NCBI GenBank assembly: GCA_945890705.1
Contig: CAMDCY010000002.1
Span: 1 to 58,510, forward strand
Direction of reading: 5' to 3'
Length of the DNA stretch: 58,510 nt
Source: Hydrogenophaga intermedia
GTDB taxonomy: Bacteria > Pseudomonadota > Gammaproteobacteria > Burkholderiales > Burkholderiaceae_C
Position 1 is the stretch's first letter, and each line of letters begins with the position of its first letter. The translations under genes were made by a program, and so were the position numbers. Below are positions 1 to 58,510 of the stretch, piece by piece. The notes below the pieces were generated by a model. The model had not been told where the DNA came from. It did no database searches and saw only the letters and a program-made list of their open reading frames with translations.

Positions 1-109
1 CTTTGCCCACTTGTCCACTCTGGACGAGCTGGCTCGCGGCCACATGTTGGCCGACGCGGTGGCCATCATCGGCACCATGGACATCGTTTTTGGAGAGATT
101 GATCGATGA
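1..109 (+). CDS. nuoD: NADH-quinone oxidoreductase subunit D, C-terminal end (partial)
   Basis: Only the last 35 codons are inside the window, read from base 2 to the TGA at 107-109. The tail ends in [14 protein letters not shown], the typical C-terminus of the 49-kDa quinone-binding subunit of complex I, which sits in the peripheral arm beside NuoB. The stop overlaps the nuoE start (ATGA), which fits translational coupling in the nuo operon. Everything upstream, including the quinone-site residues, lies outside the window. Confidence 0.9.
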
Positions 110-630
110 TCACCTCGACCCCCAACACCCCCGTTGCCGCCTTGTCGGCAGCCACTTTGGCGCGTTTTGACCGCGAAGTGGCGAAGTACCCCGCAGACCA
201 AAAACAGTCCGCCGTGATGGCCTGTTTGGCCATCGTGCAACAAGAGCAGGGCCACGTGAGCCCTGAGGCCGAAGCGGCGATTGGCCAACACCTTGACATG
301 GCGCCCATCGCCGTGCACGAGGTCACGACTTTCTACAACATGTACAACCAGCAAGCGCTGGGCAAGTACAAGCTCAACGTCTGCACCAACCTGCCGTGCC
401 AGTTGCGCGATGGCGGCAAGGCCTTGGCCCACCTCGAGCACAAGCTCGGTGTGGCCATGGGGCAAACCACCGCCGACGGCCTGTTCACCTTGCAGCAAAG
501 CGAGTGCTTGGGCGCTTGCGCCGATTCGCCGGTGATGCTGGTCAACGACCGCCACATGTGCAGCTTCATGAGCCACGACAAGCTCGACGCTTTGATCGAC
601 GGGCTCAAGGCCGCAGAGGGGAAAGCATGA
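106..630 (+). CDS. nuoE: NADH-quinone oxidoreductase subunit E
   Basis: This is the 24-kDa-type subunit of the NADH dehydrogenase module of complex I and carries the N1a [2Fe-2S] cluster. The 174-residue protein has a helical N-terminal half and a thioredoxin-like C-terminal half. The four cluster cysteines are visible at C93, C98, C134 and C138 (CTNLPC and CLGAC). Its length is normal for the family. The start overlaps the nuoD stop and its own stop overlaps the nuoF start, so it is translated as part of the operon. Confidence 0.96.
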
Positions 631-2021
631 ACCACAGCAACCCCCAAGCCACCGCGGTGATCGAGCGTTTTGCCGCCACCGGCCAAGAAACCTGCTTTCA
701 CGACCGCCACATCAACCCGCAAATCTACGCGGGCCTCAACGGTGCGAACTGGCGTCTGAAGGATTACGAAGCGCGTGGCGGTTACGCCGCCTTGCGCAAA
801 ATTTTGGGCCGCGATGGTGCAGCACCCAACGCCGAGACTGGCGTGGCGGGCATGACCCAAGACGAGGTGATCGCCACCGTCAAAGAGTCCGGCTTGCGCG
901 GGCGCGGCGGTGCGGGTTTCCCCACCGGCTTGAAGTGGAGCTTCATGCCGCGTCAGTTCCCCGGTCAAAAGTATTTGGTTTGCAACTCCGATGAGGGCGA
1001 GCCCGGTACGTGCAAAGACCGCGACATCTTGATGTTCAACCCGCATGTGGTGATCGAGGGCATGGCGATCGCCGCCTACGCCATGGGCATCAGCGTGGGC
1101 TACAACTACATCCACGGTGAAATCTTCGGCGCTTACGAGCGCTTCGAAGAGGCTTTGGAAGAGGCCCGTGCGGCCGGCTTCTTGGGCAAGGGCATCATGG
1201 GCAGCAACTTCGATTTTCAGTTGCACGCTTTCCATGGTTTTGGCGCCTACATCTGTGGCGAAGAAACCGCCTTGCTCGAATCGCTGGAAGGCAAAAAAGG
1301 CCAGCCGCGTTTCAAACCACCGTTCCCCGCGAGCTTTGGTTTGTACGGCAAGCCCACGACCATCAACAACACCGAGACCTTCGCGGCCGTGCCGTGGATC
1401 ATCCGCAACGGTGGTCAGGCCTACCTCGAATGCGGCAAGCCCAACAACGGAGGCACCAAGATCTTCTCGGTCAGCGGTGACGTCAATCGCCCTGGCAATT
1501 ACGAAGTGCCCATGGGCACGCCGTTCGCCAAGCTCTTGGAGCTCGCCGGTGGTGTGCGCACGGGCCGCCAACTCAAGGCCGTGATCCCCGGTGGGTCGTC
1601 TTCGCCGGTCATTCCCGGCGACTTGATGATGAAGCTGACCATGGACTACGACAGCATCGCCAAAGAGGGCGGTTCGATGTTGGGTTCGGGTGCGGTCATC
1701 GTGATGGACGACTCGCGCTGCATGGTCAAGTCTTTGAAGCGCCTGAGCTACTTCTACATGCACGAGAGCTGCGGCCAGTGCACCCCTTGCCGCGAGGGTA
1801 CGGGCTGGTTGTGGCGCTTGGTCGACCGCATCGAGCGCGGCGAAGGCAAGCCCAGCGACATGGCCTTGCTCGACAACGTGGCTGAGAACATCATGGGCCG
1901 CACCATTTGTGCGTTGGGCGACGCAGCGGCCATGCCGGTGCGCGCCATGGTTAAACATTTCCGGCACGAGTTCGAGCACTGCATCGAACACAAAAAGTGC
2001 TTGGTGATTTCAGACGTTTGA
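627..2021 (+). CDS. nuoF: NADH-quinone oxidoreductase subunit F
   Basis: This 464-residue subunit binds NADH, FMN and the N3 [4Fe-4S] cluster and is the electron entry point of complex I. The glycine-rich [10 protein letters not shown] segment lies near residue 92, a [10 protein letters not shown] segment near 210, and the cluster motif ESCGQCTPC near 381. The start at 627 was chosen because it forms an ATGA overlap with nuoE. The frame stays open upstream to about 396, but that part reads as nuoE in another frame. The gene ends 21 bases before nuoG. Confidence 0.97.
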
Positions 2022-2042
2022 GCGGGTTAAAGGCAAAACAAC

Positions 2043-4160
2043 ATGGTTGAAATTGAACTCGACGGCCAAAAGGTCGAGGTGCCACCGGGCAGCATGGTCA
2101 TGCATGCGGCCGAAAAAGCGGGCACCTTCATTCCCCACTTCTGCTATCACAAGAAATTGTCGATCGCTGCGAACTGCCGCATGTGTTTGGTGGACGTTGA
2201 AAAAGCGCCCAAACCCATGCCCGCTTGTGCCACGCCCGTGACCATGGGCATGGTGGTGCGCACCAAGAGCGACAAGGCCATCAAGGCCCAGCAGTCGGTC
2301 ATGGAGTTTTTGCTCATCAACCACCCGCTCGATTGCCCCATCTGCGACCAAGGCGGTGAGTGCCAGTTGCAAGATTTGGCCGTGGGCTACGGTGCCTCGA
2401 AGTCGCGCTACGAAGAAGAAAAGCGCGTGGTCTTCCACAAAGACGTGGGCCCGCTCGTGTCGATGGAAGAGATGAGCCGCTGCATCCACTGCACCCGCTG
2501 CGTGCGCTTCGGTCAAGAGATCGCCGGCGTGATGGAGCTCGGCATGAGCCACCGCGGCGAACACGCCGAGATCGAAACCTTTGTGGGCCAGTCGGTCGAC
2601 TCCGAACTCTCGGGCAACATGATCGACATCTGCCCTGTCGGCGCGCTCACCAGCAAGCCTTTCCGTTACCAAGCCCGCACTTGGGAACTCTCGCGCCGAA
2701 AGAGCGTGAGCCCGCACGACGCCACCGGTGCCAACCTGATCGTTCAGGTCAAGAACCACCGCGTCATGCGCGTGGTGCCTTTGGAAAACGACGCCGTCAA
2801 CGAGTGCTGGATCGCCGACCGCGATCGCTACTCCTACGAAGCCTTGAACGGCGAAGACCGCCTGACCCAGCCCATGCTCAAGCAGGGTGGCGAATGGAAA
2901 ACGGTCGATTGGCAGACCGCCTTGGAATACGTGGCCAACGGCCTGAAGCAGGTCAAGGCCGACCATGGCGCTTCGGCCATCGGTTTGCTCGCCAGCCCCC
3001 ACAGCACGGTCGAAGAGTTGGCTTTGGCCGGTGCTTTGGTGCGCGGCTTGGGCAGCGAGAACATCGATGCGCGTTTGCGCAGCGCCGACTTCAGCAACGT
3101 GGGTGCTTCCGGCACCTCGCGCTGGTTGGGCCGCTCCTTGGCGTCCTTGTCCACCGTGCAGCGCGTGCTGGTCGTGGGCTCGAATTTGCGCAAAGACCAA
3201 CCCCTGATGGCCCAGCGCTTGCGCCAAGCCGTGCGCCACGGCGCGCAGCTCAGCGCCTTGGTGTCGCAGCCCATCGATTGGGCCATGCGTGTGCAGCAAA
3301 CCCTGTCCGCTCCCTCGGCGCAGTGGGTCATGGCCTTGGCCGGTGTGGCCGCGGCCGTGGCCGAAGCCCAAGGTGTGGCCGCGCCCGTCAGCACCATGCC
3401 TTCTGACACCGACCGCGCCATCGCCAAGTCCTTGATGGGCGGCGAAGACAAAGCCATCTTGCTTGGCAACGCCGCCGCTCACCACGAAAAAGCCAGCAGC
3501 CTCTTGGCCTTGGCACAGTGGATCGGTGAGCGCACGGGCGCCACCGTCGGTTACCTGGGCGAAGCCGCCAACAGCGTGGGCGCCCAGTTGGTGCGTGCCG
3601 TGCCAGGGCAGGGCGGTCAAAACGCCAGCCAAATGTTGCGCGGTGGCCTGAAGGCCGCGGTCCTCTTGGGCGTCGAGCCCGGCTTGGACAGCGCCGCCGG
3701 TGGCCAAGGCTTGGTGGGCGCCGAGATGGTGGTCACCTTGAGCGCCTTCAAAACCAATATGGACGTCAGCGATGTGCTCTTGCCGATCGCCCCGTTCACC
3801 GAAACCTCGGGCTCTTTCGTCAACACCGAAGGCCGTTTGCAAAGCTTCCACGCCGTGGTGCGCCCCTTGGGCGAAGCCCGTCCGGCCTGGAAAGTCTTGC
3901 GCGTTTTGGGCAACCTCTTGGGCTTGAGCGGTTTTGACGCCGACTCGTCGCAAGCTGTCTTGGCCTCGGCCTTGCCGGGTGTTCGCGTGGGTGAGCTGGT
4001 GGACAGCGCCCGCTTGTCCAACGCCGTGGCCGCGGTCATCGACACGCAAGCCGCCACGCTCGAGCCTTGCGTGGCCCCGATTTACCAACTCGATGGTCTG
4101 GTGCGCCGCGCGTCTTCGCTGCAGCTCACGGCCGATGCCCGCGCAGGAGTGGCCGCATGA
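2043..4160 (+). CDS. nuoG: NADH-quinone oxidoreductase subunit G
   Basis: This is the largest peripheral-arm subunit of complex I (705 residues) and carries several iron-sulfur clusters that pass electrons from NuoF towards NuoI. The N-terminal ferredoxin-like domain shows C34, C45, C48 and C62 for a [2Fe-2S] cluster. H94, C98, C101 and C107 form the His-ligated [4Fe-4S] site. C147, C150 and C153 plus a cysteine in IDICPVGAL form another. The rest is a molybdopterin-oxidoreductase-like domain that no longer needs the cofactor in this family. It is shorter than E. coli NuoG (about 908 residues), as is usual for alpha- and betaproteobacterial versions. Confidence 0.96.
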
Positions 4161-5233
4161 TCGACACGATGTACAACACCGGCTTGGGCTTGATCGCCGC
4201 GCCGTGGTGGGCCGAGGCCGCTTGGCCCGTGCTGTGGATCCTCATCAAAATCGTGGCCGTCTTGGCCCCGCTGATGGGCGCCGTGGCTTACCTGACTTTG
4301 TGGGAACGCAAGCTGCTGGGCTTCATGCAGGTGCGCTTGGGCCCCAACCGCGTGGGCCCGTTTGGTTTGTTGCAGCCCATCGCCGACGCCATCAAGCTTT
4401 TGACCAAAGAGCTGATCCGCCCGAGCGCCGCGAGCAACGGACTGTTCCGCTTGGGCCCCATCATGGCCATCATGCCGGCCTTGGCAGCCTGGGTGGCGGT
4501 GCCGTTTGGCCCTGAGGCCGTGTTGGCCAATTTGAACGCGGGCTTGTTGGTCATCTTGGCCATCACCTCGATTGAGGTTTACGGCGTGATCATCGCCGGT
4601 TGGGCGTCGAACTCCAAATACGCGTTCTTGGGCGCACTGCGCGCCTCAGCGCAAATGGTGTCGTACGAGATCGCCATCGGTTTTTGTTTCTTGGTGGTCG
4701 TCATGACCGCCGGTAGCCTGAACCTGGGTGAGATCGTGGCTTCGCAAGAGCGCGGTGCCTTTGCCGACATGGGGCTGAACTTCCTGTCGTGGAACTGGTT
4801 GCCCCTGTTGCCTATTTTTATGGTCTACCTGATCTCGGGTGTGGCAGAAACCAACCGCCACCCCTTTGACGTGGTCGAAGGTGAAGCCGAAATCGTGGCC
4901 GGTCACATGGTCGAGTACTCGGGCATGGGATTTGCTATTTTCTTCTTGGCCGAATACGCCAGCATGTGGTTGGTCTCGGTCTTGGCCGTGCTGATGTTTT
5001 TGGGCGGCTGGGACGCCCCCGTGGCCGGTCTGGAATTTGTGCCAGGCTGGATCTGGCTGGGCCTGAAAACCTTCGTGGTGGTCTCGATGTTCATCTGGAT
5101 CCGCGCGACCTTCCCCCGCTTCCGTTACGACCAGATCATGCGCTTGGGCTGGAAGATCTTCATCCCCGTGACGCTGGTTTGGTTGGTCTTGGTCGGCGCA
5201 TTCATGCAGACCCCTTGGAACATTTGGAAATGA
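4157..5233 (+). CDS. nuoH: NADH-quinone oxidoreductase subunit H
   Basis: This membrane subunit (358 residues, about eight transmembrane helices) links the peripheral arm to the proton-pumping arm and forms part of the quinone chamber. Diagnostic segments include [20 protein letters not shown] near residue 50 and [16 protein letters not shown] near residue 232. The start at 4157 overlaps the nuoG stop as ATGA and gives the MIDT N-terminus common in Burkholderiales. Another ATG lies 12 bases downstream. Its stop overlaps nuoI in the same manner. Confidence 0.96.
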
Positions 5234-5757
5234 GTCAGGTCAAGCCCATGTCACACACCGCTGTTGCCCCTTTTTCCTGGCGCGATTTCGCCAAAAGTTT
5301 TCTTTTGGTCGAGTTGCTCAAAGGCATGGCCTTGACTGGTCGCTACGCCTTCCGCCGCAAAGTCACGGTGCAATTTCCCGAAGAGAAAACGCCCTTGTCG
5401 CCGCGCTTTCGTGGCCTGCACGCGCAGCGCCGTTACGACAACGGCGAAGAGCGTTGCATCGCTTGCAAATTGTGCGAAGCGGTGTGCCCAGCCATGGCCA
5501 TCACCATCGAGTCCGATGCGCGCGAGGACGGCACGCGCCGCACCACGCGTTACGACATCGACCTGACCAAGTGCATCTTTTGCGGCTTTTGCGAAGAGGC
5601 TTGCCCCGTGGACGCCATCGTCGAGACCCAAATCTTGGAGTACCACGGCGAGAAACGCGGTGACCTGTACTTCACCAAAGACATGTTGCTCGCCGTGGGC
5701 GACCGCTACGAAAAAGAGATCGCTGCGGCCAAAGCGGCCGACGCGCCTTACCGCTGA
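5230..5757 (+). CDS. nuoI: NADH-quinone oxidoreductase subunit I
   Basis: This is the 8Fe ferredoxin-like subunit (175 residues) that carries clusters N6a and N6b and passes electrons to NuoB. Two complete four-cysteine motifs are visible: C76, C79, C82, C86 ([11 protein letters not shown]) and C115, C118, C121, C125 ([11 protein letters not shown]). The N-terminal amphipathic region would lie along the membrane. The ATG at 5230 overlaps the nuoH stop; an in-frame ATG at 5248 is the alternative. Confidence 0.96.
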
Positions 5758-5787
5758 TTTTCGAGTTCCACACGCAAAGACACGCCC

Positions 5788-6438
5788 ATGGATTACACCT
5801 CCGGATTTTTCTACCTGTTCGCCGCGGTCTTGTTGTTCGCGGCCCTGCGGGTCGTCACGGCGCGCAACCCGGTGCACGCCGTGCTCTATTTGATGCTGGC
5901 GTTCTCGCAAGCCGCCGCCTTGTGGCTTTTGCTCAAGGCCGAGTTCTTGGGCATCACCTTGGTGCTGGTCTACCTCGGCGCGGTGATGGTGCTGTTCTTG
6001 TTCGTGGTGATGATGCTCGACATCAACATCGACGCCATGCGCCAAGGCTTCTGGCGCAACCTGCCTTTGGCCGCGGCCTTGGGTGGTTTGGTGTCGGCCC
6101 AATTGATCGCGGTGCTGTGGGCCGGTTTTCCGCGCCTGTCGGCCAACCCCGATTTGCCGCTGGCCGGCATCAACGCGGTGGACTACTCCAACACCCGTGA
6201 GCTGGGCATCTTGCTCTACACCGAGTACCTGTACCCGGTTGAAATCGCCGCGGTGATTTTGCTCGTGGCCATGATCGCAGCCATCGCTTTGACCCTGCGC
6301 CAGCGCAAAGACACCAAAACCATCGACGCCTCGCAGCAGGTGCGTGTGCGCGCCGCCGACCGTTTGAGCGTGGTGTCCATGAACGCCACACAAGCCGCTG
6401 CGCCCGCAGCGCCAGCCAAAGAGGAGGGCGCCGCATGA
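5788..6438 (+). CDS. nuoJ: NADH-quinone oxidoreductase subunit J
   Basis: This membrane-arm subunit of complex I (216 residues) has about five transmembrane helices. The third contains the conserved stretch [19 protein letters not shown] near residue 60, which includes the pi-bulge region implicated in coupling in this family. The Ala/Pro-rich tail is longer than the core needs and ends at an ATGA overlap with nuoK. The gene lies 30 bases after nuoI. Confidence 0.95.
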
Positions 6439-6752
6439 TCGCCAGCAGTTTGACCCTGGGCCACTTTTTGTCGGTGGGCGCCATTCTGTTCGCTATTTCG
6501 GTGGTGGGCATTTTCATCAACCGCAAGAACCTGATCGTTTTGCTCATGGCCATCGAGTTGATGCTCTTGGCCGTGAACATGAACTTCGTGGCCTTCTCGT
6601 ACTTCTTGGGTGACATGCACGGCCAGGTGTTCGTGTTCTTCATCCTGACCGTGGCCGCCGCCGAGTCGGCGATTGGCTTGGCGATTTTGGTGCTCTTGTT
6701 CCGCAACAAGTCCTCCATCAGCGTTGAGACGCTCAACAGCCTCAAGGGCTGA
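6435..6752 (+). CDS. nuoK: NADH-quinone oxidoreductase subunit K
   Basis: This small membrane-arm subunit (105 residues, three transmembrane helices) is homologous to MrpC, which is also encoded in this window. Two membrane-embedded glutamates that belong to the proton path can be seen, in [13 protein letters not shown] and in [12 protein letters not shown]. The start overlaps the nuoJ stop. The 38-base gap before nuoL has no clear promoter. Confidence 0.95.
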
Positions 6753-6790
6753 GGCCCTCCCATCGAACCGATCACGATCCGAACAAGACC

Positions 6791-8812
6791 ATGAGCTCCA
6801 CCCTATCCGCAAGCACCCTGCTGGCCGTCCCCATGGCTCCGCTGGTCGGCGCCACACTGGCCGGCATTTTGGGCACCACCTTCGGGGGCAATGTGTTGGG
6901 CCGCCGCGCCACGCACAGCCTGACCATCTTGGGCGTGCTGGTGTCTTTCATCCTGTCGGTCATGACCTTGATGTCGGTGATGGACGGCGCGCGCTTCAAC
7001 GAAACCATTTACGAGTGGATGGTCGTGGGCGGCTTGAAGATGGAGATCGGCTTTATGGTCGATGGCCTGACCGCCATGATGATGTGCGTGGTCACGTTTG
7101 TCTCGCTCATGGTGCACCTCTACACCATCGGCTACATGGAAGAAGACCGCGGCTACAACCGCTTCTTCGCCTACATCTCGCTCTTCACCTTCTCCATGCT
7201 GATGCTGGTGATGAGCAACAACTTGCTGCAGCTCTTCTTCGGCTGGGAAGCCGTGGGCTTGGTGTCGTATTTGTTGATCGGTTTTTGGTTCAACAAACCC
7301 ACCGCCATCTTCGCCAACATGAAAGCCTTCTTGGTCAACCGCGTGGGTGACTTCGGCTTCATCTTGGGCATTGGCCTGATCGTGGCTTACACCGGCAGCT
7401 TGAACTACACCGAGATCTTCGCCAAAGTCAACGAAATCGAAACCCTGACCTTGCCCGGTACCGACTGGATGCTGGTCACGGTGATCGCCATCTGTTTGTT
7501 CATCGGCGCCATGGGCAAGTCGGCCCAGTTCCCGCTGCACGTGTGGCTGCCCGATTCGATGGAAGGCCCGACCCCGATTTCGGCCCTGATCCACGCCGCC
7601 ACCATGGTGACAGCCGGCATTTTCATGGTCAGCCGCATGTCGCCGATCTTTGAGATGTCCGACGTGGCGCTGAACTTCATCATGGTCATCGGTGCGATCA
7701 CCGCTTTGTTCATGGGCTTTTTGGGCATCATCCAAAACGATATCAAGCGCGTGGTGGCCTATTCCACCTTGTCCCAGCTCGGTTACATGACCGTGGCCTT
7801 GGGCGCCTCGGCCTATTCGGTGGCCGTGTTCCACCTGATGACGCACGCCTTCTTCAAGGCCTTGCTCTTCTTGGCCGCCGGCTCGGTCATCATGGGCTTG
7901 CACCACAACCAAGACATCCGCTGGATGGGTGGCGTGCGCAAGTACATGCCCATCACCTGGATCACCTCGCTGATTGGCACCTTGGCGCTGATCGGCACGC
8001 CGTTCTTCTCGGGTTTTTATTCCAAGGACAGCATCATCGAAGTGGTGCATTTCAGCCACTTGCCCGGCGCAGGTTTTGCTTACTTCGCGGTCTTGGCCGG
8101 TGTGTTCGTCACGTCTTTCTATTCCTTCCGCTTGTACTTCTTGGTCTTCCACGGCCAAGAGCGTTACGACCAGAACCCCGACGCGCACCACGATGACCAC
8201 CATGGTCACGACGATCACCACGGTGACGGCAAGCCGCACGAAACCCCTTGGGTCGTGACCGTGCCTTTGGTGCTCTTGGCCATCCCCTCGGTCTTGATTG
8301 GTTTCTTCACCATCGAGCCCATGCTGTTTGGCACCTTCTTGCAAGACGCCATCACGGTCAACAGCGCCGCGCACCCCGCGCTGGCCGAATTCGCCAAGAT
8401 CTTCCACGGCCCTGTGGCCATGGTCTCGCACGCACTCTACACACCACCCCTGTATCTGGCCTTGGCCGGTGCGGTGGCGGCTTGGTACATGTACCTGATC
8501 AACCCGGCCGTGCCGGCGGCCATCGCCCGCGCGCTGCGCCCGCTGATCGTGGTCATGGAAAACAAGTACTACCTCGACTGGTTCAACGAGAACGTCTTGG
8601 CCCGTGGTGCACGTGCTTTGGGCACGGTGTTCTGGAAGGTCGGTGACCGGGGCGTCATCGAAGGCGGCGTGGTCAATGCAAGTTGGAAGTTGGTCGGTGC
8701 CGTGTCGTCGTGGGTGCGCCGCGCCCAGACCGGTTACCTCTACCACTACGCTTTGATGATGATCATCGGCGTCTTCCTGTCCATGACTTACTTCGTCTGG
8801 CTCGCCAAATAA
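6791..8812 (+). CDS. nuoL: NADH-quinone oxidoreductase subunit L
   Basis: This is the distal antiporter-like subunit of the proton-pumping arm (673 residues), with about 14 core helices plus the C-terminal lateral helix that braces the membrane arm. Family segments include LLQLFFGWEAVGLVSYLLIGFW near residue 140 and the channel lysine/histidine region around HVWLPDSMEGPTPISALIHAAT. A soluble loop at residues 466-483 is strongly histidine-rich (eight His in 18 residues). It is homologous to the N-terminal part of MrpA at 50301. Confidence 0.97.
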   Translation: MSSTLSASTLLAVPMAPLVGATLAGILGTTFGGNVLGRRATHSLTILGVLVSFILSVMTLMSVMDGARFNETIYEWMVVGGLKMEIGFMVDGLTAMMMCVVTFVSLMVHLYTIGYMEEDRGYNRFFAYISLFTFSMLMLVMSNNLLQLFFGWEAVGLVSYLLIGFWFNKPTAIFANMKAFLVNRVGDFGFILGIGLIVAYTGSLNYTEIFAKVNEIETLTLPGTDWMLVTVIAICLFIGAMGKSAQFPLHVWLPDSMEGPTPISALIHAATMVTAGIFMVSRMSPIFEMSDVALNFIMVIGAITALFMGFLGIIQNDIKRVVAYSTLSQLGYMTVALGASAYSVAVFHLMTHAFFKALLFLAAGSVIMGLHHNQDIRWMGGVRKYMPITWITSLIGTLALIGTPFFSGFYSKDSIIEVVHFSHLPGAGFAYFAVLAGVFVTSFYSFRLYFLVFHGQERYDQNPDAHHDDHHGHDDHHGDGKPHETPWVVTVPLVLLAIPSVLIGFFTIEPMLFGTFLQDAITVNSAAHPALAEFAKIFHGPVAMVSHALYTPPLYLALAGAVAAWYMYLINPAVPAAIARALRPLIVVMENKYYLDWFNENVLARGARALGTVFWKVGDRGVIEGGVVNASWKLVGAVSSWVRRAQTGYLYHYALMMIIGVFLSMTYFVWLAK

Positions 8813-8825
8813 GGAGAATAAAAAA

Positions 8826-10298
8826 ATGGGTTTGCTGAGCCTTGCGATTTGGACACCGATTGCCGTCGGTGCGGTCTTGTTGGCCTTGGGCCGTGATCAG
8901 CATGTGCAACCGGTGCGCTGGTTGGCGCTGATCGGCGCCTTGGCCGCGTTTCTCGTGACCTTGCCTTTGTACGGCGGCTTCGAGATCGGCAGTGCGGCCA
9001 TGCAGCACGTCGAAAAGGTCTTGTGGGTCCCGGCCTTCAACATCCATTACCACTTGGGTGTGGACGGTATTTCCTTGTGGTTGGTTTTGCTCACCGCTTT
9101 CATCACCGTGATCGTGGTGGTGGCCAGCTGGACGATCGAGGAGCGCGTGAACCAGTACATGGGTGCATTCTTGATTTTGTCGGGCCTCATGATTGGTGTG
9201 TTCAGCGCGCAAGACGCGATGTTGTTCTACGTCTTCTTTGAAGCCACGCTGATCCCCATGTACCTGATCATCGGTATCTGGGGCGGCCCGAACAAAATCT
9301 ACGCCGCGTTCAAGTTTTTCCTCTACACCTTGCTCGGCTCTTTGCTGATGCTCGTGGGCTTGATTTACCTCTACAACCAGTCGGGCGGCAGCTTCGAATT
9401 GGCCACTTGGTACAAATTGCCCTTGGGCGACACCGCGCAAACCCTGTTGTTCTTCGCCTTCTTTGCCGCTTTCGCCGTGAAGGTGCCGATGTGGCCCGTG
9501 CACACTTGGCTGCCCGACGTGCACGTCGAAGCGCCCACCGGTGGCTCGGCCGTGCTGGCGGCCATCATGCTCAAGCTCGGTGCTTACGGCTTCTTGCGTT
9601 TCTCCATGCCCATCCTGCCCGACGCCTCGCAAGAGTGGGCTTGGCTCATGATCACCCTGTCCTTGGTGGCCGTGGTCTACGTGGGCTTGGTGGCCATGGT
9701 GCAGCAAGACATGAAAAAGCTGGTCGCTTATTCGTCGGTGGCGCACATGGGTTTTGTGACCTTGGGCTTTTTCCTGTTCAGCGACTTGGGCGTGTCCGGT
9801 GCGATCGTGCAAATGATCGCCCACGGCTTTGTGTCGGCGGCCATGTTCTTGTCGATCGGCGTCTTGTACGACCGCGTGCACTCGCGTGAAATCGCCGATT
9901 ACGGTGGTGTGATCAACACCATGCCCAAGTTCGCCGCCTTTGCTTTGCTCTTCACCATGGCCAACAGCGGCCTGCCCGGCACCGCCGGTTTTGTCGGCGA
10001 ATGGATGGTGATCTTGGCGGCTGTGAAAGCCAACTTCTGGGTGGGTCTGGCCGCCGCATCGGCCCTGATTTTTGGCGCGGCTTACTCCCTGTGGATGTTC
10101 AAGCGCGTGTACCTGGGCGAGCCCGCCAATGACAACGTCAAGGCCTTGACCGACATCAATGGCCGCGAATTCTTGGTCATGTCGGTTTTGGCGGTGGCGG
10201 TGCTCTTCATGGGTGTCTACCCCAAACCTTTCACCGATGTGATGGACGCCTCCGTCATTGAGTTGCTGCGCCACGTGGCCATCTCCAAATTGCCCTGA
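8826..10298 (+). CDS. nuoM: NADH-quinone oxidoreductase subunit M
   Basis: This is the second antiporter-like subunit of the complex I membrane arm (490 residues, about 14 helices). It contains the charged-helix pattern FYVFFEATLIPMYLIIGIWGG near residue 140 and the channel segment MWPVHTWLPDVHVEAPTGGS near residue 225. A clear ribosome binding site, AAGGAG, precedes the ATG by a run of A residues. It lies 13 bases after nuoL and 58 bases before nuoN. Confidence 0.97.
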   Translation: MGLLSLAIWTPIAVGAVLLALGRDQHVQPVRWLALIGALAAFLVTLPLYGGFEIGSAAMQHVEKVLWVPAFNIHYHLGVDGISLWLVLLTAFITVIVVVASWTIEERVNQYMGAFLILSGLMIGVFSAQDAMLFYVFFEATLIPMYLIIGIWGGPNKIYAAFKFFLYTLLGSLLMLVGLIYLYNQSGGSFELATWYKLPLGDTAQTLLFFAFFAAFAVKVPMWPVHTWLPDVHVEAPTGGSAVLAAIMLKLGAYGFLRFSMPILPDASQEWAWLMITLSLVAVVYVGLVAMVQQDMKKLVAYSSVAHMGFVTLGFFLFSDLGVSGAIVQMIAHGFVSAAMFLSIGVLYDRVHSREIADYGGVINTMPKFAAFALLFTMANSGLPGTAGFVGEWMVILAAVKANFWVGLAAASALIFGAAYSLWMFKRVYLGEPANDNVKALTDINGREFLVMSVLAVAVLFMGVYPKPFTDVMDASVIELLRHVAISKLP

Positions 10299-10356
10299 GC
10301 GGTCGACCCTGAACGATTGAAGAACCGAATGCACAAGACACAAAGAGAGTGCCGAC

Positions 10357-11853
10357 ATGATTGACAACATCAGCTGGATCACGGCTTACCCTGAAATCCT
10401 TTTGCTGGGCATGGCGTGCGTGATCGCGCTGCTGGACCTGGGCGTGAAAACGCCCCTGCGCAGCCTGACCTACGGCTTGACCCAGCTCACGCTGGCCGCC
10501 GTGGTGCTCTTGACCGCCACCTACGCCATGACCGGCGAGACCCTGTTGGGCTTTGGTGGCCAAGTGGTGAGCGACCCCATGGGCAACTGGCTCAAGGCCT
10601 GTGCGGCCTTGGCCATGATGGTGACCTTCTCCTACGGTCGCGCCTATTCGGCCGATCGCAGCATGTTGCAGGGCGGTGAGCTGTTCACCTTGGGCCTGTT
10701 CTCGCTGCTGGGTATGTTCGTGATGATCTCGGGCAACCACTTTTTGGTGATCTATCTGGGCTTGGAACTCTTGACGCTCTCGGGTTATGCCTTGGTGGCC
10801 TTGCGCCGCGACAACGCCGACTCCAGCGAAGCCGCCATGAAGTACTTCGTGCTGGGCGCTTTGGCCAGCGGCTTCTTGCTCTACGGCTTGTCTCTGGTCT
10901 ACGGCGCCACCGGCTCATTGCAGCTGGCCGAAGTGATGCAAGCGATTGCGGGCGGTGACGCCGCGCTCAAAGGCTCCTCGCAGGTCTTGGTTTTGGGCTT
11001 GGTCTTCGTGGTTGCCGGCCTGGCCTTCAAACTCGGCGTGGTGCCCTTCCACATGTGGGTGCCCGATGTTTACCACGGTGCCCCCACCGCGGTGACCCTG
11101 ATGATCGGTGGCGCGCCCAAACTGGCGGCCTTGGCCATCGTCTTGCGCATTTTGGTTGAAGGCCTGCAGCCGCTGGCCTTTGACTGGCAACAAATGCTGG
11201 GGGTCTTGGCGGTGTCGTCTTTGCTGATCGGCAACTTGGCGGCCATCGCCCAAACCAACCTCAAGCGCATGTTGGCGTTCTCTACCATCGCGCAAATGGG
11301 CTTCATGCTCTTGGCCTTGGTGGCCGGTGTGGTGCCCGGTGCGGCCGACAACACGGCCAACGCCTACGGCGCGTCCATGTTCTACGTCATCACCTATGTG
11401 CTGACCACCTTGGGCACCTTCGGGGTGATCTTGTTGTTGTCTCGACGCGGCTTTGAGGCCGAGAACCTGTCCGACTTGGCGGGCCTGAACCGTCGCAGCC
11501 CGCTGTTCGCCGCGGTCATGGCGATTTGTATGTTCTCGCTCGCGGGCGTGCCGCCGATGGTGGGCTTCTACGCCAAGCTCTCCGTGTTGCAAGCCCTGAT
11601 GGCCTCGTCGCAAGGCTGGGCGCTGTGGCTCGCGGTGTTCGCCGTGATGATGTCTTTGGTGGGCGCTTTCTACTACTTGCGTGTGGTCAAGGTCATGTAC
11701 TTCGATGCACCGACGCAAACCGAGGCCGTGGGCGGCAGCACCGAGGTGCGAACCGTCTTGTCCATCAACGGCGCCATGGTTTTGGTGCTGGGCATCTTCC
11801 CCGGTGGCCTGATGACCTTGTGCGCCCAAGCTGTGTCGACCTTGGGCAAATAA
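10357..11853 (+). CDS. nuoN: NADH-quinone oxidoreductase subunit N
   Basis: This is the third antiporter-like subunit (498 residues, about 14 helices), placed next to NuoK in the membrane arm. Recognisable parts are YLGLELLTLSGYALVALRR near residue 130 and FKLGVVPFHMWVPDVYHGAP near residue 225, with the channel lysines in the expected places. It is the last complex I subunit gene of the operon, followed after three bases by the DUF2818 gene. Confidence 0.97.
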   Translation: MIDNISWITAYPEILLLGMACVIALLDLGVKTPLRSLTYGLTQLTLAAVVLLTATYAMTGETLLGFGGQVVSDPMGNWLKACAALAMMVTFSYGRAYSADRSMLQGGELFTLGLFSLLGMFVMISGNHFLVIYLGLELLTLSGYALVALRRDNADSSEAAMKYFVLGALASGFLLYGLSLVYGATGSLQLAEVMQAIAGGDAALKGSSQVLVLGLVFVVAGLAFKLGVVPFHMWVPDVYHGAPTAVTLMIGGAPKLAALAIVLRILVEGLQPLAFDWQQMLGVLAVSSLLIGNLAAIAQTNLKRMLAFSTIAQMGFMLLALVAGVVPGAADNTANAYGASMFYVITYVLTTLGTFGVILLLSRRGFEAENLSDLAGLNRRSPLFAAVMAICMFSLAGVPPMVGFYAKLSVLQALMASSQGWALWLAVFAVMMSLVGAFYYLRVVKVMYFDAPTQTEAVGGSTEVRTVLSINGAMVLVLGIFPGGLMTLCAQAVSTLGK

Positions 11854-11856
11854 ACC

Positions 11857-12159
11857 ATGAACACCGACGCTTTGGTGATGGCGGTGTTGCTGCTGGCGCT
11901 CGCCGCGGCCAATGCCCCGTTTTTGAACAACCGCTGGTTGTTGGTCTTGCCTCGCACGCAGGTCAAGCACGTCGGCATCCACGCCATGGAGTTGGTGGTG
12001 TGGTACTTCCTGGTCGGCGCGGTGGGCTTGGGTTTGGAGCAATACGCCGGTCAAATCTACCCGCAAGGCTGGGAGTTCTACGCCACCACCGCCGCGCTGT
12101 TTTTGACCTTCGCTTTCCCCGGCTTCGTCTACCGCTACCTGTTCAAGCGCCACGCTTGA
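11857..12159 (+). CDS. DUF2818 family membrane protein
   Basis: This protein of 100 residues has three predicted transmembrane segments (about residues 6-24, 44-62 and 75-92) and a basic C-terminus. DUF2818 proteins are found mainly in Betaproteobacteria and regularly sit directly behind nuoN, as here (three bases after its stop). That points to a role in assembly or function of complex I, but no biochemical function is established to my knowledge. No catalytic or cofactor motif is visible. Confidence 0.85.
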   Translation: MNTDALVMAVLLLALAAANAPFLNNRWLLVLPRTQVKHVGIHAMELVVWYFLVGAVGLGLEQYAGQIYPQGWEFYATTAALFLTFAFPGFVYRYLFKRHA

Positions 12160-12166
12160 TCGCCTC

Positions 12167-12739
12167 ATGAGCAGCGACGGCCTGAGCGAAACGCGCCTGT
12201 CGCAAACCACGGTATTGCGCGGGGACTTTCTGCACGTGGTGCGCGACACCGTGCAGCTGCCCAACGGCCAGACGGCCACACGCGAATACGTGTTGCACCC
12301 CGGTGCGGTGATGGTGATCGCCTTGCTCGACGATGGTCGCGCCGTGATGGAGCGCCAATACCGCCACCCCATGGGGCAGGTGATGATCGAATTCCCTGCC
12401 GGCAAACTCGACCCCAGCGAAAGTGCCTTGCACTGCGCGCAGCGCGAGTTGCGCGAAGAAACCGGCTACCAAGCCGCGCAGTGGGCCCGCGCCGGCGTCA
12501 TGGCCCCCACCATCGGTTACGCCGATGAGCGCATCGAGATTTGGTTTGCCCGCGGCTTGCGCTTGGGCGAGCGCGCCCTCGACGACGGTGAGTTCTTGGA
12601 CGTCTTCACCGCCACCCAAGCTGAGCTCAACGTCTGGTGCCGCGACGGTGAGGTCATCGACGGCAAGACGCTGGTCGGCGCTTGGTGGTGGCAACAAGTG
12701 GCCTCGGGCCAGTGGCCCTTGGACTGGCAAGACGCCTGA
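12167..12739 (+). CDS. NUDIX hydrolase, ADP-ribose pyrophosphatase type
   Basis: This 190-residue protein contains the NUDIX box from about residue 82 to 107, with the metal-binding core RELREETGY. The fold and the preceding EFPAGKLDP match the ADP-sugar pyrophosphatase branch (NudF-like), which cleaves ADP-ribose to AMP and ribose 5-phosphate. It follows the DUF2818 gene by seven bases and is probably the last gene of the nuo transcript. It converges on gdhA with only four bases between the two stops. The exact substrate cannot be read from sequence. Confidence 0.85.
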   Translation: MSSDGLSETRLSQTTVLRGDFLHVVRDTVQLPNGQTATREYVLHPGAVMVIALLDDGRAVMERQYRHPMGQVMIEFPAGKLDPSESALHCAQRELREETGYQAAQWARAGVMAPTIGYADERIEIWFARGLRLGERALDDGEFLDVFTATQAELNVWCRDGEVIDGKTLVGAWWWQQVASGQWPLDWQDA

Positions 12740-12743
12740 GGCT

Positions 12744-14021
12744 TCAAGGGTAGAGGCCGCGCAAATCGCGGGCGTGCAAGATGCGTTTACAAGCCACGAT
12801 GAAGGTGGCGGTGCGCAGGCTCACGCGGTGTTCGTCGGCCACTTGCGCGACCACTTGGAAAGCGTCTTGCATGATCTTGACCAAGCGCGCGTTGATCTCG
12901 TCTTCGCTCCAAAAGAAGCTCGAGAAATCCTGCACCCACTCAAAGTAGCTCACCGTCACGCCCCCGGCGTTGGCGATCACATCGGGCACCACCAAGACAC
13001 CGCGCTCGTGCAAGATGTCGTCGGCCTCGGGCGTGGTCGGGCCGTTGGCGCCTTCGATCACCATCTTGGCTTGGATGCGCCCCGCGTTGGCGTGGGTGAT
13101 TTGTTGCTCCAGCGCGGCCGGGATCAGGATGTCGCAAGGCACGTCCCAAAACGCGTCCTTGGCCAGGACCTCGGCACCCTCAAACCCGCCCACGCTGCCG
13201 GTGCGCGCCACGTGCGCGAGCAAGGCCATCACGTCCAAACCCGCTTCTCGGTAGATCGTACCGCCGTGGTCCTGCACCGCCACCACACGTGCGCCGGCTT
13301 GGGCGAACAATTTGCCCGCGATGCCGCCCACGTTGCCAAAGCCCTGCACGGCCACCCGCGCTTGTGTGACGTCCATGCCGATGCGCTTGGCCGCTTCCAC
13401 GCCGACGGTGAACACGCCGCGGCCGGTGGCCTCGCGCCGACCCAGTGAGCCGCCGAGGTCGATCGGTTTGCCGGTCACCACGCCCGTGGCGGTGGCACCT
13501 TCGTTCATGGAGTAGGTGTCCATCATCCACGCCATGATTTGCTCGTTGGTGTTCACATCGGGCGCGGGGATGTCTTTGGTCGGGCCAATGACGATGCCGA
13601 TCTCGCTGGTGTAGCGCCGCGTCATGCGCTCGAGCTCGCCCATGGAGAGCTGGCGCGGGTCGACCCGAATGCCGCCCTTGGCGCCACCGTAGGGCACGTT
13701 GACGGCGGCGTTCTTGATCGACATCCATGCCGACAAGGCCATGACCTCGGACAGCGTCACGTCTTGGTGAAAGCGCACGCCGCCTTTGCCGGGGCCTCGG
13801 CTGGTGTTGTGTTGCACGCGGTAGCCCTCGAAGTGTGCGATGGTGCCGTTGTCCAAGTGGATCGGCACATCCACGATCAGCGCGCGCTTGGGCCGCTTGA
13901 GCGTGTCGACCCAGCGCGCCAAGTTGCCGAGGTAGGGCGTGACGCGGTCGACCTGCTGCAGATAAACGCCCCAAGGGCCGAGTTTGTGGGGGTCGAGGTA
14001 GGAGAGCAAAGCTTCGTTCAT
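12744..14021 (-). CDS. gdhA: Glu/Leu/Phe/Val dehydrogenase, probably glutamate dehydrogenase
   Basis: This 425-residue cytosolic enzyme would interconvert glutamate and 2-oxoglutarate plus ammonia using NAD(P). The substrate domain shows [13 protein letters not shown] and the catalytic-lysine segment [13 protein letters not shown]. The Rossmann part has VQGFGNVGG. The start at 14021 was chosen for its family-like N-terminus ([18 protein letters not shown]) and the AGGA upstream. The frame remains open as far as 14582 but that extension crosses the TPP riboswitch and looks non-coding. NAD against NADP preference is not decided. Confidence 0.92.
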
Positions 14022-14190
14022 GTCGTTCCTGTTGGGAGGTGTCAAGGTGACGCGAAGCTTACGCAGGGCGTTTGGGCCTGTCCAAGGCCAAGTGGGGATT
14101 GGGTTATGCAGGCCGCGCATACCTGGGCAAATACCCCAAGCGCTGCGGGTGTTGCGCGGCCCAGCCCGGCGCGCGCTTAGAATGCAGGCT
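14022..14190. other. Intergenic region between gdhA and the TPP riboswitch
   Basis: This divergent gap holds the gdhA leader on the minus strand and the thiB promoter on the plus strand. A weak plus-strand candidate is TTGCGC at 14152 with TAGAAT at 14178, but the spacing (20 bases) is poor. No gene, repeat or terminator was seen. The rest of the 343-base gap to thiB holds the riboswitch and a short leader. Confidence 0.4.
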
Positions 14191-14278
14191 TCACCGGGGG
14201 TGCCTGGGCTTGCAAAAGCCCGTGGCTGAGAAATACCCCTCTCACCTGATCTGGGTTGTGCCAGCGTAGGGAGCGTGA
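14191..14278 (+). promoter_or_regulatory. TPP riboswitch (THI element)
   Basis: The conserved blocks of the thiamine pyrophosphate riboswitch are present in order: GGGGGTGCC at 14196, CTGAGA at 14226-14231, ACCC at 14235, and ACCTGATCTGG followed by GCCAGCGTAGGGA up to 14272. Outer strands TCAC (14191-14194) and GTGA (14275-14278) can pair as P1. It lies about 86 bases upstream of thiB and would lower transporter expression when TPP is plentiful. The expression platform is not clear: a small GC hairpin around 14330 before GTGTTTT is one candidate. Confidence 0.95.
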
Positions 14279-14364
14279 TGCGAATGCCCAAGAACCGCTG
14301 TGCGGCCCAACGGCTTTCTCTTTCATGCCCCGAGCGGGCGTGTTTTAAAGAAAGGCGGTTCGGT

Positions 14365-15417
14365 ATGCAACGGCGGTTTTTTGTTTTGGTCTCCACTTCT
14401 TTGGCGGCGCTGTGCGTGGCCGGCGCGGCCCACGCGCAAACCACGCTGCGCGTCATGACGCACAGCTCGTTTGATTTGCCCAAGCCTTTGCTGGCGCAGT
14501 TCGAAAAAGACGCGGGCGTGAAGCTGCAAATCATCAAGGGCGGCGACGCCGGCGAGATGCTCAACAAGCTCATCCTGTCCAAAGCCTCGCCCGTGGCCGA
14601 TGTGGTCTATGGCATCGACAACACCTTGCTGCCGCGCGCATTGGCCGCGGGCATCGTGGACAGCGACATCGGCTCCATCGCTCAACGCGCAGCCGACGCG
14701 GCCATGTCCGATCATGCCGATCGCAGTGGCGTGCATGCCGGCGTGGTGCCCATCGACGTCGGTTTTGTGAACCTCAACATCGACAAGTCTTGGTTCGAGA
14801 AAAAAGGTTTGGCCTTGCCCAAAACCCTGCAAGACTTGGCCAAACCCGCCTACCGAGATTTGCTGGTGGTGCCCAACCCCGCCACGTCCAGCCCGGGCCA
14901 AGCCTTCATGCTGGCCACCATCGCCGGTTTGGGCGAACAGGCCGCCTTCGATTGGTGGGGCCAGATGCGCGCCAACGGCGTCAAGGTGGTCAAGGGCTGG
15001 AGCGAGGCCTATTACACCGAGTTCACGCGCAACGGTGGCACCCGCCCCATCGTGGTGAGCTACGCCACCAGCCCGGCGGCTGAGGTGTTCTACAGCAAAG
15101 AAAACATCAGCACCTCACCCACGGCCAACCTGTTCTTGGCCGGCGGTGTGTTCCGCCAAGTCGAGGGCGCGGCCTTGCTCAAGGGCGGCAAGGCCCGCGA
15201 GGCTGGTGTGAAGTTCATCGCCTTCTTGCGTTCGACCCCGGTGCAGCAGGCCTTGCAAACCACCATGTGGATGTACCCGGCCGAGCCCGGCGTGGCCCTC
15301 GATCCGGTGATGCAACACGCGCAAGCGCCCGCGCGTTTTGAATCGCTGCCCTTGAAAACATTGACCGAGCAGGCCGGTGCTTGGCAGCAGCGCTGGACGC
15401 GGGTGGTGCTGAAGTGA
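14365..15417 (+). CDS. thiB: Thiamine ABC transporter, periplasmic substrate-binding protein
   Basis: This 350-residue protein has a Sec signal peptide of about 24 residues ending AHA, then a mature type 2 periplasmic binding protein beginning [13 protein letters not shown]. That opening and the WSEAYYTEF segment match the ThiB/TbpA family, which binds thiamine and its phosphates. The TPP riboswitch upstream and thiP and thiQ downstream support the assignment. The ATG at 14365 was preferred over in-frame codons from 14275 because it gives a clean signal peptide and has AAAGG upstream. Confidence 0.95.
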
Positions 15418-17030
15418 TTCGCCAACGCCGCCACGCCCTGTGGCTGGCGGCACTGCCTGTGTTGGTGGTGGTCTTGGCCTTGGCCGCGCCGGTGGCGCGT
15501 TTGCTGGGTCAAGGCCTGTGGGGCGATCCGGTGGCCGGCATGGCCACGAGCGACAGTGGGCCGTGGTGGCAGGACGCGCACCTGCGCTTTCGCGTGGGTT
15601 GGACGCTGGTGCAAGCGTTGGCCACGTGTGTGCTGTGTTTGGTGCTGGGCTTGCCCATGGCTTGGGTCTTGGCGCGGCTGGAATTTCGCGGGCGGCTGTG
15701 GTGGCAGCGCGCCTTGATGTTGCCCTTTGTGGTGCCCACGCTGGTGGCGGCGCTGGGCGTGTTGTCGCTCTGGGGGCCACGCGGTTGGCTGGGCGAACCC
15801 TTGGCTCAGATGGGTTGGTCCTTGGCCGACACGCCTTGGCTGCTGCTCTTGGGCAATGTGTTTTTCAACCTGTGTTTGGTGGTGCGCGCCGGTGTGGACG
15901 GTTTGGCGCGGGTGAGCGCACGCCAACTGTCGGCGGCACGCACCTTGGGCGCCACGCCGTGGCGTGCGTTTTGGCGGGTCGAGTGGCCGGTGGTGGCGCC
16001 TTGGTTGGCGTCTGCGCTGTGCTTGGTGTTTTTGTATTGCTTCACCGGTTTTGGTTTGGCGCTGGTGCTCGGCGGCCAGCGATGGGCCACGGTGGAGGTG
16101 GAGATTTACACGCTGGTGGCGCACGAACTGGCCTTGGGCTCGGCGGCACGCTTGGCCGTGGCCATGCTGGCGCTGACCGCGGGCGTGGCCTGGGCCTATG
16201 CGTGGGTGGAGCGGCGCTTGGCCAGCCCTGGGCGGGTGGTGCCCGTGCCGCGCCAAACTTTGGCGGGTCGCGCGGCGTGGGGTTGGTGGGCGCTGTCGCT
16301 GTTGACTTGGTTGTTGCTGTGTGGCGCGCCCTTGCTCGCGCTCTTGGTGCAGGGGGTACACGCGGCGGTGTGGGGGCAGGGCGCGTCGGTGTGGGCCGAT
16401 GACGACGTGCGCTTGGCCTTGGCTAATACCTTGCGCTTCACCGCCATGGCCTTGGCGGTGGCCACGGTCTTGGGCGTGTTGCACGCCTTGGCCGGCCAGG
16501 CCATGCGCCGCTGGACCTGGCCAGCACTGGCTTGGCGCACCAGCGCGTACGCGCCGCTGGTGGTCTCGCCCGTGGCCTTGGCTTTTGGTTTTTTGCTGTT
16601 GTACCCGCAGTGGTTGGCCAGCTTGCCGCTCTTGGTCTTGGCCTACGCGCTGCTGGCCTACCCCTTTGTGGCCAAGGCCTTGGCCGCTGCGCTCGACGCC
16701 TTGCCCGCGCAATACGCACAGGCTGCGGCCAGCTTGGGGGCGTCCCCTTGGCGGGTGTGGTGGCGCGTGACGCTGCCACTGGCTTCTAGCGCATTGCGCC
16801 GTGGCGTGGCCTTTGCCGCGGCCACCATGCTGGGCGAGTTTGCGGTCTCGCTGCTCTTGTCGCGCCCGGAGTGGTTGACCTTGACCACCTTGATTTACCA
16901 GCGCTTGGGCCGCCCCGGTGCAGCCAACTTGGACACGGCTTGGGTGCTCTCGGCCGGGCTAATGGTCTTGGCGCTGTGTGTGTTTGTGTTGATTGAAGGG
17001 CGCCCCCGGCGAGAATCGAACCATGCTTGA
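15414..17030 (+). CDS. thiP: Thiamine ABC transporter, permease
   Basis: This 538-residue inner-membrane permease consists of two fused binding-protein-dependent transport domains, about 12 transmembrane helices in all. The cytoplasmic coupling loops show the EAA-type pattern twice: ARTLGATPWRAFWRVEWP near residue 175 and AASLGASPWRVWWRVTLP near residue 437. The GTG at 15414 was chosen because it overlaps the thiB stop (GTGA). The frame opens further upstream only inside thiB. It is expressed under the TPP riboswitch. Confidence 0.94.
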   Translation: MIRQRRHALWLAALPVLVVVLALAAPVARLLGQGLWGDPVAGMATSDSGPWWQDAHLRFRVGWTLVQALATCVLCLVLGLPMAWVLARLEFRGRLWWQRALMLPFVVPTLVAALGVLSLWGPRGWLGEPLAQMGWSLADTPWLLLLGNVFFNLCLVVRAGVDGLARVSARQLSAARTLGATPWRAFWRVEWPVVAPWLASALCLVFLYCFTGFGLALVLGGQRWATVEVEIYTLVAHELALGSAARLAVAMLALTAGVAWAYAWVERRLASPGRVVPVPRQTLAGRAAWGWWALSLLTWLLLCGAPLLALLVQGVHAAVWGQGASVWADDDVRLALANTLRFTAMALAVATVLGVLHALAGQAMRRWTWPALAWRTSAYAPLVVSPVALAFGFLLLYPQWLASLPLLVLAYALLAYPFVAKALAAALDALPAQYAQAAASLGASPWRVWWRVTLPLASSALRRGVAFAAATMLGEFAVSLLLSRPEWLTLTTLIYQRLGRPGAANLDTAWVLSAGLMVLALCVFVLIEGRPRRESNHA

Positions 17031-17682
17031 ACTGCGCGACATCACCCACCACTGGAGCGGCCCGAACGGCGAACGCCAGACCCTGCTGCGCGGCGTGAGC
17101 CTGTCGGTGGCACCCGGTCAAACCGTGGCCCTGCTGGGCGCGTCGGGCAGTGGCAAGAGCACGCTGCTCAACATCATTGCTGGGTTGGAGGCGCCAGAAT
17201 CGGGCCGCGTGTGGCTGGACGGCCAAGACATCAGCGACTGGCCGCCCGAGCGCCGCCGCTTGGCCCTCATGTTCCAAGACTTCGCGCTGTTCCCGCACCT
17301 GAACCTGCAAGACAACGTGGCCTTTGGTTTGGTGGAGCAGGGCGTGGCGCGGGCCGTTGCGCGCTCGCGCGCCGACGACTTGCTGCAGCGCTTTGGTTTG
17401 GGCGGACGCGGCCGGGAGCGCGTGGGCACCTTGTCGGGCGGTGAACAGCAGCGCGTGGCCTTGGCCCGTGCCCTCATCACACAGCCGAGCGCCTTGTTGC
17501 TCGACGAGCCATTCTCTGCACTCGACGCCGATTTGCGTGCCGATTTGCGCGCCGAATTTGCCCAGCGCATCGCCGAGCACGGCATGCGCGCGGTCTTGGT
17601 CACGCACGACGAAGCCGAGGCCCGCGCCATGGCCAGCGCGGCTTGGCGGCTTGAGAGTGGGTGTTTGTACGCCCTGTGGTGA
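17023..17682 (+). CDS. thiQ: Thiamine ABC transporter, ATP-binding protein
   Basis: This 219-residue ATPase energises thiamine import together with ThiB and ThiP. Visible motifs are Walker [10 protein letters not shown] near residue 43, the Q-loop FQDFALFPH, the signature LSGGEQQR near residue 138, and Walker B LLLDEPFS near residue 157, followed by the H-loop LVTHDEAEA. The ATG at 17023 overlaps the end of thiP. The length is usual for ThiQ. Confidence 0.95.
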
Positions 17683-17773
17683 GCCCCGGTGGCGGCGGGT
17701 TGCCACGGCCGTCCACTACACTTGGAGACCCGGATCGCCATGGCGGCGAGTCCCATCACGCAAGGAGCAGCCC

Positions 17774-18487
17774 ATGGGCGCACAGTGGAAAGCCAAAGGC
17801 AAGGCACAAGCCGCAGACGCCAGAGGCAAATTGTTTGGTCGCTTGGCCAAGGACATCATGATCGCGGCCCGCAACGGCGCCGACCCCTCGGCCAATTCGC
17901 GCCTGCGTTTGGTGGTCGAGCAAGCCCGTAAGGTCTCCATGCCCAAGGAAACGCTGGAGCGCGCCATCAAAAAAGGGGCTGGCCTCTTGGGCGATGCGGT
18001 GAGCTTTGACCGCGTGATTTACGAAGGCTTTGCACCGCACCAGGTGCCGGTGATGATCGAGGTGCTGACCGACAACGTCAATCGCAGCGCCTCCGACATG
18101 CGTGTGTTGTTCCGCAAGGGCCAGCAAGGCACCAGCGGTTCGGTGTCGTGGGACTTCAACCACGTGGGCATCATCGAGGCCGAACCCGCCGAAGCGGGGG
18201 CCGATCCAGAACTCGCGGCCATTGAAGCGGGCGCGCAAGATTTTGAGCCCGCGGACGAAGACGGCGTGACGGTGTTCATCACCGAAGCCACCGACCTAGA
18301 CTTGGTCAGCCGCGCCTTACCAGCACATGGCTTCACCGTGCTGTCCAACAAGCTCGGCTACCAGCCCAAAAACCCCGTGGACCCGGCCAGCTTGAGCGCC
18401 GAGGCCTTGGCCGAAGTCGACGCCTTCTTGGCCGCCATCGACGACAACGAAGACGTGCAAAACGTCTTCGCCGGTTTGAGCGGCTGA
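17774..18487 (+). CDS. YebC/PmpR/TACO1 family protein
   Basis: This 237-residue protein belongs to the YebC family, whose members act as transcription regulators (PmpR) or relieve ribosome stalling (TACO1 and recent bacterial work). Family segments [20 protein letters not shown] and [10 protein letters not shown] are clear. The N-terminus, [20 protein letters not shown], differs from the usual AGHSKWANIKHRK form and fits the second, YeeN-like branch. A good ribosome binding site, AAGGAG, precedes the ATG at 17774. It stands alone, 91 bases after thiQ. Confidence 0.88.
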
Positions 18488-18502
18488 GAGGCCTCAGACC
18501 CT

Positions 18503-19714
18503 TCAGAGCTGGCGCAGCGTTTGCAGCAGGCGCTGTCCGGCCCGGCCGTCCACCGCCCAGCCCAAACGGGCTTGTTCGGCTTTGATGGCCGCACGGCTTT
18601 TCTCGCCCAAGGCGCCGTCCACTTCACCGATGTCGTGCCCGCGCATGAGCAGCAGCGTTTGCAGGCTGCGGCGCTCGGCGCGTGACAAACCCGGATCGTC
18701 GGTGGGCCACGCGGTGGCGAACGGCTGACCGCCACGCAAGCGGTCGGCCAAATGCGCGATCGCCAGACCGTAACTCTCGGCGGCGTTGTAGCTGAACACC
18801 GCATCGAAGTTGCGCATCACCAAAAACGCCGGGCCTTGTGGTCCCGAGGGTCGCATCAAACCGGCCATGGGCAGGTTGGCGGGTAGGTCGCTGCCGTCGA
18901 CGCGGCGCAAGCCCAAAGAGCGCCAGTGCGACGCCTCGCGCTTGACGCGCCGGCCTTCACCGCTGGCAGGCACCGCGCCCTTGGGCACTTGCACTTCAAA
19001 GCCCCAAACCTGGCTGTCTTGCCATCCGGCGCGTTGCAGGAAGTTCGCGGTGGAGGCCAAGGCGTCGGCGGTATTGCCCATCAGGTCGGCGCGGCCGTCG
19101 CTGTCGAAGTCCACGGCCAAGCGCTCAAAGGTGGTGGGCATGAACTGGGTGTGACCAAAGGCACCGGCCCAGGAGCCCACGAATTGTTCGGCGGGGAAGT
19201 GACCCGCTTGCACGATGCGCAGCGCCGCGAACAACTCACCACGGAAAAACGCTTGACGCCGGCCCTCACACGACAAGGTGGCCAAGGCCTGCACGATGGG
19301 GAAGCGGCCAAAGCCTTGGCCGTAGTTGCTCTCCACGCCCCACACCGCCACCACGGTGGCCGGGTCCACGCCGAAGCGGGCGTGCACACGGCGCAGCACG
19401 TCGGCGTGGGTGGCCAGCATGGCTTGGCCCTGCGCCACGCGCTCTTCGTCCACCAACACCGCCAAGTAATCCCAAATCGGGGTGCTGAACTCGGGCTGGG
19501 TGTTGAGCGCAGCCACCGCCCGCGGCTCGGACATCAAGCCCGTGGTGTGTGTGCGCCAAGTGGCGGCACTCACACCCGCTTGCCTGGCCGGTGCTTGAAG
19601 CTCGGCCAAACAAGCGCTCAAATCGCGGGGCGTTGGTGCCAGCGTCGCTGAGGCCACCCAAGGGCTCAGCAACAGGGCTGAGCAAACCACAGCTGACGGG
19701 GTCCAAGCACGCAT
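18503..19714 (-). CDS. mltB: Lytic murein transglycosylase, MltB type
   Basis: This 403-residue protein cleaves the MurNAc-GlcNAc bond of peptidoglycan with formation of a 1,6-anhydro end. A signal peptide of about 23 residues ends at VASA; no lipobox cysteine is seen, so it is probably periplasmic and soluble. The catalytic glutamate is in WGVESNYGQG near residue 127. FGHTQFMPTTF and DFDSDGRADL follow as in the MltB family. The C-terminal 60 residues form a peptidoglycan-binding domain (RSLQTLLLMRGHDIGEVDG). It lies 12 bases downstream of dnaJ but looks functionally separate. Confidence 0.9.
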   Translation of the reverse strand: MRAWTPSAVVCSALLLSPWVASATLAPTPRDLSACLAELQAPARQAGVSAATWRTHTTGLMSEPRAVAALNTQPEFSTPIWDYLAVLVDEERVAQGQAMLATHADVLRRVHARFGVDPATVVAVWGVESNYGQGFGRFPIVQALATLSCEGRRQAFFRGELFAALRIVQAGHFPAEQFVGSWAGAFGHTQFMPTTFERLAVDFDSDGRADLMGNTADALASTANFLQRAGWQDSQVWGFEVQVPKGAVPASGEGRRVKREASHWRSLGLRRVDGSDLPANLPMAGLMRPSGPQGPAFLVMRNFDAVFSYNAAESYGLAIAHLADRLRGGQPFATAWPTDDPGLSRAERRSLQTLLLMRGHDIGEVDGALGEKSRAAIKAEQARLGWAVDGRAGQRLLQTLRQL

Positions 19715-19726
19715 GTCAACCGCCCA

Positions 19727-20857
19727 TCAATTGAAAAACGACTTGGCCTTTTCAAACCAACCTTGGTCGTTCGGGCTGTGCTTGTGGCCGCCTTTTTTGA
19801 ACGAATCGCCCAGCTCTTTGAGCAGTTTTCGCTGGTGTTCGGTGAGCTTGACCGGCGTCTCCACCGAGATGTGGCAGTACAGGTCGCCGGGGTAGCTGGC
19901 GCGCACCCCTTTGATGCCCTTGCCGCGCAAGCGGAAGGTTTTGCCGTGCTGCGTGCCTTCGGGGATGTCGATGGTGGCCTTGCCCGCGAGGGTGGGCACG
20001 TCGATCTCGCCGCCCAAGGCGGCCGTGACCACCGAGACTGGCACCTGGCAGTGCAGGTCATCGCCGTCGCGCTCAAAAATATCGTGCTTGTGCAGGCGGA
20101 TCTCGATGTAGAGGTCGCCCGGCGGTCCGCCGTTGGTGCCGGGCTCGCCGTTGCCAGTGCTGCGGATGCGCTGGCCGTCGTCGATGCCCGCGGGGATTTT
20201 GATCTCCAGCGTTTTTTGGCGCTTGATCTTGCCTTCGCCGTGGCAGGTGCCACAGGGGTCGGGGATGACCTTGCCCGCGCCTTGGCAGTGCGGACAGGTT
20301 TGCTGCACGCTGAAAAAGCCTTGGCGCATTTGCACCACGCCCTGGCCTTGGCAGGTTTGGCAGGTCTTGACGCTGGTGCCGGGCTTGGCGCCCGTGCCGT
20401 TGCAGGTGTCGCACGAATCCCACGAGGGGATGCGGATTTGGGCGTCTTTGCCCGCGGCCGCTTCTTCCAGCGTGATGTCCATGGCATAAGACAAATCGCT
20501 GCCACGGAACACTTGGCGGCCACCGCGCTGTTGGCCACGTCCGCCACCAAAGATGTCGCCAAAAATATCGCCGAAGCTGCCGCCAAAACCTTCGGCACCA
20601 CCGCCACCGGGGCCGCGCATGTTCGGGTCCACACCGGCGTGGCCGTACTGGTCGTAAGCGGCTTTTTTCTCAGGGTCCGAGAGCATCTCGTAAGCCTCTT
20701 TGGCCTCTTTGAATTTTTCTTCGGCGGCCTTGGCCGCATCACCCTGGTTGCGGTCGGGGTGGTGCTTCATGGCGAGCTTGCGGTACGCCTTTTTGATCTC
20801 GTCGTCGGAGGCGTTTTTGGGCACGCCCAGCACGTCGTAAAAGTCTCGTTTGGCCAT
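19727..20857 (-). CDS. dnaJ: Chaperone protein DnaJ
   Basis: This 376-residue Hsp40 co-chaperone stimulates the DnaK ATPase and delivers unfolded substrates. It has the J domain (residues 1-70) with the HPD motif in KHHPDRN, a Gly-rich linker, and four CxxCxGxG zinc repeats ([32 protein letters not shown]) between about residues 138 and 205. The C-terminal substrate-binding domains follow. It lies 83 bases downstream of dnaK, separated by a hairpin. Confidence 0.98.
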
Positions 20858-20887
20858 GGTGAAGTTCGGTCAAGTGTTTGAACACAA

Positions 20888-20922
20888 ACGCCGCGTTGGG
20901 CCCCAAGGGCTCAACGCGGCGT
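20888..20922 (-). terminator. Hairpin between dnaK and dnaJ, possible attenuator
   Basis: A perfect 11-base-pair stem (ACGCCGCGTTG at 20888-20898 with CAACGCGGCGT at 20912-20922) closes a 13-base loop. Read on the minus strand it follows the dnaK stop by about 18 bases and is followed by TTTGTGTT. The U-tract is imperfect, so this may be a partial terminator or an RNA-processing/stability hairpin that lowers dnaJ relative to dnaK. Confidence 0.55.
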
Positions 20923-20940
20923 GTCGAAAGGCGAGGGCGA

Positions 20941-22863
20941 TCAGTCTTTTTTGACTTCCTTGACTTCGGCGTCGACCACGTCGTCGTCGTTGGCTTTGCT
21001 GCCTGCACTGGCCCCACCGTCTGCGCCGGCTTGTGCGGCTTGGCTGGCGGCGTAAACCTTCTCGCCCAACTGCTGGCTCACCGTCATCAGGTGCGTGGTC
21101 TTGGTGTCGATGGCGTCTTTGTCGTCGTTGGGCAGCACCGCTTCGAGGTCTTTGACCGCGGCTTCGATGGCGTCCTTCTCGGCCGAGTCGAGCTTATCAC
21201 CGTGCTCGGTCAAGGACTTCTTCACGCTGTGCACCATGGCTTCGCCTTGGTTGCGTGCTTGAGCGAGTTCGACTTTTTTCTTGTCGTCGGCCGCGTTGAG
21301 TTCGGCGTCCTTGACCATCTGCTGGATTTCGGCCTCGGATAGACCCGAGTTGGCCTTGATGGTGATCTTGTTTTCTTTGCCGGTGCCCTTGTCTTTGGCG
21401 CCCACGTGCAAGATGCCGTTGGCGTCGATGTCAAAGGTCACTTCGATTTGGGGCGTACCGCGTGCGGCGTTGGGAATGCCCTCGAGGTTGAACTCGCCCA
21501 AGGCCTTGTTGCCCGCAGCGATTTCGCGCTCGCCTTGGAACACCTTGATGGTCACCGCAGGCTGGTTGTCTTCGGCGGTCGAGAACACCTGGCTGAACTT
21601 GGTGGGGATGGTGGTGTTCTTCTGGATCATTTTGGTCATGACGCCACCCATGGTCTCGATGCCCAAGGACAGCGGGGTCACGTCCAGCAGCAACACGTCT
21701 TTGCGGTCGCCGGAGAGCACCTGGCCCTGAATGGCTGCGCCCACGGCCACGGCCTCGTCGGGGTTGACGTCTTTGCGCGGCTCTTTGCCGAAGAATTCCT
21801 TGACCTTGTCTTGCACCTTGGGCATGCGGGTCATGCCGCCGACCAAGATCACGTCGTGGATGTCGCCCACGCTCACACCGGCGTCCTTGATGGCCATGCG
21901 GCAAGGCGCGATGGTGCGCTCGATCAGCTCTTCAACCAAAGCTTCGAGTTTGGCGCGTGTGAGCTTGATGTTCAGGTGCTTGGGACCCGAGGCGTCGGCC
22001 GTGATGTAGGGCAGGTTGATGTCGGTGGCGGCTGAGCTGGAGAGCTCGATCTTGGCCTTTTCGGCGGCTTCTTTGAGGCGCTGCAAGGCCAGCACGTCTT
22101 TGCTCAGGTCAACGCCAGATTCTTTCTTGAACTCGGTGATGATGAAGTCGATGATGCGTTGGTCGAAGTCTTCCCCGCCCAAGAAGGTGTCGCCGTTGGT
22201 GGACAGCACCTCAAATTGCTTTTCGCCATCGACGTCGGCGATTTCGATGATGGACACGTCAAACGTACCGCCACCCAAGTCGTACACAGCGATTTTGCGG
22301 TCGCCTTTTTCTTGCTTGTCCAAGCCAAAGGCAAGGGCAGCGGCGGTGGGCTCGTTGATGATGCGCTTGACATCCAAGCCGGCGATGCGGCCAGCGTCTT
22401 TGGTGGCTTGGCGCTGGGCGTCGTTGAAGTAAGCGGGCACGGTGATCACGGCTTCGGTCACCGCTTCGCCGAGGTAGTCCTCGGCCGTTTTCTTCATCTT
22501 GCGCAAGATGTCGGCGCTGACCTGCTGGGCCGACATTTTCTTGCCGCGCACTTCCACCCAAGCGTCGCCGTTATCGGCGGCCACGATGGAATAGGGCATG
22601 AGGTCGATGTCTTTTTGGACTTCTTTTTCGGTGAACTTGCGGCCGATCAAACGCTTGATCGCGTACAGCGTGTTCTTGGGGTTCGTGACCGCTTGGCGCT
22701 TGGCCGAGGCGCCAACCAGCACTTCGCCGTCTTCTTGGTAGGCGACGATGGACGGCGTGGTGCGCGCGCCTTCGGCATTTTCAATCACCTTGGTGGTGTT
22801 GCCTTCCATGATGGACACACAAGAGTTGGTGGTGCCCAAGTCGATGCCGATGATTTTTCCCAT
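20941..22863 (-). CDS. dnaK: Chaperone protein DnaK (Hsp70)
   Basis: This 640-residue ATP-dependent chaperone works with DnaJ and GrpE. The N-terminal nucleotide-binding domain begins [15 protein letters not shown] and contains the usual phosphate motifs ([22 protein letters not shown]). The linker [11 protein letters not shown] near residue 390 and the substrate-binding domain follow, and the acidic/basic tail ends EVKKD. The length equals that of other proteobacterial DnaK proteins. A sigma-32 promoter lies just upstream. Confidence 0.98.
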
Positions 22864-22898
22864 GGTGTTTCTCCTGCTGGAATGTTTGAATGTTCAGT

Positions 22899-22926
22899 AA
22901 ATGGTGCGGATGTGCGCGATTTCAAG
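22899..22926 (-). promoter_or_regulatory. Sigma-32 heat-shock promoter of dnaK
   Basis: On the minus strand CTTGAAA (22926-22920), a 13-base spacer and CACCATTT (22906-22899) match the sigma-32 consensus CTTGAAA-N13/14-CCCCATNT with one mismatch in the -10. The ATG of dnaK is about 36 bases further on, with CAGGAG as ribosome binding site. It would allow dnaK transcription independent of the grpE promoter. Confidence 0.8.
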
Positions 22927-22940
22927 GGGTGGTGGACGCC

Positions 22941-23480
22941 TCACTTGGGCGCAGCCACCGTCACCAAGGCCGGGCGCAGCACGCGATCGGCGATCAGGTA
23001 GCCCTTTTGCAGCACGCCCACCACGGTGTTGGCCTCTTGCTCGCTGGGCACCATGCTGATGGCTTGGTGCTGGTGCGGGTCGAATTTGGTGCCGGCGGCA
23101 GGGTTGATTTCGATGACTTTGTGGCGCTCCAAGGCGCTTTTGAGTTGTTTGAGGGTGGCTTCGGCGCCTTCGCGCAGCTGCTCAGGGGTTGCGTTCTGCA
23201 CGCCCAGGCCCGCTTCCAAGCTGTCGGTGACGGGCAGCAGGCTTTCGGCAAAGGCCTCGACGGCGAATTTGCGGGCCTTACCGATGTCTTCGTCGGCGCG
23301 GCGGCGGGCGTTTTCGGCCTCGGCCTTGGCGCGCAGGAATTGGTCGGCCAAATCCAGGTTCTGGGCCTTGAGCGTGGCCAATTCGTCGGCGGGGCTGGCC
23401 TCAGGGGGCGTTGCTGCTGGGGCCTCGGTGGGCGCGGCGGCTTGGGGGTCTTGCTCGGGGGTGGGGTGTTCTTGGCTCAT
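22941..23480 (-). CDS. grpE: Nucleotide exchange factor GrpE
   Basis: This 179-residue co-chaperone releases ADP from DnaK. The first 40 residues are Pro/Ala/Glu-rich and disordered. A long coiled-coil helix (about residues 38-80, [24 protein letters not shown] region) and the C-terminal beta domain ending with [18 protein letters not shown] are typical. It is the first gene of grpE-dnaK-dnaJ, 77 bases before dnaK, and has its own sigma-32 promoter. Confidence 0.96.
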
Positions 23481-23512
23481 GGGGCGGGGTGTCTAAAAAG
23501 GAATGACATTTC

Positions 23513-23540
23513 ACTTGGGGCGCTCGAGCGCTATTTCAAG
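23513..23540 (-). promoter_or_regulatory. Sigma-32 heat-shock promoter of grpE
   Basis: On the minus strand CTTGAAA (23540-23534), a 13-base spacer and CCCCAAGT (23520-23513) fit the sigma-32 consensus well. The predicted start of transcription is about 25 bases before the grpE ATG at 23480. The spacer includes CGCTCGAGCG, which is palindromic. Confidence 0.85.
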
Positions 23541-23602
23541 GGCCTTCGGTGATTTTTTTGAATGGCCACAAAATGGGCATTTGACCGTACAGGAGCCCAA
23601 CC

Positions 23603-24457
23603 ATGAAATTCTTCCGTCACGGCCCTTTGGGGCAAGAGCGCCCCGGTTTGATCGATGCCCAGGGCCTGCTGCGCGACCTCTCGGGGCAGGTTGAGGACAT
23701 CGGGGGTGAAGCCCTGCATCCAAGCGCCTTGGCGACATGGGCGGCGCTGGACACCACCCGTTTGCCTTTGGTGCCCGAAGGCACGCGGCTGGGGGCTTGT
23801 GTGGCGGGGGTGGGCAATCTGGTGGGGATTGGCCTGAACTACGCCGATCACGCCGCCGAAGCCGGTCTGGCCGCGCCAGGTCAGCCCATCGCCTTCAACA
23901 AACACAACGGCAGCGTGAGCGGCCCGAACGACGACATTTGGCTGCCCCCCGACAGCCAAAAACTCGATTGGGAAGTCGAGTTGGGCATCGTGATGGGCCA
24001 ACGCACTTGGCACGTGAGCCCCGATCAGGCCATGGCCCACATCGCGGGCTTTTGTTTGGTCAACGACGTCTCGGAGCGCAGCTACCAGATGGAGCGCGAA
24101 GGCCAGTGGGTCAAGGGCAAAAGTTACCCCACCCATTGCCCTTTGGGGCCTTGGCTGGTGACGCCGGATGAGTTGGGTGACCCACAAAACGTGGACCTGT
24201 GGCTCGAGGTCAATGGGGTGGCGCGACAGCGGGGCAACACCCGAACGATGATTTTTGGCGTGACCCACATCGTGAGTTACCTCAGCCAATTCATGGCCTT
24301 GCAGCCTGGTGACGTGATCCCCAGCGGCACCCCACCCGGTGTGGGCATGGGGCACAAACCCCCGATCTACCTCAAGGCCGGTGACGTGGTGACCTTGGGT
24401 GGTCGTGGCTTGGGCGAGCAGCGGCAGGTGGTGGTCAAGAGCCCGGTAACGGCCTGA
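23603..24457 (+). CDS. Fumarylacetoacetate hydrolase (FAH) family protein, short type
   Basis: This 284-residue protein belongs to the FAH superfamily. The C-terminal catalytic domain begins around residue 73 (VGIGLNYADHAAEAG). Metal ligands are visible as DWEVELGIVMG near residue 130 and NDVSERSYQ near residue 154. The length and motifs resemble ureidoglycolate-lyase-like and 2,4-diketo-3-deoxy-sugar-acid hydrolase members, so C-C hydrolysis of a diketo acid is likely. A clear AGGAG lies before the ATG. It is a single gene between grpE and the AEC gene; whether it serves the sugar cluster 10 kb away is unknown. Confidence 0.85.
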   Translation: MKFFRHGPLGQERPGLIDAQGLLRDLSGQVEDIGGEALHPSALATWAALDTTRLPLVPEGTRLGACVAGVGNLVGIGLNYADHAAEAGLAAPGQPIAFNKHNGSVSGPNDDIWLPPDSQKLDWEVELGIVMGQRTWHVSPDQAMAHIAGFCLVNDVSERSYQMEREGQWVKGKSYPTHCPLGPWLVTPDELGDPQNVDLWLEVNGVARQRGNTRTMIFGVTHIVSYLSQFMALQPGDVIPSGTPPGVGMGHKPPIYLKAGDVVTLGGRGLGEQRQVVVKSPVTA

Positions 24458-24487
24458 TCCGTCGATCGCTTCTTGGGATGGTGGGTC

Positions 24488-25435
24488 TCAGGGCACCAGA
24501 CTGGGCAACCATCGCGGCAACAGCCACAACCAAGCGTTGAGAGTGAAAAAGGACACCACGGTGACCGTGACCAACGCGGCGGCACAAAAGCCCTCGATGC
24601 CGTGGCGTTGCCCCAAAGCCGGGTAGAGCGATGGCAGGGGCATGGCGGCCATGGCCACGGCCGCCAGCGCCATCGGGGCTGATGCGATCGGCAGCACCCA
24701 CAGCACGGCCAAGGTCAGGGCAGGGTGCAAGACCAGTTTGCCGAACGTGACGGCCGTCAGGTCCAGGCGCATGCCCCGAACCTGTTGCCCCACCAAAATG
24801 CCGCCGATCATGAACAAGGCCAAGGGCGCTGCGGCGGACGCCACCAGCGCCGCCGTGCGATCGAGCAAGGCAGGCAAGTGCCAACCCGCGGTGGCACACA
24901 ACACCCCCAAGACGATGGCCGCCAAGATGGGGTTACGCCAAACGCTCGCACCCGCATGGCGCAGCGCTTGAGACCAAGATTGGCCAGCGCGCCGATCGGC
25001 CATCAGCATGGTCAGTGGGTAAACGACCAGGTTTTCCACCAGCAAACACAAGGCCAAGGCCACATCGGCCGCCGGGCCGATCAGTTGCGACAGGATGGGG
25101 TAACCCACGAACACGCTGTTGGAGCCCGACATACCCATGGCCATGAAGGACGACATCGCCCCATCGTGCCCGCGCCAACGGCGAGCCCATTGGTGCGCCA
25201 ACACCCAAGCCAACACGGAGGCCAACAAATAGACCGTCAGGAAGTCCACTTGCAGGATGTCGTCGATGTCGTATTGGCCGATGGTGCGAAACACCATGAT
25301 GGGCAAGATGATCAAGACCAACAAACGGCCGATGAGGCGCATGTCGGCTTTTTCGAATAACCCAAAGCGTACCGCGCCAAACCCCAAGGCAATGATGAGG
25401 TAAATGGGTGCGGTGATCAGCAGGATGTCGAGCAT
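24488..25435 (-). CDS. AEC family transporter (auxin efflux carrier type)
   Basis: This 315-residue membrane protein has about ten predicted helices arranged as two inverted halves, as in the AEC family (MdcF, MleP and relatives), which carry small organic acids. The segment MGMSGSNSVFVGYPILSQL near residue 103 and the glycine/proline-kinked second half are typical. It is the last gene of the minus-strand unit TetR-Gfo-AroQ-AroE-like-AEC, 14 bases behind the AroE-like gene, which suggests a carboxylate of that pathway as substrate. This is inference from context. Confidence 0.82.
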   Translation of the reverse strand: MLDILLITAPIYLIIALGFGAVRFGLFEKADMRLIGRLLVLIILPIMVFRTIGQYDIDDILQVDFLTVYLLASVLAWVLAHQWARRWRGHDGAMSSFMAMGMSGSNSVFVGYPILSQLIGPAADVALALCLLVENLVVYPLTMLMADRRAGQSWSQALRHAGASVWRNPILAAIVLGVLCATAGWHLPALLDRTAALVASAAAPLALFMIGGILVGQQVRGMRLDLTAVTFGKLVLHPALTLAVLWVLPIASAPMALAAVAMAAMPLPSLYPALGQRHGIEGFCAAALVTVTVVSFFTLNAWLWLLPRWLPSLVP

Positions 25436-25449
25436 GGGGCCGTGGGTGC

Positions 25450-26286
25450 TCAGTAGGCCAGTTGCGCCACCGAGCGCAGGTCCTCGGCGGTGGTGCTGGG
25501 CAAACCAAAAAACTCCAAATAGGCGGGGATTTGCTCGAAGAGCATGTCGGTCCCGATTTGCACCCGGCAGCCCTTGGCACGAGCAGCCGATAAAAAGGCG
25601 GTCATCTCGGTGGCCATCACCACTTCGCCGACAAAAGTGTCGGGGCTGAGCCGCGACACGTCCATGGGCAGCGGGTCTCCATCGTTCATACCCATGGGCG
25701 TGGCGTTGATCACCAAATCGAACCCCGCGGGGTCCTTGCTACCGGTGTGTGCTTCCAGGCTGGGGTATTCCTGTTTCAGGCGCTGGGCCAAGGCGTCGGC
25801 TACCTTGGCGTGGATGTCGAACACAGCGATGGCGGCCACGCCCGCGCTGGCGAGCGAGGCGGCGATGGCGCTGCCCACACCGCCGCTGCCCACCACCAAA
25901 GCGCGCTGGCCTTTTAAATTGAAGCCTTTGCGCTGCACGCCGCGCACAAAGCCCGCGCCGTCAAACATATCGCCTTGCAAGCGACCGTCGGCCGTTCGCC
26001 TCACGGCGTTGCAGGCGCCCGCAACCCTGACCGTCGGCGTGACCTCATCGAGCAGGCCCACCGTGACGACCTTGTGCGGCATGGTGATGAGCGCGCCGCG
26101 GATGTTGTTGAGCTGAAAAACGGCGCGCAAGAAAGCGGGGTAGTGTTCGGCTTGGCAGCCCATGGGGACGACCACCGCGTTGATGCCGGCCCGCTCGAAA
26201 TACGGGTTGTAAATCATGGGTGACTTGAAGCTGTGCGTCGGGTAGCCGATGTGCGCGATCAATTCGGTGTGGCCGTTGATGGTCAT
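25450..26286 (-). CDS. Shikimate dehydrogenase-like protein
   Basis: This 278-residue protein has the two-domain AroE/YdiB fold. The catalytic lysine (K72 in ITMPHK), the asparagine N93 and the aspartate D109 are in the expected places, and the NAD(P) loop GSGGVGS is at 133-139. Two substrate-pocket positions look changed: the first serine of the usual HSxSP motif appears to be F20 (YPTHSFKSP), and NTDG reads MFDG. It is therefore probably not the housekeeping AroE but a catabolic paralogue for quinate, shikimate or a related cyclic polyol. It lies between aroQ and the AEC gene in one operon. Confidence 0.82.
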   Translation of the reverse strand: MTINGHTELIAHIGYPTHSFKSPMIYNPYFERAGINAVVVPMGCQAEHYPAFLRAVFQLNNIRGALITMPHKVVTVGLLDEVTPTVRVAGACNAVRRTADGRLQGDMFDGAGFVRGVQRKGFNLKGQRALVVGSGGVGSAIAASLASAGVAAIAVFDIHAKVADALAQRLKQEYPSLEAHTGSKDPAGFDLVINATPMGMNDGDPLPMDVSRLSPDTFVGEVVMATEMTAFLSAARAKGCRVQIGTDMLFEQIPAYLEFFGLPSTTAEDLRSVAQLAY

Positions 26287-26337
26287 GTTGCGGTGCTGTG
26301 TGGTGGCGTGGCAAACCGGGTTTGGCTGGACACAGGG

Positions 26338-26787
26338 TCAGGCTTTTGCGCGGGCTTTGGCGTGCGAGATGGCGGTGCGCAGGCCCAACAAATAACTGTC
26401 CACGCCAAAACCAGCGACTTGGCCTTGAGCGATCTCGGCCAGCACCGAGTGGTGACGGAAGGCTTCGCGGGCGTGGATGTTGGACATGTGCACTTCAACG
26501 ATGGGGCACTTGAGGATGGCCAGTGCGTCGCGAATGCCGTAGCTGTAATGTGTCCAAGCCCCCGCGTTGATGACCACGGCCGCCACGTTGTCCACATACG
26601 CTTGGTGAATTTTTTCGACCATCGCGCCTTCGAAATTGGTTTGGAAGCATTCGACTTCGGCGCCCAGCTCTTGCCCCAGCTTTTGCAGGCCTTGGTTGAT
26701 GTCGTCCAGCGTGGCGGTGCCGTACTGAGCAGGGTCGCGTTTGCCGAACATGTTGAGGTTGATACCGTGCAGGGTCAGGACTTTCAT
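26338..26787 (-). CDS. aroQ: Type II 3-dehydroquinate dehydratase
   Basis: This 149-residue protein is a type II dehydroquinase, which interconverts 3-dehydroquinate and 3-dehydroshikimate in the cytosol as a dodecamer. The opening VLTLHGINLNMFGKR, the catalytic tyrosine Y22, NAGAWTHYS (74-82) and the histidine H100 in VEVHMSNIHARE are all present. Usually biosynthetic, but the operon neighbours (AroE-like, Gfo/Idh, TetR, transporters) suggest a catabolic copy. Whether the genome has a second copy cannot be seen. Confidence 0.92.
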   Translation of the reverse strand: MKVLTLHGINLNMFGKRDPAQYGTATLDDINQGLQKLGQELGAEVECFQTNFEGAMVEKIHQAYVDNVAAVVINAGAWTHYSYGIRDALAILKCPIVEVHMSNIHAREAFRHHSVLAEIAQGQVAGFGVDSYLLGLRTAISHAKARAKA

Positions 26788-26810
26788 GGGTTCTCCTAAA
26801 AAAATGGTGA

Positions 26811-27884
26811 TCAGTTGAGGGACACGGTGCGGCCGCTGTGAGCAGCTTCCATCACCGCCTCGGTCACACGCAGGTTGTCAAGACCGTCGCGCAAGCTCAC
26901 CAGCGGCGGTGTACGACCGCGCGCCACGTCCACAAAGTGGGCCATTTGTCGTGCGATAGGGTCCCAGCGCTGCAGTGGCAGGGTTTGCGTTTCCAGCGGC
27001 AACCACCACGAGCGCTCTTGGCCTTCGGGGTAGCGCTGCATCTGCATGCTGGGTACAGCCAAGCTGCCGTGGGTGCCAGTGATGAGGTAGCAGTCTTCTT
27101 CGGGGTGGCTGTCGTAGGCGGTGTTTTCTTGGCTGGTTTGTTCCCAGCTGCGCGAGCTGGCGGCGGTGTCGCTCAGCAAAAAGCTGGCCAAGACACCGCT
27201 ATCAAAACGCAGACCGATGCTGACCGTGTCCTCCACCGCATGACCGCGTATCGCATGCGAAGACAGGGCCTGCACCTGCAACACCGATCCCGCCATCATG
27301 CGCAGGTTGTGCACCTCGTGGATCAGGTTGAGCAAAACGGGCCCGCCACCGATCTCACGCCGCCAAGGGCCCGATTCGAAATACCGATCGGGTTTGTAGA
27401 ACAGCGCAGCGCCTTGGATGGCCACGATGCGCCCCAGCTGTCCACTGGCAATTACTGCGCAGGCTTGCTGCATGATGGCGCTGTGGGCGCGGTGGTGTCC
27501 CACCAAGATGCGCGCCAGTGCAGCGCCCTCGGCGTTGACGTGTTTCACGAGCCGCTCAGCTTCGGCCACGCTGGTGGCCACGGGTTTCTCCAACAAGACA
27601 GCCAAACCCGCTTGGACGCACTGCAAGGTTTGATCGACATGCAAAGCGTTCGGGGTGGCCAGCACGACCGCATCGGTGCAGGCCGATGCCAGGAGCGACG
27701 CCAAGTTGGCGTGGTGCGCCACTTGCAAGCCAGCGGCCAGTTCGGCGGCGTCGAGCGATGGGTCGACGATCGCGATCAAACGGGCGTTGGGGCAGTCCTG
27801 CACCGCTTGGATGTGGGCGCGGCCCATGTAGCCCGCGCCGACCACGGCCACGCGCAAAGGGGATTCAATGGTTTTTTCGGACAT
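26811..27884 (-). CDS. Gfo/Idh/MocA family oxidoreductase
   Basis: This 357-residue NAD(P)-dependent dehydrogenase belongs to the family of inositol and glucose-fructose oxidoreductases. The Rossmann motif GAGYMGRAH is at 16-24. The EKP motif (LLEKPVATS) lies near residue 97, and the proposed catalytic histidine is in LIHEVHNLRMM near residue 182. The start at 27884 was preferred over an upstream in-frame codon inside the TetR gene. It overlaps the end of that gene by 20 bases and is 23 bases ahead of aroQ. Substrate unknown: a cyclic polyol such as quinate or an inositol is plausible from context. Confidence 0.85.
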   Translation of the reverse strand: MSEKTIESPLRVAVVGAGYMGRAHIQAVQDCPNARLIAIVDPSLDAAELAAGLQVAHHANLASLLASACTDAVVLATPNALHVDQTLQCVQAGLAVLLEKPVATSVAEAERLVKHVNAEGAALARILVGHHRAHSAIMQQACAVIASGQLGRIVAIQGAALFYKPDRYFESGPWRREIGGGPVLLNLIHEVHNLRMMAGSVLQVQALSSHAIRGHAVEDTVSIGLRFDSGVLASFLLSDTAASSRSWEQTSQENTAYDSHPEEDCYLITGTHGSLAVPSMQMQRYPEGQERSWWLPLETQTLPLQRWDPIARQMAHFVDVARGRTPPLVSLRDGLDNLRVTEAVMEAAHSGRTVSLN

Positions 27885-28533
27885 AACGCAGCACCATTTG
27901 AACGATGTTTTCGCGCCGTGCTGCCACATAGGCCGGCGACTGTTTGTCTAACTGGAAGATCATGCCGAAGGTGTGGCGGTTGGAGACGTTGAAAAAAGTC
28001 AGCGCCGATATTGATTCGTGGATATCGGTGGGATCCAATCCTGGCAAAAATACCCCTTCGCGGACCCCCCGTTCGTAAATGCCACGCACCAAAGCAATGG
28101 CCGGTCGGTTGAGTTCTTGGATCTGTTCGCCTTGGGCCAAATAACGGCCACGGTTGAAGTTCTCCGCCATCACCATGCGGATGTGGTTTTCGTTTTTCAG
28201 GTGGTGATCAAAGGTCACCGAGGTGAGGCAGCGCAAGGCCTCGATCGGGGGCATCTTGTCGAGTTGCATGCCCAACTCGGTGTTGCGGATCCTCAGGTAA
28301 GACGCTTCGAGCGCGGCCAGGTACAAACCTTCCTTGCTCTCGAAGTAGTAGTAAATCATGCGTTTGCTGGTGCTCGTGGCCGCTGCAATGGCGTCAACCC
28401 GCGCGCCCGCCAATCCTTTTTCACCAAACTCGGCGATCGCAGCCTCCAAGATGTTCGCCTTGACCGTGTCGGGGTCGCGGGTGCGCTCGGGCGATTTTTT
28501 ATGTACCGTTTGGTTCATAGTGGTGAAACCCAT
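27865..28533 (-). CDS. TetR/AcrR family transcriptional regulator
   Basis: This 222-residue protein has an N-terminal helix-turn-helix domain (about residues 24-70; TSTSKRMIYYYFESKEGLY is the recognition part) and a ligand-binding C-terminal domain. It heads the minus-strand operon and is divergent from the TRAP transporter genes. A palindrome in the gap between them is its likely operator. The ATG at 28533 is used; a second ATG at 28518 is equally possible, as neither has a good ribosome binding site. Repression relieved by a pathway intermediate is the expected mode. Confidence 0.88.
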   Translation of the reverse strand: MGFTTMNQTVHKKSPERTRDPDTVKANILEAAIAEFGEKGLAGARVDAIAAATSTSKRMIYYYFESKEGLYLAALEASYLRIRNTELGMQLDKMPPIEALRCLTSVTFDHHLKNENHIRMVMAENFNRGRYLAQGEQIQELNRPAIALVRGIYERGVREGVFLPGLDPTDIHESISALTFFNVSNRHTFGMIFQLDKQSPAYVAARRENIVQMVLRYVRKNH

Positions 28534-28578
28534 GAGGCAAGGTTCGGGTTTTCCCTAGTATTTGTGTGGCTTGGTGCC

Positions 28579-28606
28579 AGTATAGCCTCAAACGCATTAA
28601 TGTACG
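28579..28606 (-). promoter_or_regulatory. Candidate promoter of the TetR-Gfo-AroQ operon
   Basis: On the minus strand TATACT (28584-28579) is preceded at 16 bases by CGTACA (28606-28601). The -10 is good and the -35 is weak. The -35 falls inside the palindrome at 28600-28617, which would give autorepression by the TetR protein. Confidence 0.45.
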
Positions 28607-28617
28607 AATTGGTACAT
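28600..28617. promoter_or_regulatory. Candidate TetR operator palindrome
   Basis: The arms ATGTAC (28600-28605) and GTACAT (28612-28617) are perfect inverted repeats around GAATTG. The size (18 bases, near-symmetric core) suits a TetR-family dimer pair. It lies between the divergent tetR and dctP genes, overlapping the -35 regions of both candidate promoters. Assignment to the adjacent regulator is inference from position. Confidence 0.65.
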
Positions 28618-28632
28618 AAAAGAAATTCCACG

Positions 28633-28641
28633 TGCTAATAT
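28633..28641 (+). promoter_or_regulatory. Candidate extended -10 promoter of the dctPQM operon
   Basis: TGCTAATAT at 28633-28641 is an extended -10 element (TGn plus TAATAT). No good -35 is present at 16-18 bases; that position lies in the palindrome 28600-28617. Transcription would start near 28648, about 50 bases before dctP. Confidence 0.5.
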
Positions 28642-28698
28642 CTTTTCGCCATCACGTCTGCGCGATGGACACACACTCAATTCATTAGGAGACACAGC

Positions 28699-29691
28699 AT
28701 GCGTTTTTCACCCGTTCGTCGCACACTCTTGACCACTGCGGTCGCAGCCTCAGTGGCCTCCGTTGGCGGTGGCGCCTTCGCCCAGAACAAAATCAAACTG
28801 CGTTTGTCTTCGCCCGCTTCGGCCACCGACCAGCGCGCGGTGGCCCTGACCTCGATCTTCGGGCCCGCGGTGGCTTCCTTCGCCGATTTGGATCCCCACT
28901 GGAACGCATCCTTGTTCAAACAAGGTACCGAGTTGGAAGCCATCTCCCGCGGTAACTTGGAAATGTCCATTGCTTCGGCCCAAGAATTGGCGGAGTTCTT
29001 CCCCGAGTTCAGCGTGTTCGCGGCCGGCTATGTGCACCGCGACGCGGCCCACCAGGTCAAGGTCTTCAACTCCGACTTCTTCCAGCCCTACAAAAAGAAG
29101 GTGGAAGACAAGCTGGGCGTGAAGTTGTTGAGCGTGATGTACCTGGGTCGTCGCCAACTCAATTTGCGCACCGATAAGCAGATCAACACCCCCGCCGATT
29201 TGGCTGGCTTGAAGTTGCGCATGCCCGGCTCAGAGGCTTGGCTGTTTTTGGGCCGCGCCTTGGGTGCCAACCCTGTGCCCATGGCCTTCACCGAGGTTTA
29301 CACCGGCTTGCAAACGGGCGCCATTGACGCACAGGACAACCCGCTGCCCACCGTTCGCGATGCCAAGTTCTTTGAAGTCACCAAGCAAGTGGTGTTGACC
29401 AGCCATTTGGTCGACTTGAACTACCTGACCCTGAGCAAGCGCGTGTGGGACCGCATGACACCTGCCCAACAGGCCACGTTGCAAAAAGCAGCCAACGACG
29501 CGGCCGAGTCGGGCCGCCAAAAGCAACTCGCTTTGGAAGGTGAGTTGGAAGCGTTCTTCAAAGAAAAAGGCCTGAAGGTCTACACCCCTAACTTGGATGC
29601 GTTCCGCAAGCAGGTTCAGGAGGCTTACCTGAAGTCCGACCTGGCCAAGAACTGGGAAAAGGGTGCCTTGGAAAGAATCAACGCACTGTGA
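28699..29691 (+). CDS. dctP: TRAP transporter substrate-binding protein, DctP family
   Basis: This 330-residue periplasmic protein has a Sec (possibly Tat-like, RRTLL) signal peptide ending at AFA, residue 28. The mature part shows the DctP family signature around residues 155-175 (LRTDKQINTPADLAGLKLRMPGS, with the arginine that salt-bridges the substrate carboxylate). The conserved arginine points to an acidic ligand such as a sugar acid or another carboxylate, not a neutral sugar. An AGGAG precedes the ATG. It is the first gene of the unit dctP-dctQ-dctM-dapA-like-uxaA-like. Confidence 0.92.
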   Translation: MRFSPVRRTLLTTAVAASVASVGGGAFAQNKIKLRLSSPASATDQRAVALTSIFGPAVASFADLDPHWNASLFKQGTELEAISRGNLEMSIASAQELAEFFPEFSVFAAGYVHRDAAHQVKVFNSDFFQPYKKKVEDKLGVKLLSVMYLGRRQLNLRTDKQINTPADLAGLKLRMPGSEAWLFLGRALGANPVPMAFTEVYTGLQTGAIDAQDNPLPTVRDAKFFEVTKQVVLTSHLVDLNYLTLSKRVWDRMTPAQQATLQKAANDAAESGRQKQLALEGELEAFFKEKGLKVYTPNLDAFRKQVQEAYLKSDLAKNWEKGALERINAL

Positions 29692-29714
29692 TGAGTTGAG
29701 TTAAAGCCCGAGCC

Positions 29715-30209
29715 ATGCAAGCCAGAAAAAACTGGTGGCAGGCGAGGGCCGATGACGTGGCGGTTGGTTTACTGACCGCCATGTTTTTGGTCTTCATCCT
29801 GCAAATCACCTCACGCTACGCCTTCAATGCTCCGCTGGAGTGGACCTTGGAGGCCTGTCTGACCTTGTGGTTGTGGACGGTGTTTTGGGGCTCGGCCTTT
29901 TGCTTGCGCAACGAAGACCACATCCGCTTTGACATGCTCTATGTCCTGATGGGCAAGCGCGTGCGACGGGTATTGGCCGGACTCAGCGCCTTGGCCGTGC
30001 TGGCCACCATGGCCGTGGCGCTGCCGGGCACTTGGGATTTTGTGAGCTTCTTGCAGATCAAGAAAAGTCCGTCATTGCGCATTCCGCTGTTTTACGTGTT
30101 CAGCATCTACATTGTTTTTATGTTGGCCACCATCGTCGCTTATGGGTGGCGGCTGTGGTCCATCATTCGATTCGAAGACACGCTTGACGCTGGGGAGTCG
30201 CCAGCATGA
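29715..30209 (+). CDS. dctQ: TRAP transporter small permease, DctQ family
   Basis: This 164-residue inner-membrane protein has four predicted helices. The middle segment with WTLEACLTLWLWTVFWGSAF and the following NEDHIRFD is typical of the DctQ family, which pairs with DctM to form the sodium-driven transporter. It lies 23 bases after dctP and overlaps dctM by an ATGA. Confidence 0.9.
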   Translation: MQARKNWWQARADDVAVGLLTAMFLVFILQITSRYAFNAPLEWTLEACLTLWLWTVFWGSAFCLRNEDHIRFDMLYVLMGKRVRRVLAGLSALAVLATMAVALPGTWDFVSFLQIKKSPSLRIPLFYVFSIYIVFMLATIVAYGWRLWSIIRFEDTLDAGESPA

Positions 30210-31516
30210 GTGAAGCTTTTATTCTGTGCATCGCCACCTTGTTTTTGTTGGCGGCGGTAGGCACACCCATTGCCTTTTCCATCATTTCGGGCGCGGTGGT
30301 TTACCTGTTGATGGCCGGACAAGACGTGGGCATCGCGGGCGAACAAATCATTTACGGTTTGTACGACAGCTTCGTGCTCTTGGCGGTGCCCCTGTTCATT
30401 GTGGCGGCCAACATCATGAACGCCGGCACCATCAGTGAGCGACTGCTGGATTTTTGTGTGGTGGTGGTCGGCCGCTTCAAAGGGGGTCTGGGTCACGTCA
30501 ACGTGGTCTCCAGCCTGATTTTCTCGGGCATGTCGGGTTCGGCCATCGCCGACGCGGCGGGCATCGGCAAAGTAGTCATCAACATGATGGTCAAGAGCGG
30601 TCACTACACCCGTGGCTATGCGGCAGCCCTTACGGCGGCTTCGGCCACCATCGGCCCCATCATTCCCCCGTCCATCCCCATGGTGCTGTATGCCTTGGTG
30701 TCGGATTCCTCGATCGGGTTTTTGTTTTTGGGCGGTGTCGTGCCAGGGCTCTTGATGGCTGCGACCTTGATGGTGATGAATGCCACCATTTGTCACCGCC
30801 GCGGCTTTGCCGCTGACCATGCGCCACCCTTGTCGCAACTGCCCAGGGCCACCCTGCGTGCGTTCCCAGCGTTGTTGTTGCCGGTGATCCTGCTCTACGG
30901 CATTTACGGCGGGGTCACCACCCCGACCGAAGCCGCCGCCGTGGCCGCCGCTTACGCCTTGTTGATCTCGGCCGTGCTCTACCGAGCCATCAAATGGGGC
31001 GACTTGCGCGCCGTCATGTTCGAAAGTGTTCGCTCATCGGCATCGGTCGGTTTGGTGATCGGTGGTGCACTGATCCTGAACTACATCGTGGCTTCTGAAG
31101 GCATTCCTGCTCAGTTGGCGGAATTTCTCAAGAGCATGGACGTCAGCCCACTGGGCTTCATGATCGCTTGCAACTTGCTGTTGTTGGCCTTGGGTTGTGT
31201 GCTGGACGCCAGCACCATTATCTTGGTGATCGTTCCCCTGTTCTTGGCCACGTGCCGGGCGCTGGGCATCGATTTGGTGTACTTCGGCGTGATCGTGGTG
31301 GTCAATTGCATGATCGGACTGATCACGCCGCCCTACGGCGTGCTGCTCTTTGTCATCAACGGCACCACCGGCATCAAGTTGTCCGAAATGATCAAAGAAA
31401 TTTGGCCCTTCTTGTTGGCCCTGCTGGTGGCTTTGACCCTGATGGTGGCGTTTCCGCAAATCATTTTGTGGCTGCCACAGCAGTTTGGCTACGTCCCCGC
31501 TGGATTGATGTGGTGA
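30206..31516 (+). CDS. dctM: TRAP transporter large permease, DctM family
   Basis: This 436-residue membrane protein has about 12 helices and is the transport subunit of the TRAP system. Family motifs include the region FSGMSGSAIADAAGIGKV near residue 110 and SATIGPIIPPSIPMVLYA near residue 148. Together with DctP and DctQ it forms a complete tripartite transporter. The dapA-like gene follows after 30 bases. Confidence 0.94.
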   Translation: MSEAFILCIATLFLLAAVGTPIAFSIISGAVVYLLMAGQDVGIAGEQIIYGLYDSFVLLAVPLFIVAANIMNAGTISERLLDFCVVVVGRFKGGLGHVNVVSSLIFSGMSGSAIADAAGIGKVVINMMVKSGHYTRGYAAALTAASATIGPIIPPSIPMVLYALVSDSSIGFLFLGGVVPGLLMAATLMVMNATICHRRGFAADHAPPLSQLPRATLRAFPALLLPVILLYGIYGGVTTPTEAAAVAAAYALLISAVLYRAIKWGDLRAVMFESVRSSASVGLVIGGALILNYIVASEGIPAQLAEFLKSMDVSPLGFMIACNLLLLALGCVLDASTIILVIVPLFLATCRALGIDLVYFGVIVVVNCMIGLITPPYGVLLFVINGTTGIKLSEMIKEIWPFLLALLVALTLMVAFPQIILWLPQQFGYVPAGLMW

Positions 31517-31546
31517 CTGTGAACCTTTATCAGGAATGAGCCCAAT

Positions 31547-32470
31547 ATGAATGCCCTAGTTTCTTTGACGCACCAAGGTGTCTGGCCTGCCATGCTGACA
31601 CCCCTTCAGGCTGATGGCGCTTTGGATCACGCGCGTTTGGTGTTCCACGCCAAACGCTTGTTGGCCGCGGGTTGTTCGGGCGTGACGCTGTTCGGCACCA
31701 CCGGTGAAGGTCCATCATTCAGCGTGGCCGAACGCATGGCGGCTTTGGAGGCTTTGTTGCAGGGTGGCGTTTTACCCACCCAGCTGTTGGTCCACACCAG
31801 TTGCACGGCCTTGCCCGACACCGTGGCCTTGACCCGTCACGCAGCCCAACACGCTGTGCACGGTTGCTTGGTGTTGCCGCCCTTCTTTTTTAAAGGGGTC
31901 AGCGACGACGGCATCTTGGATTGCTACCACGCGGTGATAGGCGCTTGCGCGGGTTTGCCCTTGCGGGTGGTGCTCTACCACATACCGCAAGTCACCGGTG
32001 TGGGCCTGAGCCACCGGGTGATCGCCGAGCTCTTGCAGCGCTACCCAGACGTGATCGTGGGTCTGAAGGACAGCGGTTGCCAACGCATCGAATCGGTGGC
32101 GTATGCAACCGCCTTCATGCCGCCCATGCAGGTGTGGGTGGGCAACGAGGCCGATGTGCCTGAGATGGCCACCTTGGGTACTCGTGGCGCGGTCAGTGGT
32201 GTGGCCAATATCTTGCCTGGATTGGTGGGGCGTTTGGTCACGGGGCGCGACCCGGTGAGCGTTCAAGCGGATTTGGATCGCGTGAAGGCCTTTTTGACCT
32301 TGATCGGTGGCTACACCATGGTCCCGGCCTTCAAGGGCTTGATGGCGATCATCGACAAGGACCCCGCGTGGTTGAACGTCCGTGTGCCGCTGCGCGCTTT
32401 GAGCCCTGCCGAGTTTGAACGCTTGCGTCAGCAGTGGTCGAGCTTTCAGCCGGGTGGCGGTTTGGGCTGA
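31547..32470 (+). CDS. Dihydrodipicolinate synthase (DapA/NAL) family lyase, probably 2-keto-3-deoxy-sugar-acid aldolase or dehydratase
   Basis: This 307-residue TIM-barrel protein belongs to the class I aldolase superfamily. The pyruvate-binding GTTGEG is at 50-55, the tyrosine Y144 lies in LYHIP, and the Schiff-base lysine K174 lies in VGLKDSG. The non-DapA context (TRAP transporter and UxaA-type dehydratase) argues against lysine synthesis. By analogy with C. jejuni Cj0481 it could cleave 2-keto-3-deoxy-L-fuconate to pyruvate and lactaldehyde. Relatives in L-arabinose pathways instead dehydrate the 2-keto-3-deoxypentonate. Substrate not proven. Confidence 0.85.
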   Translation: MNALVSLTHQGVWPAMLTPLQADGALDHARLVFHAKRLLAAGCSGVTLFGTTGEGPSFSVAERMAALEALLQGGVLPTQLLVHTSCTALPDTVALTRHAAQHAVHGCLVLPPFFFKGVSDDGILDCYHAVIGACAGLPLRVVLYHIPQVTGVGLSHRVIAELLQRYPDVIVGLKDSGCQRIESVAYATAFMPPMQVWVGNEADVPEMATLGTRGAVSGVANILPGLVGRLVTGRDPVSVQADLDRVKAFLTLIGGYTMVPAFKGLMAIIDKDPAWLNVRVPLRALSPAEFERLRQQWSSFQPGGGLG

Positions 32471-32513
32471 TTCGAGGCGTTGCTGGCTTGGTTCTTTCAA
32501 GAAAGTGGACCCC

Positions 32514-34037
32514 ATGAACTTCATCCGATTGCACCCCGCCGACGACATCGTGATTGCGCGAGGTCAGCTCATGAGCGGCGGTTCGGTGGAGGGCGTGGCC
32601 ATCAAAGGCCTCATCCCCCCGGGCCACAAAATCGCCACCCGCGCCATCGCCGTGGGCGAGCCGGTGCGGCGTTACAACCAAGTCATTGGCTTTGCATCGC
32701 AAGCCATCGCGCCGGGTGAGCATGTGCACACGCACAACCTGAGCATGGGTGCTGAGAAAGGCAACTTCGAGCGCGACTATGCCATCGGCCAAGACGTGAA
32801 ACCCGAGCCGGTGCGCCAGCACGCCACCTTCATGGGCTACCAACGATCGGATGGCCGTGTGGCCACGCGCAATTACATCGGTGTGTTGTCGAGTGTGAAC
32901 TGCTCGGCCACCGCCGCGCGCGCCATTGCCGACCATTTCTCCAAACGCAGCAACCCCGGTGCGCTGGCCAACTTCCCGAACGTGGACGGTGTCGTCGCAC
33001 TGACCCACGGCACCGGCTGTGGCATGGACTCGGAGGGCTTGGGCATGCAGCTGCTTGAGCGCACGCTGGCCGGTTACGCCACACACGCCAACTTTTGGGG
33101 CGTGGTGGTGGTGGGCTTGGGCTGCGAGTCGAACCAAATCAACACCTGGTTGGCCCACAGCAGCCTGCGCGAGGGCGACACGCTCAAGGTCTTCAACATC
33201 CAAGACACGGGCGGCACGCGACTCACGGTCGAAAAAGGCATTGCCTTGATCCAAGAGATGCTGCCCCGCGCCAACGCCGTGCAGCGTTCTGCGTGTGGCG
33301 TCGAGCACATCACCGTGGGCCTGCAGTGCGGCGGCTCAGATGGTTATTCGGGCATCAGCGCCAACCCCGCTTTGGGCGCCGCGGTGGACTTGCTGGTTCA
33401 GCACGGCGGCACCGCCATCCTGAGCGAAACACCGGAGATTTATGGCGCGGAGCATTTGCTCACGCGTCGCGCTGTGCGGCCCGAGGTGGCGCACAAGCTG
33501 ATCGAGCGCATCCGCTGGTGGGAAAACTACACCGCCATCAACGGCGGTGAGATGAACAACAACCCATCGCCTGGCAACAAGGCGGGCGGCCTCACCACCA
33601 TCTTGGAGAAATCATTGGGTGCCGTGGCCAAGGGCGGCACCAGCAACCTGCAGGCGGTGTACGAATACGCCGAGCCCGTTACCACCCAAGGTTTTGTCTA
33701 CATGGACACGCCCGGCTACGACCCCGTGAGCGCCACGGGTCAGGTGGCGGGTGGGGCCAACCTGATTTGCTTCACCACCGGGCGTGGCAGCGCCTACGGT
33801 TGCGCCCCCTCACCCAGCTTGAAGTTCTCGACCAACACAGCTTTATGGAAAAAACAAACCGAGGACATGGACCTGAACTGCGGCGAGATCGTGGACGACG
33901 GCGTGAGCATCGCCGAGATGGGCCAACGCATCTTCGAAATGATCTTGGCCACCGCCTCAGGCGAGCCGACCAAGAGCGAGCGCCACGGCTACGGCCAAAA
34001 CGAATTTGTGCCGTGGCAAGTGGGCGCGGTGATGTGA
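32514..34037 (+). CDS. UxaA family sugar-acid dehydratase (altronate/galactarate dehydratase type)
   Basis: This 507-residue protein has the full UxaA architecture: an N-terminal SAF domain (about residues 1-95, ending with PGEHVHTHN) and the long dehydratase domain that begins FMGYQRSDGRVATRNYIG. Iron-dependent members dehydrate aldonates or aldarates to 2-keto-3-deoxy acids. The same family supplies the dehydratase of the C. jejuni L-fucose locus (Cj0482/Cj0483, split there but intact here), so L-fuconate or D-arabinonate is a likely substrate. The ATG at 32514 matches the UxaA N-terminus. It closes the TRAP operon and converges on the FAH gene with 13 bases between. Confidence 0.87.
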   Translation: MNFIRLHPADDIVIARGQLMSGGSVEGVAIKGLIPPGHKIATRAIAVGEPVRRYNQVIGFASQAIAPGEHVHTHNLSMGAEKGNFERDYAIGQDVKPEPVRQHATFMGYQRSDGRVATRNYIGVLSSVNCSATAARAIADHFSKRSNPGALANFPNVDGVVALTHGTGCGMDSEGLGMQLLERTLAGYATHANFWGVVVVGLGCESNQINTWLAHSSLREGDTLKVFNIQDTGGTRLTVEKGIALIQEMLPRANAVQRSACGVEHITVGLQCGGSDGYSGISANPALGAAVDLLVQHGGTAILSETPEIYGAEHLLTRRAVRPEVAHKLIERIRWWENYTAINGGEMNNNPSPGNKAGGLTTILEKSLGAVAKGGTSNLQAVYEYAEPVTTQGFVYMDTPGYDPVSATGQVAGGANLICFTTGRGSAYGCAPSPSLKFSTNTALWKKQTEDMDLNCGEIVDDGVSIAEMGQRIFEMILATASGEPTKSERHGYGQNEFVPWQVGAVM

Positions 34038-34050
34038 TGGTTGCTCTGCT

Positions 34051-35268
34051 TCAGGTTGGCGTGCCCGGGACTTTCAACAAACCCCGACTCGCCAAGTTGT
34101 GCATGAGTGCGCCGATGCCGAAGGTCCAAGGCGCGGCCTGATCGCTCAAGCGAACCCGGTTGACCAAGCAACCCAGCGTAGGGCTGGAGACCGTTACCAC
34201 ATCGCCCACCACATGGGTGAACCCTTGCCCCGCGCCGTGCCGGTCTTTGGACGGTGAAAACATGGTGCCCATGAACAGCATGGCGCCATCGGGGTATTGG
34301 TGGCAGCGGTTGATCAGCTGTTGGGCAATGTCGAGGGGGTCGCGGCTGATGAGCGACATGGAGCTGCTGCCCTCCAAATCAAACCCGTCCTCGCCCGTCA
34401 CCGTCAAGGTCAATTCGCAGCGGCGCACATCGTCGATGCCGAAGTGTTCATCAAACAAACGGATGAAAGGGCCGATGGCGCACGAAGCGTTGTTGTCCTT
34501 GGCTTTGCCCAGCAACAAGGCACTGCGGCCTTCGATGTCCCGCAGGTTGACGTCGTTGCCCAAGGCCGCACCGCACACCTCACCGTGGGCATTGATGGCC
34601 AAGACCACCTCGGGCTCTGGGTTGTTCCAAACCGAGCTGGGGTGGATGCCGACGTCGGCACCGCTGCCCACCGCGGCGAGCACCGGTGCTTTGGTGAAAA
34701 TTTCAGCGTCGGGCCCAATGCCCACTTCCAAGTATTGCGACCAAGCGCCACGGGCGATCAAGGTCTCCTTGACGCGGCGCGCCTGGTCCGAGCCCGGCAC
34801 GATGCCACGCAGGTTGTCGCCCAAGATGGCACTGAGTTCTTGCCGGATGGTGTCGGCGCGTCCCGCATCGCCTCGGGCCTGTTCTTCAATGACGCGTTCG
34901 AGCAAGCTGGCCACGAAGGTCACGCCGCTGGCTTTGACGGCTTGCAAATCGCAAGGGGCCAGCAGCCATGGTTGGCGCTCGTCGCGGGCGTTTTCATCGC
35001 TGTTGGCCATTGCGTCGCTCAGCGGGCACAGCACCGGCAATGAACCGGATCGGCAAGCCGATTTCAAGGCTTGAGCGGGGTTGGGAAGGTTGATGAGTTC
35101 GCTGCTCGTGGCGGCCACACGGGAGGCGTCCAAGAGATGCCCCTCGCTGATCAAGACCAGTGTGGGCCCCACGCCGGGCTGCCAGAGGCGGCCGATCAGG
35201 GTAGCGCGAGCCGCGTCCAAGGGCAGGCTGTTGTTCAGGTGCGGCTGCAAAGGGATGTGGCTGGGCAT
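34051..35268 (-). CDS. FAH family protein, long type resembling 2-keto-3-deoxy-pentonate dehydratase (XylX/KdaD-like)
   Basis: This 405-residue protein has a C-terminal FAH catalytic domain with WNNPEPEVVL (metal ligand Glu) near residue 215, LGNDVNLRDIEGRSALLLGK near residue 235 and KAKDNNASCAIGPF. The length and these segments resemble, from memory, the FAH proteins that act as 2-keto-3-deoxy-D-xylonate or D-arabinonate dehydratases (Caulobacter XylX, Sulfolobus KdaD), giving 2-oxoglutarate semialdehyde. It is the last gene of the minus-strand unit with the aldo/keto reductase and the lactonase. A diketo-acid hydrolase is the alternative. Confidence 0.82.
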   Translation of the reverse strand: MPSHIPLQPHLNNSLPLDAARATLIGRLWQPGVGPTLVLISEGHLLDASRVAATSSELINLPNPAQALKSACRSGSLPVLCPLSDAMANSDENARDERQPWLLAPCDLQAVKASGVTFVASLLERVIEEQARGDAGRADTIRQELSAILGDNLRGIVPGSDQARRVKETLIARGAWSQYLEVGIGPDAEIFTKAPVLAAVGSGADVGIHPSSVWNNPEPEVVLAINAHGEVCGAALGNDVNLRDIEGRSALLLGKAKDNNASCAIGPFIRLFDEHFGIDDVRRCELTLTVTGEDGFDLEGSSSMSLISRDPLDIAQQLINRCHQYPDGAMLFMGTMFSPSKDRHGAGQGFTHVVGDVVTVSSPTLGCLVNRVRLSDQAAPWTFGIGALMHNLASRGLLKVPGTPT

Positions 35269-35281
35269 GGGCGGGTCCTAT

Positions 35282-36103
35282 TTAAAGTTGGTAAGTTCGG
35301 CGGGCGGTGCCCCCAAAGAGATCGTCTCGCTCACTGGGGCTGAGTTTGGAGGCCATGTGTTGTGAGGACTCAAACCAGTCAGCATAACGACCGGCGAGCT
35401 CCAAGACCGGCCAATCGCTGCCCCACATCACGCGCTGGGCTCCAAAGGTGTTGAGCACGTGCGCGCCCCAAGGGTGCACGGCGTCGCCCGTGGGGCTGGG
35501 CCCCGCCTCGGTCAGCAGACCGGAGAGCTTGCACACGGCGTGGGTCTCTAGGGCGATGCGCGTCATCAGGTTGGCCCAGGGTTCCCATTGTTGGTCGGCG
35601 ATGTGGGGTTTGGCTGCGTGGTCGATGACCATGGGCAGGCGAGGGTGGCGAGCGGCCAAGGTCAACACGTGGGGCAGGTGCTGCGGTTTGACCAGCCAGT
35701 CCAACACCAAGCCGTGTTCGGTCATGGCCTCCCAACTCGGGTTCAGCGCGTCTTGCAGCACCCAGCGCGGGTCGGCGATGTCTTGCAACATGGGGCGCAA
35801 GCCCTTGAGTTTGGGGTGGCGAGCCAACTCGGCGATCCGCTGTGGGGCGTCTATCGCCAAGAGGTCGACCCAACCCACAACGCCCAGCACCTCGGGGTGG
35901 GCGTTGGCTTGCGCCAACAAAAAGTGCGTCTCTGCGGTCGTGGGCGCGGCTTGTACCAGCACGCCGCCCGTGATGCCGTGTGGCGCTGCGACAGCGCGCC
36001 AATCCGCCGGCGTGACATCGCGGTAGATCGGGGTCAGGTCGGCGGTCAGCCAGCCATAGTCGCCTCGGGAGAGTTGCCAAATGTGAAAGTGCGAGTCGAT
36101 CAT
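35282..36103 (-). CDS. Amidohydrolase family protein, probably sugar lactonase (L-fuconolactonase type)
   Basis: This 273-residue TIM-barrel hydrolase opens with MIDSHFHIW, the metal-binding HxH motif (H5, H7) of the amidohydrolase-2 group (COG3618). That group includes L-fucono-1,5-lactonase and L-rhamnono-lactonase. Later metal and active-site segments are MVIDHAAKPHI near residue 183 and MWGSDWPVLEL near residue 240. It lies between the aldose dehydrogenase-like reductase and the FAH gene, which suits hydrolysis of the lactone formed by the former. The start at 36103 has no Shine-Dalgarno sequence: a hexamer repeat stands there instead. Confidence 0.87.
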   Translation of the reverse strand: MIDSHFHIWQLSRGDYGWLTADLTPIYRDVTPADWRAVAAPHGITGGVLVQAAPTTAETHFLLAQANAHPEVLGVVGWVDLLAIDAPQRIAELARHPKLKGLRPMLQDIADPRWVLQDALNPSWEAMTEHGLVLDWLVKPQHLPHVLTLAARHPRLPMVIDHAAKPHIADQQWEPWANLMTRIALETHAVCKLSGLLTEAGPSPTGDAVHPWGAHVLNTFGAQRVMWGSDWPVLELAGRYADWFESSQHMASKLSPSERDDLFGGTARRTYQL

Positions 36104-36108
36104 GGTCA

Positions 36109-36135
36109 AGGGCGAGGGCGAGGGCGAGGGCGAGG
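36109..36135. repeat. Hexanucleotide tandem repeat (AGGGCG)4
   Basis: Four perfect copies of AGGGCG occupy 36109-36132, followed by a partial AGG. The repeat fills the 32-base gap between the reductase stop (36136) and the lactonase start (36103). On the coding strand it reads CGCCCT, so it offers no purine-rich ribosome binding site. If read through in the lactonase frame it encodes Ser-Pro repeats. Confidence 0.9.
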
Positions 36136-37170
36136 TCAGGCGGACCTTGGCGTGGGGGCCGCATCGGGGATGAGCCCTTGGGCGCGCAAAGCACGCCAGA
36201 ACGCTGCGGGGATGGGGGCTTGTAGGTTGTGGATGGCGTCGGACCAATGGGCGGTGTCGCTGGCACCCAGCATCACGATCTCGACCGCTGGGTGGGCCAA
36301 TGGAAACTGCAGCGCGGCCGCGCGCAAGGCCACACCGTGGGCCTCACACACCGCCTCGATGAGCTGGGTGCGCTCGATCCAGTGTGCAGACGCTGGCGCG
36401 TAGTTGAACAGGGGCGTGGCCGTGCCGGCGCCCGTGGCCAACAGACCGGAATTGAACACGCCGCCCAGTGCCACCCGCACGCCGCGCTGGGTGCACAAAG
36501 GCAACAGGGCATCCAGAGCGCTGTGGTCGAGCAGGCTGTAGCGGCCAGCGAGCATCAACACGTCCAGATCGGTCCGGGCCAGAACGTCCAAACAGACTTG
36601 CACGTCGTTCACACCCAGCCCGATGTGGTCGATCAGGCCTTCGGCCTGCAGGCGGCGTAGCTCGGGCAGGGCTTGCGAGACGACCTGTTCCAGCACTTGC
36701 GGGTAACGCTGGCCGTGGCAGTCGGCAGCGCAATCGTGAACGTAAACCACATTCAAGCGGGCCAGTCCCATGCGCTGCAAGCTGTCCTCCACACTGCGCC
36801 GAACGCCCGCGGCGGAGTAGTCCCAACGTTGTCGAAACGGCAGCACGTTGACGTAGGCGTTCTGGTCTTTGAGTGCACGGCTGTCGGGCTCCAGCAAGCG
36901 CCCGACCTTGCTGGACACCACCCGGTGATCGGGATTCAACGGTTCGAGGCCACGGCCCAGTCGGTGTTCGCTGCGGCCGTTGCCGTAGTGGGGCGCGGTA
37001 TCAAAGGTGCGGCAGCCGTCGGCCAGAGCGAGTTCGATGAGCGCATGTGCTTGAGCGTCGCTGACGGCGTGGAATAAGTTGCCCAAGGGCGCACAACCCA
37101 ATCCGATGGGCAGCCCCTTTGAAGTTGGCAAAAAGCGGGGTTCGGCGCTGGCGTTCACGGGCGATGGCAT
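36136..37170 (-). CDS. Aldo/keto reductase, D-threo-aldose 1-dehydrogenase (L-fucose dehydrogenase) type
   Basis: This 344-residue TIM-barrel enzyme has the full aldo/keto reductase tetrad: D57, Y62 (APHYGNGRSE), K88 (SSKVG) and H145 (VYVHD). The C-terminal half has GGVFNSGLLA as in the D-threo-aldose 1-dehydrogenase group, which oxidises L-fucose, D-arabinose and L-xylose to the aldonolactones. It is the first gene of the minus-strand unit and divergent from fucU. NAD or NADP preference is not decided. Pyridoxal 4-dehydrogenase is a close relative and a weaker alternative. Confidence 0.84.
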   Translation of the reverse strand: MPSPVNASAEPRFLPTSKGLPIGLGCAPLGNLFHAVSDAQAHALIELALADGCRTFDTAPHYGNGRSEHRLGRGLEPLNPDHRVVSSKVGRLLEPDSRALKDQNAYVNVLPFRQRWDYSAAGVRRSVEDSLQRMGLARLNVVYVHDCAADCHGQRYPQVLEQVVSQALPELRRLQAEGLIDHIGLGVNDVQVCLDVLARTDLDVLMLAGRYSLLDHSALDALLPLCTQRGVRVALGGVFNSGLLATGAGTATPLFNYAPASAHWIERTQLIEAVCEAHGVALRAAALQFPLAHPAVEIVMLGASDTAHWSDAIHNLQAPIPAAFWRALRAQGLIPDAAPTPRSA

Positions 37171-37203
37171 GGAGGGGCGGCAAAGTGCTTATTTTTTGGT
37201 TCT

Positions 37204-37225
37204 ATCATATTGGCTGTCTGCAGCC
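37204..37225. promoter_or_regulatory. Candidate operator/promoter between the reductase and fucU genes
   Basis: The 113-base divergent gap contains the inverted repeat GGCTG (37212-37216) and CAGCC (37221-37225) with a four-base centre. Directly beside it on the minus strand is TATGAT (37209-37204), a good -10 for the reductase unit. The repeat would lie in the -10/-35 spacer. No dedicated regulator gene is adjacent, so which protein binds is unknown. Confidence 0.35.
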
Positions 37226-37283
37226 TAAAAGTCTTCTGCTAGGCCCATCCGACGTTGTCTTCCCTCACCATGGACGCTTCCCC

Positions 37284-37715
37284 ATGCTCAAAGGCCTATC
37301 TCCGCTGCTCAGCGCCGACTTGCTCCACGCCTTGGCGTCGATGGGGCATGGCGACGACATCGTGTTGGCCGACGCCAATTTCCCATCGGCCACCCATGCC
37401 AAGCGTTTGATCCGCATGCCCGGCGTGGGCGTGGGTGAGGTATTGGACGCGGTGTTGTCCGTGATGCCTTTGGACACCTTCGTCGATGCCCCCGCCTTGA
37501 CCATGCAGGTGGTGGGCGATGCGCAATCGACGCCACCCGCCGTTGCCGATTTCAACCGTGTGTTGGCGCGCCACGGGGCTCAGCCGGCCAGCTCATTGGA
37601 TCGCTTCGCGTTTTATGAGCGAGCGGCGCAAGCGTTTGCGGTGATCGCGACCGGGGAGACGCGGGTGTACGGGAACATCATCTTGCGCAAAGGCGTGGTA
37701 CTTCACCATGGCTGA
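37284..37715 (+). CDS. fucU: L-fucose mutarotase (RbsD/FucU family)
   Basis: This 143-residue protein interconverts the alpha and beta anomers of L-fucose. The N-terminus MLKGLSPLLSADLL, the motif MGHGDDIVLADANFP (residues 20-34, with the catalytic H22) and RFAFYERAAQAFAVI near residue 111 match FucU more closely than RbsD. The start at 37284 gives an N-terminus that aligns with E. coli FucU from its first residue. It heads the unit fucU-pfkB-eamA and is the best single clue to the substrate of this cluster. Confidence 0.9.
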   Translation: MLKGLSPLLSADLLHALASMGHGDDIVLADANFPSATHAKRLIRMPGVGVGEVLDAVLSVMPLDTFVDAPALTMQVVGDAQSTPPAVADFNRVLARHGAQPASSLDRFAFYERAAQAFAVIATGETRVYGNIILRKGVVLHHG

Positions 37716-38667
37716 TGCACACACTGCTGGCCCTTGGGACGTTGTCTGCGTGGCCAGTTGGAACGCCGACCTGGTGTCCCAGGTCGAGCGACCGCTGCGC
37801 AAAGGCGAGACCTTGATGGCTTCCCACTTTTCCATCGGGCCAGGTGGCAAAGGCAGCAACGCCTCGGTGGCGGCGGCGCGCCAAGGTGCCCAGGTGGCGT
37901 TGATTGCGCGCATCGGTGATGACGATTTTGGGCGCATGGGTTTGCGGCTGTGGCAAAGCGAAGGGATCGACTTTGCACACGTTGAACGTGCGCCTGGCGA
38001 GTCCAGCGGTGTGGCGCAAATTTGGGTCTACGCCGACGGCGACAACTCGGTGGCCGTGTGCCCGGGGGCAGGCTCGGGGCTTCAGCCCAGCCATGCCGAT
38101 GCGGCGCGCGAGCGGCTGGAGCACTGCCGGGTTGTCATGGCCTCGTGTGAGGTGCCGCTGGCCGTGACCGAGCGCGCTTTTGTCATCGCTCGCCAAGCGG
38201 GTGCCACCACGGTCTTGAACCCCGCGCCCGCGCAGCCACTGCCCGATGCGCTCATCCAGCTCACGGATGTGCTGACCCCCAACGAAACAGAGGTCCGTCT
38301 CTTGGCGCAGTTGCCGGTCAATGCCCCGGTGGCCGATGCCGCTCAACGGCTACTTGCGCGCGGTGCAGCGGCGGTGGTGGTCACGTTGGGCGGGTCCGGC
38401 TGTACCCTGTACCGACCGCAACAAGCGCCTGTGCATTTGCCCGGCCAGACCATGGCGGTGGTGGACAGCATCGGGGCTGGCGACACCTTCACCGGCGCCT
38501 TGGCAGCCGCCTTGGCCCGTGGGGAATCCTTGCCCAGCGCCATGGTCTTCGCCAATGCGGCAGCGGCATTATCTGTGACCGGGGCCGGTGCCATTGGGGG
38601 CATGCCGACACTGGCGCAGACCCAGGCACTGGTGCTGACGGCCCCTGTTGAGCCTGTGCTGAGATGA
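37708..38667 (+). CDS. PfkB family carbohydrate kinase (ribokinase-like)
   Basis: This 319-residue kinase has the ribokinase signature GPGGKGSN at 44-51 and the second PfkB signature with the anion hole and catalytic Asp, DSIGAGDTFTG, near residue 257. The overall spacing fits ribokinase, but the context (FucU and an oxidative sugar pathway) makes another sugar possible. It overlaps the end of fucU by eight bases and overlaps the next gene by ATGA. A kinase is not needed for the purely oxidative route, so it may open a second branch. Confidence 0.84.
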   Translation: MADAHTAGPWDVVCVASWNADLVSQVERPLRKGETLMASHFSIGPGGKGSNASVAAARQGAQVALIARIGDDDFGRMGLRLWQSEGIDFAHVERAPGESSGVAQIWVYADGDNSVAVCPGAGSGLQPSHADAARERLEHCRVVMASCEVPLAVTERAFVIARQAGATTVLNPAPAQPLPDALIQLTDVLTPNETEVRLLAQLPVNAPVADAAQRLLARGAAAVVVTLGGSGCTLYRPQQAPVHLPGQTMAVVDSIGAGDTFTGALAAALARGESLPSAMVFANAAAALSVTGAGAIGGMPTLAQTQALVLTAPVEPVLR

Positions 38668-39539
38668 TCCACCACAGCCGACCGTTGTTGGGTATCGTGC
38701 TGTTCCTGGGGTCGGGCGCTTGTTTCGCTTTGCTGGACACCACGGCCAAACACGTGGTGGCCACCGTCCCCGTGTTGATGGCGCTGGCGGTGCGTTACGT
38801 GTTGCAGGCGATTTTTTCCAGCACCTTCTTGATGGCCGCCAAGCAACATGCGCCGCTGCGCACCAACCGGCTGGGCTTGCAGTTGTTGCGCAGCGTGCTG
38901 TTGTTGGGCAGCTCGGTCGCGGCACTCTTCAGCCTCAAGCACATTCCTTTGGCCGAGTTCACCGCCATCGTCATGCTCACGCCACTGATGGTGTCGGTGA
39001 TTGCGGTGGTGGTGATGAAAGAAAAGCTCGACGGCGCCGGTTGGCTGCTGCTGGCATTGAGTTTTGCCGGCACCTTGTTGATCGTGCGGCCCGGTGGCGC
39101 TGCGTCGGGTTGGGGTGCGGTGTTTGCCCTGATTTGCGTATCACAGGCGGTGGCCTACCAGCTCTTGTCGGGTGTCCTGGGGCGAAGCGACAACCCCACG
39201 TCCACCCACTTGATCACGATGTGGAGCGCAGCGGTGCTGTTCACGCTGACCTTGCCTTGGAGTTGGTCTCCGATTGAGGATGCCGGGACTTGGGCTTGGT
39301 TGGCTTTTATGGGCCTCATTGGGGCCTTGGGCCATTGGCTACTGGCCCATGCGTTTCGCCACGCCCCCGCATCGACCTTGGCGCCTTTCAACTACGCCAA
39401 CTTGCTTTGGGCCACGCTGCTGGGTTGGTCGGTCTTTGGGCAGTTTCCCGATGCCATCGCCGCGACGGGCATGGCGCTCATCGCGGCGTGTGGGTTGATC
39501 AACACGCGGCGACACATGCGCCGCGACCGTCCTGCATAG
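38664..39539 (+). CDS. EamA/DMT family transporter
   Basis: This 291-residue membrane protein has ten predicted helices in two EamA halves, as in the drug/metabolite transporter superfamily. The first half ends near GAGWLLLALSFAGTLLIV, and the repeat begins again around residue 150. The ATG overlaps the kinase stop. Its substrate cannot be inferred from sequence; membership in the fucU unit suggests a sugar or pathway product. It converges on rpoD with 12 bases between. Confidence 0.84.
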   Translation: MIHHSRPLLGIVLFLGSGACFALLDTTAKHVVATVPVLMALAVRYVLQAIFSSTFLMAAKQHAPLRTNRLGLQLLRSVLLLGSSVAALFSLKHIPLAEFTAIVMLTPLMVSVIAVVVMKEKLDGAGWLLLALSFAGTLLIVRPGGAASGWGAVFALICVSQAVAYQLLSGVLGRSDNPTSTHLITMWSAAVLFTLTLPWSWSPIEDAGTWAWLAFMGLIGALGHWLLAHAFRHAPASTLAPFNYANLLWATLLGWSVFGQFPDAIAATGMALIAACGLINTRRHMRRDRPA

Positions 39540-39551
39540 CCCAGAGGTTAC

Positions 39552-41819
39552 TCAGATCGAGTCGATGAAGCTGCGCAGCTTGTCAGAGCGGCTGGGGTGT
39601 TTCAACTTGCGCACCGCTTTGCTCTCGATCTGACGGATGCGCTCGCGCGTGACGTCGAACTGTTTGCCCACCTCTTCCAGGGTGTGGTCGGTGGACATCT
39701 CGATGCCAAAACGCATGCGCAGCACCTTGGCTTCGCGCGGCGTGAGGCTGTCCAAGATTTCCTTGACCACGTCGCGCAGGCCGGCTTGCATGGCGGCTTC
39801 GATGGGGGCGGTGTTCGCTTGGTCTTCGATGAAGTCACCCAGGTGCGAATCGTCGTCGTCACCGATCGGCGTTTCCATGGAGATCGGCTCTTTGGCGATC
39901 TTCATGATCTTGCGGATCTTGTCTTCGGGCATTTCCATCTTCTCGGCCAAGATGGATGCGTCGGGCTCAAAGCCGTGCTCTTGCAAGTGCTGGCGGCTCA
40001 GGCGGTTCATCTTGTTGATGGTCTCGATCATGTGCACCGGAATGCGGATGGTGCGCGCCTGGTCGGCGATCGAGCGGGTGATGGCCTGACGAATCCACCA
40101 GGTGGCGTAGGTCGAGAACTTGTAGCCGCGGCGGTATTCGAACTTGTCCACCGCTTTCATCAAACCGATGTTGCCCTCTTGGATCAGGTCCAAGAACTGC
40201 AGGCCCCGGTTGGTGTACTTCTTGGCGATCGAGATCACCAAGCGCAGGTTGGCCTCGATCATTTCTTTCTTGGCGTGGCGCGACGAGGTCTCGCCTTGGT
40301 TCATGCGCTTGTTGATGTCCTTGAGGTGGGCCAGCGGGATCACCACGCTGCTTTGCAGGTTGATGAGGGCTTGTTGCAGCTCTTGGATGGGCGGGATGTT
40401 GCGCTGGATTACCACGCTCCAAGGCTTACCCGCGGCGGCTTGCTTTTCCACCCACTTCAAGTTGAGCAGGTTGTCGGCAAACTCTTTGACGAATTTGTCT
40501 TGGGGCATACCGCACTTGTCGACGATGATGCGGCGCAGCTCGCGCTCTTTTTTGCGCACATCTTCGACTTGGCCGCGCACGGTGGTGCAAAGCTTTTCAA
40601 TGGCTTTGGCGGTGAAGCGGATCGACATCAGGATGTCGGTCAGTGTGTTTTGGGTCTTGATGTAGGCGGGTGTGCCGTAGCCGTCTTTGTCGTAGGACTT
40701 GTGCAGTTTCTCAAACGTGACGCGCATTTTGTCGAAGCGCTCGAGCGCTTCGCGCTTGAGTTCCTCGAGCTTGCGGGTCATGGCTTTGGAGCCGCCTTTG
40801 CCGTCGTCGTCGTCGGCTTCGTCGTAGCTGTCGAAGTCTTCTTCAGCCACGTAGTCGTCGGCGGCGTCTGCGTCGACAAAGCCGTCGACCACGGTAGAGA
40901 TCACCACCTTGCCGGCCCGAATGTCTTCGGCCATGGCCAAGATCTCGGCGATGGTGGCGGGGCTTTCGCTGATGGCGGCCATCATGTCGTTCAAGCCGCC
41001 TTCGATGCGCTTGGCGATTTCAATCTCGCCTTCGCGCGTCAACAATTCAACTGTGCCCATTTCGCGCATGTACATGCGCACGGGGTCGGTGGTGCGGCCG
41101 AATTCGCTGTCCACGGTGGACAAAGCAGCTTCGGCTTCTTCTTCGGCTTCTTCTTCGGTCGCAGCGGTCGGACCGTTGTTGTTCAGCAGCAGGGTCTCGG
41201 CATCGGGCGTTTGTTCGTAAACGGCCACGCCCATGTCGTTGAGCAAGGACACCACGACTTCGAGCGTTTCGGCTTCGACCAGTTTGTCGGGCAGGTGGTC
41301 GTTGATTTCGCCGTGGGTCAGGTAGCCGCGGGTTTTGCCCAGCTTGATCAGGGTCTTCAAACGCTCGCGGCGGTTTTTGGCTTCTTCTTCGGACAAGACG
41401 GTTTCGTCCAAGCCGAATTCTTTCATCAAGGCGCGCTCTTTGGCCTTGCTGATCTTCATGCGCAGGGGTTTGACTTTTTCGGTCGGTTGGTCGCTGGAGA
41501 CCTCGACTTCACCGCTCAATTCGTCGTCGATGTCGCTCAGGTCGATGTCGTCTATAGGCGTGTCTTTGCCGGCTTTGCCTTTGACCGGGGCCTTTTTCTT
41601 GGCTGCTGCTGCTTTGGCAGCAGGCGTTTTGACAGCGACTTTTGCAGGGGCCTTGGCAACGGGTTTGGCAACGGGCTTGGTGGGTGCCTTGGCGGCCACT
41701 TTCGCGGCAGCTTTGACGGGCGCCTTGGCACTCACGGCTGAGGCTTTGGTCTTTTTGTCATTGGCGACCGTTTTGGGCGTGGACTTGGCTGCAGGCGCAG
41801 GGTTTTTTTTGGCGGGCAT
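39552..41819 (-). CDS. rpoD: RNA polymerase sigma factor RpoD (sigma-70)
   Basis: This 755-residue primary sigma factor has all regions: 1.1 around residues 125-210, the long non-conserved insert with acidic stretches, regions 2.1-2.4 ([19 protein letters not shown] and [19 protein letters not shown]), region 3, and the 4.2 helix-turn-helix [19 protein letters not shown]. The first 90 residues are a Lys/Ala/Pro low-complexity tail. The ATG at 41819 has AGGT upstream and gives MPAKK. A TTG four codons earlier is rejected. It lies 263 bases behind dnaG. Confidence 0.98.
41574..41816 (-). repeat. Lys/Ala-rich low-complexity segment of rpoD
   Basis: About 80 codons at the start of rpoD encode imperfect repeats of AKxPAKxA type (for example [28 protein letters not shown]). 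The DNA is correspondingly repetitive, with recurring GGCAACGGG and GCCTTGGC words. Similar tails are common in Burkholderiales RpoD; they are disordered and could bind nucleic acid. Copy number may vary between strains. Confidence 0.7.
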
Positions 41820-42062
41820 GGGTGACCTCAATCTGGACAGACGTGAAATGGGCGTGTGTGGTCAATGTAGGGCCGCGATGAGGCGACCTGATTGGCCTGC
41901 AAGCTGGTGGGGCGAACATTTGGTGTGCAATCCTTGCGGTGCGTCATGAGGCGGTTGGCCTGCTGATGTGACGTGCCCGAGAACCGTGGGTTCTGTGCTC
42001 CCTGTGCGGGGTGGGCTGATGACCGGAGGTGTTGCTGTCGCGCTTGCTGAAAACCAATGTGG

Positions 42063-42071
42063 ATTATACCA
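42063..42071 (-). promoter_or_regulatory. Candidate extended -10 promoter of rpoD
   Basis: On the minus strand TGGTATAAT (42071-42063) gives a perfect TATAAT with an extended -10 TG. It starts 12 bases behind the dnaG stop. No convincing -35 is seen. Transcription from here would leave a leader of about 237 bases before rpoD; no small gene or known RNA element was recognised in it. Confidence 0.55.
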
Positions 42072-42082
42072 GCCGCAGCCGA

Positions 42083-43948
42083 TCAGTTGGGACGGTATTG
42101 GGCCATGCGCTCGTTGAGGGCTTTGAGCCGGGCCATGGCCTGGGGGTCGTGGTCAGCTTGTTCGGCCAAGGCGGTGCTTTGTTTGCGCCACTCGTCCATG
42201 CGCAAACGGGCCATGACGTCTTGAAGTTCTGCCGTGTCGGTTTCGTCGTGGTTGGGGTCGTTGACGAATTCGGCTTGGGCCAAGGCGAAGGCCTCTTGGG
42301 CGTGGCCGCGCAGGCCTTCGCGCAGAGATGCCCATGACTGCGGTCCATATTCCAAGCGCTGAGCGTCGAGCCAGGCAAACAAGGCCCCGTGGGGCGCCCC
42401 GAGTTCGGTGAGCATGGCGTGGTCTTCGTGGCTGAGTTGGTCCCAAGCCGATGGGTTGACCAGCAACAGGCCCAGCGCCCGGTCGGCTCGACTGGCCACA
42501 CCTCTGCGAGGACCACTCACGCGCACCGGTCGTGGTTCGGGGGCGCTGCGGCGCCCCCCACGTGGGTCGCGCGTGTCCGCCCGCGCGTTGGCGCGGCTCG
42601 CTGGCGCATTGCGATTGGTCGTGGCGCGCGGGTGCCACAGGTCGTGCAGGTCTTGCGCGTCCAGGTCGGCGAGTTTGGCCAATTCGCCCAGGAGTTGACG
42701 CTTGAGCGCGCCGTCGGGCAAGGCGCTCCACAGCGGGCGGGCCTGCGCGGCCATGCGGGCGCGACCTTCGGCGGTGCTCAGGTCGCAATCGGCGCTGGCC
42801 GCGTCCAGCAAAAAACGCGACAGCGGCTCGGCGTTTTTCACGCACTGGGCAAAGGCCTCGGTGCCGTTGGCGCGGATGAAGCTGTCGGGGTCGTGTTCGG
42901 CCGGCAGAAACAAAAACTTCACGCTGCGCGTGTCGTGGGCCAAGGGCAGGACGGCGTCGAGTGCCTTGCGTGCGGCGCGCCGACCCGCGGCGTCTCCATC
43001 AAAGCTGAAAACGATGGACTCGGTGAAGCGAAACAACTTGTTCACGTGATCGGGGGTGCACGCCGTGCCCAAGGTGGCCACCGCGTTGCCAAATCCCAGC
43101 TGCGCCAAGGCCACCACGTCCATGTAGCCCTCGGTGACCAAGGCGTAGCCTTTGACGCGGATGTCGGTGCGCGCTTCAAACAAGCCGTAGAGTTCACGGC
43201 CTTTGCTGAAGACTGGGGTTTCGGGCGAGTTGAGGTATTTGGGCTCGCCCTTGTCGAGCACACGTCCTCCAAAGCCGATGCACTCGCCTTTGACGTTGCG
43301 GATCGGAAACATGATGCGGTCACGAAAGCGGTCGTAGCGCCGGCGTTCGGACGCGGGCACGGTGCTGTCCTCTTCGTTGTCGTGCGCGATCACCAGGCCC
43401 GAGGTGACCAGCTGCTCGTCGCTGTAATCGGGGAAGGTGCTCGCCAGGGTGCGCCAGCCTTCGGGCGAAAAGCCCAGGCCAAAGGTTTTGGCGATTTTTC
43501 CCGACAGGCCACGGCCTTTGAGGTATTCAATGGCGCGGGGCGAGGCTTTGAGGTGTTGGGTGTAGGCGTGTGCGGCAGTTTCCAGCACATCGGACAGGGT
43601 GGCTTGTTGGCGGCGCAGCTGCGCGGCGCGTTCGCGGTCTTGCGGCGAGGCGTCGTCTTGGGGCACGTTCAGGCCCACCTGTTGGGCCAAGTCGGTCACG
43701 GCTTCGACAAAGCCCATACCCGCGTGCTCCATCAAGAAGCCGATCGCGTTGCCGTTCACGCCACAGCCAAAGCAGTGGTAGAACTGTTTGGTCGGGCTGA
43801 CGCTGAACGATGGCGATTTTTCCCCGTGGAATGGACACAGGCCCATGAAATTCGCGCCGCCCTTTTTGAGCTGCACGTAGCGGCCTACCACGTCAACGAT
43901 GTCGACGCGGTTGAGCAGCTCTTGGATGAAGTGTTGGGGGATGGACAT
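42083..43948 (-). CDS. dnaG: DNA primase DnaG
   Basis: This 621-residue primase makes the RNA primers for replication. The N-terminal zinc-binding domain shows C38, H41, C59 and C62. The TOPRIM core has EGYMDVVAL near residue 271 and the acidic SFDGDAAGRRA near residue 313. A Pro/Arg-rich linker near residues 455-485 precedes the DnaB-binding C-terminal domain. It precedes rpoD as in the macromolecular synthesis operon, but rpsU is not next to it. Confidence 0.97.
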   Translation of the reverse strand: MSIPQHFIQELLNRVDIVDVVGRYVQLKKGGANFMGLCPFHGEKSPSFSVSPTKQFYHCFGCGVNGNAIGFLMEHAGMGFVEAVTDLAQQVGLNVPQDDASPQDRERAAQLRRQQATLSDVLETAAHAYTQHLKASPRAIEYLKGRGLSGKIAKTFGLGFSPEGWRTLASTFPDYSDEQLVTSGLVIAHDNEEDSTVPASERRRYDRFRDRIMFPIRNVKGECIGFGGRVLDKGEPKYLNSPETPVFSKGRELYGLFEARTDIRVKGYALVTEGYMDVVALAQLGFGNAVATLGTACTPDHVNKLFRFTESIVFSFDGDAAGRRAARKALDAVLPLAHDTRSVKFLFLPAEHDPDSFIRANGTEAFAQCVKNAEPLSRFLLDAASADCDLSTAEGRARMAAQARPLWSALPDGALKRQLLGELAKLADLDAQDLHDLWHPRATTNRNAPASRANARADTRDPRGGRRSAPEPRPVRVSGPRRGVASRADRALGLLLVNPSAWDQLSHEDHAMLTELGAPHGALFAWLDAQRLEYGPQSWASLREGLRGHAQEAFALAQAEFVNDPNHDETDTAELQDVMARLRMDEWRKQSTALAEQADHDPQAMARLKALNERMAQYRPN

Positions 43949-44007
43949 GGCGGATCAGCACAATAGCTTAACCCGTCTGCCCACCCCCATGGACGAGGAT
44001 TGCGTGT

Positions 44008-45051
44008 TTATCGGTAGCCCACGCGGTCGAGCATTTGCTGCACCTTGGTGAGGTTCTTGGAGACCACGCCCAAGGCGATGGTGTCGGCCTTAAACGTGTC
44101 CCCGCCCATGGTTTTGAGCGCGGGGTTGTCCACCTTCACGCCCTTGGCCGCTGGGAACTCGTTGTTGCCGTTGGCGAAGTAGTCCTGGGCAAATGGGCTG
44201 GCCAAAAACTCCATGAAGGCCACGGCGTGGGCGGTGTTTTTGACGTGCTGGGCAATGGCCGCGCCGGCGATGTTCACGTGTGTGCCGCTGCTGGCTTGGT
44301 TGGGGAAAACCACTTGCACCTTGGCCATGGTGGCGCGGTCTTCGGGCTTGTCCGACCTCATCAAACGCGCCACGTAATAGGTGTTGGTCAGCGCCACGCC
44401 GCACTCGCCCGAGGCCACGGCACGGACTTGGTCGGTGTCGCCGCCTTTGGGCGCGCGTGCCATGTTGCTCACCATGCCTTTGAGCCAAGCTTCGCCCTTG
44501 GCCTCGCCCAAGCGCTCCACGGTGGTGGCGAACAGCGACAGGTTGTAGGGGTGTGAGCCCGAGCGGGTGCACAAGAGGCCTTTGAGTTTGGGGTCGGCCA
44601 GTTGTTCGTAAGTGGCCACGTCAGCGGCTTTGACACGGGCGGGATCAAACACGACCACGCGGGCGCGGGTCGAAAAACCGGTCCAGGTCACGCCGTCTTT
44701 GGTGGGAGTGGCGCGCAGGTGGGCAGGGATGGCCGCGTCGAGCTTGGCCGATTTCATGGGTTTGAACAAACCTTGGGCATCGGCGCTGGCCATGCGAGTG
44801 GCGTCGACCAGCACAATCACATCGGCGGGGGAGGCGCTGCCCTCGGCCTTCAGACGCGCCACGATGCCGGCGTCGTCCGCGTCGACGCGGTTGATTTTGA
44901 TGCCCGTGGTTTCGGTGAATTTGGCGTACATGGCCTCGTCCGATTGGTAGTGGCGCGCGGAATACAGGTTCAACACCTTGTCGTTGGACAGGGCAAGGGT
45001 GCTGGTGAGGCTGGAGGCCAAAACGATGGCGGTGAGGGCAAAGCGGCGCAT
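44008..45051 (-). CDS. Iron(III) ABC transporter substrate-binding protein (FutA/FbpA type)
   Basis: This 347-residue periplasmic protein has a signal peptide of about 20 residues (MRRFALTAIVLASSLTSTLA), then LNLYSARHYQSDEAMYAKF, the opening of the FutA1/FbpA iron-binding family. The tyrosines typical of ferric ligands appear in LYSARHYQ (one or two) and in TNTYYVARL near residue 222. The start at 45051 was taken at the signal peptide; the frame is open up to 45459 inside the divergent gene. No permease or ATPase gene is adjacent. A candidate Fur box overlaps its promoter. Confidence 0.88.
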   Translation of the reverse strand: MRRFALTAIVLASSLTSTLALSNDKVLNLYSARHYQSDEAMYAKFTETTGIKINRVDADDAGIVARLKAEGSASPADVIVLVDATRMASADAQGLFKPMKSAKLDAAIPAHLRATPTKDGVTWTGFSTRARVVVFDPARVKAADVATYEQLADPKLKGLLCTRSGSHPYNLSLFATTVERLGEAKGEAWLKGMVSNMARAPKGGDTDQVRAVASGECGVALTNTYYVARLMRSDKPEDRATMAKVQVVFPNQASSGTHVNIAGAAIAQHVKNTAHAVAFMEFLASPFAQDYFANGNNEFPAAKGVKVDNPALKTMGGDTFKADTIALGVVSKNLTKVQQMLDRVGYR

Positions 45052-45112
45052 GGTTGAAAATCCTTCGATTTCAAAGTGGTTGAACAAGTGTTGGTAGAAA
45101 GGTGAAAAACGA

Positions 45113-46030
45113 ATGCAGCAGATCTTAACACAAACGCGAATTGTTCTCAATAAGTTTCGTGTGTGGGCTTTGATGTCGGTCGTCTTGACCTTGGCCGCTT
45201 GCACCAGCGCGCCCACCGTGCCCGAGGTGGTGCAGCCCACCGCACCGACCTTGCGCACGCCCACCTGGGGCTTGGCTTTGGGAGGCGGCGCGGCGCGTGG
45301 CTTTGCCCATGTGGGGGTGTTGCAGGTCTTGGAAGAAAACGGCTTGCGCCCGACGGTGGTGACGGGCACCTCGGCGGGCAGTTTGGTGGCCGCGATGTAC
45401 GCCACCGGCATGAAGAGCGCGGAGCTCGAGCGCTTGGCGTTGGGCATGGAGGAGGCCACCTTGACCGATTGGTCGTTGCCGATTTTGGGGCGTGGTGTGT
45501 TGCGCGGCGATGCCTTGGAGCGCTACGTTCGCCAAGCGGTGGGTGGGAGAAGCTTGGAGAACATGGCTTTGCCCTTGGGCATTTTGGCCACCGACCTGCA
45601 ATCCGGGCGCGGTGTGTTGTTTCGCCGGGGCGACGCGGCCATCGCGGTGCGGGCATCGAGTGCGGTGCCGGGGGTGTTCACGCCCGTGCCGATTGCTGGG
45701 CGTGAGTACGTGGACGGGGGCTTGGTGGCGCCCGTGCCGGTGAGCCAGGCGCGCGAGATGGGCGCGGAGGTGGTGCTGGCCGTGGACATTTCCAAAGGCC
45801 CGGAGCTTGGGCCGGTGAGTGGTGCACTTAGCGTGTTGCTGCAGACCTTTGACATCATGGGCCAAAGCATCAACCGCTACGAGTTGGCCAAAGCCACGGT
45901 GGTGATCCGCCCGGCGTTGGTGGGCGTGGGCAGCGCCGACTTCGGTGCCCGGGCGCAATCGATCGCCGCAGGCCGTGCGGCCATGCAAGCGGCTTTGCCT
46001 GCTTTGCGCCAAGCCCTGCAGCCGCGTTGA
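45113..46030 (+). CDS. Patatin-like phospholipase family lipoprotein
   Basis: This 305-residue protein has the patatin hydrolase core: oxyanion-hole motif GGGAARG at 57-63, nucleophile S87 in GTSAG, and the dyad aspartate D201 in DGG. A hydrophobic segment ending LAAC gives a lipobox with C30 as the lipidated residue, so it should be anchored in a membrane. The ATG at 45113 has a good AAAGGTG site but gives a long n-region. GTG 45161 or ATG 45173 would give a standard lipoprotein signal without a ribosome binding site. It resembles RssA/YchK-type proteins. Substrate unknown. Confidence 0.85.
   Translation: MQQILTQTRIVLNKFRVWALMSVVLTLAACTSAPTVPEVVQPTAPTLRTPTWGLALGGGAARGFAHVGVLQVLEENGLRPTVVTGTSAGSLVAAMYATGMKSAELERLALGMEEATLTDWSLPILGRGVLRGDALERYVRQAVGGRSLENMALPLGILATDLQSGRGVLFRRGDAAIAVRASSAVPGVFTPVPIAGREYVDGGLVAPVPVSQAREMGAEVVLAVDISKGPELGPVSGALSVLLQTFDIMGQSINRYELAKATVVIRPALVGVGSADFGARAQSIAAGRAAMQAALPALRQALQPR
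45122..45150 (-). promoter_or_regulatory. Sigma-70 promoter of the iron-binding protein gene
   Basis: On the minus strand TTGAGA (45150-45145), a 17-base spacer and TAAGAT (45127-45122) form a good promoter, with an extended -10 TG. Transcription would start near 45115, about 65 bases before the ATG at 45051. It lies inside the 5' part of the divergent patatin-like gene if that gene starts at 45113. Confidence 0.65.
45136..45154. promoter_or_regulatory. Candidate Fur box
   Basis: GCGAATTGTTCTCAATAAG (45136-45154) contains the inverted repeat ATTG/CAAT around TTCT and resembles proteobacterial Fur sites built from GATAAT-like hexamers. It covers the -35 element of the iron-binding protein promoter, the right place for repression by iron-loaded Fur. 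The match is by eye, not by matrix. Confidence 0.5.
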
Positions 46031-46040
46031 ACGAAAAAAA

Positions 46041-46065
46041 CCCCCGCGGTGAAGCGGGGGCTTTT
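46041..46065. terminator. Bidirectional intrinsic terminator
   Basis: The stem CCCCCGC (46041-46047) and GCGGGGG (46054-46060) closes a six-base loop. It is followed by CTTTT on the plus strand, and on the minus strand by seven T residues (46040-46034). It lies between the convergent patatin-like and phasin genes and can end transcription of both; the minus-strand T-tract is the stronger. Confidence 0.85.
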
Positions 46066-46085
46066 GGCCTCAAGGCCTCACAAAT

Positions 46086-46628
46086 TCAACGCTTTTTGGC
46101 GGTGGTTTTGGTGGCGCTGACAGCGTTGGCGGTCACGGTGTTGAAGTTGGCTTCGGCCATTTCGGTGGCTTGCTTGACAGCTTTCTGAACCGATTCCATG
46201 GCGTTGTTGGCGGCGGCAACCGAGCTCTTCATCATGGCCACAGCGGTTTCGGAACCAGCAGGGGCGTTCTTGGCTGCGTTGTCGACGACGGCCATGAATT
46301 TCTTCTGAGCGTCGGTGGCTTGGGCTTCAGCGGCCTTGCCGAACTCGGCACCAGCGCCAGAGGCGATGTCGTACAGGTGACGGCTGTAAGCGACGGCCTT
46401 TTCAGCCAAAGGCTGCATCAGGCTGGCTTGCAAGGCCATCAGTTCTTGCGCGTCTTTGACGCTCAAGAGGGCTTGGCTGTTGTTGGCGGACTCGTTCAAA
46501 GCGGTTTTGCCGGCTTGGACGTTCAACTCAACGATTTTTTCCACGCCTTCGAAGGCTTTCTGGGTCAAACCAAACAAGGTTTCCATGTTGGATTTCTGGG
46601 CGGCAACAATTTGTTCTGCGGTCAACAT
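46086..46628 (-). CDS. phaP: Phasin family protein (PHB granule-associated)
   Basis: This 180-residue, mostly helical protein begins [21 protein letters not shown], the hallmark of Burkholderiales phasins (phasin_2), which coat polyhydroxybutyrate granules and control their size and number. Ala-rich amphipathic helices run to a basic tail ending TTAKKR. The ATG at 46628 was chosen because AGGAG stands seven bases before it. The ATG at 46634 is only one base from the same site. The promoter is strong, as expected for an abundant protein. Confidence 0.92.
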
Positions 46629-46721
46629 ATTCATACTCCTAAACTTAAAAATGGTGGGGTTTAGTTGTAGAGCTGCTTTGGGAACCCGCGCTGTCTTGTT
46701 TCGCTGTTGTTCTTGGTTCAT

Positions 46722-46736
46722 TGCTGCGCTGCAACA
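46722..46736. promoter_or_regulatory. Candidate PhaR-type site at the phasin start of transcription
   Basis: The TGC/GCA-rich word TGCTGCGCTGCAACA (46722-46736) lies just downstream of the phasin -10, over the predicted start of transcription. It resembles the CTGC-N3/4-GCAG type sites bound by PHB regulators of the PhaR family in other bacteria. Similarity judged by eye. Confidence 0.35.
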
Positions 46737-46744
46737 TGATTCGA

Positions 46745-46772
46745 ATTATAGGGACGATTCTCCCCTTGACAA
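46745..46772 (-). promoter_or_regulatory. Sigma-70 promoter of the phasin gene
   Basis: On the minus strand TTGTCA (46772-46767), a 16-base spacer and a perfect TATAAT (46750-46745) form a strong promoter. Transcription would start near 46738, about 110 bases before the phasin ATG. Confidence 0.75.
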
Positions 46773-46783
46773 GCGGTTTTTGG

Positions 46784-46795
46784 TGCAATGCAGCA
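46784..46795. promoter_or_regulatory. Second candidate PhaR-type site upstream of the phasin promoter
   Basis: TGCAATGCAGCA (46784-46795) repeats the TGC/GCA pattern of the site at 46722 and lies just upstream of the phasin -35. The two sites bracket the promoter. It is also close to the start of the divergent deacetylase-family gene. Confidence 0.3.
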
Positions 46796-46834
46796 TATTA
46801 GAGTCCACGTTCTAAAACCCAGCGCCACACCTCC

Positions 46835-47788
46835 ATGAACGCCTTGCCCGTGCTGCCAGCCTTCTACGCCGACCACTTCGTCTTGCCCTTGCCCGAGGGG
46901 CACCGCTTCCCCATGGCCAAGTACGCCCAACTGCGCGAACACTTGGCTCGGCACCTGCCTGCCGTGGGTTTGAGCGAGGCACTGGCGGCCAGCGACGGCG
47001 AGCTGGCTTTGGTGCACACGCCGGCCTACATCCAAGCCGTGGTGCAAGGGGGCTTGTCGGCCGCGGCCCAGCGCGAGATCGGTTTTCCCTGGAGCCTGGC
47101 CATGGTTGAGCGTTCGCGCCGCTCGGTGGGCGCGACGGTGCAGGCCTGTCGCCACGTGATGGCGCACGGCGGCTTGGCCGCCAACTTGGCCGGTGGCACG
47201 CACCACGCCTACGCCGACCGGGGCAGCGGTTTTTGTGTGTTCAACGACGTGGCCGTGGCCGCGCGCCTGATGCAGGCCGAGCACGGCCGCACGCACCGAC
47301 ACCAAGCACCTCTGCGCGTGGCGGTGGTGGATTTGGACGTGCACCAAGGCAACGGCACGGCCAGCATCTTTGCCCAAGACGCTTCGGTGTTCACCCTGTC
47401 GATTCATGGCGAACGCAATTTCCCTTTTCGCAAAGAGAGCAGCGACCTCGACGTGGAGCTGCCCGATGGCTGCGACGACGACACCTATTTGGCGGCCTTG
47501 GACCGCGCCTTGGACGAACTCGACCAGCGCTTTGAGCCGGGCTTGGTGATTTACTTGGCTGGAGCCGACCCGCACGAGGGCGACCGGCTGGGGCGCTTGT
47601 CCTTGACCTTTGACGGCTTGGAGGCGCGCGACCGGCGCGTCATGGATTGGGCTTGGCAGCGCCGCACGCCCTTGGCGTTTTGCATGGCCGGCGGCTACGG
47701 CGTGGACATTCAAAACACCGTGCAAGCGCAAATCAACACCTACTGGGTGGCCAGTGCGTATGCGCAGCGCTGGCACAATGCCCTGTGA
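46835..47788 (+). CDS. Histone deacetylase family protein
   Basis: This 317-residue protein has the arginase/deacetylase fold of bacterial HDAC-like amidohydrolases. Visible parts are AGGTHHAYADRGSGFCVFND near residue 127, with the catalytic His pair, and the zinc ligands in VVDLDVHQGNGT near residue 165 and GADPHEGDRLG near residue 247. Bacterial members act on acetylpolyamines or other acyl amides, some on acetylated enzymes such as acetyl-CoA synthetase. It starts a run of four same-strand genes and overlaps the next one. Confidence 0.88.
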   Translation: MNALPVLPAFYADHFVLPLPEGHRFPMAKYAQLREHLARHLPAVGLSEALAASDGELALVHTPAYIQAVVQGGLSAAAQREIGFPWSLAMVERSRRSVGATVQACRHVMAHGGLAANLAGGTHHAYADRGSGFCVFNDVAVAARLMQAEHGRTHRHQAPLRVAVVDLDVHQGNGTASIFAQDASVFTLSIHGERNFPFRKESSDLDVELPDGCDDDTYLAALDRALDELDQRFEPGLVIYLAGADPHEGDRLGRLSLTFDGLEARDRRVMDWAWQRRTPLAFCMAGGYGVDIQNTVQAQINTYWVASAYAQRWHNAL

Positions 47789-48525
47789 TGAGCGAACCAG
47801 AGAACCCAGCCATGAGCGACCCCCACCCGATTGAACACGCCGCCAGCGTGGACGCCGCGATCCTGAGCCGCATGTCGGCACGCGCCTTCCTGCCCGAAGC
47901 GGTCTCTCGCGCCAAGATCGAGCACATCTTGTCGGTGGCCAGTCGCGCACCATCGGGCACCAACACGCAGCCTTGGAAGGTGTACGTCTTGCAAGGCCAG
48001 AGCCGCGACCGCTTGGTCAATCAGGTCTGCGAGATCCACGATGCCATGCGCCAAGACCCCAGCTTGGCCGAGCGCTACAAAGAAGAGTACGACTACTACC
48101 CCGAACAATGGGTCAGCCCTTACATCGATCGGCGCCGCGAAAACGGCTGGAGTTTGTACGGCCTGTTGGGTATCGTCAAAGGCGACAGAGACCGCATGCA
48201 CCAACAGCATCAGCGCAACTTCCGTTTCTTTGACGCGCCCGTGGGTCTGATGTTCACGCTCGACCGCGTGATGGGCCGCGGCTCCATGCTCGACTACGGC
48301 ATGTTCATGCAAAACATCATGGTGGCTGCGCGTGCCCAAGGCTTACACACTTGCCCCCAAGCCGCTTGGAATGCGTTCTCCAGCGTCATCCTGCCGCACA
48401 TCGGTGCGGGCGAGAAGGAGATGCTGGTGTGCGGCATGGCCTTGGGCTACGCCGACCCGGCCGCCGAGGTCAACCGTTTTCACACGCCGCGCGAAACCGT
48501 CGCGTCGTTCACCCACTGGCTCTAA
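47788..48525 (+). CDS. Nitroreductase family protein
   Basis: This 245-residue FMN-dependent reductase has the family opening RMSARAFLPEAVSRAKIEHIL and the flavin-binding SRAPSGTNTQPWKVYVL near residue 52, with the C-terminal GMALGYADP. It should act as a homodimer on nitroaromatics or quinones with NAD(P)H; the physiological substrate is not evident. The ATG at 47788 forms a TGATG overlap with the preceding stop. A second in-frame ATG at 47812 would shorten it by eight residues. Confidence 0.88.
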   Translation: MSEPENPAMSDPHPIEHAASVDAAILSRMSARAFLPEAVSRAKIEHILSVASRAPSGTNTQPWKVYVLQGQSRDRLVNQVCEIHDAMRQDPSLAERYKEEYDYYPEQWVSPYIDRRRENGWSLYGLLGIVKGDRDRMHQQHQRNFRFFDAPVGLMFTLDRVMGRGSMLDYGMFMQNIMVAARAQGLHTCPQAAWNAFSSVILPHIGAGEKEMLVCGMALGYADPAAEVNRFHTPRETVASFTHWL

Positions 48526-48551
48526 AAGCCCACCCATTAGAAAGGTACCCC

Positions 48552-48899
48552 ATGAACACCACCCCCAGCGGTTTGCAATACGAAGACACCACGGTGGGCG
48601 AGGGCGATATCGCCCAAGCGGGCAACTACGTGCAGGTGCACTACACCGGCTGGCTTTACAACAACGGTGAAGCCGGCGACAAATTCGACTCCAGCAAAGA
48701 CCGTGGGCAGCCGTTTGAGTTTCCCCTGGGTGCCGGTCACGTCATCAAAGGTTGGGACGAGGGCGTCCAGGGCATGGCCGTGGGCGGTGTGCGTCGCTTG
48801 GTGATCCCGGCCGAGCTGGGGTATGGCGCGCGTGGCGCGGGCGGCGTGATCCCGCCCAACGCGACGCTTTTGTTCGAAGTCGAGCTGCTCGCGGCTTGA
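48552..48899 (+). CDS. FKBP-type peptidyl-prolyl cis-trans isomerase
   Basis: This 115-residue cytosolic isomerase is a single minimal FKBP domain. It has VQVHYTGWLYN near residue 28, FEFPLGAGHVIKGWDEGVQGM with the tryptophan at the base of the pocket near residue 65, and ELGYGARG with the conserved aromatic. No signal peptide and no IF (SlyD-like) insert is present. An AAAGG site lies before the ATG at 48552. It is 26 bases after the nitroreductase and seven before rmuC. Confidence 0.92.
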   Translation: MNTTPSGLQYEDTTVGEGDIAQAGNYVQVHYTGWLYNNGEAGDKFDSSKDRGQPFEFPLGAGHVIKGWDEGVQGMAVGGVRRLVIPAELGYGARGAGGVIPPNATLLFEVELLAA

Positions 48900-48906
48900 T
48901 CGTGGC

Positions 48907-50247
48907 ATGGGCTTGAACCTGGACTGGGTGGGGCCGCTGGCCCTGCTCTTGCAGCTGGCAGTCTTGTTGGGCTTGTGGTGGCTGTCGCGGCGCGACGCCG
49001 TCAACCCCATCGAGCCGCGCTTGGACCGTTTGGAGGCCGAGGTGCGCCGCGAGATCGCCGACAGCGCGCGCGCCGCCCGGCTGGAAAGCCAGCAGCATTT
49101 GGCCAGCTTCCAAGACGCTTTGCTGCGCCAATCGGCCGAGGCCACGCGCACCCAAAACGCGCAAATCGACGCCTTGGCGCAGCAACTCGTGCAGCTGCGC
49201 GGCAGCATGGGCGACACGCTCACGCGCCAATTGCAAGACATGAGCGAGGCCAATGCCCGCCGCCTGGCCGAGATCCGCACCACCTTGGACGCTCAGCTTC
49301 AACAGCTGCAGTCGAGCAACGCGGCCAAGCTCGACGAGATGCGCGCCACGGTGGACGAAAAACTGCAAAGTACGCTGCAAACCCGTTTGGGCGAGAGCTT
49401 CAAGCAAGTGGCCGATCGGCTCGAGCAGGTGCACAAAGGTTTGGGCGAGATGCAAACCTTGGCGCAGGGCGTGGGCGACCTCAAACACTTGCTGAGTAAC
49501 GTCAAGACCCGTGGCATGTTCGGCGAAGCGCAGCTGGGCGCTTTGCTGGAGCAGGTCATGGCGCCCGACCAATACGCCACGCAAGTGGCCACGCGACCCG
49601 GCAGCCGCCACGTGGTGGACTTCGCCATTCGCTTGCCCGGCCGTGGCGACGACGGCGAGCCATGTTGGTTGCCGATCGATGCCAAATTCCCCAACGAAGA
49701 TTACGAACGCCTGCTCGACGCGCAGCAGCGCGCGGACGCCGAAGGCGTGGAATTGGCCGCGCGCGGGCTGGAGCAGCGCATCAAACTCGAGGCCAAATCC
49801 TTGGCCGACAAATACGTGGAGCCGCCGCACACCACCGACTTCGCCATCTTGTTTTTACCGACCGAAGGCCTGTACGCCGAGGTCTTGCGCCGCCCCGGCT
49901 TGATGGAGGTCTTGCAACGCGAGTACCGCGTGACCTTGGCCGGCCCCACCACGCTCATGGCCATGCTCAATTCTTTGCAAATGGGTTTCAGAACCCTGGC
50001 CTTGGAGAAGCGCAGCAGCGAGGTTTGGCAGGTCTTGGGCGCGGTCAAAACCGAATTTGGCAAGTTCGGCGACGTGCTGTCCAAGGTCAAAACCCAAACC
50101 CAGACCGTGCTCAACAGTTTGGAGAGCGCCGAGGTGCGCAGCCGCGCCCTGGGCCGGGCGCTGCGTTCGGTCGAGGCTTTACCCACCGATCAAGCGCAAG
50201 CCCTATTGCCCACCGATACGCATGAGGATTTGCACCCTGAGCGTTGA
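48907..50247 (+). CDS. rmuC: DNA recombination protein RmuC homologue
   Basis: This 446-residue protein has an N-terminal membrane segment (about residues 8-24) followed by a long coiled coil (about 35-180). The RmuC nuclease-like domain follows, with GMFGEAQLGALLEQV near residue 204 and LPIDAKFPNEDYERLL near residue 257. RmuC limits certain recombination events and is linked to phage defence and genome stability; its biochemical action is not settled. The length is normal. Confidence 0.92.
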   Translation: MGLNLDWVGPLALLLQLAVLLGLWWLSRRDAVNPIEPRLDRLEAEVRREIADSARAARLESQQHLASFQDALLRQSAEATRTQNAQIDALAQQLVQLRGSMGDTLTRQLQDMSEANARRLAEIRTTLDAQLQQLQSSNAAKLDEMRATVDEKLQSTLQTRLGESFKQVADRLEQVHKGLGEMQTLAQGVGDLKHLLSNVKTRGMFGEAQLGALLEQVMAPDQYATQVATRPGSRHVVDFAIRLPGRGDDGEPCWLPIDAKFPNEDYERLLDAQQRADAEGVELAARGLEQRIKLEAKSLADKYVEPPHTTDFAILFLPTEGLYAEVLRRPGLMEVLQREYRVTLAGPTTLMAMLNSLQMGFRTLALEKRSSEVWQVLGAVKTEFGKFGDVLSKVKTQTQTVLNSLESAEVRSRALGRALRSVEALPTDQAQALLPTDTHEDLHPER

Positions 50248-50270
50248 ACAAATTGGCGCAAAGTGCCTCC

Positions 50271-50276
50271 TATAAT
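50271..50276 (+). promoter_or_regulatory. Candidate -10 of the mrp operon
   Basis: A perfect TATAAT lies 25 bases before the GTG start of mrpA, just behind the rmuC stop. No good -35 is seen: TTGAAC at 50244 is 21 bases away and TTGGCG at 50253 only 12. The leader would be about 18 bases and would contain the AAAGGG ribosome binding site. Confidence 0.45.
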
Positions 50277-50300
50277 TTCGCCAGCTTGAAAGGGACAGCC

Positions 50301-53135
50301 GTGTTATTACTCGTCGTTCTATTGCCCCTGTTGCTGGGCACCGTGCTCACCGCCATCAGTGGTGCCCAACGCCGGGCCTTGACCGCAGGCGTGGCTGGCG
50401 CCATCACGGCCACCAGTTTGGGCATTTTGGTGTCTTATGCCCCCGTGGTGTTTGGCGGCGCACCCGTCATGGAGCACTGGACATGGATCCCGTCCTTGGG
50501 CCTGGACATCACCTTCCGTTTGGACGGTCTGTCGCTCATGTTCGCCGGCCTGATTTTGTTCATCGGCCTGTGCATCGTCTTGTACGCCGCCTATTACTTG
50601 GCCCCGGAAGACTCCGCGCCCAAGTTCTTCAGCCTGATGATGCTGTTCATGGCAGCCATGCTGGGCGTGGTGCTGTCGGACAACCTCTTGGTGCTGGTGG
50701 TGTTCTGGGAGCTGACCAGCATTTCTTCCTTTTTGTTGGTGGGCTATTGGGGCCACCGGCCCGACGCCCGCGCCGGCGCGCGTCAAGCCTTGGCCGTGAC
50801 GGGCGGTGGCGGCTTGGCCATGCTCGGGGGCTTTGTGCTGCTGGGTCAAATCGGTGGCAGCTATGAGATCAGCGTGCTGGCCACCAAAGCGGTCGAGATT
50901 CAAGCGCACCCCATGTTCTTGCCGGCCTTGTTGCTGATTTTGGTGGGTGCCTTCACCAAGAGCGCGCAGTTCCCGTTTCACTTCTGGTTGCCCGACGCCA
51001 TGGCCGCGCCCACGCCGGTCTCGGCTTACCTGCACTCGGCCACCATGGTCAAGGCCGGTGTGTTCTTGCTCATGCGCCTGTACCCCATCTTGGCGGGTTC
51101 GGGCTGGTTTGAGGCCTTGGTCAGTGGGGCGGGCCTGATTACCTTGTTGTTCGCGGCCTTCATCGCCATTTTCAAACACGACCTCAAAGGTTTGTTGGCC
51201 TATTCCACCGTCAGCCATTTGGGCCTGATCACCTTCTTGGTGGGCTTGGGCTCGCCGCTGGCCGCCGTGGCCGCGGTCTTCCACGTGCTCAACCACGCGA
51301 CCTTCAAGGCCTCGCTGTTCATGATCGCCGGCATTGTGGACCACGAAACCCACTCGCGCGACATGCGCCAGCTCGGCGGTTTGTGGTCCTTCATGCCCTT
51401 TACTGCCACGCTGACCATGGTGGCCGCGGCGTCTATGGCCGGTGTGCCGCTGACCAACGGTTTTTTGTCCAAGGAAATGTTCTTTACCGAAGCGGTGGTC
51501 GGCACCTCGGGCGTTTGGGCGTGGGCGGTGCCCGCCTTGGTGACGCTGGCGGGTGTGTTCAGCGTGGCCTATTCGCTGCGCATGGTGCACGACACGTACT
51601 TCAATGGTGAGTTGGGCGATGTGGAAAACAAGCACCCGCACGAGCCCCCGCTGGGCATGAAGCTGCCCACCATCGGTTTGGTGATCATGTGCGTCGTGGT
51701 GGGCCTGTTCCCCGCCGCCACCTTTGGTCCGCTGGTGCACGTGGCGGCCACTGCCCTGACCGGTCAGCCCTTGCCCGAGTACCACTTGTCCTTGTGGCAC
51801 GGCTTCAACCTGCCCTTGCTCATGAGCGCCATCGCTTTGGGCGCGGGTATCTTGCTGTACCGCAGCTTGGCCCAAAACAAACGCTTGCACGGCATCAGCT
51901 CGGAGGCTTGGTTTGGCCGTGGCACGGGCCGTCAGGTCTTCGAGTCGACCATCGACGGCGTGTTTGCCCAGGCGGGTCGTTTGACGCGCGCCTTGGAAAA
52001 CAGCTCGCTGCAACGCTACTTGGCTTTGATGGTCGGTGCCGCCGTGGTGGTGGCCGCAGGCCCCTTGTTGGGCAGTGGTATCGGCACCGGTGAGCGCGCC
52101 TTGATGCCCGCCAATTTCTTGGCTGTGGTGGTCTGGGTGCTTTTGCTGGGCACGTGTGCGGCCTTGGTCATGGGACACCACCAGCGTTTTCGCACCGTGA
52201 TTTTGGTGGGCTTGGTGGGCTTGGTGGTCGCGTTGACCTTCGTGTCGCTGTCCGCCCCCGACTTGGCGCTCACCCAGTTGTCTGTGGAGATTGTCTCCAC
52301 GGTGCTGCTGCTCATGGGTTTGGCGCTGCTGCCCCAAACCACACCCCGCGAATCGTCCAACACCCGCAAAACCCGCGATGCCGTCTTGGCCCTCGGCGCT
52401 GGCGCGGGCATCGCTTGGTTGGCTTGGGTGTTCATGACCCGTGGCCACGACAGCATCTCTTGGTATTTCTTGGAGCAGTCGCTGCCCAAGGGCGGTGGCT
52501 CCAACGTGGTCAACGTGATCCTGGTGGACTTCCGGGGCTACGACACCTGGGGTGAAATCACCGTGCTGGCCATTGCCGCCTTGGGCGTGCTGGCGTTGAT
52601 GGACGGTTTCAAGACCCGACGCGGCACAGCCGACGGTGCAGGCTTGACTTGGACCTTTGCCCAGCAGCCGGTGCTCTTGCGCGTGGGGGCTTCGGTGGTC
52701 TTGCCACTGGCGCTGGTGTTCTCGATCTACATCTTCATGCGCGGCCACAACCTACCAGGTGGGGGCTTCATCGCTGGCCTGATCACAGCCGTGGCCTTGG
52801 TCTTGCAGTTCATGTCCTTGGGACAGGCGCGGGCCGAAATGCTGATGAAAGCGCACGCGGGTGGACGTTTTGTGCGCTGGATCGGTGCGGGTTTGGGCAT
52901 TGCCGGCTTGACGGGCATCGGCGCCTTCGTCTTGGGCCGACCCTTCTTGACCAGCGCCTTTGGGCACCCGGTCGTGGGCGTCTTGGGTGAGTTGCCTTTG
53001 GCCACCGCCGCGCTCTTCGATTTGGGTGTGTACCTGACCGTGGTGGGCTCCACCTTGCTCACGCTCAGTGTCTTGGGTTCGGCCACCAAAGAGGGCGCTG
53101 CCGCGCCCCGCAACTCACAAGGGGGTGCAGCATGA
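50301..53135 (+). CDS. mrpA: Mrp-type monovalent cation/H+ antiporter subunit A, with fused subunit B domain
   Basis: This 944-residue membrane protein contains the NuoL-like antiporter part (about residues 1-500, with FWELTSISSFLLVGYWGHRP near 135 and FPFHFWLPDAMAAPTPVSAYLHSATM near 220). The MrpA C-terminal domain and an MrpB-like domain follow (from about residue 790, FSIYIFMRGHNLPGGGFIAGL). The system exchanges Na+ or K+ for H+ and is made of subunits A to G. The fusion explains the absence of a separate mrpB. The GTG at 50301 was chosen for its AAAGGG site; a TTG at 50244 lies inside rmuC. Confidence 0.92.
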   Translation: MLLLVVLLPLLLGTVLTAISGAQRRALTAGVAGAITATSLGILVSYAPVVFGGAPVMEHWTWIPSLGLDITFRLDGLSLMFAGLILFIGLCIVLYAAYYLAPEDSAPKFFSLMMLFMAAMLGVVLSDNLLVLVVFWELTSISSFLLVGYWGHRPDARAGARQALAVTGGGGLAMLGGFVLLGQIGGSYEISVLATKAVEIQAHPMFLPALLLILVGAFTKSAQFPFHFWLPDAMAAPTPVSAYLHSATMVKAGVFLLMRLYPILAGSGWFEALVSGAGLITLLFAAFIAIFKHDLKGLLAYSTVSHLGLITFLVGLGSPLAAVAAVFHVLNHATFKASLFMIAGIVDHETHSRDMRQLGGLWSFMPFTATLTMVAAASMAGVPLTNGFLSKEMFFTEAVVGTSGVWAWAVPALVTLAGVFSVAYSLRMVHDTYFNGELGDVENKHPHEPPLGMKLPTIGLVIMCVVVGLFPAATFGPLVHVAATALTGQPLPEYHLSLWHGFNLPLLMSAIALGAGILLYRSLAQNKRLHGISSEAWFGRGTGRQVFESTIDGVFAQAGRLTRALENSSLQRYLALMVGAAVVVAAGPLLGSGIGTGERALMPANFLAVVVWVLLLGTCAALVMGHHQRFRTVILVGLVGLVVALTFVSLSAPDLALTQLSVEIVSTVLLLMGLALLPQTTPRESSNTRKTRDAVLALGAGAGIAWLAWVFMTRGHDSISWYFLEQSLPKGGGSNVVNVILVDFRGYDTWGEITVLAIAALGVLALMDGFKTRRGTADGAGLTWTFAQQPVLLRVGASVVLPLALVFSIYIFMRGHNLPGGGFIAGLITAVALVLQFMSLGQARAEMLMKAHAGGRFVRWIGAGLGIAGLTGIGAFVLGRPFLTSAFGHPVVGVLGELPLATAALFDLGVYLTVVGSTLLTLSVLGSATKEGAAAPRNSQGGAA

Positions 53136-53485
53136 TCAGCATGGAAGCGCTGTTGGCCAGTGGTTTGGGTGTGGTGACCGCAGCAGGGGTGTACCTGCTT
53201 TTGCGCGGCCGTACCTATCCCGTGGTCTTGGGATTGACCTTGATCGGCTACGCCGTCAACGTGTTCATTTTTGTCATGGGTCGCTTGTGGAGCAACGCCA
53301 ACCCTATTTTGGTGGGCGAGGGCATGGTGGCCGATCCGTTGCCACAGGCCTTGGTGCTGACCGCCATCGTGATCGGTTTCGCGACCACAGGCTTTGTCAT
53401 TGAATTGGCGCTGCGCAGCCGCCACGAAAGCGGCACCGACCACGTCGATGGTCACGCCCCCGTGGCGCCCAAGGAGGGCGTGTGA
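53132..53485 (+). CDS. mrpC: Mrp antiporter subunit C
   Basis: This 117-residue membrane protein with three helices is homologous to NuoK, encoded at 6435. The first helix starts MEALLASGLGVVTAAGVYLLL, and the typical NVFIFVMG and QALVLTAIVIGFATTGF segments follow. It overlaps both mrpA and mrpD by ATGA-type junctions. Confidence 0.92.
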   Translation: MISMEALLASGLGVVTAAGVYLLLRGRTYPVVLGLTLIGYAVNVFIFVMGRLWSNANPILVGEGMVADPLPQALVLTAIVIGFATTGFVIELALRSRHESGTDHVDGHAPVAPKEGV

Positions 53486-55086
53486 TGAACGCTTGGATGG
53501 AACTTTGGTGGCAACACGCCCCCGTGTTGTCGGTGGTGCTGCCTTCGATGACCGCGGTGGTGGTTTTGCTCTTGGGCGACCAAGGCGGCATGGCGGCACA
53601 AGGGGGCTCGCACCAATTGGGTCGTTTGCGTTGGCACCGTTGGGTGGGCATGGCCTCGGTGTTGTTGGGGCTGCTCATGGCCGTGGCCATGGTGTGGCGC
53701 GCCAGCTCGGGCGAGATCATGGTTTACCGCTTGGGTGAATGGCCTGCGCCCTTCGGCATCGTGTTGGTGATGGACCATTTGTCGGCCTTGATGGTGCTGC
53801 TGACCTACTTGGTGGCCGTGCCAGTGATGTGGTACGCCACGGGCGGCTGGGACGCGCGCGGACGCTACTTTCACGCGATCTTTCAGTTCCAACTCATGGG
53901 CTTGTGCGGTGCGTTCTTGACAGGCGACATGTTCAACCTGTTCGTGTTCTTCGAGGTCTTGCTCATCGCGTCTTATGTCTTGCTGTTGCACGGCCAAGGC
54001 AAAGAGCGCTTTCGCATGGGCGTGCACTACGTGGTGCTCAACCTCACCGCCTCGGCCCTGTTCCTCATTGGCCTGGCCATGTTGTATTCGGTGACCGGTA
54101 CGCTGAACATGGCCGACATGGCGGGTCGTGTGGCACAACTCACCGGCGACTCGGCGGTCTTGGCCAAGGCGGCGGCCTTGGTCCTCTTGGTGGTGTTTGG
54201 CTTGAAGGCGGCCTTGGTGCCCCTGTATTTCTGGCTGCCCGGCACCTACGCTGCGGCCAGCGCACCGGTGGCGGCCTTGTTTGCCATCATGACCAAGGTC
54301 GGTGTCTACAGCATCATCCGCACGCACTGGGTGATCTTCGGCGCCGATGCGGGCGAGGCCTCTTTGGCCGCGGTCGATTGGCTCTTGCCTTTGGCCTTGA
54401 CCACCAGTGTCTTGGGCGTGCTCGGCGCATTGGCGGCTCACAGCATGAGCCGTTTGGTGGCCTACCTGACGGTGTCCTCGGTGGGCACCATCATGGCCGG
54501 TGTGGGCCTGTTCACGCCCGACACCCTGTCGGCCGCGCTGTACTACACGCTGCACAGCACCTTGGTGGTGGCGGGCTTGTTCTTGCTGGTCGAGGTCATG
54601 GCCGCACAACGCGGCGATGCGGGTGACCACTTGCGCCCAGCGGTGGCCGTGCGCGAGCCGGTGTTGCTGGGTTTGATGGTTTTGTTTGGTGCGGCCTCAG
54701 CGGCCGGCTTGCCGCCTTTGCCGGGCTTCTTGGGCAAGCTCATGATCCTGCAAAGCAGCCACGGTTTGGCGGCCCAAGCTGCGGTGTGGACGGTGGTGCT
54801 CTTGGTGGGCTTTTTGAGCATGGTGGGCTTGGCCCGCGCGGGTGTGATCCTGTTCTGGCACGTGCAACCCGCGTCGGCGGCCAACGCCGCCTCGGGCACC
54901 AGCACCAAGCTGCTCTTGGCCGTCTGGGCTTTCATGGGCATGACGGTGGCATTGGCGGTGGTGGCCTCACCCGTGAAGTCTTACACCGATGCGGCCGCTG
55001 CTCAGCTGGCCGATCGCGCCGCCTACCAGCGCGCCGTGCTCGGCGACTTGGGCAACAGCACCCGCCCCTACACCGGAGAGCGTTGA
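53482..55086 (+). CDS. mrpD: Mrp antiporter subunit D
   Basis: This 534-residue membrane protein with about 14 helices is the second antiporter-like subunit and is homologous to NuoM and NuoN. The lysine- and glutamate-bearing channel segments are visible as NLFVFFEVLLIASYVLLLHG near residue 152 and KAALVPLYFWLPGTYAAASAP near residue 242. The start overlaps mrpC. The mrpE start follows one base after the stop. Confidence 0.94.
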   Translation: MMNAWMELWWQHAPVLSVVLPSMTAVVVLLLGDQGGMAAQGGSHQLGRLRWHRWVGMASVLLGLLMAVAMVWRASSGEIMVYRLGEWPAPFGIVLVMDHLSALMVLLTYLVAVPVMWYATGGWDARGRYFHAIFQFQLMGLCGAFLTGDMFNLFVFFEVLLIASYVLLLHGQGKERFRMGVHYVVLNLTASALFLIGLAMLYSVTGTLNMADMAGRVAQLTGDSAVLAKAAALVLLVVFGLKAALVPLYFWLPGTYAAASAPVAALFAIMTKVGVYSIIRTHWVIFGADAGEASLAAVDWLLPLALTTSVLGVLGALAAHSMSRLVAYLTVSSVGTIMAGVGLFTPDTLSAALYYTLHSTLVVAGLFLLVEVMAAQRGDAGDHLRPAVAVREPVLLGLMVLFGAASAAGLPPLPGFLGKLMILQSSHGLAAQAAVWTVVLLVGFLSMVGLARAGVILFWHVQPASAANAASGTSTKLLLAVWAFMGMTVALAVVASPVKSYTDAAAAQLADRAAYQRAVLGDLGNSTRPYTGER

Positions 55087-55087
55087 C

Positions 55088-55630
55088 ATGAGTACTTCGA
55101 ACACCCCTGTGCGCACCGTCGGTTGGTTTGACCACCCGGTGCTGTCTTTGTTGCTTGGCGTGAGTTGGCTGGCTTTGTCGCACAGCCTAGCGCTGGTGCA
55201 CATCCTGTCGGCGGTCTTGATTGGCTTGATCATCCCCAAGCTGGTGGGGCCTTTATTGCCCGCGGCCGACCGTTTGCATTGGCCCAGCGCCATCCGTTTG
55301 GTGGGCGTGGTGTTGTGGGACATCGTGGTCTCCAACATCACCGTGGCCCGATTGGTTTTGGGCCCCATGGACAAACCCACGCCGCTGTGGATCCCGGTGC
55401 CTATGTCCACGCGCCACCCCCGCGTCAACGCTTTGTTTGCCAGCATCATCACCACCACCCCCGGGACGGTGTCGTGCGTGGTCGATGAGCAGCAAGGCGT
55501 GATTTGGGTCCACGCGCTCAATGGCGACGATCCCGTCGCCATGGCGCAAGACATGAAACAACGCTACGAGGCGCCCTTGCTCCAAGCCTTGGGGGTCAGC
55601 GCCACAGCCGATCAGGAGGTCAGAGCATGA
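55088..55630 (+). CDS. mrpE: Mrp antiporter subunit E
   Basis: This 180-residue subunit has two or three N-terminal membrane helices and a cytoplasmic C-terminal domain. The latter includes PLWIPVPMSTRHPRVNALFA and the family motif ITTTPGTVSCVVDE near residue 122. The ATG at 55088 lies just after the mrpD stop. An upstream in-frame extension inside mrpD is rejected. It overlaps mrpF by four bases. Confidence 0.92.
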   Translation: MSTSNTPVRTVGWFDHPVLSLLLGVSWLALSHSLALVHILSAVLIGLIIPKLVGPLLPAADRLHWPSAIRLVGVVLWDIVVSNITVARLVLGPMDKPTPLWIPVPMSTRHPRVNALFASIITTTPGTVSCVVDEQQGVIWVHALNGDDPVAMAQDMKQRYEAPLLQALGVSATADQEVRA

Positions 55631-55908
55631 ACACCCCCGTTTTGATGTGGGCCTTGGACATCGCCACCGTGGCGGTGGCCCTGGCCATGGCCCTGTGTGC
55701 TTATCGTTTGTGGGTCGGACCAGAAACGACCGATCGCATTTTGGCGCTCGACACGCTCTACATGAACGTGGTGGCCTTGGTGGTCTTGCTCGGTTTGCGC
55801 TGGAACACCGCCATGCTGTTTGAAGCGGCGTTGTTGGTGGCCATGCTGGGCTTTGTCGGCACGGTGGGCCTGGCCCGCTACCTCACCCGCGGCGACGTGG
55901 TGGAATGA
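55627..55908 (+). CDS. mrpF: Mrp antiporter subunit F
   Basis: This 93-residue protein with three helices has the MrpF signature YRLWVGPETTDRILALDTLYMN near residue 26 and the acidic residue in FEAALLVAMLGFVGTVGLARY. The start at 55627 overlaps the mrpE stop, and its own stop overlaps mrpG. Confidence 0.92.
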   Translation: MNTPVLMWALDIATVAVALAMALCAYRLWVGPETTDRILALDTLYMNVVALVVLLGLRWNTAMLFEAALLVAMLGFVGTVGLARYLTRGDVVE

Positions 55909-56264
55909 TGGAGACGATGATGAACATGCCTGTTTGGATCGAATGGACCGCGGCCGCGCTCGTCTTGATCGCCGCTTTCTTCCTGCTGGTCGGTGCCATC
56001 GGCTTGGTGCGCCTGCCCGACTTTTACATGCGCTTGCACGCGCCCACCAAAGCCTCCACGCTGGGTGTGGGTGGTGTGTTGCTGGCGTCCCTGTTGTTGG
56101 CTGTGCCCCAAGGTCGACCCGGCATCGCTGAGTTGCTCATCACCTTGTTCGTGTTCGTGACCGCGCCGGTCTCGGCCAACCTGATGGCGCAGGCCGCCTT
56201 GCACCTGAAGACCCGCAGCCAAGCACCGTTGCCTCCGGCCGTGGACCCCCACGCCAAAGGCTGA
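55905..56264 (+). CDS. mrpG: Mrp antiporter subunit G
   Basis: This 119-residue protein with three helices has the MrpG motif GLVRLPDFYMRLHAPTKAST near residue 33. It ends the operon A(B)-C-D-E-F-G. The first ATG at 55905 overlaps mrpF; ATG 55920 is also possible. A short hairpin without a T-tract (GCTCAGC at 56271-56277 with GCTGAGC at 56282-56288) lies behind it, over the stop of the convergent LOG-family gene. Confidence 0.92.
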   Translation: MMETMMNMPVWIEWTAAALVLIAAFFLLVGAIGLVRLPDFYMRLHAPTKASTLGVGGVLLASLLLAVPQGRPGIAELLITLFVFVTAPVSANLMAQAALHLKTRSQAPLPPAVDPHAKG

Positions 56265-56272
56265 GTGTTCGC

Positions 56273-57145
56273 TCAGCGTGGGCTGAGCTGGTAGAAGCGC
56301 CGGATGTGCTCCCACGCGTCTTGGGGCTCGTCCACATAGCGGATGAGGTCCAAGTCTTCGGGCGAAATCATCCCCTCTTCGGCCAAAACCTCTAGGTTGA
56401 AGAGTCGCTTCCAGTGGGCGCTGCCGAACAGCAAGATCGGCACGGGTTGCGCCTTTTTGCACTGCACCAGCGTGATGACTTCGAACAACTCATCGAGCGT
56501 GCCAAAGCCGCCAGGAAAGGCCACCAGCGCCTTGGCGCGCATCATGAAATGCATCTTGCGCAGCGCGAAGTAGTGGAACTTGAAGTTCAACTCGGCTGAG
56601 ACATATGGGTTGGCCGATTGCTCGTGCGGCAAGGCGATGTTCAGTCCCACGCTGAGCGCGCCTTCGTCGTGGGCGCCGCGGTTGGCCGCTTCCATGATGC
56701 CGGGGCCACCCCCGGTGCAAATGAACAAGCGCTCGCTGGCCGGGCACTGCTGGCTGTGTTGCGCCACCAAACGGGCAAAGGCCCGGGCTTGGGTGTAGTG
56801 GTGAGCGTTGCGCAGCAAGGCCTGCGCCGCCGCGATGGCGCTGGCCTCACCCCGGGCTTGTGCCTCGGCCAAGGCCGCCTGTGCGGTGGGTTCGTCGCGC
56901 ACCCGCGCGCTGCCGAACACCACCACCGTGCTGTTCACCCCCAAGGCCTGCTGAGCCAAGTCGGGCTTGAGCATTTCCAATTGAAAACGGATACCGCGCG
57001 TTTCGCGGCGCAGCAAGAATTCGGGGTCGGCAAACGCCAGTCGGTAGGCGTCGGCGTCCAAGGGTTCGCCGCTGTTGGCGTGGTTTTGCAAATCGGCCCA
57101 AGCGTCGGCCAAGCGGCTGGTGGTGAGGTAGGGGTTGGCTTGCAA
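56273..57145 (-). CDS. LOG family protein (TIGR00730, nucleotide-sugar hydrolase type)
   Basis: This protein of about 290 residues has the LOG signature: GGGPGIMEAANRGA and FPGGFGTLDELFEVIT, the phosphate-binding and catalytic motif of cytokinin-activating LOG and PpnN-type nucleosidases, which release ribose 5-phosphate from nucleoside monophosphates. The N-terminal extension (AYRLAFADPEFLLRRETRG) is shared by longer bacterial members. No ATG fits this N-terminus. TTG at 57145 has GGAG five bases before it and is used here; TTG at 57160 abuts the efp terminator. It is probably expressed by readthrough from efp. Confidence 0.85.
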   Translation of the reverse strand: MQANPYLTTSRLADAWADLQNHANSGEPLDADAYRLAFADPEFLLRRETRGIRFQLEMLKPDLAQQALGVNSTVVVFGSARVRDEPTAQAALAEAQARGEASAIAAAQALLRNAHHYTQARAFARLVAQHSQQCPASERLFICTGGGPGIMEAANRGAHDEGALSVGLNIALPHEQSANPYVSAELNFKFHYFALRKMHFMMRAKALVAFPGGFGTLDELFEVITLVQCKKAQPVPILLFGSAHWKRLFNLEVLAEEGMISPEDLDLIRYVDEPQDAWEHIRRFYQLSPR

Positions 57146-57157
57146 GAGGGCTCCGGT

Positions 57158-57192
57158 CAAAAAAACAAAAGGCTCCCGCAGGAGCCTTTTGT
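57158..57192 (-). terminator. Intrinsic terminator of efp
   Basis: A perfect 12-base-pair stem (ACAAAAGGCTCC at 57165-57176 with GGAGCCTTTTGT at 57181-57192) closes a four-base loop. On the minus strand it is followed by a run of T residues through 57160. It lies 22 bases behind the efp stop and directly ahead of the LOG-family gene. Confidence 0.9.
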
Positions 57193-57214
57193 GCTGGTTG
57201 CGAGAAGCTTGAGC

Positions 57215-57769
57215 TTACACGCGCTTGCGGTATTCGCCGGTGCGGGTGTCGATTTCGATCTTGTCTTCTTGGGCCACGAACAAAGGCACAGCGACTTCAA
57301 AGCCGGTGGCGATTTTGGCGGGCTTGAGCACTTTGCCCGAGGTGTCGCCTTTGACGGCGGGCTCGGTCCAGGTGATTTCGCGCACCACGGTGGTGGGCAA
57401 TTCAACCGAGATGGCTTTGCCGTCGTAGAACACCACTTCAACGGTCATGCCGTCTTCGAGGTAGTTCAGGGCGTCGCCCATGTTTTCGGCTTCGACTTCG
57501 TACTGGTTGAACTCGCTGTCCATGCACACGTACATGGGGTCGGCGAAGTACGAGTAGGTGCACTCTTTTTTGTCCAAGATGACTTGGTCCATCTTGTCAT
57601 CGGCTTTGAAGACCACTTCGGTACCGAAGTTGGCGATCAGGCTTTTGAGCTTCAGGCGCACGGTGGACGAGCCACGGCCGCCGCGTTGGTATTCGGTGCG
57701 CAGCACCACCATGGGGTCTTTGCCGTGCATGATGACGTTGCCGGCGCGAATTTCTTGAGCGGTTTTCAT
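57215..57769 (-). CDS. efp: Translation elongation factor P
   Basis: This 184-residue factor relieves ribosome stalling at polyproline stretches. It has three beta-barrel domains. The modified loop reads QRGGRGSS, which places arginine at position 32. Arg32 is the residue rhamnosylated by EarP in betaproteobacteria and pseudomonads, in contrast to the lysine of E. coli. The ATG at 57769 gives the standard start [11 protein letters not shown]. No earP gene is adjacent in this window. A strong terminator follows. Confidence 0.97.
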
Positions 57770-57839
57770 AGGGTTGGAAACTGAAATGAAAAAGTGGGAG
57801 CCCGTGGGCACAGCCCTCTATTCTAACCGCTGGCGTTTT

Positions 57840-58265
57840 TCAGACTTTGGCGGTCTTGCCGTGGGCCATGGCGCCCAACACCACCCCCAACAAAGCCCAC
57901 CAAACATCGGTGTTGCCCGTACCCAGTGATGCCAAGGCAGGGCCCGGGCAGACGCCGCTCATGCCCCAGCCCACCCCAAACAGGGCCGCACCCACGAGCG
58001 TTTGTCGGTTCCACTGCGCGGGTTGGGTCAAGAACTGACCGCCCAGCAAGGGTTTTTCAAACCAGCGCGGGAAGCCCTTGTAGGCCAACACGGTCACGCC
58101 GGCCGCACCGCCCATGACCAACATCAGCCCCCAGTCTTGGAAGCGCAAAAACCCGATCACGACCTCGGGTTGCACCATGGTTGCCAGCGACAGGCCAAAA
58201 CCAAACAAGGCACCGGCCAACAGGGTCACCAGCGCCTTGGCGCCGTTCATTTGGTGGGGCTTCAT
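57840..58265 (-). CDS. YeeE/YedE-type membrane protein, second half (DUF6691)
   Basis: This 141-residue membrane protein with four predicted helices has the conserved segment GVGWGMSGVCPGPALASLG near residue 104. Its family pairs two half-size proteins that together correspond to one YeeE/YedE transporter of thiosulfate or related sulfur compounds. The conserved cysteine in GVCPGP is present. The ATG at 58265 overlaps the stop of the partner gene (ATGA). Confidence 0.88.
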   Translation of the reverse strand: MKPHQMNGAKALVTLLAGALFGFGLSLATMVQPEVVIGFLRFQDWGLMLVMGGAAGVTVLAYKGFPRWFEKPLLGGQFLTQPAQWNRQTLVGAALFGVGWGMSGVCPGPALASLGTGNTDVWWALLGVVLGAMAHGKTAKV

Positions 58266-58510
58266 GACAGGGCCCCTAAGAGGTTGGCGGTCAAAAAGGC
58301 GGTGGCCATGAAGGTCAGGACCGCGCCGAGGGAAGGCAGCTGCAAAGCGCCCAGGCCACAGATGCCGTGGCCCGAGGTGCAGCCGTTGCCCAGCCGCGCT
58401 CCGTAGCCCACCAAAAAGCCGCCCAAGAGCAGCTGCCACACCGGCACGCTGGTCGTTTGTGCTTGACCGTCGTTGAGCGCAAAACGCCAGACCAAGGCCC
58501 CCAACACCAC
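58262..58510 (-). CDS. YeeE/YedE-type membrane protein, first half (partial, 5' end outside window)
   Basis: The C-terminal 82 residues of a half-size YeeE/YedE protein are visible. The segment GARLGNGCTSGHGICGLGAL carries the two conserved cysteines proposed to relay sulfur compounds in this family. The stop overlaps the start of the partner gene at 58265, so the two are co-translated. The N-terminus lies beyond the window edge. Confidence 0.85.
   Translation of the reverse strand: MVLGALVWRFALNDGQAQTTSVPVWQLLLGGFLVGYGARLGNGCTSGHGICGLGALQLPSLGAVLTFMATAFLTANLLGALS

Follow-up and report, generated by a model that had tools for sequence, protein, structure and literature searches.

The region at positions 28699..39539 of the DNA analysed here (the window, a stretch of 58,510 nucleotides on contig C2 of a genome with a completeness of 82.7%) probably serves the catabolism of D-arabinose by a non-phosphorylating pathway of the Route II kind. 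The source bacterium is probably a freshwater organism. From the observed gene content, family memberships and conserved active-site residues, we infer the substrates, the order of the steps and the function in uptake as follows. A FucU-type mutarotase (37284..37715, + strand; RbsD_FucU 2.4e-41) would equilibrate the anomers of D-arabinose, which an aldo/keto reductase (AKR) of the D-threo-aldose (D-arabinose/L-fucose/L-galactose) 1-dehydrogenase type (36136..37170, − strand; Aldo_ket_red 1.2e-37) would convert to the lactone, and an amidohydrolase resembling sugar lactonases of the L-fucono-1,5-lactonase kind (35282..36103, −; Amidohydro_2 2.8e-44; PDB 4dlf 2.7e-39) would turn this into D-arabinonate. 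A UxaA/GarD-superfamily single-chain sugar-acid dehydratase of the D-arabinonate/D-idonate subfamily, predicted to be an iron enzyme (32514..34037, +; UxaA/GarD C-terminal domain 4.9e-103), would remove water to give 2-keto-3-deoxy-D-pentonate, and a FAH-superfamily 2-keto-3-deoxypentonate dehydratase (FAH2; 34051..35268, −; PDB 9kkt 2e-128, 2q18 6.7e-18) would remove a second water, so producing alpha-ketoglutarate semialdehyde. Oxidation to alpha-ketoglutarate would fall to an aldehyde dehydrogenase encoded elsewhere. L-fucose and L-galactose, which have the same relevant stereochemistry, may enter the first steps, and a TRAP transporter and a DapA-type lyase probably supply the substrate rather than finish it. 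Likely start codons are ATG 32514 for UxaA, ATG 36103 for the lactonase and ATG 37284 for FucU.

A preliminary description of this DNA had named six elements, all of which are open frames at their place with strong family matches; it did not list FAH2, the ribokinase-like gene or the EamA permease. The overlooked FAH2 points to Route II, to a pentose as substrate and to alpha-ketoglutarate semialdehyde rather than lactaldehyde as product, so that the end products first proposed, pyruvate plus lactaldehyde, are unsupported. FAH2 possesses the specific Glu and the metal ligands expected of a FAH-superfamily D-KDP dehydratase: E189, E218, E220, D239 and K257 align with E114, E143, E145, D164 and K182 of archaeal KdaD, residues which we take to be the catalytic Glu and metal ligands, and all five checked positions are conserved. 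Its identity to Herbaspirillum proteins that adjoin their UxaA is 63–65%. A later paper describes route 2 as specific for pentoses (PMC11199699). No alpha-ketoglutarate-semialdehyde dehydrogenase occurs in the locus itself, and a search of the genome (82.7% complete) with the Variovorax enzyme only gave no clear candidate, the best match being 41% over the aligned stretch; six dehydrogenase matches reached at most 39% to the Variovorax enzyme and at most 25% to two other references. The window is also devoid, as had been stated, of an enolase-type dehydratase (a genome search with MR_MLE_C matched contigs C53, C11 and C22 only) and of a lactaldehyde dehydrogenase (the one ALDH query, from locus L006, matched C3, C18, C43, C10 and C53 only), both negatives holding at the sensitivity used.

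The early steps originally proposed, from aldose via lactone and aldonate to the 2-keto-3-deoxy acid with the AKR acting first, are upheld by the type of the UxaA protein and by the pairing of AKR with a lactonase in 12 of 25 further places that were inspected across the order; the later steps are not. At these 25 places a UxaA, in one or two chains, is present six times and FAH2 never. The AKR, a putative D-arabinose dehydrogenase, belongs to a COG0667-type family and is 39–47% identical to the 12 relatives adjoining a lactonase; 47% is also its best other match in 399 genomes of the order. The amidohydrolase scores 212 bits against NCBIfam FuconLaconase (NF052480; cut-off 400), so we regard it as probably working like an L-fucono-1,5-lactonase and do not claim membership of that family. 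Likewise, the mutarotase appears FucU-like (117.9 bits with PRK15420, cut-off 141; 44.5 with the RbsD model, cut-off 93), and no membership of the PRK15420 equivalog is claimed. A ribokinase-like PfkB kinase overlaps fucU (37708..38667, +; PfkB 2e-63; D_ribokin_bact 281 bits, cut-off 299.65) and is itself overlapped by an EamA/DMT-type permease (38664..39539, +; EamA 1e-23).

It seems to us rather unlikely that D-arabinose is just tolerated and that L-galactose or L-fucose is the real substrate. The closest PDB chains to the AKR are L-galactose dehydrogenases (1.9e-23), the lactonase and FucU are akin to families named after fucose, and the AKR of Paraburkholderia mimosarum cluster 4 acted on L-fucose and L-galactose as well as D-arabinose (PMC6336799). 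However, the characterised FAH2-type enzymes act on five-carbon keto-deoxy acids. For L-fucose one would also expect a Route III dehydrogenase, of which the genome has no good counterpart: its best match is 36%, versus 57–72% among related loci.

The dehydratase is a single polypeptide of 507 aa, 37% identical to the larger of the two chains of a split UxaA, and the two-gene form of the Campylobacter-type fuc locus was not encountered. It shows 61–69% identity to three proteins of its own D-idonate/D-arabinonate subfamily versus 31% to E. coli UxaA and 36% to GarD, with values of 69% for a Herbaspirillum autotrophicum protein and 63% for Paracoccus PDEN_RS24515. An altronate (UxaA) or galactarate (GarD) orthologue, the finding that would have spoken against the preliminary description, is rejected on these identities and on a galactarate model score far below its cut-off (375 versus 731 bits), rather than on the tree, where the E. 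coli rows have very long branches. Cysteines 132, 171, 206 and 274 (numbered from position 32508) are common to all 8 aligned rows and correspond to the four expected Fe ligands; as they also occur in UxaA and GarD, they mark the superfamily and are uninformative on substrate.

The closest relatives of this protein (87–93%; L009–L016) all occur in a different type of locus, TRAP-UxaA-Ldh2, and none of these eight loci has AKR, lactonase, FucU or FAH2. In seven of them an SDR (55–59% to a Route III-type SDR of Azospirillum sp. B510) and FAH1 accompany the orthologue, which also fits a dehydratase of the D-arabinonate substrate series. In the tree, the AKR-linked UxaAs (L132, L153, L198, L207) form a clade that does not include the window protein, and given this position and the surroundings of its closest relatives, phylogeny does not fix its substrate. 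Among 80 UxaA loci, several on short contigs, FAH2 was found in 6, FucU and lactonase in 2 each, AKR in 1 and DapA in 0, and the full gene combination of the window in none; UxaA lies near FAH2 in Herbaspirillum, Variovorax and P. ginsengisoli.

The least understood parts of the locus are the TRAP transporter and the DapA lyase. The genes for the solute-binding protein DctP (28699..29691, +; DctP 3.5e-59), the small permease DctQ (29715..30209, +; PF04290 1.7e-22) and the large permease DctM (30206..31516, +; PF06808 2.1e-106) are followed after 30 nt by that for a DapA/NanA-superfamily lyase (31547..32470, +; DHDPS 3.3e-33), a candidate Kdo aldolase or alternatively a 2-keto-3-deoxypentonate aldolase, and after 43 nt by UxaA (to ATG 32514); on the other strand FAH2 and the lactonase are 13 nt apart. 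TRAP proteins commonly carry acids. DctP belongs to a 4pf6-like clade, being 60–65% identical to 4pf6 (Roseobacter denitrificans RD1_0742), presumably solved with Kdo, and sharing the motifs SAQELA, GYVH and HLVDLNY. Its solved relatives are 4pf6 first and then sialic-acid binders, which makes uptake of a neutral sugar unlikely and argues against the earlier idea that the TRAP system takes the place of FucP.

D-arabinose is rare in nature, which raises the question of where it would come from at such loci. Kdo, an eight-carbon acid, is an inner-core lipopolysaccharide sugar that also occurs in plant and algal walls, and DapA-superfamily lyases can interconvert it with pyruvate and D-arabinose. 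A TRAP-lyase pair of suitable chemistry thus offers Kdo as a concrete candidate source. Our preferred but tentative reading is that the locus serves to break down Kdo: the TRAP transporter would import it, the lyase would split it by aldol cleavage into pyruvate and D-arabinose, and FucU, AKR, lactonase, UxaA and FAH2 would carry the freed D-arabinose to alpha-ketoglutarate semialdehyde. Uptake and cleavage of Kdo would account for the presence of an acid-type transporter and a lyase in one run with the dehydratase. The lyase has the Schiff-base Lys (in GLKDSG) and the Tyr (in LYHIPQ) that we take to be catalytic, and is a candidate for Kdo aldolase (EC 4.1.2.23), an activity tabulated as “difficult” in a 2007 survey of orphan activities. 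If this holds, bacteria consume an inner-core sugar of lipopolysaccharide without phosphorylation, and a sequence becomes attached to an enzyme activity ranked as orphan in 2007.

The lyase had been described as the terminal enzyme of a Route I, in which an aldonate (D-arabinonate, L-fuconate or L-galactonate) enters through the TRAP transporter and the 2-keto-3-deoxy acid is cleaved to pyruvate and an aldehyde, as proposed for Campylobacter. We consider this improbable, even though TRAP, DapA and UxaA follow one another in one run, acids are common TRAP substrates, and the UxaA orthologue adjoins a TRAP system in all of L009–L016. The lyase groups with TRAP-linked lyases (55% to that of genome G066; 33–35% to those of G382, Marinovum and Ponticoccus) and away, in a separate clade, from YagE, NanA, E. 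coli DapA and a protein from an L-KDA-dehydratase context (19–22%). In G382 the related lyase adjoins AKR-lactonase; the 19 kb read there contains none of the dehydratase kinds looked for, and the UxaA of that genome (72%) is 55 kb away. Moreover, FAH2 already uses the same intermediate.

The main rival to the Kdo reading is that two unrelated units abut: a TetR-family regulator (27865..28533, −, divergent from the TRAP operon; TetR_N 3.7e-13, TetR_C_29 9.3e-40), the TRAP transporter and the adjacent upstream shikimate/quinate-like genes would serve uptake and catabolism of shikimate/quinate, the D-arabinose genes would merely lie downstream, and DapA-UxaA would have joined the TRAP operon by rearrangement. 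This is possible, if doubtful. SDH (shikimate dehydrogenase-like, 25450-26286), a type II 3-dehydroquinate dehydratase (AroQ, 26338-26787, scoring above its model cut-off) and Gfo (26811-27929) are divergently arranged next to TetR. In Marinovum, a 66% identical SDH accompanies a 4pf6-like TRAP together with AroQ and Gfo, and TetR is 45–47% identical to those of the shikimate-type TRAP loci L225–L227. Genome G523 has a 66–71% DctP with 4pf6-clade motifs next to Gfo, a shikimate-dehydrogenase-domain protein and a TIM-barrel/HPPD protein, without DapA. A palindrome, ATGTAC-N6-GTACAT, at 28600..28617 between TetR and dctP is a candidate operator (one-mismatch copy at 28501-28518; allowing up to 2 mismatches gave 2 sites, against a mean of 0.39 in 100 shuffles, 6 of which had at least 2), and none was found at AKR-FucU. 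On the other hand, the binding proteins of L225–L227 form a separate group, 50–52% identical to the window DctP and with other motifs, and a DapA-family lyase, for which we know of no use in quinate catabolism, is present in 4 of the 5 closest TRAP loci (L221–L224, L228). G066 retains TRAP-DapA with an adjoining ribokinase homologue (58%) and a FAH2 remnant, and in its 19.9 kb read neither SDH nor AroQ nor Gfo had a match.

The locus has several partial counterparts among known systems. The likeness to Campylobacter originally proposed holds for the reaction logic: the C. jejuni fuc locus (Cj0480c-Cj0489) combines a mutarotase, an aldose dehydrogenase, an amidohydrolase, a UxaA-type dehydratase and a DapA-type protein. 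It fails for the components, as that locus has an SDR (FucX) instead of an AKR, a two-gene UxaA, MFS permeases and an aldehyde dehydrogenase, and its published table lists no dehydratase of the FAH type. A tblastn search of 27801-39600 with a FucP and two SDR references produced no match at E 1e-4, AKR and TRAP being found instead. Azospirillum sp. B510 (pAB510a, L132) has AKR (44%), lactonase (45%), UxaA (60%) and FucU (47%) contiguously, but an ABC transporter (named by eye), an SDR and FAH1 (Route III type) in place of TRAP, DapA and FAH2; a locus of genome G083 was counted with it as further support for an oxidative pathway. In Herbaspirillum huttiense cluster 1 (C785_RS13685/13680/13675) a UxaA-type D-arabinonate dehydratase adjoins a FAH-type dehydratase, and the counterparts in two other Herbaspirillum share 69% (UxaA) and 63–65% (FAH) identity with those of the window; cluster 1 differs in also having an SDR (Route III), and its authors found no D-arabinose dehydrogenase candidate. 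The supposed contrast with enolase-type betaproteobacterial routes is not supported, as a 2019 paper describes a betaproteobacterial UxaA-type dehydratase active on D-arabinonate and weakly on L-fuconate (PMC6336799); a UxaA-based oxidative route is thus not new in this group, having been published as D-arabinose Route II. In the same paper, cluster 4 of P. mimosarum NBRC 106338 (A19U_RS0129385/390/395), also of the Burkholderiales, comprises a COG0667 AKR, a UxaA-type D-arabinonate dehydratase and a FAH-type D-KDP dehydratase and is induced by D-arabinose, a trio that we liken to the window by enzyme kind and to which the window adds amidohydrolase lactonase, FucU, ribokinase, TRAP and DapA. 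The oxidation chain would extend this known betaproteobacterial route to a Limnohabitans-like lineage, and the added lactonase and mutarotase should make natural D-arabinose use easier to recognise in genomes.

The gene set named in the preliminary description (fucU, aldo/keto reductase or AKR, amidohydrolase, UxaA, DapA and TRAP transporter) was confirmed, and its order is now mapped to 27865-39539: tetR (-), TRAP genes P, Q and M (+), dapA (+), uxaA (+), a gene of the FAH superfamily (-), the amidohydrolase or lactonase gene (-), AKR (-), fucU (+), a ribokinase gene (+) and eamA (+), with rpoD next. As intergenic gaps are short within each run, and fucU, rbsK and eamA overlap, the locus would comprise three transcription runs; promoter and terminator scans of the locus gave signals no higher than in shuffled sequence. 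The host genome is an assembly of 128 contigs and 1.92 Mb (completeness 82.7%), with the window on contig C2.

The FAH-superfamily gene (34051..35268, -) had been missed. Its product, FAH2, is a predicted 2-keto-3-deoxypentonate dehydratase, and dehydration of 2-keto-3-deoxypentonate leads to alpha-ketoglutarate semialdehyde (Route II). The proposal of an oxidative sugar locus is partly supported, as one for D-arabinose oxidation; its Campylobacter-like end, in pyruvate and lactaldehyde, is not supported. FAH2 residues E189, E218, E220, D239 and K257 align with the archaeal catalytic positions E114, E143, E145, D164 and K182 (in the separate comparison of FAH2 identities, row L137 was ignored as its second half is out of frame). 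In the Herbaspirillum BIN44 homologue, the first of these glutamates (FAH2 E189) is at position 182, the number given for that residue of C785_RS13680 in the accessible text of PMC6336799. According to the same text, cluster 4 of P. mimosarum holds an AKR, a UxaA-type and a FAH-type enzyme, the same trio as in the window; it is induced by D-arabinose, and its AKR accepts D-arabinose, L-fucose and L-galactose. Because of this known counterpart, D-arabinose oxidation by Route II is the best-supported reading of the locus.

Searches with one reference protein each found no convincing alpha-ketoglutarate-semialdehyde dehydrogenase in the 82.7% complete genome, nor a convincing Route III dehydrogenase (best match 36%). 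An enzyme of the Route III kind, FAH1, similar to 2,4-didehydro-3-deoxy-L-rhamnonate hydrolase, is encoded at 23603-24457 (+; 387 bits, cut-off 500), and no SDR partner for it was found in the genome (best 36%). At the end of contig C53 (5398-9442 of L158), two aldehyde dehydrogenase genes adjoin an enolase-superfamily gene, a candidate place for other sugar-acid steps. A second FucU-type gene on contig C32 (3195-7852 of L160) adjoins a ROK-family regulator, with genes resembling an ABC sugar transporter by eye.

The altronate (UxaA) or galactarate (GarD) type, the alternative named for the dehydratase in the preliminary description, does not fit: identity is 31% to E. coli UxaA and 36% to E. 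coli GarD, versus 61% to the Azospirillum sp. B510 enzyme, 63% to PDEN_RS24515 of Paracoccus denitrificans and 69% to that of H. autotrophicum. It is 36% to the GarD of the same genome (contig C11) and 37% to the large chain of split UxaA. PDEN_RS24515 is probably the D-idonate dehydratase of PMC6336799, the link from locus tag to enzyme being our own reading of the accessible text. There, with its activity on D-arabinonate set to 100, H. huttiense C785_RS13685 reaches 12 with D-altronate, 5.6 with L-fuconate and 2.4 with L-galactonate. The nearest relatives (87-93%) come from eight loci of Limnohabitans, Comamonadaceae and Burkholderiales records, and the window UxaA falls within their clade, outside the AKR-linked one. 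This likeness points to a Limnohabitans-like lineage and a probable freshwater habitat for the host. In all eight, uxaA is part of a TRAP-UxaA-Ldh2 locus, a setting that speaks against a simple transfer of substrate to the window enzyme; seven (the exception, L015, is a 10-kb contig) also contain an enolase-superfamily gene, FAH1 (55-57%) and an SDR that shares 55-59% identity with the B510 SDR of Route III type. When both E. coli enzymes and the GarD from C11 were added to the tree, these distant rows nested within the ingroup, with branch lengths of 5-7 changes; distant enzymes were judged by identities, and the tree was kept solely for the nearest clade. The C11 GarD (61% to that of E. coli) lies with an HpcH/HpaI aldolase, two enolase-superfamily genes and, by eye, TRAP-like genes, probably a galactarate/glucarate locus.

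For the TRAP binding protein DctP, the sole protein modelled (pLDDT 82.0), both fold searches ranked 4pf6 first, the Roseobacter denitrificans protein RD1_0742, reportedly crystallised with Kdo; L009, split in two frames, was left out of the DctP alignment. The ligand in the crystal may have come from the expression host. Kdo uptake with cleavage by DapA is a testable hypothesis for the locus, though less likely than not. Literature searches, thin on subscription journals and so not proof of absence, found nothing on 9KKT, 9KKV or Kdo utilisation, and among the matches listed nothing on RD1_0742 or EFI-510239; those to "4PF6" were chemistry (salts), and those to the Kdo aldolase EC number mostly chance. 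The accessible part of an eLife paper mentions Kdo solely in biosynthesis.

In the DapA tree the window firmly pairs with genome G066 alone (100/99), and the join to the Marinovum, Ponticoccus, G382 and 3b4u group is at 94/90. This join, and the DapAs beside 4pf6-like TRAPs in Rhizobium 32-5/1 and Peteryoungia, which are another lyase type (15-16%), weaken the idea that DapA belongs to a tight family found only beside TRAP transporters. The order's 34-38% matches form a different lyase group (FGTNSEA motif in 8/8), and none of 10 larger regions around its DapA-like lyases held a DctP or DctM match. Eight of these regions entered the tree (L266 and L272 were left out); five of the 12 order rows (L231, L238, L246, L250 and L256) had been dropped from a first tree, apparently being in the wrong frame. 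In G066, a damaged FAH2 copy (8905-9760 of L152; 73% to the window's) adjoins GntR, DapA, TRAP and ribokinase genes.

A 4pf6-like TRAP may instead serve quinate or shikimate, given the genes directly upstream of tetR-TRAP, the likeness of the window TetR to those of shikimate-type TRAP loci, and the gene content of a locus in G523. Divergent from the TRAP operon, 24488-27929 (-) encodes an AEC-type Mem_trans permease, a shikimate-dehydrogenase-domain protein (66% identical to Marinovum's), a type II 3-dehydroquinate dehydratase (AroQ) and a Gfo/Idh/MocA protein, probably a shikimate/quinate-related unit. The G523 locus lacks DapA; its DctP has 4pf6-clade motifs and is accompanied by Gfo, shikimate-dehydrogenase-domain and TIM-barrel/HPPD proteins. 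The rings of quinate and shikimate would also resemble that of Kdo in shape.

Two copies of ATGTAC-N6-GTACAT in and beside the tetR start (28501-28518, one mismatch; 28600-28617, none) make up a putative operator of the run from TRAP through DapA to UxaA. The exact core occurs at TetR-TRAP only, in one of 276 loci, the window's own; among shikimate-type loci, L226 has a one-mismatch core in its TetR-SDH gap, and a search of L225 and L227 found none. G+C is 56-58% across TetR-TRAP-DapA (28001-32000) versus 58-67% in the remaining 2-kb blocks, which may reflect membrane proteins or acquisition.

The AKR-lactonase-UxaA module is recurrent. Of 399 genomes of the order (taken as Burkholderiales), 22, own genome counted, contain an AKR match with an E-value no higher than 1e-40, and the best other match is 47% identical. 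All 25 other AKR places were examined for neighbours (tblastn, E 1e-8, half coverage; contig ends cut some stretches): 12 have a lactonase homologue, two a single-chain and four a split UxaA, four FAH1, two FucU, one DapA with TRAP, and none FAH2. Beyond the 25 places, AKR, lactonase and UxaA share one stretch in L132 (Azospirillum), L153 (G066), L154 (G083), L136 (Sphingomonas) and, also with FucU, L067; no second instance of the window's full gene set occurs among the loci examined. L136, on a Sphingomonas parapaucimobilis plasmid, is a run of fucP, SDR, amidohydrolase, AKR and two-gene (split) UxaA (5079-13369). Set against published descriptions of the C. jejuni fuc locus rather than its sequence (accessible parts of PMC6946681 and PMC11365321), L136 is formally closer to the Campylobacter system than the window is.
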